25,297 bases of DNA, from the NCBI GenBank assembly GCA_020446285.1, contig JAGREZ010000055.1, positions 1 through 25,297 of the forward strand, read 5' to 3'. The notes below the pieces were generated by a model. It did not search any database. It was not told the origin of the DNA and saw only the letters and a list, made by a program, of their open reading frames with translations. The stretch comes from Geminicoccaceae bacterium. Lineage in GTDB: Bacteria > Pseudomonadota > Alphaproteobacteria > Geminicoccales > Geminicoccaceae. Within the stretch, counting starts at the first letter, position 1, and each line of letters opens with the position of its first letter. Both the position numbers and the translations under genes were made by a program. Positions 1 to 25,297 of the stretch are shown piece by piece.

Positions 1-425
1 TGTCCGATTTTCCGGGGCCAGCTCACGGCAAACGACTCCACAAGATCACTATTAGTGTACATCCAAACAGCGGTACCAACGGATATGCCGACTACCGCAG
101 CGACAGGAGCGGTAGCTATCGCAACTCCTAGTGCTGCCGCAGTCACACCTGCAACAGCTGCGCCGACTGTTACGCCCACTGCCACCTTAGCCAGCGCATC
201 AATTTGGGCCTGCCAGCCCGACTGTTCAGAACCCGAAACGGCGATGGCGTAATCCACGACGTATCCTGGCGTGCCTATCACTAGCTTCACTGGCACAGGG
301 GCGCCGCCATTCTGGTCAATTAACGACGTTAGAGTATCTGACATCGTTCCTATGGTCGCGCCATTGACTAGACCAGCGACATCATCCAGATTCTCGTCCT
401 TTCCATAGCTAACTTGCACCGACAT
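1..425 (-). CDS. Partial Gly/Ala-rich hydrophobic protein, C-terminus off the left edge
   Basis: The minus strand is open from an ATG at 425-423 to the window edge with no stop, about 141 codons. The ATG is preceded by GGAG with a 6-nt spacer, a good ribosome site. The first ~75 residues are mixed polar (start MSVQVSYGKDENLDD). Residues ~80-125 form a long Gly/Ala/Val stretch of glycine-zipper character ending in VWMYTNS, which could insert in a membrane. It follows the 440-1216 gene by 14 nt, so the two are probably one transcript. Such Gly/Ala segments occur ahead of repeat regions in some large secreted proteins, and the RTX gene at the other end of the window points the same way, so this may be its N-terminal part. 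That link is inference. I do not recognise a family. Confidence 0.6.
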   Translation of the reverse strand, partial: MSVQVSYGKDENLDDVAGLVNGATIGTMSDTLTSLIDQNGGAPVPVKLVIGTPGYVVDYAIAVSGSEQSGWQAQIDALAKVAVGVTVGAAVAGVTAAALGVAIATAPVAAVVGISVGTAVWMYTNSDLVESFAVSWPRKIG

Positions 426-439
426 TCTGCTCTCCGTGT

Positions 440-1216
440 TTATAGTTTACATTTGGCCAACGCCTCTTTGGTTTTCGGGGCGATTATATTCAGCTGCCGC
501 AACGTCGGTTTCACGAATTGTGCGGCGTCCTCAAGCCGAGCACTCCCGTATGAGGCGAGCAGGATTTGCATATTTTCGCTGAGGAAGATCACGTTTGGAA
601 GCAGGGGGCTTTTGCAGCCGAGCCCGTCGCTATTCCTGACTAGAAGATTTGACAGATATAAGTATAGCTTGTTGTTAATAATAAATGGCAATACCATTCG
701 ATCTGTTTCCTTCATGTCAAAATAGCTTGCAGGATCCGATTCCCTAAGCCTTTTTAGCGCATCGTTTATCAAACGGCTTGCGAGTTTGCTTTTTTCATCA
801 TCCGACAATATGTCGGTGGCTATAATAGAAAAGAAATAGCCCATTATCTCATAGGAGATCATCTCGTTCGTTCGTCGTAGATGTGTGGAGCCTTCTTCCG
901 GTGGAAGACCACCATAGATCTTAAGTGCATTTGCAAGAAGGTCGTTGTTAACATCACCCTTCATTATTCTCGGACGGACGTTTAAACCGTAATCCCTATA
1001 CGCTTCGGGGACTACCGCAACGTGCGCGGCGATGTTCTGTGTAGGATCGACACTTAATATGTAGTCTTTACCGAGAATGTCCTTACCAAGAGCAGAAGTC
1101 TCAACCGCCTTTGCATATTCTTCATTATCCGCTGTGAGACCGCTCAATAGCCAAAAGATAATTCCAATGACTATCAGGGATATGTTTAGGATGAGGTGAT
1201 TTCTCGATATCTTCAT
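440..1216 (-). CDS. Hypothetical protein with one N-terminal membrane anchor
   Basis: 258 residues from ATG 1216; a TTG at 1249 would add 11 residues, but neither start has a clear ribosome site and the ATG places the membrane segment properly. Residues ~8-27 are a single hydrophobic helix (LILNISLIVIGIIFWLL) after a basic N-terminus, consistent with an anchor or uncleaved signal with the rest outside the cytoplasm. The remainder is mixed alpha/beta with no motif I recognise. Base composition is strikingly low: 661-720 is about 32% GC by hand count, against about 65% in the plasmid core. It lies 14 nt upstream of the partial gene at the left edge. The low GC and position outside the direct repeat mark it as acquired cargo, possibly belonging with the RTX protein. 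Function unknown. Confidence 0.7.
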   Translation of the reverse strand: MKISRNHLILNISLIVIGIIFWLLSGLTADNEEYAKAVETSALGKDILGKDYILSVDPTQNIAAHVAVVPEAYRDYGLNVRPRIMKGDVNNDLLANALKIYGGLPPEEGSTHLRRTNEMISYEIMGYFFSIIATDILSDDEKSKLASRLINDALKRLRESDPASYFDMKETDRMVLPFIINNKLYLYLSNLLVRNSDGLGCKSPLLPNVIFLSENMQILLASYGSARLEDAAQFVKPTLRQLNIIAPKTKEALAKCKL

Positions 1217-1414
1217 ATAGATTGGATGTTGTGCTAAAAGTAATAACAATTAGAGCGGTTGAAATGGATGGTCAAGAAACTAAATCGGCCTAGAAATCGT
1301 ACTCTATAAAAAGCAAGCGGGGCACTTAATAACGTATGATGTACATTGAGGATGCGCAAAGACGATGGAAAAGTTACGTCCACATCTCACAAGCGACCAG
1401 CGTTAGTTGTGAGT

Positions 1415-1469
1415 AGAACCCTCAGAAATCACCCGCCGTTGGCGTGGCGCGTCCGGTCGTTCGGCCCCC
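1415..1469 (+). repeat. Left copy of a ~55-bp direct repeat
   Basis: The stretch starting AGAACCCTCAGAAATCACCC and ending TTCGGCCCCC recurs at 21720-21773 in the same orientation, with one 1-nt gap and one substitution. It sits in non-coding DNA (1250-1523) between the low-GC gene at 440-1216 and the coupled pair at 1524-2266. The two copies bracket the whole plasmid core, so the RTX-side DNA lies outside them. Confidence 0.9.
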
Positions 1470-1523
1470 GGCAGAACATCGAGGCCGGACGCGCTTCGGT
1501 TCGGGTCGGCAAGGACAAGGGGC

Positions 1524-1757
1524 TTAGGTCCATATCGGTTCTGCAAGAGGATTGGGGACGCGCATCCGCTCGGCTTCGTCGTACTGCTCCTGAAGCCGGG
1601 CAGCCGCTTCCTCGTCGCCGCGTATCTGCGCCCGTCGGAGCGACCCTTCCAGGCTCAGGGCGTAGTACTCGGCCCGGAAGTAGGCGAGTTCGCGCTCCAA
1701 CCGGTCATTCTCGGCGAGCAAGGAGACGATGAGCTGCCGGGCGGTCGGGCACGTCAA
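1524..1757 (-). CDS. Hypothetical protein, coiled-coil-like, coupled to the gene upstream
   Basis: 77 residues, rich in Glu/Arg/Leu and predicted helical (LLAENDRLERELAYF at ~13-27 has a heptad look). The likely start is the TTG at 1757, whose last two bases overlap the TGA of the 1754-2266 gene, a translational coupling layout; no ATG is available in frame near by. It ends 55 bp from the left direct repeat. No family recognised. The pair may be a plasmid accessory cassette upstream of the origin; function unknown. Confidence 0.55.
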   Translation of the reverse strand: MTCPTARQLIVSLLAENDRLERELAYFRAEYYALSLEGSLRRAQIRGDEEAAARLQEQYDEAERMRVPNPLAEPIWT

Positions 1758-2266
1758 AACGGCACATCCGTCGGGAGGTCGCCGCCTTCCCGGCGCGGGC
1801 AGAGGGTCGGCGTGTCGTTCCTGTCGAGATATCCGGCGAGTTCGTCCATCCGCGCTTCGTCATGGTCGCGCATGGCTTGCTCGAACGCCTGCCGGAGGAT
1901 GCGACGGCAATGCACGCGGAAGCGCTCCTGCTCGTAGGCTTCCCGGTCATAGAATTGTTGCCAGGACTGGCCGAACACTCCTGCCCTGGCCTGCAACATC
2001 CACGCGAGGTCGTGCTCGGCGGTTTTCACCCATCCGGAAAGCTCCTCGACCCTCCGGCTGTCGCGTGCGTTGTAGGCGTCCCGGATGGCGTCGCTGAGCA
2101 ATCGGTGGTGCTCGTCATGGAAGGCCTGCCGCAGCTCGGGGCCGTCCGTCATCGGCCCGCGCTTGCAGACGGCGATCAGTGCGGCGTCGGCCAGGTTCTC
2201 GGCGGGGGACGTTTCCGTGCCGATATAGCCCTGCTCGTCAACGCGCCCGAAATAGGGATTATCCAT
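1754..2266 (-). CDS. Hypothetical helical, charged protein
   Basis: 170 residues from ATG 2266, preceded by an AGGGAAAG ribosome site about 6 nt upstream. The sequence is rich in Glu, Arg, His and Asp with long helical stretches and no membrane segment; the N-terminus contains a short MDNPYFGRVDEQGYIG motif that looks like a globular start. It is soluble by appearance and is the first gene of a two-gene unit with 1524-1757. Its promoter must lie in the hairpin-rich non-coding stretch 2267-2733 next to the origin. No function can be assigned. Confidence 0.65.
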   Translation of the reverse strand: MDNPYFGRVDEQGYIGTETSPAENLADAALIAVCKRGPMTDGPELRQAFHDEHHRLLSDAIRDAYNARDSRRVEELSGWVKTAEHDLAWMLQARAGVFGQSWQQFYDREAYEQERFRVHCRRILRQAFEQAMRDHDEARMDELAGYLDRNDTPTLCPRREGGDLPTDVPF

Positions 2267-2733
2267 GAGGCTTTCCCTGCAGAGTGACCTACTTCGCCGT
2301 TAACCCGCTGCTAGGTTTCTCGGGAGAAAGAAGATAGCCTCCGCTCCCGCGCCCCTCAACGGCTGCGCCCTCGTCCGCTTCGCTTCGACCCTTCGGGGGA
2401 CAGGCACCCCGTTGCCGGGTGCCCTCATATCGGGCCAGAAATGCCCCTTACAGCGCGACGAAGCGCTTTCTTCTCTCCACAGGCCTTTCCGGGTGCCCGT
2501 GCTCTCAAGGCCTGTTTCTGGCCCATCCGCCCTCACCCCTTGCAAGCCCTCTTGTCTGGCCGTGAGGGGCGCGCCGTTGTAGCTGGGGTGTGATCGGCGG
2601 GCGGAAACCCGCCCGTTTGTATCTGGTGCGCCTACGGCGCACGCCTTTTAGATAATGATGGGTGAGGCCGACTAGGCCGAACGCAGTTTACCGGCGAGCA
2701 AAGCGAGCCGCCCTAGGAGGCGGTCTACGATCG
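2267..2733. other. Non-coding, hairpin-rich stretch between accessory genes and oriV
   Basis: No convincing gene. It holds several perfect GC-rich inverted repeats: GGCACCC/GGGTGCC at 2403-2423 (7-nt loop), GGCGGG/CCCGCC around 2595-2612 and GTGCGCC/GGCGCAC at 2626-2642. A CCGCC/GGCGG pair lies at ~2709-2723, just before the DnaA box. Such clustering beside an iteron origin may mark transcript terminators shielding the origin, or primosome or single-strand sites; which of these cannot be told from sequence. Confidence 0.5.
2626..2649 (+). terminator. Hairpin followed by GCCTTTT, possible terminator
   Basis: GTGCGCC (2626-2632), loop TAC, GGCGCAC (2636-2642), then GCC and four T. A perfect 7-bp GC-rich stem with a short T run fits a weak intrinsic terminator for plus-strand transcription heading toward the origin. 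No plus-strand gene ends here, so it may instead simply insulate the origin. Confidence 0.4.
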
Positions 2734-2742
2734 TTATCCACA
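2734..2742 (+). promoter_or_regulatory. DnaA box of the plasmid origin
   Basis: TTATCCACA is a perfect match to the consensus DnaA box. It sits 104 bp before the first iteron, with an AT-rich stretch between (2751-2810, containing GGTTAAATAG and GTTAAAGAGTTAAGAGG). That order (DnaA box, AT-rich melting region, iterons) is the classic iteron-plasmid origin layout. Confidence 0.8.
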
Positions 2743-2845
2743 GGCCTTTTGGGTTTAAGAGGTTAAATAGAGATATGTTAAAGAGTTAAGAGGCCGAGCG
2801 CGCCAGAAAAGGGGTTGATTCTCAGTCGGTTGTTGAACCGGGGCG

Positions 2846-3020
2846 TTCCTGATGTGCCGACGGTTTGTTCCTGATGTGCCGACTGAAGCGTTCCTGATGT
2901 GCCGACGGTTTGTTCCTGATGTGCCGAAATAGCGGTGCGCTCTCCCCTTTGCGGAGCCATCCACGAGAACGTCGCCTGAAGCGTTCCCGATGTACCGAAT
3001 CTGCGTTCCCGATGTACCGA
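2846..3020 (+). repeat. Six direct iterons, TTCCTGATGTGCCGA and variant
   Basis: Four identical copies of TTCCTGATGTGCCGA start at 2846, 2868, 2891 and 2913 (22-23 bp apart, about two helical turns). Two copies of the variant TTCCCGATGTACCGA start at 2984 and 3006 (22 bp apart). The two groups are separated by 56 bp. Two-turn spacing puts bound initiator on one DNA face, as expected for RepA iterons and unlike a CRISPR array. Confidence 0.9.
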
Positions 3021-3096
3021 AAGGGAGGATTTGCAGAGGCTTTTCGCGGGGAAAGCTAGCGCTGCCCTGCGTTTGAGCGGCGCATGCCTTCCGGAC

Positions 3097-3111
3097 TCGG
3101 CACATTGGGAA
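3097..3111 (-). repeat. Inverted, diverged iteron next to repA 3' end
   Basis: TCGGCACATTGGGAA reads on the minus strand as TTCCCAATGTGCCGA, 13 of 15 matches to the main iteron. It lies 26 bp beyond the repA stop codon. A lone inverted copy could serve in handcuffing or copy control. Confidence 0.75.
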
Positions 3112-3137
3112 CGCCCTAGGCCGCAGTTTCCCTTGGC

Positions 3138-4250
3138 TTACCCATGATTGCGGGCGTGGTGCTGGCGAACGAAGCCATAGAACGCCGCCTCATAATCCTT
3201 CGGTGCGCGGTTCGGATCGTCGGCCAGCCAGGCGTCGTACTCGGCCTGGAGCATGTAGACATCCCAGCCGGGGAAATCGTGCCGGATGCGCGCGATCGTG
3301 GTCTCGGAGAGGGCGCGTAGTCCGAACAGTGGCAAGGGTGCGGGAGGGGCCGTCGTGGAAGCACGCGACGCCTCCCGCGTTTTCCTTGATGCGGGTCTCG
3401 TCGTACCGTCGTACCCGTCCGCGAGCTCGCGGCGGATCATCCGCAGGACAGGCTCGCCGCGTCCGGTCTCGAGGCCAAGGTGGAAGCCGGGAATGTCGTT
3501 GCGCTTGATGATTGCCAGCATCTCGAACTTAAAGCGGCGGTAGGTCCCCTCCGCCCCGGATTTCTCGAACAGCGTCGGGAACGGGATGGCAAAGCCTCCC
3601 TCCCCTGCCCCACCCGCATGTTTGCGTGCCACGCGATAGAGCCACCGTTCCCGGCCGCCGGTGATCGAGAAATAGACCGGATCGATGGCGAGCAAGCCGC
3701 CATCCATCAGCAGCCCTTCGTAGAACCAGTCGGACAGGGTGAGCGTCATCCCCCGGCTCTGCTTGCCGTCCTCCTCCACGAGATCGGTCCAGCCCTCGAT
3801 CCAGCTGAACTGCCGCTGCTTCTTTCCCCGCTTCACCCGGATGTTGGTGACGATGGTGGTGGATTGCAGGCGGCCGAGCGCCTCACGTAGGAGCTGGTAT
3901 TGCCTGCCGCCGGTCTCGCGGCCGATGGTCTTCAGGAGATCGTAGGGATGAAAGGAAAGCGTGCGCGGGAGGTCGTTGTCGCCGCGCTTGCGCCGGTCGT
4001 TCATCACCGATGCGGCCCAGATCAGGATATCCGCATCCCAGATGGTCGCCATCCCGAACTCCTGGTTCGGGAAGACGTTGACGAACACCTCGCCGTTGGG
4101 GCTCGTGTACTCGATGGGCTTCAGGCGCTTGCGCTTGGCCAGGCTGAAGAAGGGCCGCTCCATCGTCTCCCGCTGATCGCGCAGCGGCAGATCGGCCACG
4201 TAGGGAACGAAGAGATCGAACTGCGAATCGGGATGGCGGCGGGCGGACAT
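3138..4250 (-). CDS. repA: Plasmid replication initiator RepA (RPA family)
   Basis: 370 residues from ATG 4250, which overlaps the stop of the recombinase gene as TGATG. Residues ~30-270 carry the features of the RPA initiator family: ERPFFSLAKRKR near 31, the FGMATIWDADILIWAAS block, LSFHPYDLL, and a Trp/Arg-rich TGGRERWLYRVARKH segment. The C-terminal ~80 residues (FPGWDVYMLQAEYDAWL, then AAFYGFVRQ) resemble the tail common in alphaproteobacterial members. RepA should bind the iterons at 2846-3111 and load host helicase with DnaA. A longer upstream frame exists but its first ~160 residues are an Arg-rich shadow of the recombinase gene. High confidence in the role; the plasmid incompatibility group cannot be set here. 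Confidence 0.9.
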   Translation of the reverse strand: MSARRHPDSQFDLFVPYVADLPLRDQRETMERPFFSLAKRKRLKPIEYTSPNGEVFVNVFPNQEFGMATIWDADILIWAASVMNDRRKRGDNDLPRTLSFHPYDLLKTIGRETGGRQYQLLREALGRLQSTTIVTNIRVKRGKKQRQFSWIEGWTDLVEEDGKQSRGMTLTLSDWFYEGLLMDGGLLAIDPVYFSITGGRERWLYRVARKHAGGAGEGGFAIPFPTLFEKSGAEGTYRRFKFEMLAIIKRNDIPGFHLGLETGRGEPVLRMIRRELADGYDGTTRPASRKTREASRASTTAPPAPLPLFGLRALSETTIARIRHDFPGWDVYMLQAEYDAWLADDPNRAPKDYEAAFYGFVRQHHARNHG

Positions 4251-4843
4251 CAGACCGCCTCCTTCCACATGCGTTCGGCGATCGACCGCTCCTCCGCACC
4301 GAGGGCGTTCGCATAGATGGCCGTCACCTCGAGCGTAGCGTGGCCCATCCATTTCGAGAGCATATTGAGCGGCACGCCGGAGATGATCGCCGCCACGCCG
4401 TAGCCGTGGCGCAATCCCTTGGGCGTGGCGTGCGGCCCGTCGGGGATGCCCGCCTCGCGCATCACGGCCTTGACCAGCCGCCATGCGTGGCTGCGGTGCC
4501 AGGGCCATAGCGGCTCCTCGTCGCCTAGTCCCTGACGCCGCTTCTGCTGCTCGCGGATGCCGTGCACCATATCGAGGCTGTCGAGGAGCGACGGCGGGAC
4601 GGGAACCGACCGAAAGACGCCCGTGCGCCGCTTCTTCAGGGTCTCGAACACGACGGCACGGCCGGAGAGATCGACGCGCCGGGGCGTGAGCGACAGCGCC
4701 TCGGAGATGCGGCAGCCGGTGAAATGAAGGACGCTGCATAGGGTCCGCACCGGGCGGTCAGCCCGGCTGGCGGCTGCCATGAAGGCGGCCCGCTCTTCAG
4801 CAGTGAGATAGAGGCGGTTTCCCTCAGGGTCGAAAAGGCTCAT
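4250..4843 (-). CDS. Short tyrosine recombinase/integrase, coupled to repA
   Basis: 197 residues from ATG 4843; a TTG at 4849 would add two. It has only the catalytic domain of tyrosine recombinases and no N-terminal core-binding domain. The active-site residues are visible: Arg45 in TGCRISEAL, Lys in the LKKRRTG hairpin, PKGLRHGYG with Arg145 (Lys replaces the usual His of HxxR), His168 in KWMGH, and the nucleophile Tyr177 in TAIYANA. The PKGLRHG form is, from memory, normal for a plasmid-borne alphaproteobacterial group, so it is not a defect. It overlaps repA by one base (TGATG) and is cotranscribed. Likely role: plasmid multimer resolution or recombination at sites such as the nearby inverted repeats; target unknown. 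Confidence 0.85.
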   Translation of the reverse strand: MSLFDPEGNRLYLTAEERAAFMAAASRADRPVRTLCSVLHFTGCRISEALSLTPRRVDLSGRAVVFETLKKRRTGVFRSVPVPPSLLDSLDMVHGIREQQKRRQGLGDEEPLWPWHRSHAWRLVKAVMREAGIPDGPHATPKGLRHGYGVAAIISGVPLNMLSKWMGHATLEVTAIYANALGAEERSIAERMWKEAV

Positions 4844-4968
4844 ATGCAACCGAGTAGATCAATTCTGTTGCATGGTCGAGCGGAATCGATCCCCTGCCCT
4901 GCCCTAACTCATTGATTCCATACGAGTGTGGCCGTCACGCATGCAACACTATTACCTATAGCGTTGCA
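4844..4968. repeat. Two TGCAAC/GTTGCA inverted-repeat pairs upstream of the integrase-repA operon
   Basis: ATGCAAC at 4844-4850 faces GTTGCAT at 4867-4873 (16-nt spacer), and ATGCAAC at 4941-4947 faces GTTGCA at 4963-4968 (15-nt spacer). All four half-sites lie in the 150-bp promoter region of the integrase-repA unit, the first touching the start codon. They could be operator sites for autoregulation or binding sites of the recombinase. Confidence 0.6.
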
Positions 4969-4993
4969 CACAAGAGGGCGCTGTCGCCTAAAA

Positions 4994-6445
4994 CTAGTCC
5001 TTTGAATGCAGTAGACGCTCTATCTCTGCCTCGGCAATATCTGCAAGTCTGTTCTCGTACTCGTCGGCTTCTGACCAAAGTGTAAACGCACGCTCTGCAA
5101 GTTCCGCTATTTGCTTTTCAGCGGTCGGCTGCAGCCTCGGGATTAACCACTCTTTCAGGTCTTCCACCTCAATGTGCGGAATACTGGACCCATATGCCAA
5201 GGCCTTAACTCGCGGTCTTCCCAAGACTGCATGATTTAGGACGACATAAAGGTAGCCCGAAAGCAGTGAGGAGCCCGGATCGATCCGAATAACATCATCA
5301 GATATAATTTTTTCCTCATGCTGCTTAGTCGCCATCGCCACAGATCCCAGCAGTCCGTACACTTGGCCGGACCGCGACATCATCAGCCAACCTGGCTGTA
5401 CAAACCCATTATACTTGTCGGATACCCCTGATGCAGAGATTCTCCTAGAATACTCGGGATTGAGCTCAAAGATTTGGGAACTATCGATTAGGTCTACTCC
5501 ATCTTCCGCAGGAATTCTTCTGAAGCGATTTGGTAACCAAACATCGCACCCGGCATCTCGAAGAGTCACCCAAGCTCTACATCCAGCTTTCAGATACTTT
5601 TCGAGTGCCGTCTTCTCCGGGTTGTGACTCCAAGCATCAAAGCGCCGACGCCCTCGGAATAGCACGTCTGATGCACGATTTGTGAAACCTGCATTATCAA
5701 AACTGACTTCTGCAGTCGGGAACTGTGCACTGAATTCCGCCTCCGCCTCAGTCATTTTTCGAGCGGCATGTACCCGGCATGTGATAACTTTCTGTGCGAT
5801 ATCATTACATAGGCGCAGTACGTCATTATCGGCAGGGTTCACTATTGGCAGCTCATCGATGTGATGGGTTTCAAGATGCTTGATAATATGTCCATACTGC
5901 GCCGCCTTCATCATCTCCCGTACCGTTGGGGCTCTGAGGTACGCATAAACCCATCCCCACCAATCTTGCTCATAAGGCTCAATTCGAAGAAGATCATGAG
6001 AGACAAGAATCTTATCGATCGTGGAATGTGCGAGGGTTGCCCGGCCGACGCTTCCCGAGCATGTCAGTAGAATTGTCCCCTCCTTCACGAACCGCTCCAC
6101 GTAGTCGCTCGTCCGATTAAGCGACAGCCACTTCCGTGGTACGGGACGAACATCGTAAACTTGGGTCGCGGCAAGGAACGGTGTTCCGAACTCAGGACTT
6201 ACCTGAATACCCTTCAACCGAGATGGCTGCCACGTTCGCGCCACATCGATCATTCTTGTCCAGCCCGCCCCCTTCGACTCAATAGCCAGACGTGTCCCAA
6301 ATCCACTTGCCAGAAAGTTATCAGCCTCCATGCGTCGTCCGCCGCTGAACAGTAGCGACGCGTGCAAAGACGCCGATTTAACCTTATGCCATGGCCACTC
6401 CTGGCGTGTCTCACGCGGCGGGGTTAGTCTTGCTCGTACAACCAT
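4994..6445 (-). CDS. Restriction-modification specificity subunit (HsdS-like)
   Basis: 483 residues from ATG 6445, overlapping the end of the nuclease-methylase gene by 22 bp; a later ATG at 6331 is possible. Two target-recognition halves are visible. The first is residues ~60-200, with GTPFLAATQVYDVRP, then TILLTCSGSVGRA and YGHIIKHLE. The second is ~265-455, with VQPGWLMMSRSGQVYG and AYGSSIPHIEVEDL. Each is followed by a conserved-type helix (~205-235 and ~455-480). The two-TRD build is that of S subunits that read a bipartite DNA target. GC is near 45% in 5401-5460, lower than the par genes it follows, suggesting acquisition. Last gene of the parA operon. Confidence 0.85.
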   Translation of the reverse strand: MVVRARLTPPRETRQEWPWHKVKSASLHASLLFSGGRRMEADNFLASGFGTRLAIESKGAGWTRMIDVARTWQPSRLKGIQVSPEFGTPFLAATQVYDVRPVPRKWLSLNRTSDYVERFVKEGTILLTCSGSVGRATLAHSTIDKILVSHDLLRIEPYEQDWWGWVYAYLRAPTVREMMKAAQYGHIIKHLETHHIDELPIVNPADNDVLRLCNDIAQKVITCRVHAARKMTEAEAEFSAQFPTAEVSFDNAGFTNRASDVLFRGRRRFDAWSHNPEKTALEKYLKAGCRAWVTLRDAGCDVWLPNRFRRIPAEDGVDLIDSSQIFELNPEYSRRISASGVSDKYNGFVQPGWLMMSRSGQVYGLLGSVAMATKQHEEKIISDDVIRIDPGSSLLSGYLYVVLNHAVLGRPRVKALAYGSSIPHIEVEDLKEWLIPRLQPTAEKQIAELAERAFTLWSEADEYENRLADIAEAEIERLLHSKD

Positions 6446-8400
6446 GACCGGAACGCCTGTGCAATTTGCAACGTGTTGTCGTCGATTACTTTCCGGCGCG
6501 TGCGTTGCTTTTTGTACACCGGCCTTCCATCCTCATACTCTTTCAGCGTCTCCTCGATCTCTTCGATTATCTCATTGCCTTTGCGATCACGCACGTAAGT
6601 AACATTACCTCGCTTGTCGTGCCCAATGTGGTTAGCTACTGCCATGAACACGTTGTAGTCGTTCATGCGCCTCGCCGCAGCCTCGACCGCGATTTCCTCC
6701 TCAGTCTTGCGCTGAAGCACAAGCACGCTGGTCTGCACGCTGACATGCGGCTGGAACGTATCGGGATGCAGGTCAATGCTAGCAAGCACACGGGTATGGC
6801 GCAGAATCCACTCGCGGACATAACCAAGCCCTGGCGAACCGAGTATCCCATCCGGCAATACAATTGCGCATTTGCCCGTGCCTGGCTTCAAAAACTTGAC
6901 GCACCGCTCAATAAAGAGGATTTCAGGTGGCTGGGACTTCTGAACCGCATCCGTCATAATCCATCTATCGGAGTCAACGTCGTAGCTCCAGTTATGCCCA
7001 AGGTCGTAGTCTTCGAGGACGGATGGTTCATCAATCGGAATTTTCGAACCGAACGGTGGGTTGGTAAAGAGAAGATCGACCTTGCCGAGAAGCTGACGCG
7101 CTCGTAGCTCCTCTTCCCACGTCGCGGGGCTTTTCAACGAATTCGCCTGATAAAGCCCTCCCGCTCCGTCATTATTCATTACCATGTTCATTTTTGAGGC
7201 TTTGACGAGGTTCGGATTGAGATCAAGGCCGATTATATGCGAGCGTGCGAAACGCTGAACGCGCTCGCGGCTGGCGGTTTCGGCGCGTTCAATATCACCC
7301 CATTTGCTGATTTCGGCGGCTCGGATTTTCTCAATAACGTAGTTCATCGCCGTAATGAGAAAGCCTCCCGTACCGCACGCCGGGTCAAGGATGACCTGCC
7401 GCTCACTCGGGTCCAGCATCGCCACCGCCATCTGGCAGATATTGCGCGGCGTGAAAAACTCTCCCCGATCGCCACGGAGGTTCGAGCCGACGATCTCTTC
7501 GTATGCCCGCCCTTTGACGTCAATGTCACTTTCTAGAAGCGAATACATCTGTAACTGGCTGACGATATAGGTAAGAACCGCCGGAGTAAGTTCGATAGTC
7601 TCATTTTTCCGAAAAATGGTTGGGTATTCTGCTTTCACCTCATCAAATAAGCTGTCAATGCGTTTACGTGCCTTGATATGGCCGTTCAGTCCATGACGCT
7701 CTTTTGACGTTGCGTAAAAGGCGACCTGATCTGATGTGCGTTCATCATGAATTTTGCAGAATATGAGCTTTAACAACTCCCAAAACGCCTCCGGCTTCTG
7801 CAGCCCTTGGTTACCTGCGATATAATTGTGGCAACGCCGGAATGCGAAAAGAAGCGCATCAGAAGACGCGGCCTTTAGCTGATCAAAACGCGGTCGCTCG
7901 GTCTCATCTTCGGTACGCCCCTTGCTAGGTATGTCGGGGATTTCTTCGAAGGCGATTTGCCCAGCGGTTTCCACCCGGCGGTAACAAAAGCGTTCCACAC
8001 CGTTGGTCCACATACCATAGGCTACATTCGGACAGGCAGCCATATAGCTCTGCAGTTGGCCAACGCCGTCCTTTCGGTCGGTGGACTTCACTTTCTGCGA
8101 TTTGCACTCGACAATAAGGCGCGCACGATCCTGTACATGCGCGTCCGCGGGGTCGAACACGACCAGGTCGGCGCGGGGCTTTCGAGAACCGAGGCGCAAG
8201 ATAAATTCGACAGCGATTTCAGATTTTTCGTAGCTGTACTCGCGAACCAGAGACTTGGCTATTTCCTGGCGGACATACTCTTCCGGCGTCTCGTTACGCT
8301 GAGTGGTTCCGTCAATGTAATCAAGGATTTTACCCTGCTGTACGATGACGGCCACTGGTTTAATAACTGATCCTTCTGCTTTCAGATCACGCAAAGCCAC
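6424..8400 (-). CDS. Nuclease-methylase fusion (HsdR-N-like domain + HsdM), BcgI-like
   Basis: 658 residues from GTG 8400, which has AGGGGA 6 nt upstream; GTG 8406 overlaps the upstream stop and is the alternative. The N-terminal ~150 residues have a PD-(D/E)XK nuclease pattern: Asp78 in KPRADLVVF and Glu98-x-Lys100 in LIVECKSQ, like the N-terminal domain of HsdR. Then follows a complete gamma-class N6-adenine methylase: GEFFTPR at 313-319, motif I DPACGTGGF at 339-347 and NPPF at 447-450. No helicase/translocase motor is encoded anywhere in the window. One polypeptide carrying cleavage and methylation, followed by a separate S subunit, is the arrangement of BcgI-type (type IIB) enzymes. Activity and sequence specificity are not known. 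Confidence 0.85.
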   Translation of the reverse strand: MALRDLKAEGSVIKPVAVIVQQGKILDYIDGTTQRNETPEEYVRQEIAKSLVREYSYEKSEIAVEFILRLGSRKPRADLVVFDPADAHVQDRARLIVECKSQKVKSTDRKDGVGQLQSYMAACPNVAYGMWTNGVERFCYRRVETAGQIAFEEIPDIPSKGRTEDETERPRFDQLKAASSDALLFAFRRCHNYIAGNQGLQKPEAFWELLKLIFCKIHDERTSDQVAFYATSKERHGLNGHIKARKRIDSLFDEVKAEYPTIFRKNETIELTPAVLTYIVSQLQMYSLLESDIDVKGRAYEEIVGSNLRGDRGEFFTPRNICQMAVAMLDPSERQVILDPACGTGGFLITAMNYVIEKIRAAEISKWGDIERAETASRERVQRFARSHIIGLDLNPNLVKASKMNMVMNNDGAGGLYQANSLKSPATWEEELRARQLLGKVDLLFTNPPFGSKIPIDEPSVLEDYDLGHNWSYDVDSDRWIMTDAVQKSQPPEILFIERCVKFLKPGTGKCAIVLPDGILGSPGLGYVREWILRHTRVLASIDLHPDTFQPHVSVQTSVLVLQRKTEEEIAVEAAARRMNDYNVFMAVANHIGHDKRGNVTYVRDRKGNEIIEEIEETLKEYEDGRPVYKKQRTRRKVIDDNTLQIAQAFRSWLYEQD

Positions 8401-8402
8401 GG

Positions 8403-8663
8403 TCACTCCCCTTCCCGCTCTAGCTTCTCGGCGATGGCTTCCATGATCCAAGTGGTGCGGGCTGTCGGGACGACGCGGGTCTGCACAGAGGCATCTACCT
8501 TCTCCAGCATGGCGGGCGGAAGCCGCAGCATCACGGGGATGAGCTTCTGCTTGCCGGTCGAGCTCCCCTCCCCTGCTACGCTGCCGCCTTTGTGGATCAG
8601 CGCATCAATATCGACGCTCGCGCCTTCGGATGCGGCCGGTTTCGGCTTGCGGCTGATAGCCAT
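8403..8663 (-). CDS. Ribbon-helix-helix partner of ParA (ParG/CopG-like)
   Basis: 86 residues, starting 1 nt after the parA stop. The N-terminal ~38 residues are flexible and Ala/Ser/Gly-rich. Residues ~40-84 (KLIPVMLRLPPAMLEKVDAS, then the TARTTWIMEAIAEKLE helix) fit a ribbon-helix-helix DNA-binding fold. A small RHH protein directly after a short ParA is the type Ib partition arrangement, in which the partner binds the centromere, represses the operon and stimulates the ATPase through its flexible tail. The 11-bp-phased GATATC arrays near by are its likely DNA sites (inference). Its stop overlaps a GTG start candidate of the restriction gene, so it is cotranscribed with it. Confidence 0.8.
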   Translation of the reverse strand: MAISRKPKPAASEGASVDIDALIHKGGSVAGEGSSTGKQKLIPVMLRLPPAMLEKVDASVQTRVVPTARTTWIMEAIAEKLEREGE

Positions 8664-8664
8664 G

Positions 8665-9339
8665 CTATTCGCCTACCGCTCTTAGGCGAGATATCTTCTC
8701 GCTATCGAAGACATATCTGTAAAGTAGCATCACCTCCTCGGTTGCCTTCGGGTCCTGAGGCTTCAGCTCGGTGACGGCAAATCCTTGGGCGGCGGCGTTG
8801 CCGAAAGCCTTGCGGGTGCCGAGCGGCGCATCGAGGAAGGTCAGCGCCTCGGTATCCTTCAGCACCTCGGCCGCCTCGTCATTGTCGTGGCCGCGAGGAT
8901 CGGTCCGGTTGAGGAAGGCATGAGCCCGCAGGCCTGCGTTGGCGGCCCGCATCTCGGTCACGAGCGTTCCCACCTTCTCCAGCGTCCACACATCGAAGGA
9001 CCGTGGCACGAAGGGCACGAGCAGCATATCAGCGACGGTCAGCGCCGCGCGTTGGCTCGTGGTGTCTCTGCCCCCGGTGTCGATGATGATGTCCTGGTAT
9101 TTCTGGCGGAGCCGCAGCGTCTCGGTACGGACGGCGGCACCGGTGAGCTTGATGCTGGTATAGCTCGGGGCCTCGGGCTGGCGTTCGTTGCGGAGAATGG
9201 TGAAGTCGCTTGCGGTCTCCTGGTCGTCGGCGTCAATCAGGAGCACGTCCCGTCCCTCGGCGGCGCGAATCACGGCGAGGTTGGTGGCGACAGTGGTTTT
9301 CCCAGAACCGCCTTTGATGCCTCCCACGACCACGATCAT
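8665..9339 (-). CDS. parA: ParA-family partition ATPase (short, type Ib)
   Basis: 224 residues from ATG 9339, with GGGGAT just upstream as ribosome site. Deviant Walker A KGGSGKTT at 9-16, A' motif LLIDADDQ at 33-40 and Walker B-type IIIDTGG at 84-90 are all intact. There is no N-terminal helix-turn-helix, so operon control should fall to the RHH partner encoded next. The protein would drive plasmid segregation with that partner and a centromere. It is the first gene of a run that continues into the restriction-modification genes. Its last ~13 codons contain a four-copy 11-bp array (8690-8728), and its promoter holds another (9342-9380). Confidence 0.9.
   Translation of the reverse strand: MIVVVGGIKGGSGKTTVATNLAVIRAAEGRDVLLIDADDQETASDFTILRNERQPEAPSYTSIKLTGAAVRTETLRLRQKYQDIIIDTGGRDTTSQRAALTVADMLLVPFVPRSFDVWTLEKVGTLVTEMRAANAGLRAHAFLNRTDPRGHDNDEAAEVLKDTEALTFLDAPLGTRKAFGNAAAQGFAVTELKPQDPKATEEVMLLYRYVFDSEKISRLRAVGE
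8690..8728. repeat. 11-bp-phased GATATC array inside the parA 3' end
   Basis: Hexamers start exactly every 11 bp on the plus strand: GATATC at 8690, GCTATC at 8701, CATATC at 8712 and AGTAGC at 8723. They are encoded in parA's C-terminal codons, directly before the RHH gene. The same phasing occurs at four intergenic places, so this is unlikely to be chance. Confidence 0.65.
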
Positions 9340-9341
9340 AC

Positions 9342-9380
9342 GCTATCCCCAAAGTATCGAGTTGATATCTCGACGATAGC
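9342..9380. repeat. 11-bp-phased GATATC array in the parA promoter
   Basis: GCTATC at 9342, AGTATC at 9353, GATATC at 9364 and GATAGC at 9375, each 11 bp apart, lie between the parA start codon and its probable promoter. One helical turn spacing and position fit an operator or centromere for the adjacent ribbon-helix-helix protein. Confidence 0.75.
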
Positions 9381-9491
9381 GGGGCGATTCTACCCGGCAA
9401 GGCGAATCGGACGAAGCAGGTTCCCTGCCCTCTCTGCCGGATGCTGGTGTGGCAGCAATGCACCTCGTATCCGAAAGGGCGATCCTCACGA

Positions 9492-9519
9492 GATACTTTA
9501 TAGATATCTTATCGATATC
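9492..9519. repeat. 11-bp-phased GATATC array upstream of the WGR gene
   Basis: GATACT at 9492, GATATC at 9503 and GATATC at 9514, 11 bp apart, lie just upstream of a TAGAAT at 9534-9539 that could be the -10 of the WGR gene. The same factor that binds the parA-side array probably controls this divergent gene. Confidence 0.7.
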
Positions 9520-9545
9520 CCTCCGCTACCTGCTAGAATGCTCTC

Positions 9546-9890
9546 ATGTCGGAGCTGTGCCATATCGCGCTGGTAGCGGTCCACCCGGAACGTAACGTCC
9601 GGCGGACCTATCGCCTGGCGCTCGGTCGCGACCTGTTCGGGGATTGGACGGTCGAGCTCCGCTATGGCCGCATGGGGCAGCGTGGACAGGAACGGCGCAT
9701 CACCTGTGACAGTCTCGAGGAAGCGCGCCGCGTGGCGCGCGCCTATCTGCGTCGGCGCGCATCGGCCCCGCGCCGGATCGGCTGCCCGTACCGAATCGTG
9801 AGCATCGACCCCGGCCAGACTGATCTCCTGTCGCCTGTCTTGCCTTCTGGCTTCCTTCCTAAAAAGGGGTGGGTGGGCGGGCTCTCCTGA
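9546..9890 (+). CDS. Stand-alone WGR-domain protein
   Basis: 114 residues. Residues ~18-75 match the WGR domain: an RTYRLALG strand, FGDW with Trp34, YGRMGQRG with Gly41-Arg42, then the SLEEARRVARAYLRRR helix. WGR domains bind nucleic acid ends or nicks in PARPs and also occur as short stand-alone proteins on bacterial plasmids, where the role is unclear. The last ~30 residues are proline-rich and look unstructured. It is transcribed away from parA across a 206-bp region with two GATATC arrays, implying shared control with the partition operon. A 9-bp perfect hairpin lies just after the stop. Confidence 0.75.
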   Translation: MSELCHIALVAVHPERNVRRTYRLALGRDLFGDWTVELRYGRMGQRGQERRITCDSLEEARRVARAYLRRRASAPRRIGCPYRIVSIDPGQTDLLSPVLPSGFLPKKGWVGGLS

Positions 9891-9898
9891 AAGGAAGT

Positions 9899-9919
9899 CC
9901 GGCGGCCAGGGGCCGCCGG
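9899..9919 (+). terminator. Perfect 9-bp GC hairpin after the WGR gene
   Basis: CCGGCGGCC (9899-9907), loop AGG, GGCCGCCGG (9911-9919). It begins 9 nt after the WGR stop codon. There is no T run, so it may be a transcript-stabilising or Rho-assisted terminator between two convergent genes. Confidence 0.5.
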
Positions 9920-9922
9920 TGC

Positions 9923-9972
9923 CTTATCTCTTCGCTTGCTGCAAGATATCTCTGGCATATCGTACAAGTATC
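9923..9972. repeat. 11-bp-phased GATATC array between convergent genes
   Basis: CTTATC at 9923, a weak GCTTGC at 9934, GATATC at 9945, CATATC at 9956 and AGTATC at 9967, all in 11-bp register. This gap lies between the 3' ends of the WGR and ArdC-like genes, so it cannot be a promoter operator for either and is a good candidate for a centromere. Confidence 0.7.
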
Positions 9973-9992
9973 TTGACGCCATCGGCGGGATG

Positions 9993-10931
9993 TCACGCCG
10001 CGAGGCGCTGTTCGGGTTCCGGGGGCTCGTCCTCGATGCCGCTTCCCTGTCGTGCATGGAGGAAATCGACGGCGCGTTGCGCGTGGCTGGCAGCGATGAA
10101 GACGGCCTTCTTGTCCTTCTTCAGCAAATCGAGCCATGAGGCGATGTAGGACGCGTGGTCCTCGCGCGGCTCGAGATAGAGGCCAAGGTCGGCGGCGAGG
10201 AACGCGGCTCCCATCTCGGCGACGAGCTCTTCCTGCGCATACCCTTCATCTCCCCAGCGTTTCCGGCCGAACTCGCGGGCGAGGCGGGACGGGTGGCGCG
10301 TCCAGTGGATGCACTCATGCCCGAGGGTGGCATAGTAGCTTTCGGCGTCCCTGAAACTCTCGAAGGGCGGCATCTGCACGAAGTCCGGCTCAATGGCATA
10401 GAAGGCGCGGTTGCCGCCGTGCCGCACGTCCGCGCCAAGTGAGGCGAAGAAGGTATCGGCATGGTCGAGCCGGGCGAGGGGGTCGAGTTGGGGCGCGGCG
10501 GTCGCGTAGAAGTGGGGAGGGAGGCCGTCCACCTGTTCCACATTGAAGACGGTGTAGTGTTTCATGAAGAAGATTTCCCGTTCCACCTCCTCGCCGCTGT
10601 CGGCGGTCTCGGTCTTGCGGAACTTGTCGGCATAGGCGATCGCGGTGCCGTGCTCGCCCTTGCGGACCTGCCCACCTAATTCTGCCGCCTGCCGATAGGT
10701 CATCCAGATGGGGGCGCTGTAGCCTTTGGCTTCGGCGGCCATCCAGAGCATCACGACGTTGATGCCGCGATAGGGTTTCCCGCTCGCACGCAGGGGCCGC
10801 GTGATGCGTCCGGCCAGGTGCTCGGCGTTCCACGGTTTCGCCCAGGGACGCGTGCCAGTCTCAAGCTGCTCGATGATGGCGCTGGTGATGCGGGTGTAGA
10901 TGTCGGCGCGAGTAGGGGAGTGCGTGGTCAT
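9993..10931 (-). CDS. ardC: ArdC-like antirestriction protein (zincin)
   Basis: 312 residues from ATG 10931, preceded by GAGGGAGG; an earlier GTG at 10949 overlaps the upstream stop. The N-terminal ~130 residues (DIYTRITSAIIEQLETG, RPWAKPW, YRGINVVML, GEHGTAIAYADK) match the ssDNA-binding domain of ArdC. The C-terminal part is a metalloprotease-like domain with HECIH at 205-209 and EELVAEMGAAFL at ~235, which supplies the third metal ligand. ArdC proteins protect incoming plasmid DNA from host type I restriction early after transfer. It follows the 10946-11590 gene in the same unit. The plasmid thus carries both an antirestriction protein and its own restriction system. Confidence 0.9.
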   Translation of the reverse strand: MTTHSPTRADIYTRITSAIIEQLETGTRPWAKPWNAEHLAGRITRPLRASGKPYRGINVVMLWMAAEAKGYSAPIWMTYRQAAELGGQVRKGEHGTAIAYADKFRKTETADSGEEVEREIFFMKHYTVFNVEQVDGLPPHFYATAAPQLDPLARLDHADTFFASLGADVRHGGNRAFYAIEPDFVQMPPFESFRDAESYYATLGHECIHWTRHPSRLAREFGRKRWGDEGYAQEELVAEMGAAFLAADLGLYLEPREDHASYIASWLDLLKKDKKAVFIAASHAQRAVDFLHARQGSGIEDEPPEPEQRLAA

Positions 10932-10945
10932 GGTCCGGCCCTCCC

Positions 10946-11590
10946 TCACACTGCCTGCCGGTCGCGGTAGCGCCGCGTGATGGGGACGAGCCGTCCTCTC
11001 AGTTCGCGGCGGATGTAGCCCGTGAGGATTTCAACGGCGAAGCTGTCGGGGGTGAGGCCGGGTGCGGGTTCGGCGAAGATGCCGAGGAAACTGCGATATC
11101 CCGTCTCGCTGATGAAGGGCCGGTCGAAATCCACGGCGTGAGCGGCGAAGCCGGGCCAGAAAGCGCTACTGGCTCCGATGCCGAATACCCCGTCCATCTC
11201 GATGCGCACGCGGGTACCGGCGGCGGTGACGATGAAACTGCCCTTCTGTCCCCAGATGGGCACCGCACCGGGCGCGGCTTCGGTCTCACGGGCGAGGACG
11301 TATCCGGGGCTGTCTTGGTCGGCGAGAATACCCGCCTTGCCGCCGTTCAGCTTCACGGCGAGCCGGTGCGCTTCGGCGCGGCAGAACATCACCTCGTCCA
11401 CCTGTCCCGCCAGCATCGCGGCGTGGTGTTCCTCCAGCAGTTCGGCGAAGAAGGGCAGGGCGTCCGTCATCGTGGCGGGGAGATGCCGGGTCTCGTCCTC
11501 CAGCTTGCGAGCGTGGTTGGTCTGGTCGGCATCGAGCAGCAGGGCGTCGAACCCGAGTTGCTGCGTGGTGGGGTGGCTGGTCTGTCTCAT
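10946..11590 (-). CDS. Hypothetical protein accompanying ArdC
   Basis: 214 residues from ATG 11590, with AGGAG 9 nt upstream; the longer frame upstream is GC-rich non-coding sequence. It is soluble by appearance. Residues ~35-95 are helical (ALPFFAELLEEHHAAMLAGQ, then MFCRAEAHRLAVKLNGGK); the C-terminal part has a beta-rich GSFIVTAAGTRVRIEMDG segment, and the protein ends with a basic helix. I recall similar genes beside ardC on alphaproteobacterial plasmids, but no function. Its stop overlaps the alternative GTG of the ArdC gene, so the two form one unit. Confidence 0.7.
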   Translation of the reverse strand: MRQTSHPTTQQLGFDALLLDADQTNHARKLEDETRHLPATMTDALPFFAELLEEHHAAMLAGQVDEVMFCRAEAHRLAVKLNGGKAGILADQDSPGYVLARETEAAPGAVPIWGQKGSFIVTAAGTRVRIEMDGVFGIGASSAFWPGFAAHAVDFDRPFISETGYRSFLGIFAEPAPGLTPDSFAVEILTGYIRRELRGRLVPITRRYRDRQAV

Positions 11591-11914
11591 CGGCTTGTCT
11601 CCTAGTTGAATTTCCGGTTGCGACTGCAACCGGACTAGGCCCGCGCCGATGAGCGGGGGGATGCGGTCAAGGCCGGAGTCGGGGCAGGGGGGACCACCCG
11701 GATTCCGTGAGGAATTTGGGGGATGCCCTGACGCAGCCCGAAGGGTTGCCTTGACCGCCTTGGGGGCCGCAGGCCCCCTTATCTCAGAAGGAAGAAGCCC
11801 GGCGCAGCCGGAGCCGCTGATCGTTCTCGCGCGAGGGATCGTCACCAGAGGGCCGCGACGCGACAGCGGCGCGGGGAGGGGACCGAGTAGAGCCCGGCCC
11901 GAAGGGCGCGCCAG
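11591..11914. other. GC-rich intergenic region with a strong hairpin
   Basis: No convincing gene. A perfect hairpin GGGGGCC/GGCCCCC (11762-11778, loop GCA) is followed on the plus strand by TTATC. It separates the ImmA-like gene, which ends at 11915, from the gene starting at 11590, both on the minus strand, so it probably combines a terminator and the promoter of the ArdC unit. I could not fix promoter boxes. Confidence 0.45.
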
Positions 11915-12712
11915 TCATCGCGCTCGGCGTGCCGACGGCTCCCATTCCTCCAGCATGTCAGCGTCCGTGATCACGAGAAGCGTCAGAATTTCGTCATCCG
12001 CTGTGCGGATGGTCTGCTCTTGTAGCTCGTATCTTTCCGCTTCCAGCCGCTCAAACCAGGCATCCGCCCCGATTTTATGCGGCATCCGATCATCAGGTTG
12101 CCGCCCGAACAGGACCCCGAACGCAAAGCTCTCAGAATCAAGGTCGTCGCGGGGAAACCAGCGGCTTGGCACGTCGGGGGATCGTGCGAACCACTTGCGC
12201 CCGTTCGGGCCGTGGCAGACCAGAAGGGCAGGGGAGTGACGCGCTTCGATCAGGCGGATGGCAGCAGCGGGACGGCTGACATCGAACGCTTCCACGATTG
12301 CTGCGACGGTTTGGAAGGTTAGTTTGCGATGCGCACGCGCGATGGGATCGAACAGATACCGGGGCATGAGAAGATCAGCCGCATACGTGTCGGCGACTTT
12401 CTCAAAGGAGGAGGCATGCTGTGCGGCCGCCCCGATCTCGCTGGCGCGGCAAACCAGCAGACGGCCGCGATGATAGTGCCAGTGGCCCAGTTCGTGGGCG
12501 AGTGAGAATCGACGACGCCGGGGAGAACTACGGTCGTTGACGGTGATGATCGCCCGGTCACCATTGCCGGTGATGCGCGCCTCGCATCCGTCAAGTGGGC
12601 GATAGCGGACGCGCGCGCCGCGCGTCCAGGCAATGGCTTCCAGGTCAATCTCGCTTGGTTCGGTTACTCCGAGCTCCTGCAGAAGGCGTTCTGCTGCTGT
12701 CAATGCCTTCAC
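11915..12712 (-). CDS. ImmA/IrrE-family metallopeptidase
   Basis: 265 residues. HELGH at 73-77 followed by WHYH, and a third-ligand segment EKVADTYAADLLMP beginning at Glu104, are the marks of ImmA/IrrE zinc peptidases. Residues ~20-70 show the usual N-terminal fold (IDLEAIAWTRGARVRYRPL). The C-terminal ~110 residues are an extra domain (WFPRDDLDSESFAFGVLFG onward) of unknown role. The ATG overlaps the stop of the preceding gene by 4 bp (ATGA). Known relatives cleave repressors or regulators to switch mobile elements (ImmA of ICEBs1) or stress responses (IrrE). Here the likely partner is encoded just upstream, next to a sigma-like protein. Confidence 0.85.
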   Translation of the reverse strand: MKALTAAERLLQELGVTEPSEIDLEAIAWTRGARVRYRPLDGCEARITGNGDRAIITVNDRSSPRRRRFSLAHELGHWHYHRGRLLVCRASEIGAAAQHASSFEKVADTYAADLLMPRYLFDPIARAHRKLTFQTVAAIVEAFDVSRPAAAIRLIEARHSPALLVCHGPNGRKWFARSPDVPSRWFPRDDLDSESFAFGVLFGRQPDDRMPHKIGADAWFERLEAERYELQEQTIRTADDEILTLLVITDADMLEEWEPSARRAR

Positions 12713-13149
12713 GCGTTATCGTCCGTCTGATCCGGCGGTGGCTGAACGCCCAACTCTTCAAGGTCCTCGAGCATGCTGAGGACGTCGCTATCGGAGAGAC
12801 CTTCGCCCTTCCGGGCTGCCAATGTGAGTTTGCGAGCGGTCTCTGGATCGTTAGCGACGATGCGTTCGAGTCTCCGGCGAGCTTCCGCCGGGTCGAGAGA
12901 TATCACCACGGCAGACCGCTGACGGTCCTGCACGATAGCGGACCTGGCGGCGGCAAGCCGCGCCTTCCCGGCCGAAGCGACCGTCTTCTCGAACATCGCC
13001 CGCATGTTCGCGGCGATGGCGGAAGGGTCGTCGTTGTCTTCTCTGACCTCGGCCAGAATGTCCTGATCGGACGTCTCGAGGAGGTCTTCAACCAGGGCAT
13101 CGGCCAGCCGGTTGAGCGCGTCTTGGTCGCTCTGGGGTTTTCCGGTCAT
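12709..13149 (-). CDS. Hypothetical helical protein between sigma-like and ImmA-like genes
   Basis: 146 residues from ATG 13149, which overlaps the sigma-like gene's TGA as ATGA; an ATG at 13158 would add three. It is acidic overall, all-helical and without membrane segments. A central basic region (~60-100, DPAEARRRLERIVANDPETARKL) is flanked by acidic stretches (DLLETSDQDILAEVREDNDD near the N-terminus, DVLSMLEDLEELG near the C-terminus). No recognised family. Overlap on both sides makes it the middle member of a three-gene unit; anti-sigma factor or protease substrate are plausible roles but only inferred from position. Confidence 0.7.
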   Translation of the reverse strand: MTGKPQSDQDALNRLADALVEDLLETSDQDILAEVREDNDDPSAIAANMRAMFEKTVASAGKARLAAARSAIVQDRQRSAVVISLDPAEARRRLERIVANDPETARKLTLAARKGEGLSDSDVLSMLEDLEELGVQPPPDQTDDNA

Positions 13150-13748
13150 GGCTTCCATCCATTCGGGTATGCCTTGTCGATGCGGCGGCGAATCAGTTTC
13201 CGCTTCGAGGCAAAGGCGGTTTTGTCCAGGTCGGTGAGGGCACGCAGCTCCTCGCCGTCCATTCCTTCCATGATGCCTTCGACCATCGTCTCGGCTGTCA
13301 CGTCGTCGGCAAAAAGGGCGAGGACCGCCTGCTTAATTCGCCCTGATTCCTGAGAGCTGGCTAACTGGTCCTCGATCGTCGGCGTCCGGTCGCTCACCAC
13401 ATCGAAAGTCTCAGCATCCCCGGTGCGGGGGACGAGTCTGAGATCCGTTGGTTCCTTTTCAGCCCTGGCCTCTCGTCGGCTGTGTGCCTTCGCGCCGTCG
13501 GAGGCGATGCTGCGCATGACCCAAGCGATGAACCGGACGACATCGACATTGCGCGGACAATGCCGAGTGCCGTCGAATGCGCGCACCCATGCTTCCTGTA
13601 GGAGATCGTCCGGCGAGAGAGGACAGCCTCGGCAGTAGTAAGCAGCGACCTTGCGAAGCCGGTTCCATCCAGCGTCGGACATCGCGCGGATCGCGTCGGC
13701 GAGTTCGGCTGGCGTAAGGTGCGCCACCTCTGGTTGGCCAGATGTCAT
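13146..13748 (-). CDS. Sigma-70-like (ECF-type) protein
   Basis: 200 residues from ATG 13748, with GGAAAGGGGGG about 10 nt upstream; an ATG at 13811 lies inside an inverted repeat and has no ribosome site. Residues ~27-92 fit sigma region 2: LRKVAAYYCRG, then PLSPDDLLQEAWVRAFDG and VRFIAWVMRSIASDGAKAHSRR, the usual order of the core-binding and -10 helices. The tail ~150-197 (EELRALTDLDKTAFASKRKLIRRRI) could be a region 4-like helix-turn-helix. It heads an overlapping operon with an unknown protein and an ImmA-like protease. If active it would turn on plasmid or host genes in response to the protease; targets are unknown. Confidence 0.75.
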   Translation of the reverse strand: MTSGQPEVAHLTPAELADAIRAMSDAGWNRLRKVAAYYCRGCPLSPDDLLQEAWVRAFDGTRHCPRNVDVVRFIAWVMRSIASDGAKAHSRREARAEKEPTDLRLVPRTGDAETFDVVSDRTPTIEDQLASSQESGRIKQAVLALFADDVTAETMVEGIMEGMDGEELRALTDLDKTAFASKRKLIRRRIDKAYPNGWKP

Positions 13749-13799
13749 GCGGTTAGCGCCCCCCTTTCCAACCTCCAATGCGCCATCGGCTGATGCGTT

Positions 13800-13821
13800 C
13801 GGACATCGCATGGGATGTCCG
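13800..13821. promoter_or_regulatory. Inverted repeat upstream of the sigma-like operon
   Basis: CGGACATC (13800-13807) and GATGTCCG (13814-13821), perfect 8-bp arms with a 6-nt centre. It lies 52 bp upstream of the sigma-like start in the divergent gap to the Cas2-like gene, so it is a candidate operator for either direction. Confidence 0.5.
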
Positions 13822-13909
13822 AGCCGGGGTCGTGTCGGCGCATAGGAGGATGATGCCCCTGCATACTCGCCAATTCCGGCGGTCGGCAGCGGCGGAAAGG
13901 ACCTGAACG

Positions 13910-14185
13910 ATGATTTACGCTGTGAACTACGACTTGAAGAAGCCGGGGCGCGATTACGCGGCGCTCTACGACGCCATCAAGGGCTGTGGCTCTTGGTGGC
14001 ATCACCTCGGCTCGACCTGGCTGGTCGATACCAGTTTGACCGCTGACGGCATCTGGCAGCGGGTTTCGCCGCACATCGACCAGAACGACCGTATGCTGAT
14101 CATCGGCGTCACCAAGGACAAGAGTGGGTGGCTGCCGAAGGAGGCATGGGACTGGATTAACAGCCGCCGCGCTGCGGCGGCCTGA
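13910..14185 (+). CDS. Small Cas2/VapD-like protein (often labelled SinR family)
   Basis: 91 residues from ATG 13910, with GGAAAGGA about 8 nt upstream. The opening MIYAVNYDLKKPGRDYAALY, the GSWWHHLGSTWLVDT strand pair and NDRMLIIGVTKDKSGWLP describe a ferredoxin-like fold of the Cas2/VapD size and pattern. From memory, close relatives are found widely in bacteria under the label SinR family, without proven function. No CRISPR repeats or other cas genes are in the window, so a spacer-acquisition role is unlikely; a nuclease or toxin-like role is possible. It is followed by a hairpin and the 82-residue gene. Confidence 0.75.
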   Translation: MIYAVNYDLKKPGRDYAALYDAIKGCGSWWHHLGSTWLVDTSLTADGIWQRVSPHIDQNDRMLIIGVTKDKSGWLPKEAWDWINSRRAAAA

Positions 14186-14186
14186 A

Positions 14187-14213
14187 AAAGGGGAGCCGGT
14201 CCGGCTCCCCTTT
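14187..14213 (+). terminator. 11-bp hairpin between the Cas2-like gene and its neighbour
   Basis: AAAGGGGAGCC (14187-14197), loop GGTCC, GGCTCCCCTTT (14203-14213). A perfect stem beginning right after the stop codon, with A run before and T run after, works as an intrinsic terminator in both directions. As the next gene starts 19 bp later, it may act as an attenuator that lowers downstream expression. Confidence 0.7.
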
Positions 14214-14231
14214 CCACATTTGGAGAAGAGT

Positions 14232-14480
14232 ATGATTGAAGTGACGTTTGAGATTAATGGTCGGAAGGTGCGCCCTGGTGAGATCGGTGACGTGCTCAAG
14301 CAGGCCATGTTCGAGGAAATCCGGGACGATCTGGTACGGAAGGTCGGCAGCATCCGAGACCCTGAAACCGGCGAGCGTCCGAAGCTGCGCGTCAAAGGGC
14401 GGAACCTGCAGAACCTCTCCATCGAGGTCGAAGGTTCACCCCATCTCATCGAAGAGGTGAAGCGGCGGCTGGGCACATAG
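14232..14480 (+). CDS. Small hypothetical protein downstream of the Cas2-like gene
   Basis: 82 residues from ATG 14232, with GGAGAAG 4 nt upstream. It has an alpha/beta pattern: MIEVTFEINGRKV strand pair, a helix DVLKQAMFEEIRDDLVRKVG, a Pro/Lys linker (ETGERPKLRVKG), a NLSIEVEGS strand and a final helix HLIEEVKRRL. Similar short proteins beginning with a predicted strand and annotated only as hypothetical exist, to my memory. It is separated from the Cas2-like gene only by the hairpin and probably shares its promoter. It ends 13 bp before the 3' end of the toxin gene that converges on it. Confidence 0.7.
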   Translation: MIEVTFEINGRKVRPGEIGDVLKQAMFEEIRDDLVRKVGSIRDPETGERPKLRVKGRNLQNLSIEVEGSPHLIEEVKRRLGT

Positions 14481-14493
14481 CTCCGCGATGGCA

Positions 14494-14913
14494 TTATCCC
14501 TGCCACGGATTGATCACCGTCACCCCGCAGCCGTCGAACCCTCCGACGTCGCGGGTGACGACAGCGGCCCCTTCGGTCAAGGCGATAGCCGCGATCATGC
14601 CGTCCTCGGCCGACAGGGGCCGTCCGGCCTGGACACGTGCGACCCGCAGATTCGCATACGCATCGGCGGCATCGGCGTCGAAAGGCAGGACGCGGGACTG
14701 AAATTCCTGGGCGAACATCGCTTGTGCCGCCCGCTCCAGACGTTGACGCTTGGCTCCCTCAGGCAGCCGCCGGATGCCGTAGAAGATTTCGCTGCGGGAG
14801 ACCGCCGTGGTGAACATCGCCTCGGCAGGACACTCGCGTAGCCAGGCGGCGACGGAAGGGTGCGGCTCCTCCTTCATCACCTCGGACAGAACGTTGGTGT
14901 CGAAGACGTACAT
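14494..14913 (-). CDS. vapC: PIN-domain toxin (VapC/FitB type)
   Basis: 139 residues from ATG 14913, whose first base overlaps the antitoxin stop (TGATG); a GTG at 14916 is the alternative. The PIN acidic residues are in place: Asp5 in FDTNVLSE, Glu42 in SRSEIFYGI, Asp104 in SAEDGMIAAIA and Asp122 in VVTRDV. The sequence YVFDTNVLSEVMK and the overall length are typical of FitB-like members. It would be an RNase blocking translation when freed from the antitoxin. With the antitoxin it forms a plasmid addiction module next to the mobilization genes. Confidence 0.93.
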   Translation of the reverse strand: MYVFDTNVLSEVMKEEPHPSVAAWLRECPAEAMFTTAVSRSEIFYGIRRLPEGAKRQRLERAAQAMFAQEFQSRVLPFDADAADAYANLRVARVQAGRPLSAEDGMIAAIALTEGAAVVTRDVGGFDGCGVTVINPWQG

Positions 14914-15149
14914 CACTCGAAGGTCGGCGGCTCACGACCGGGCAGGCGAGGGGGCAGCTCGAGCTCAACATCGCCGATACCAGCGAAATGCCGCCGCAGC
15001 CGGTCGAACGCATTGGCAGGCTCGGTCGTCAGGCTCTCGTTCAGGATGCGGCGCGCCTCCTCTTCCATCGAATGGCCGTGGCGCGCGGCCCGAACGCGCA
15101 GGCGCTCTTTCACCGCCGGATCGAGTTTGCGGATTGTCAGGTTGGCCAT
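14913..15149 (-). CDS. vapB: Ribbon-helix-helix antitoxin (VapB/FitA type)
   Basis: 78 residues from ATG 15149. MANLTIRKLDPAVKERLRVR followed by a helix with HGHSMEEEARRIL is the classic FitA-type RHH DNA-binding N-terminus; the Pro/Glu-rich tail (residues ~55-78) would wrap the toxin. The longer upstream frame is not coding. A good promoter (-35 TTGCCT, -10 TATATT) lies 40 bp upstream and carries a GCATATGC palindrome that could be the autoregulatory operator. Antitoxin first, toxin second, overlapping by one base, is the standard order. Confidence 0.93.
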   Translation of the reverse strand: MANLTIRKLDPAVKERLRVRAARHGHSMEEEARRILNESLTTEPANAFDRLRRHFAGIGDVELELPPRLPGREPPTFE

Positions 15150-15188
15150 GGGTGGCTCGGATTGAGGCTCATGAGGACGCATGCGTTG

Positions 15189-15217
15189 AATATAGCATAT
15201 GCATGCAATGAAGGCAA
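15189..15217 (-). promoter_or_regulatory. Promoter of the toxin-antitoxin operon
   Basis: On the minus strand, TTGCCT (15217-15212) and TATATT (15194-15189) are 17 bp apart. The spacer and the flanking -10 region hold GCATATGC and GCATGC palindromes, fitting repression by the RHH antitoxin. Confidence 0.65.
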
Positions 15218-15279
15218 ATAGACGCGGGATAGGAAAGGATAAACGGCAGCAACAGACGGGAAATCCCTCTGCCACCAAG

Positions 15280-15307
15280 ATATCTATGAGATATCTCGTA
15301 GCTGTCT
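15280..15307. repeat. 11-bp-phased GATATC pair between toxin-antitoxin and relaxase genes
   Basis: GATATC at 15280 and at 15291 are exactly 11 bp apart, with a weak GCTGTC at 15302 in register. The site is 63 bp upstream of the toxin-antitoxin -35 box and 100 bp before the candidate oriT hairpin, about 5.3 kb from the other arrays. Confidence 0.55.
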
Positions 15308-15406
15308 CCGTAAACCATTCTTTCACATTGCTTTGACGTGAAATTAACCGCCTTCCGCTACGCTGAATGGTCCAGAGAGCGGAGGCTGGATGGATTGACG
15401 TGGGCC

Positions 15407-15439
15407 ACATTGCGCAGCAATGTATCTGTGCACACTTAG
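15407..15439. other. Candidate oriT/nic region next to the relaxase gene
   Basis: A perfect hairpin ACATTGC/GCAATGT (15407-15423, loop GCA) is followed by TATCTGTGCACACTTAG. On the minus strand this contains TAAGTGTGCAC, close to the TAAGTGCGCCC nic core of MOBQ plasmids as I recall it. The spot lies 49 bp upstream of the MobA/MobL-type relaxase gene, the usual place for oriT. Hairpin beside a nic-like core is typical, but the match is partial and the nick position is not fixed. Confidence 0.4.
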
Positions 15440-15487
15440 TCAATCCGGCCTGCTGAAGCGAACGAACCGATGGGAAAGGCCTCGGGC

Positions 15488-16624
15488 ATGGCGGTGGTGA
15501 ACGAAACGACGCTGCACACGCGCATCAAGCCGATGAAACGATCCGAGGGTCGCAACGCGGTGCGCTCGGCCGCCTATCGCTCCGGCTCCAAACTCACCGA
15601 TGGACGCACCGCCGAGACGTGGGACTACACCAACCGGCGCGGTGTCGAGCATGCCGAGATCATCACACCGGACGAAGCGCCCGCCTGGGCCATGGATCGG
15701 CACCAGCTCTGGAACCGGGCCGAGCAGGCGGAGCGGCGGAAGGATAGCCAGGTCGCCCGCGAATACGAATTCCTGTTCTCCTACGACCTTACGCCGGAGC
15801 AGCGCATCGGCATCGCGCGTGAGGTGGCGCGGGAGGAGTTCGTCGCGCGCGGCATGGTCGCCGATGTCGCCATCCATCGCTACGGGCGCGCCTGGAAGCT
15901 CGGGCAGGAAGGGACGGGGGAGACGATCGCCAAATGGCGGTCCTGGGGTCTGCCGTTCCTCGATGAGGCGTCGTCCGCCCGCACCGAAACGCAGCACGTC
16001 ATGGTCACCAGCGGACGCGGCGGCGAGAACAAGGCCTACTACCTTTTCCAGCCGCACTGCCATGTGCAGCTCACCATGCGGCCCATCGCGGCCGATGGGG
16101 AGGGGTTCGAGAAGAAGTCGGCCGGGAGCGTCGCGCGAAGCTGGAACGACCAGAAGACCTATGACGGCATCCGCGAGCGGACGGCTGCCCGGCAGAACCA
16201 TGTGCTCGAGGAAACCGCCTCCGTGCGGCGGCTCGATCATCGTTCTTACGAGGAGCGGCGCGTCGAGGCCGAAGGCCTGGCGCTCGAGGCACGCGATGCG
16301 GGACGGCACGAGGAGGCAGCGCATTACGAGGCTCGGGCGCGGTATTTCACCCGCGATCCGCAGCCTTATCTCGGCTTCGCCCTGCGGCTGAAGGAACTGA
16401 CGGGGCGCATCCGTGAGCGCTTCTCGCAATGGGTGGCGGTCAAGCACAAGAACCGCATCCGCGACTATGTCGATCTGATGGAGCGCGAGGAGCCGCACGC
16501 GGTGGAAGAGCGGGTCGGCGCATTCCTTGCCCGCACGGCGCGGTCGCTCGGCCTTGATCGCCTCTATTCGGCCTTGGTGCCGGAACCGGAACGGCCAGCA
16601 CGGGAGACGGGTCTTGAAAGATAG
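15488..16624 (+). CDS. MobA/MobL-family relaxase (MOBQ type)
   Basis: 378 residues from ATG 15488, with GGGAAAGG upstream; an ATG at 15470 would add six residues. SEGRNAVRSAAYRSGSKL at 19-36 matches the N-terminal relaxase motif, with Tyr30 as likely nicking residue. GVEHAEIITPDEAP and LWNRAEQAERRKDSQ follow as in this family. ADVAIH with His130 and FQPHCHVQLTMRPI with His190 and His192 give the metal-binding histidines. After residue ~200 comes a charged helical tail. The enzyme would nick the plasmid at oriT, probably at 15407-15439, and lead the strand into a borrowed transfer channel. At this length there is no primase domain. The next gene overlaps it. Confidence 0.9.
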   Translation: MAVVNETTLHTRIKPMKRSEGRNAVRSAAYRSGSKLTDGRTAETWDYTNRRGVEHAEIITPDEAPAWAMDRHQLWNRAEQAERRKDSQVAREYEFLFSYDLTPEQRIGIAREVAREEFVARGMVADVAIHRYGRAWKLGQEGTGETIAKWRSWGLPFLDEASSARTETQHVMVTSGRGGENKAYYLFQPHCHVQLTMRPIAADGEGFEKKSAGSVARSWNDQKTYDGIRERTAARQNHVLEETASVRRLDHRSYEERRVEAEGLALEARDAGRHEEAAHYEARARYFTRDPQPYLGFALRLKELTGRIRERFSQWVAVKHKNRIRDYVDLMEREEPHAVEERVGAFLARTARSLGLDRLYSALVPEPERPARETGLER

Positions 16625-17090
16625 GCTCTCAGCGCTCTGGGGCACGCCGCCCGATGCAAAAGCGACCGCCACGCAGGGAGTGACGGCGGCAATCGCGGAG
16701 CAAGCCGCGCCGACGCCGACGACTACGGTCGCTTCCGCAGGCGAGCCCTATGCGCCCTGGGGACGGGAGCATACCGACACCAACGATATCGAGATCCGTT
16801 GCCGGTCGGGCGAGTGGGTGCAGATTCGCGACCCGTACATCACCGGCGCGGAAGGGGTGGGCGATACCATCGTCACGTTGAAGGCGACGTCGGGAGCGGT
16901 CACGCTCGAAGGCCGGAATCTCGGCGAGCTCCGCCGCCTCATCCGCCATCGGAAGGTGGATTTCATCCAGGAGTACGATCCCGGCCGGTGGCATAGCCCC
17001 GCCGGGAACCAGCCGTCGGTGGATCGCGTCACCATCCATCAAACGCGCGTGCCGCAGCTCGTCGCGCAAGGGAAGGGTCCGCCGCGCTAA
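16614..17090 (+). CDS. Hypothetical protein coupled to the relaxase gene
   Basis: 158 residues from TTG 16614, which overlaps the relaxase stop by 11 bp and has GGGAG 7 nt upstream; a longer frame exists but is a shadow. The N-terminal ~50 residues are Ala/Thr-rich and look flexible. Residues ~55-130 form a compact beta-rich domain: IEIRCRSGEWVQIRDPYITG, IVTLKATSGAVTLEGRNLGEL, then RRLIRHRKVDFIQEYDPGRW. No family recognised. Overlap with the relaxase suggests a mobilization accessory role, but this is positional inference. Its stop overlaps the methyltransferase stop on the other strand. Confidence 0.6.
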   Translation: MKDRLSALWGTPPDAKATATQGVTAAIAEQAAPTPTTTVASAGEPYAPWGREHTDTNDIEIRCRSGEWVQIRDPYITGAEGVGDTIVTLKATSGAVTLEGRNLGELRRLIRHRKVDFIQEYDPGRWHSPAGNQPSVDRVTIHQTRVPQLVAQGKGPPR

Positions 17091-17767
17091 GACGCGACGG
17101 CCACCCGAAGATGGATGAGGTCCGCCCGGCGATAAGCGTCCTCGATGCGGCGCTCGGCGGCTCGGTGGTAAGTCTCGTCCAGCTCGATGCCGACGAAGCG
17201 CCGGTCGAGACGGGCGCAGGCGAGGCCGGTCGTTCCGGAACCCATGAATGGGTCGAGCACCAGATCGCCACGTTGGGAGAATGTCTCCACGAGCGGCTGG
17301 ATCACGGAAACAGCCTTCTGGGTCGGGTGCAGCGGGTTCCCGCTATATTCCCACGGCAGCACGTCCGGTAGCGGTTTCGCTGGACGGGCGGGATCGCCCT
17401 TCGCCAGCAGAAACGCTTCTTCGTGCCGTGCGGAGACATAGCCGACGCTCGACGTGTAGGGCTTCTCCCAGAAGAGATGCCCGACAGGCCGGAATCCGGC
17501 CGCCTTCCACGCCGCCATGAAGCGGTCGATGAACGGCCAGCCGTAGAAAGAGAGGCAGAAACTGTCGGGTTTCAGGACACGGAACAGCTCCGCATAAGCC
17601 GGTTCGATCCAGTCCATCCCGCCGACGGTGCGGATGCGGCGTCCCTGCCGGTCGCGGAAATTTTCGACATAGGGCGGATCGGTGACCACCAGGTCCACGC
17701 TCCCGGAAGGGAGCGTGGCGAGGATGGCGGTGCAATCGCCGTGATGGAGCGAGAACCGGGGGATCAC
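17087..17767 (-). CDS. Beta-class DNA methyltransferase
   Basis: 226 residues from GTG 17767, in a GTGA overlap with the stop of the gene before it and with AGGGGG upstream. DPPY at 30-33 precedes the AdoMet motif DPFMGSGTTG at 172-181; that order (IV, target region, I) is the beta class of amino-methyltransferases acting on adenine N6 or cytosine N4. No restriction enzyme is adjacent, so it is an orphan methylase that may protect the plasmid from host restriction or mark it. It is part of a unit with the 73-residue gene. The longer upstream frame is Arg-rich shadow sequence. Confidence 0.88.
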   Translation of the reverse strand: MIPRFSLHHGDCTAILATLPSGSVDLVVTDPPYVENFRDRQGRRIRTVGGMDWIEPAYAELFRVLKPDSFCLSFYGWPFIDRFMAAWKAAGFRPVGHLFWEKPYTSSVGYVSARHEEAFLLAKGDPARPAKPLPDVLPWEYSGNPLHPTQKAVSVIQPLVETFSQRGDLVLDPFMGSGTTGLACARLDRRFVGIELDETYHRAAERRIEDAYRRADLIHLRVAVAS

Positions 17768-17985
17768 TGGCGACCCCCTTGCGCCTCCTCGGCGTCTTCG
17801 AGGGCGCGGATGTCGAGCCATCCGGTAAAATCGACCGGCACATAATCGAGCTTCATGCTGAAGCCGCTGCCGCTGCGCTTCGGCCAGATGGCACCGATCT
17901 CGGTGCTGCGGACGGTCTTGCCGTCCTTGTTCTTCACCTCGTGATAGACCCGGTGCGTCGGGCGCTTGGTGTTGTCGTTCGTCAT
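17764..17985 (-). CDS. Small conserved-looking protein upstream of the methyltransferase
   Basis: 73 residues from ATG 17985 behind a strong AAGGAG ribosome site. The pattern KRPTHRVYHEVKNKDGKTVRSTEIGAIWPKRSGSGF, then a MKLDYVPVDFTGWLDIRAL strand pair, resembles small plasmid proteins with a G..W..GxGF core that I have seen annotated only as hypothetical. Its stop overlaps the methyltransferase GTG, so the two are translationally coupled. Function unknown; the coupling hints at a role with the methylase. The 243 bp upstream (17986-18228) hold nothing I can support beyond its promoter. Confidence 0.75.
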   Translation of the reverse strand: MTNDNTKRPTHRVYHEVKNKDGKTVRSTEIGAIWPKRSGSGFSMKLDYVPVDFTGWLDIRALEDAEEAQGGRQ

Positions 17986-18228
17986 GGTCTTTCTCCTTTT
18001 GTGAGTGGTTGATGTCCCGAGGGACGCCTTCCATGCGCCGTGCGGCACGAGCCGCCGCCGTCATCCCCCACACGGGTTCTCGGCGCGGGCCGGGGATTGA
18101 CGGCAAGGCGACGCACGGCAGGAACCGGCGGACCCTGCTTCGGGCGAGACCACGGGGAAGGAGACGGGACGCGAGACGACGGCCGCGCCTGGCGCGGTAC
18201 GATCCACGGGAGAAGGGAAGGGGAGGCG

Positions 18229-18744
18229 CTAACCGCGCCGCTGGATCAGGTCACGCAGCGCCGGGGAAAGGGCGGCCACCATGCGCTCCTCGTCCGGGGA
18301 AGCGGCTGCCGGAGCAGGAGGCACGAGCAGCGCCACGCGGGTCGGTTTGGGTGGCGTCGGGCCTCCTGGCACGGGCGGGATGATGACAGGAACCGGTTTC
18401 GCCTTGGCTGTTGGCGGGGCGGTTGTCCTGGCCGGTTTCTTCGGCGGGGCGGGCATTTTGATCGGCTCGAGCCGCATGCCGGGGCGGACGATGAGGCGGG
18501 CAATGGTCTTTGCCGATGCGCAAAAGGCCAGCCATGCCACGACGGCCCCAATCGCAAGCGGCGTCTCGTCGGGGCGCATCGGCCGGAAGCCGGTGAAAAA
18601 CAGCCATACCCCGAATCCGCCGAAGGCCATCGCCAGCCGGTTGCCGAGCAGCATCAGCACCATGAAGAGCAGCCAGCGAACGAACCGGACGAGCTCGCCC
18701 AGGAGCCGAAAGGGAAAGGCGATCAGACGGGCGAGCGCTTGCAT
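18229..18744 (-). CDS. Small inner-membrane protein next to the coupling ATPase
   Basis: 171 residues, starting 6 nt after the coupling-protein stop. Two to three hydrophobic segments are visible: ~18-37 (LVRFVRWLLFMVLMLLGNRL), ~38-53 (MAFGGFGVWLFFTGF) and ~62-80 (PLAIGAVVAWLAFCASAK). The C-terminal half is a Pro/Ala/Lys-rich cytoplasmic-looking tail. The preceding ATPase has no membrane segments, whereas VirD4-type coupling proteins normally carry two at their N-terminus, so this protein may supply the detached anchor. That is an inference from composition and adjacency. Confidence 0.7.
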   Translation of the reverse strand: MQALARLIAFPFRLLGELVRFVRWLLFMVLMLLGNRLAMAFGGFGVWLFFTGFRPMRPDETPLAIGAVVAWLAFCASAKTIARLIVRPGMRLEPIKMPAPPKKPARTTAPPTAKAKPVPVIIPPVPGGPTPPKPTRVALLVPPAPAAASPDEERMVAALSPALRDLIQRRG

Positions 18745-18750
18745 GGGCGA

Positions 18751-20400
18751 TCAGTCTTGCGGGAACTCGCACGGCAGCCAGACGGAGCCGGAATGCTTCC
18801 ATCGCTTCGCCTTGACCACGATGCCGTCCACGATGAAGCCGTGCTCCTCCCCGCCGCTTCGGAGCATGGTGAAGGCGTTGGGCTGGAGCTGGTAGTCGAT
18901 CACCTCGCTCGCGCCCTGGCTGCGGCCGGTATTGATGCTGCGATTCTCATTCGTCCCCGTGGTGATGCCGCCCGAGAGGCTGCGGTTCGATCCTTCGCTG
19001 CGTCCCCAGCTCGTCGAAGTCCCGGAAGAACCGCTGCTGGTGTAGTTCATGTTCGAGGAGCTGCTGCTGGAGCCGCTGTTCTCCCCGCCGCCATCGGTGA
19101 TGCCGACATTGATGCCCCGGCTTTCGCTGCGGCTCTCGCCATAGCTGCTGCCGGTGCTCTCGCTGTGCCCTTCGTTCTCCCCGACATTCCGCCGCCACTG
19201 GACGGTCTTGCCGATCATCTCGGCAGCCCATGTGTTCGTCGGCGTGTTGGTGTTGCCGTGAAAAATTTTGGTCTGGAAGTTGCCGAGCAGGTTCTCGGCG
19301 GCATGCTCCGGCTTCTCGGCCGGGATGTGGTGATAGAGGCCGGAGAGGTTCTGCGTGAGATAGACCGAGCACGCCACGGACCGCCGCGCTGTGCTCTGGA
19401 ACTCGTTGTCGTACTCGCTCGCGAAGAACTGGCACTCGTCGGCCCACAGGAAGACCGGCCGGGTCGTGGGCGTGACGGGGCGGCTCTCGGTCGCCCGCTG
19501 CCAGAGAAATTTGAAGATGTGCTGCGCGATCAGCCCTGCCTCGTGCCACTGCTTCACCGGCAGGTCGATCAGGATGATGGCTCCCTGGTGCGTCATCTCC
19601 GGCACGATGTTGGTGCTGGTCGTGAACAGCTCGCGCATCTTCCCCGTCAGGAACGGGTCCACCATCGTCGCGAGCGTCGCCACGATGCCCCCCGTCGTCT
19701 TCTCCCCGTAGCGGGTGAAGAGCCGGGGCCAGTACATTGCCACCTCCTCCGCCTCCTCGCGGGCGATCGGGTGCACCGGCTCGTCCATCATCAGCCGCAG
19801 CGTCTCGTAGTGGAAGGACGCCTGCCGCCATTCCCGGTCATGGAGCTGCTGGGCGGAGCTGGGGCCGGTATCCACCATCCGCATGATCTCGGAGAGGCGC
19901 ACACGGCCCCGCCCGTGCCAGAGGGCGAGGATGGCGTTCTTCAGCATGCCGCGCACGGCGTCGCGCCAGAAGGGCTCGCGGTCCTGCTTCTTGCCGCCGC
20001 TCGCGCTCGCCGCGTCGGCGATCCGCATGAAGAGCAAGACGATGTTGCCGATGTCGAACGTGCCCGCGTCGCGGGCGCGGGCCATCTCGTACTCGAGGAA
20101 GTTGAAGCGGCGCGTGCCGCTGGCGTCGAAGACGATCAGCGAGCGGGCGCGGCCGGTCTCCCGGACGTAAGACCTCCAGCGCTCGCGCTCCTCGTCCTGC
20201 TTGGCGCAGAGGACGATGCCGCCGAAGCCTGCCCGGAGGAATGCACGGGCGAGGGCGCGCCCCGATCCGCTCGATTTGCCCGATCCGGTACCGCCGAAGA
20301 TGGCCGTTCCCTCGCACGCATCCCGAAGCCGCCAGGCGTCGCGGGGCGAGAGTTGCAGCAGGGGCGCGTTAAGGTCGAAAATATAGGGAGGCGAACCCAT
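18751..20400 (-). CDS. VirD4/TraG-like coupling ATPase without membrane domain
   Basis: 549 residues from ATG 20400. Walker A GGTGSGKSS at 36-44, Walker B FLWADE at 317-322, and the YLTQNLSGL segment after it are those of type IV coupling proteins, which feed relaxase-DNA into a transfer channel. The usual N-terminal membrane helices are absent. Residues ~408-498 are a Ser/Gly/Asn-rich low-complexity insert before the last domain. It is cotranscribed with the small membrane protein 6 bp downstream. With the relaxase at 15488 this forms the plasmid's mobilization machinery; the channel itself is missing. Confidence 0.88.
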   Translation of the reverse strand: MGSPPYIFDLNAPLLQLSPRDAWRLRDACEGTAIFGGTGSGKSSGSGRALARAFLRAGFGGIVLCAKQDEERERWRSYVRETGRARSLIVFDASGTRRFNFLEYEMARARDAGTFDIGNIVLLFMRIADAASASGGKKQDREPFWRDAVRGMLKNAILALWHGRGRVRLSEIMRMVDTGPSSAQQLHDREWRQASFHYETLRLMMDEPVHPIAREEAEEVAMYWPRLFTRYGEKTTGGIVATLATMVDPFLTGKMRELFTTSTNIVPEMTHQGAIILIDLPVKQWHEAGLIAQHIFKFLWQRATESRPVTPTTRPVFLWADECQFFASEYDNEFQSTARRSVACSVYLTQNLSGLYHHIPAEKPEHAAENLLGNFQTKIFHGNTNTPTNTWAAEMIGKTVQWRRNVGENEGHSESTGSSYGESRSESRGINVGITDGGGENSGSSSSSSNMNYTSSGSSGTSTSWGRSEGSNRSLSGGITTGTNENRSINTGRSQGASEVIDYQLQPNAFTMLRSGGEEHGFIVDGIVVKAKRWKHSGSVWLPCEFPQD

Positions 20401-20490
20401 CAGACCGTTGACGTTTTGCGGTGCAGCGATGAACTTTCCTTAGCGGGTTCATCAGAAAGATGCAGCAGGGGCGTAAGGGGGTGAAAGCGA

Positions 20491-20733
20491 ATGGCCAGGG
20501 GTGCGCTCGAAGCGCTCTATGACGGTCTCCTCCAGGCGCGCGACGATATCCGGCAGAAGGTTGTCGAGGAGCCGTGGTACGGCCGCGCCGTGACGGAGGC
20601 GGTAGCTCCGGTGCAGGAAGCCGCTCCCGAGAAGGCGGATAGCCTGGCTGAGTTCTACGGAAAGACCTTGCCGCAAGGTGAGGAGCTGAGCCGCGAACGC
20701 GATCAGGAACGTTCGATTGAGCCCGAGCGATAA
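20491..20733 (+). CDS. Small hypothetical charged protein
   Basis: 80 residues from ATG 20491 with AGGGGG about 10 nt upstream. Acidic and helical, with LYDGLLQARDDIRQKVVEEPW near the start and a Glu/Arg-rich end. It is transcribed away from the coupling-ATPase gene from a 90-bp divergent gap and is followed after 9 bp by the membrane-protein gene. No family recognised. The minus-strand frames overlapping it look less coding-like, but its reality rests mainly on start site and context. Confidence 0.55.
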   Translation: MARGALEALYDGLLQARDDIRQKVVEEPWYGRAVTEAVAPVQEAAPEKADSLAEFYGKTLPQGEELSRERDQERSIEPER

Positions 20734-20742
20734 GCAATCGCT

Positions 20743-21717
20743 ATGACAGGAAGCTCTTTCCTCGACGCTGTTTTCTTCCTGAATATAAAATTCATCACCA
20801 TATGGGTCGTCATTGCATCCCTAGCGGTATCCTTCGCAGCGCATAGCGTATTCATCCTGCGACTGACTTTGTTTGTATTCCTACTGATGTACTTCGGTCA
20901 TCTTTTCTACTTCATTGAAGCTATCATCCATGGGTACTTCCCGGAGATAAAACTGATCTTCTTTCTTACATATCTAGGGTATCCAATCTCTGAACTGCTC
21001 ATGCCGATTTTTGGATATCGCCTTGATTTTGCAAATATGGTGCTGCCGCGTTTCCCTGCTTATGTAGCGCTAGGCTCTTATCTTCTCGCGCTCTACATCG
21101 TCGGCCCGGAGGTTCGACGATACGAGTGGTGGCGTCTGCGGACCCTCCTCACACGAGGGCCTGGTGCACTGCGGCAGCGTGCTGTGGAGAGTGCCGCCCC
21201 TCTCCGTTCACCGGCCCGTAGCGCGTCATCGCCCATGTCGGCCGTTGAAGACGATGACGAAGATCGGGAGATCGCGCTCGCCCGCCGCCGGGTCGAGCAG
21301 GCGGAAGAGTTGCATCAGGAAGCGCCTGCTTTCAGTGCGTCCCCGGCTCAGGCTCTCGATGAGGGGCCGTCCTGGTGGCAGCGGCAGCGGGAACGGCGGG
21401 AGGTCGAGCGGGCGCAGCGCGAGATGGAACAGGCAGAGCGGGAAGCCGCGCAGCGCGATGCACCGCTGCCGCACCCGGCCTATGCGGGGCATCCCTATCC
21501 GTACCCGGCCTATGCACCGCCGAAGCGGCCGCTCTCGGAATGGTTCAAATCCGCCTATTGGGGCACGCGCATCCTCATCCTTATCGTGGTAGCGGTGTGG
21601 ATGGTCTTCGCCAGCAGCTCGTTGCTCGGCGCGCTGTTCGCGCTCGTCCCGAAGCCGCTGCTCGATCTTGGGGCAGAATTTGTCATCAAGCTTGGGGAAG
21701 CAATGAAAGGCAGCTAA
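20743..21717 (+). CDS. Polytopic membrane protein with charged coiled-coil middle
   Basis: 324 residues from ATG 20743, 9 bp after the previous gene. Four hydrophobic helices lie in residues ~12-32, ~36-62, ~69-92 and ~104-121. A highly charged, coiled-coil-like region (~170-240, rich in Glu/Arg/Gln) follows, then a Pro/Tyr-rich linker (~245-262) and a last helix (~275-300). Base composition changes within the gene: 20761-20820 is about 42% GC, 21361-21420 about 80%, so the two halves may have different origins. It ends 2 bp before the right direct repeat. No function recognised; envelope role likely. Confidence 0.75.
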   Translation: MTGSSFLDAVFFLNIKFITIWVVIASLAVSFAAHSVFILRLTLFVFLLMYFGHLFYFIEAIIHGYFPEIKLIFFLTYLGYPISELLMPIFGYRLDFANMVLPRFPAYVALGSYLLALYIVGPEVRRYEWWRLRTLLTRGPGALRQRAVESAAPLRSPARSASSPMSAVEDDDEDREIALARRRVEQAEELHQEAPAFSASPAQALDEGPSWWQRQRERREVERAQREMEQAEREAAQRDAPLPHPAYAGHPYPYPAYAPPKRPLSEWFKSAYWGTRILILIVVAVWMVFASSSLLGALFALVPKPLLDLGAEFVIKLGEAMKGS

Positions 21718-21719
21718 CA

Positions 21720-21773
21720 AGAACCCTCAGAAATCACCCGCCGTTGGCGTGGCGCGTCGGTCATTCGGCCCCC
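21720..21773 (+). repeat. Right copy of the ~55-bp direct repeat
   Basis: Matches 1415-1469 in the same orientation except for one missing base and one substitution. It starts 2 bp after the stop of the membrane-protein gene and 88 bp before the 3' end of the RTX gene. It marks the border between plasmid core and RTX region. The rest of the gap, 21774-21860, shows no gene and no T-run terminator. Confidence 0.9.
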
Positions 21774-21860
21774 AAATGCAGGACGCTATCCAGAAGGCGG
21801 ATCAGGAAAGGCAGTAGGCAGCCACCATCACCCTGTCAACAATATCCGCCACTCACGAAT

Positions 21861-24800
21861 CTACCCGAAGATGAAATCCTCAACGTCGAGGTCGGCAAGC
21901 ACATCTCCCTGAATTGCTATCAGGAAATTTGTCGCCGTATCCGATTTGATATAAGTCCAACTACTATCCGAATTGACCGTAACGCGCAGTTGCCCTACTC
22001 CCGGTGTTCCCGCAACGAGGGTGGTAAAGCCAAGGCCACTCAGATCTATTTTATCGACTCCATCCTCGAAATCGTAGATGCGGTCGTACTGGCCGCTGAC
22101 ATTCAGACTGTGGCTCACGCTCGTGAACTTGAAATGGTCCGCGCCTGCACCGCCATAGAGCCGGTCGAAGCCCACCCCGCCGATGAGGGTGTCTGCACCG
22201 TCGCCCCCTTGCAGGGTGTCATCGCCTGCAAAGGCGAACAGGCCATCCCCGCCGGTACCGCCGGTGAGGCTGTCATTCCCCGCCGTGCCGGTAAACATTG
22301 ACACGGGCCCGAAGATGAAATCCGAGGCGTCGATCGCCGCGAGATGGTTGCCGTCGATGCTGATCAGGAAGTTGGTCGCGGTGTCCGACTTGATATAGGT
22401 CACCGTCCCGCCGCTATTCAGCGAGGCGGCGAGTTGCCCCGCTCCCGGCGCTCCCGCAACGAACGCGGTAAAGCCCAGACCGGTGAGATCGATCTTGTCG
22501 AGACCGTTCTCGAAGCCATAGATGATGTCGTAGGCTCCCGAGCTGTTCACGCTGTGCGAGACCTCCTGGATGCGGAACACATCCTGACCGATTTCCCCGT
22601 AAAGGCGATCGGCCCCTGCCCCGCCCTCGAGCGTGTCGTGGCCATTGCCCCCTTTCAGGGTATCGTTCCCGGCCAGCCCGTAGAGCGCTTCCGATGCAGA
22701 CCCTCCAATCAGGGACTCTGCCGAGGCCGTGCCGTAGACGAAATTCGGCGCCTGCCCGCCAAAGCTGAAGTCACTCGCATCCAGATTGCTCATATGATTA
22801 CCATTAATGCTAATCATGAAGTCCACCTGATCGGATTTTAGGTAGGTTATTGTGCCGCCGCTATTGAGATAGTATCTCAGCAGGCCCGGGGTGGTGACGC
22901 TGGCACTGGTGATGCCGTAGAAGTCCAGTGCGCTTAGATCGATCGTATCGATCCCGTTCTCGAAATCGAGAATCCGGTCGAACGCATTGCCGGTGATGGC
23001 ACTGTCCGAGAGGGTCGCAATCGTGAAGATATCCGCCCCGGCTTCACCATAGAGGTAATCTGCCCCTGCACCGCCGTTGAGGGTATCGTCTCCCGTTCCT
23101 CCCTTCAGCGTATCAACGCCCGCCAGCCCGCTCATGACGTCGTTGATTGCCGCACCGCCTGTCAGACTATCCGCATTGGCAGTGCCGGTGATCGTCGCGG
23201 ACGGATTGGCGAAGATGAAATCGGATGCGTCGATCTGGCTCAATAGGTCGTCGCTGTGAAAGTAAAAACCAAATCCCGTTTGATCATTCACTACATGCGT
23301 GTATCCACCACTGTTCACTGCTCGCACTTGATTGAACAGCGTGGTGCTATTGGTTGTCAATGCCGAAAACCCTAGCGCCGACAAATCAATTTTGTCCACG
23401 CCATCTTCAAAATATTGTAGATAATCCGCATTGGTTCTCGTTATGCTCGTCCCAGATATAACCACCGTACTGTCACTGACAGCAGTGTACTTAATCAGAT
23501 CGAAGGCATTGTTATCGAGATAGAGTTTATCCGCATCTGCCCCTCCAACTAGCGTGTTTGATCCGTTACCCCCCGTCAAACTATCCTTTCCCGCTTCACC
23601 GAAAAGAATATTATTGCCGTAGCTCGACTTCAGATAATCATTCCCACCGCCGCCATAAAGCGTATCATTGCCTGTTTCATCTAGAAAACGGTCTCCAATT
23701 AAGCGGTCATTTCCATCTCCACCAAAAAGAAGATCGTTTGCATAATCACCATAGATCTGATCATCTCCGGCATCCCCATATAGCGTATCATTCCCTTCAC
23801 CGCCAAAGGCTGTATCGTTCCCCATACCAAGTTCAATATGATCCGAGTTTCCATAACCAAGGGTTTTATCATTTCCATCGCCACTGAGGATATAGTCGCG
23901 GCCAGAACTGCCGACCCACTCTTCTCCTCCAGACGTTCCCTGGAGGTAATTATCCCATACTTCTACCGTATATCCTGCATAAGCATCTACTTGTGCTTTT
24001 GCAGCGCCTTCCGAGAGACCAAACGCAGTGCTGTTCTGCACTATGATATTGGCAATCTCCGACCAGTACCAAGGGCTTTCCACTTCCGATTCGGGAGCCA
24101 ACCCTGCAGCGCGTGAAAGATAAAAATCCAGATTCTCCCCAAATACGAGCTTGTCTTGGGTGAAATCATAATAGCTGTTGATGAATACGCCGGAAAAGGC
24201 CGATTGCACGAGAAGGCGGGACTTCAATTCAGCAAAGGCGGAAATGAAAGCGTCAATAACCCAGCTTGCCGGCTCGGGGTATTGAGGTTCTGTAGCATCG
24301 CCACTCCAACTAAATTTTAGATACTCGCTGTCCCCGAGATGCTCCAGAAATTCCAGAGTACGACCGTCGACAAAGTCCCCGCCCGCAGCAGGCAAAACAG
24401 TATCAACCCCGGCCCATTCATATAACACATCGAATATCTGGTCATTAAGTGTGCTGTAAGAGGTCGTCGTCATCAAGTTTTCAAGACTCGCCTTGAGCCC
24501 AGCATTATCGGATGCTGCCAGATGAAGGGATTTAATAGCGCCATAGCCGCGCGATAGCGGCAGGAACAGCGTATCCAGATCAATGTCGGGAGCCGTCACC
24601 CCGTCGCCTATGAACCAACTATTAATTTGGTCCACTTGGAAGAACACATCATAATAGTTTCTGATGGTGCCGCCTGATGTCATCGTCCATTGCCCACTAC
24701 CGTCCACTTCATGGCCTTCGATGGTGGCGTTAGCGCCAAATTCGTATAGGTTGATCGAGGCGATACCGGCATCCTGAAGAGTGAATAGCTCTCCACTGTC

Positions 24801-25214
24801 CGTCTTGCCGTTCTGGTTCAGATCCCGCCAGATGCGAAGCGCATCCCTCTCTCCGCCGCTGATGGTCGTGTCGTTGTTAGTATCATAAACCGCGAGCTTG
24901 GCCCACGCGCTCCCCGAAGCATCTTCCCCAAACATTTCGTTCTGATTGTCTATGGTGCCGCTGCTGTTCAGGTCGCGAACGAGGAAGCCATCATCCGCAT
25001 TCACCCAACCGGTTTCCTCAGCAAAGCCATCGTTGTCCAAATCGAAGTGCGCGGGCGAGTTTGCTAATGAGGAGAGCTCCAGTCCATCGCCATCCAGATC
25101 GAACACAAGGGGCGAAATCGGGATATCGGCAAATGCGCCTGCTGCATCGTTGATGGCATCGCTCACGGGCGTTGGATCGTCTGGTGAGCCAAACGCACCA
25201 TCTAAAAATTCCAA
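21861..25214 (-). CDS. RTX-type calcium-binding repeat protein, 5' end missing or damaged
   Basis: At least 1117 residues. The frame is open up to a TGA at 25280-25278, but contains no ATG before or near the coding start; only a TTG at 25214 is available, so the true N-terminus is probably lost or elsewhere. Residues ~34-105 hold Asp-rich EF-hand-like loops (FDLDGDGLEL, FDLDNDGFAEE, RDLNSSGTIDNQNEMFG). Residues ~425-560 are RTX nonapeptides (GGEGNDTLYGDAGDDQIYG and the like). Then come four ~150-residue modules, each with RTX repeats, FENGIDKIDLS-type segments and an ending near DASDFIFG; the last ends the protein. This is a type I secretion substrate by family; no transporter genes are in the window. 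GC is about 65% in 22441-22500 but about 40% in 23701-23760, so the gene is a mosaic. Confidence 0.85.
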   Translation of the reverse strand: MEFLDGAFGSPDDPTPVSDAINDAAGAFADIPISPLVFDLDGDGLELSSLANSPAHFDLDNDGFAEETGWVNADDGFLVRDLNSSGTIDNQNEMFGEDASGSAWAKLAVYDTNNDTTISGGERDALRIWRDLNQNGKTDSGELFTLQDAGIASINLYEFGANATIEGHEVDGSGQWTMTSGGTIRNYYDVFFQVDQINSWFIGDGVTAPDIDLDTLFLPLSRGYGAIKSLHLAASDNAGLKASLENLMTTTSYSTLNDQIFDVLYEWAGVDTVLPAAGGDFVDGRTLEFLEHLGDSEYLKFSWSGDATEPQYPEPASWVIDAFISAFAELKSRLLVQSAFSGVFINSYYDFTQDKLVFGENLDFYLSRAAGLAPESEVESPWYWSEIANIIVQNSTAFGLSEGAAKAQVDAYAGYTVEVWDNYLQGTSGGEEWVGSSGRDYILSGDGNDKTLGYGNSDHIELGMGNDTAFGGEGNDTLYGDAGDDQIYGDYANDLLFGGDGNDRLIGDRFLDETGNDTLYGGGGNDYLKSSYGNNILFGEAGKDSLTGGNGSNTLVGGADADKLYLDNNAFDLIKYTAVSDSTVVISGTSITRTNADYLQYFEDGVDKIDLSALGFSALTTNSTTLFNQVRAVNSGGYTHVVNDQTGFGFYFHSDDLLSQIDASDFIFANPSATITGTANADSLTGGAAINDVMSGLAGVDTLKGGTGDDTLNGGAGADYLYGEAGADIFTIATLSDSAITGNAFDRILDFENGIDTIDLSALDFYGITSASVTTPGLLRYYLNSGGTITYLKSDQVDFMISINGNHMSNLDASDFSFGGQAPNFVYGTASAESLIGGSASEALYGLAGNDTLKGGNGHDTLEGGAGADRLYGEIGQDVFRIQEVSHSVNSSGAYDIIYGFENGLDKIDLTGLGFTAFVAGAPGAGQLAASLNSGGTVTYIKSDTATNFLISIDGNHLAAIDASDFIFGPVSMFTGTAGNDSLTGGTGGDGLFAFAGDDTLQGGDGADTLIGGVGFDRLYGGAGADHFKFTSVSHSLNVSGQYDRIYDFEDGVDKIDLSGLGFTTLVAGTPGVGQLRVTVNSDSSWTYIKSDTATNFLIAIQGDVLADLDVEDFIFG

Positions 25215-25297
25215 TAGATCCTCGGCGGCCTCCCGAAACTCATCCGCATACTGTCCATCAAACCAATTTAAATAGGCTCAATTTGCGTTAGATATGC

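Follow-up and report, generated by a model that had tools for sequence, protein, structure and literature searches.

GATATC-like arrays phased at 11 bp as probable partition sites of a ParA and small ParB system on a Geminicoccaceae plasmid

The window analysed here, a whole stretch of 25,297 nt from a Geminicoccaceae bacterium, carries five arrays of GATATC-like hexamers, some of them in and beside a gene for a ParA ATPase. The question is which protein reads these arrays and whether they serve partition, gene regulation, replication or nothing at all.

Phased arrays and par genes in the window

The arrays consist of the following units (matches to GATATC, of 6 bases, are given in brackets in the order of the units).

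Array 1, 8690..8728: 8690 GATATC, 8701 GCTATC, 8712 CATATC, weak 8723 AGTAGC (6, 5, 5, 3); within the parA 3′ end, 27 bp from the ParB start
Array 2, 9342..9380: 9342 GCTATC, 9353 AGTATC, 9364 GATATC, 9375 GATAGC (5, 4, 6, 5); immediately before the parA start, presumed to serve as operator and centromere
Array 3, 9492..9519: 9492 GATACT, 9503 GATATC, 9514 GATATC (4, 6, 6); ends 27 bp upstream of the WGR gene and overlaps a promoter-like −35
Array 4, 9923..9972: 9923 CTTATC, weak 9934 GCTTGC, 9945 GATATC, 9956 CATATC, 9967 AGTATC (4, 3, 6, 5, 4); where the WGR gene and an ArdC-like gene converge, between their 3′ ends
Array 5, 15279..15306: 15279 GATATC, 15290 GATATC, 15301 GCTGTC (6, 6, 4); in the gap between two divergent genes, 130 bp from the start of a FitA-like antitoxin gene and 164 bp from that of a MobQ-like relaxase gene

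The genes and sites around them are listed below.

3138-4739: rep gene, about 4 kb from the nearest array
8403..8663, minus strand: ParB candidate, 86 aa, presumed ribbon-helix-helix (RHH) protein and presumed array binder; no Pfam or NCBIfam match
8665..9339, minus strand: ParA, 224 aa, Walker-type ATPase (PF01656, 1.2e-14; phrog_164)
9512..9539, plus strand: promoter-like site of the WGR gene (consensus match only), overlapped by array 3
9546..9890, plus strand: WGR-domain gene (PF05406, 8.1e-9), possible regulated neighbour
15470..16624, plus strand: MobA/MobL (MobQ-like) relaxase gene (PF03389, 1.1e-47; NF041496, 194.3 bits, cut-off 200), possible regulated neighbour

The phasing was scanned for as three GATATC-like hexamers at a fixed lag with a score of at least 15 of 18 bases. 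At lag 11 the window gave seven such triplets, every one within the five arrays, and 16 other lags between 6 and 22 gave two in total (one at lag 8 and one at lag 22, which is twice 11). Shuffling the stretch 200 times with dinucleotides preserved gave a lag-11 mean of 0.005 and a maximum of 1. The 11-bp repetition described in the first-pass annotation is thereby confirmed, and phased runs are not equally frequent in shuffled sequence. Its positions hold for arrays 1–4, while the fifth array lies one base to the left of 15280/15291/15302. Two of the 19 units are weak (8723 and 9934), and the core of the units is TATC (T in 19/19, A in 17/19, T in 15/19 and C in 18/19). Array 5 is 5.3 kb away from the array cluster, i.e., the sites are dispersed over the plasmid. 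No terminal overlap of 16–200 bp was found in the contig.

ParA has its ATPase motif at the N terminus, with neither an N-terminal extension nor an N-terminal DNA-binding domain, as in small Walker-type proteins of type Ib; against the NCBIfam model NF041546 (ParA_partition) it scored 146.3 bits, below the curated cut-off of 180. The parB start is 2 bp downstream of parA, the order parA-parB recurs in relatives, and the type Ib feature of a repeat array upstream of parA is present as array 2. Promoter-like sites of the kind found before the WGR gene number two in the region, against 0.5 expected.

A search of protein sequences with the window ParB returned 131 relatives, 120 of them listed, and metagenomic contigs hold ParBs of 80–95% identity. 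The ParAB family is distributed over Alpha- and Gammaproteobacteria, Cyanobacteria, Deinococcota and Cytophagales, among others. Pfam RHH_1 matched three of 40 family members (E up to 0.05, best E 0.003); L099 and L104, with E about 4e-9 under the family HMM, gave 0.0039 and 0.01 against RHH_1, below the gathering score. The best match to a solved structure was weak (E 0.038). From these weak sequence matches, the window ParB is presumed to be RHH-like.

Arrays beside parAB in related replicons

The same scan of 41 parA loci gave 113 triplets at lag 11 versus one in total over nine other lags, and the 11-bp register is therefore conserved in related plasmids. A GATATC array is present in 27 of these loci, all of which have one at −286 to +1080 from the parA start; in the other 14 none reached the scan threshold. 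The places that recur are upstream of parA (in many relatives), within the parA 3′ end and downstream of parB, and the array-bearing relatives come from several phyla. Across 17 replicon sequences, 50 lag-11 arrays were found, compared with one over seven other lags; 33 of them are at parAB and 17 are away from it. Nine of the 17 sequences have no array away from parAB, including two (L015 and L022) with no array whatsoever. A blind search of parA loci with 64 palindromes and nine lags showed phased words at parAB that are specific to the lineage; no phased palindrome of any kind was found in five of 40 loci (L011, L014, L015, L022 and L030).

Arrays away from parAB have varied neighbours. By simple ORF calling, those at G006:C4 29816, G006:C4 31120 and G004:C136 6391 lie between convergent genes, and the one at G006:C4 27938 abuts the start of a DUF3800 gene. 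G006:C4 and G004:C136 also have arrays close to an RPA-type rep gene. In two Methylobacterium plasmids, pMNOD05 and pM44602, an array precedes a TIGR02391 gene by about 100 bp (in the latter across the record start); apart from this case, the extra arrays follow no particular genes from plasmid to plasmid.

An array at the parA offset of array 1 was found in 12 of the 41 loci (L019 and L020 being near copies), and in L016, L024 and L028 in-phase units continue beyond the parA stop. The array 1 segment of parA holds the rare codons AGA (5.1%) and ATA (6.4%). At this 3′-end site L111 has AACGTT with an 11-bp pitch and L114 has GACGTC with a 12-bp pitch. Array 1 is dual-coding, presumed centromere sequence and parA coding sequence in one; for a partition gene, such a constraint is unusual.

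In the bacterium's own assembly (4.2 Mb, 619 contigs), seven of nine forward matches to the array pattern are on the contig of the window; the other two have three mismatches each, and the stretches around them yielded no relative of the window ParB. The C18 stretch carries a ParA-like and a ParB-like gene, read as being of chromosomal type. Neither the DNA search nor the WGR, relaxase and ParB searches turned up a close relative of the plasmid as a whole. The DNA search returned 50 annotated plasmid records, of which the 20 listed match within parA only (64.8–70.8% identity); WGR relatives came from 18 records, all less than 60% identical, and the 25 relaxase relatives listed are 32.8–34.8% identical. 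Searched for in further genomes, ParB gave a hit in one of 30 from the order (33% identity, E 2.4e-6) and in three of 384 from the class. In viral contigs, 13 ParA loci and no ParB were found.

Word, pitch and the ParB loop

Whether the pitch is 11 or 12 bp goes with the ParB inter-helix loop; this observation is new and mostly reflects one deep split. Counts of 11- and 12-bp pitch were 30:0 for short loops and 2:22 for long loops (Fisher p 3.5e-13, 54 called of 112 loci), and this was stable when score threshold and word set were varied in six combinations. The 112 loci represent the distinct ParBs among 122 loci, four of the others (L041, L107, L124 and L125) having given no ParB and the rest having been dropped as identical proteins; no pitch was called for 56 of the 112. 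On the ParA tree, loop class changes three times and pitch twice, with one (starred branches) to three (all branches) independent pairs, so there is no statistical power past the deep split and the association is mostly a single phylogenetic event. L114 is an independent case in agreement; Cardinium loci L103 and L138 (28 residues, pitch 11) are discordant, and two short-loop loci show other lags (15 in L104 and 8 in L135). As for the word, the strand residue is Q in five called AACGTT loci and K in three, while Q occurs in none of 20 GATATC-called loci, an association limited by phylogeny.

Tentatively, and at somewhat less than even confidence, a two-part rule may be proposed. The DNA-contacting strand residues would pick the hexamer (GATATC, AACGTT or GACGTC), and the length from the strand to the second helix would set the step (short, 11 bp; long, 12 bp), making ParB a molecular ruler. 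New centromeres could then arise by a separate change of word or step, and each such change would rewrite the parA 3′ end as a sequence both coding and centromeric.

Partition sites and competing explanations

The arrays are most probably parS sites, acting as centromere and operator, of a plasmid partition system with a type Ib-like ParA and a small RHH-like ParB. By analogy, small RHH ParBs are described as binding repeat arrays and repressing par (PMC9499535, PMC5016525, PMC3235114). Since the arrays are conserved at parA and their word and pitch vary with the ParB lineage, the small protein beside ParA is the natural candidate for the binder, as proposed in the first-pass annotation; its RHH fold is suggested by the weak matches given above. 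Each hexamer would be occupied by one dimer of the 86-residue protein, and the 11-bp step would turn adjacent dimers to almost the same helix face, where, packed side by side, presumably cooperatively, they may form a patch engaging ParA. Repression of the par operon is a probable second role of the array at the parA promoter. The other arrays (parA 3′ end, WGR flanks and relaxase region) would mainly be extra centromere sites; where one overlaps a promoter, as array 3 does and array 5 perhaps does, it may dampen the adjacent gene as well.

A chance origin in runs of an AT-rich palindrome might be suspected from the palindromic word and imperfect units, but the shuffles and lag controls already refute it and its probability is practically nil. 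Phased direct repeats are typical of iterons, and arrays do occur near RPA-type rep genes in two relatives; binding by a Rep (RPA) protein is nevertheless very improbable and was rejected on location and on the tracking of parAB, the rep gene of the window being remote from the arrays and the arrays standing at parAB whatever their neighbours. Another factor, such as the WGR protein, the FitA-like antitoxin or a host nucleoid protein, is also improbable. Array 3 does lie beside the WGR gene and array 5 is close to the antitoxin gene, but arrays track parAB across several phyla, and a shared host factor would leave the differences in word and pitch between ParB lineages unexplained.

A plasmid-wide regulon, raised in the first-pass annotation, is compatible with partition. 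ParB would then be chiefly a transcription factor that coordinates maintenance and transfer by acting on the arrays as operators, among them those of parA, the WGR gene and the relaxase and antitoxin genes. Arrays 2, 3 and 5 are upstream of gene starts, 17 of the 50 arrays are away from parAB, arrays precede the TIGR02391 genes and the DUF3800 gene, and RHH ParBs are reported to control partition and copy-number genes (PMC9499535). However, array 1 within parA, array 4 and the three arrays between convergent genes in G006:C4 and G004:C136 are outside promoter positions of their neighbours; those between convergent genes are no operators of these neighbours and fit centromere sites better. Over half of the replicon sequences lack an array away from parAB, and extra arrays track no particular genes. 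The regulon as a whole is thus only partly supported and appears rather unlikely, and single operator roles may still apply since array 3 overlaps the promoter-like −35.

Among known systems, KorB of RK2 is a single ParB acting as partition protein and as regulator at dispersed sites, but it is large and of the HTH type, not small RHH. Similarly, pTAR of Agrobacterium has a small ParB and a short-palindrome array near parA at about helical spacing. In ParCAB of pMF1 from Myxococcus fulvus, a small ParB follows parA, and iteron sites lie up- and downstream of par and dispersed, as the window arrays are; the sites were bound in gel shifts, the upstream one also by footprint, and par is autorepressed (PMC3235114). 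The first-pass annotation knew of no described partition system with this motif; the palindrome-like pMF1 core AGATGTCT (PMC3235114) comes close, but its pitch is 8 bp, not 11, and pMF1 has an additional ParC. A scan of pMF1 for lag-11 arrays of GATATC or GAYRTC found none. Its ParA is 31% identical to that of the window, and its ParB showed no convincing relationship to the window ParB family (hhalign probability 1.9%; family HMM 6.4 bits with filters off). In the delta/omega system of pSM19035, an RHH ParB on runs of short repeats serves as centromere binder and at operators of several genes (PMC9499535), but its 7-bp heptads are contiguous and non-palindromic, whereas the window words are 6-bp palindromes every 11 bp; three GATATC units at lag 7 occur neither in the window nor in the 41 parA loci. 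Mycobacteriophage RedRock, compared by description, likewise has several parS loci of short repeats, with related systems in extrachromosomal prophages, but with eight directly repeated 8-bp motifs per locus (PMC7157519).

We infer that this uncharacterised ParAB family carries a readable centromere across distant bacteria. Since a simple phasing scan locates the sites, sequence could be used to predict partition sites, and perhaps incompatibility groups, for many plasmids and phage-plasmids that are as yet unstudied. The existence of 11-bp and 12-bp lineages makes the packing of ParB dimers along DNA directly testable.

Phased hexamer arrays and their surroundings

Five runs of GATATC-like hexamers with an 11-bp step were read in the window, at 8690..8728, 9342..9380, 9492..9519, 9923..9972 and 15279..15306 (arrays 1-5). 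This agrees with the first-pass annotation, except that the fifth array starts one base to the left of the place quoted. Windows of three hexamers were scored against GATATC with a cut-off of at least 15 of 18 bases. Seven passed at lag 11, every one within the five arrays, and the remaining 16 lags (6 to 22) gave two in all. The runs are not as frequent in shuffled sequence, the lag-11 mean being 0.005 in 200 dinucleotide shuffles of the window. Across the 4.2-Mb assembly, seven of the nine forward matches fall on the contig of 25,297 bases that the window spans in full.

Within 1.3 kb, arrays 1-4 cluster around the genes for ParB, ParA and a WGR protein, listed here with the rep gene of the contig:

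3138-4739, minus strand, RPA rep gene
8403-8663, minus strand, ParB candidate
8665-9339, minus strand, ParA
9546-9890, plus strand, WGR gene

The parA start is 3 bp from array 2. The WGR gene starts 27 bp beyond the end of array 3, which overlaps a promoter-like -35 element; two promoter-like sites were found near this array versus 0.5 expected in the region. Array 4 sits where the WGR and ArdC-like genes converge, and array 5 is isolated, 5.3 kb off, between the divergent starts of FitA-like antitoxin and MobQ-like relaxase genes.

A pair comprising a PIN-domain toxin and a FitA-like ribbon-helix-helix (RHH) antitoxin (14494-15149, minus strand) adjoins array 5 and the relaxase gene. The gene at 6424-8451 (minus strand) encodes a restriction-type N6 methylase that contains an HSDR_N domain; its first listed start is inside the ParB end, and the real start is probably later. 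The protein encoded at 13146-13811 (minus strand) matches sigma-70 region 2 (E 8.8e-6). Past the 3′ end of the rep gene, a 22-bp unit is repeated in tandem in 3.7 copies (2845-2927), possibly representing the rep iterons. Both contig ends (1-425 and 21861-25214, minus strand) carry an open frame, one of them large and with many GGxGxD-like repeats. The ends share no exact overlap of 16-200 bp that would indicate a circular contig.

Conservation of the register

ParA relatives were drawn from two sources, annotated plasmids and a genome collection in which each species is represented once. The 41 parA loci, window included, comprise 359,774 bases (L019 and L020 are near copies) and contain 113 array windows at lag 11 versus one in total at lags 7-10 and 12-16. 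The 11-bp register, whose loss in related plasmids would have spoken against the arrays, is thus kept. At least one array is present in 27 of the 41 loci, and in all 27 an array lies within -286 to +1080 relative to the parA start; the other 14 lack a GATATC array at the scan threshold, and 5 of 40 loci show no phased palindrome of any kind. Seventeen replicon sequences (418,041 bases) carry 50 arrays at lag 11 versus one at seven other lags. Thirty-three lie at parAB and 17 elsewhere, the latter including the window's own arrays 3-5 (three) and spread over 8 of the 17 sequences. Another of these 17, at 11148 of G006:C4, a contig of a relative genome, falls within a long open frame and is possibly due to chance.

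Array 1 lies inside parA. An array window starts at parA base offset 622 in 12 of 41 loci, and 19 of 25 selected loci agree in the 11-bp register that fits best close to the end of parA. Translated, this array gives the ParA tail LYRYLFDI..IS or a similar one, and shared coding ancestry alone could keep the register. Three facts speak for selection at the DNA level: in L016, L024 and L028, which have a shorter ParA, the units continue beyond the stop with unchanged phase; array 1 of the window uses AGA and ATA, whose shares of their respective synonymous sets are 5.1% and 6.4% across 18 window genes; and the same place in parA carries each system's own word and step, AACGTT at 11 bp in locus L111 and GACGTC at 12 bp in L114.

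L113, a viral-collection contig (13.6 of 39.9 kb covered), is likely a phage-plasmid: it has two terminase-like genes and a replication-initiator-like gene, its ParA shares 70% identity with that of the window, and it carries GATATC arrays at 8069, 9704 and 13542. The ParB family was observed in 44 of 390 genomes of Dyadobacter's order (Cytophagales), 5 of 386 drawn from the phylum of G009 (Cyanobacteria) and 1 of 111 from the phylum of G425, centre genomes included; genome G1209 has seven ParB-family matches.

The ParB candidate and the array step

The 86-residue ParB candidate has no Pfam or NCBIfam match; a protein search found 131 relatives. The alignment of 40 proteins features a common N-terminal RKP, a KGGSV motif, a strand V-x-L-R-L, resembling that of Arc, and a C-terminal W..EAI.EKLERE. 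RHH_1 is matched weakly by 3 of these 40, and by two annotated-plasmid relatives (family HMM about 4e-9) at 0.0039 and 0.01. Among solved structures, a CopG-family protein matches best (E 0.038), and the candidate likely has an RHH fold.

A blind search of 64 palindromic hexamers at nine lags at parAB returned phased words: most loci that gave a clear result have GATATC with an 11-bp step, and in others the word is AACGTT with a step of 11 or 12 bp. For 112 distinct ParB loci, the blind pitch call was 11 or 12 in 54, none in 56 and other lags in 2; one shuffle per region gave calls for 3 of the 112, none at 11 or 12. Where at most 27 residues separate the strand residue from the conserved W, 30 loci have 11 bp and 0 have 12; at 28 or more, the numbers are 2 and 22, and the split is unchanged at other thresholds. 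On the ParA tree, this association comes down mainly to a single deep division that puts Deinococcota and Cytophagales on the same side, and Cardinium (L103, L138) is an exception. The one clear independent switch is L114, on a viral-collection contig, which combines a long loop with a 12-bp array and is placed among 11-bp lineages with weak tree support. ParB as a ruler, whose loop length would set the step, is a lead and not a result. The Hymenobacter monticola plasmid (L105) carries a long near-perfect 12-bp tandem array after parB; within the region scanned, six-base words match themselves exactly 154 times at lag 12.

Probable centromere sites and the regulon reading

Sequence comparison indicates that the arrays are very probably ParB centromere and operator sites. 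The first-pass annotation had proposed a plasmid-wide regulon, a reading that we consider rather unlikely. What survives of it is that some extra arrays are located at gene starts, namely the one at the WGR gene, the one at G006:C4 27938 and those upstream of TIGR02391 genes on two Methylobacterium plasmids. However, array 4 and those at G006:C4 29816 and 31120 and at G004:C136 6391 lie between convergent genes (simple ORF calling for the G contigs), extra arrays otherwise do not track particular genes across plasmids, and 9 of the 17 replicon sequences have none away from parAB. Additional centromere sites, some able to double as operators, are therefore preferred, as explaining the extra arrays better than a regulon.

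Among known systems, pTAR of Agrobacterium has a small ParB and short palindromes near parA at about helical spacing, and KorB of RK2, a large HTH-type ParB, acts in partition and as a regulator at dispersed sites. The small ParB of pMF1 (Myxococcus) gives a footprint on an upstream iteron, retards six sites with a AGATGTCT core that are scattered across the plasmid, and represses par (PMC3235114). However, the repeats in the pMF1 record (EU137666) have an 8-bp pitch versus 11 bp in the window, and its ParB shows no convincing relation to the window's family. Omega of pSM19035 uses 7-bp heptads across several promoters (PMC9499535), and RedRock has two parS loci, each of eight 8-bp repeats (PMC7157519). 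RHH-ParB systems are reported to bind centromeric repeat arrays and to be enriched on plasmids <50 kb (PMC13245405), which fits the 25-kb contig. The literature consulted also includes PMC5016525, PMC3832669, PMC9178275, PMC7843461 and PMC4231840. An 11-bp GATATC array at a ParA-RHH system is undescribed in the partial texts searched, which cover few subscription journals and give weak evidence of absence. The arrays, as probable partition sites, are real, conserved and, as far as seen, uncharacterised.
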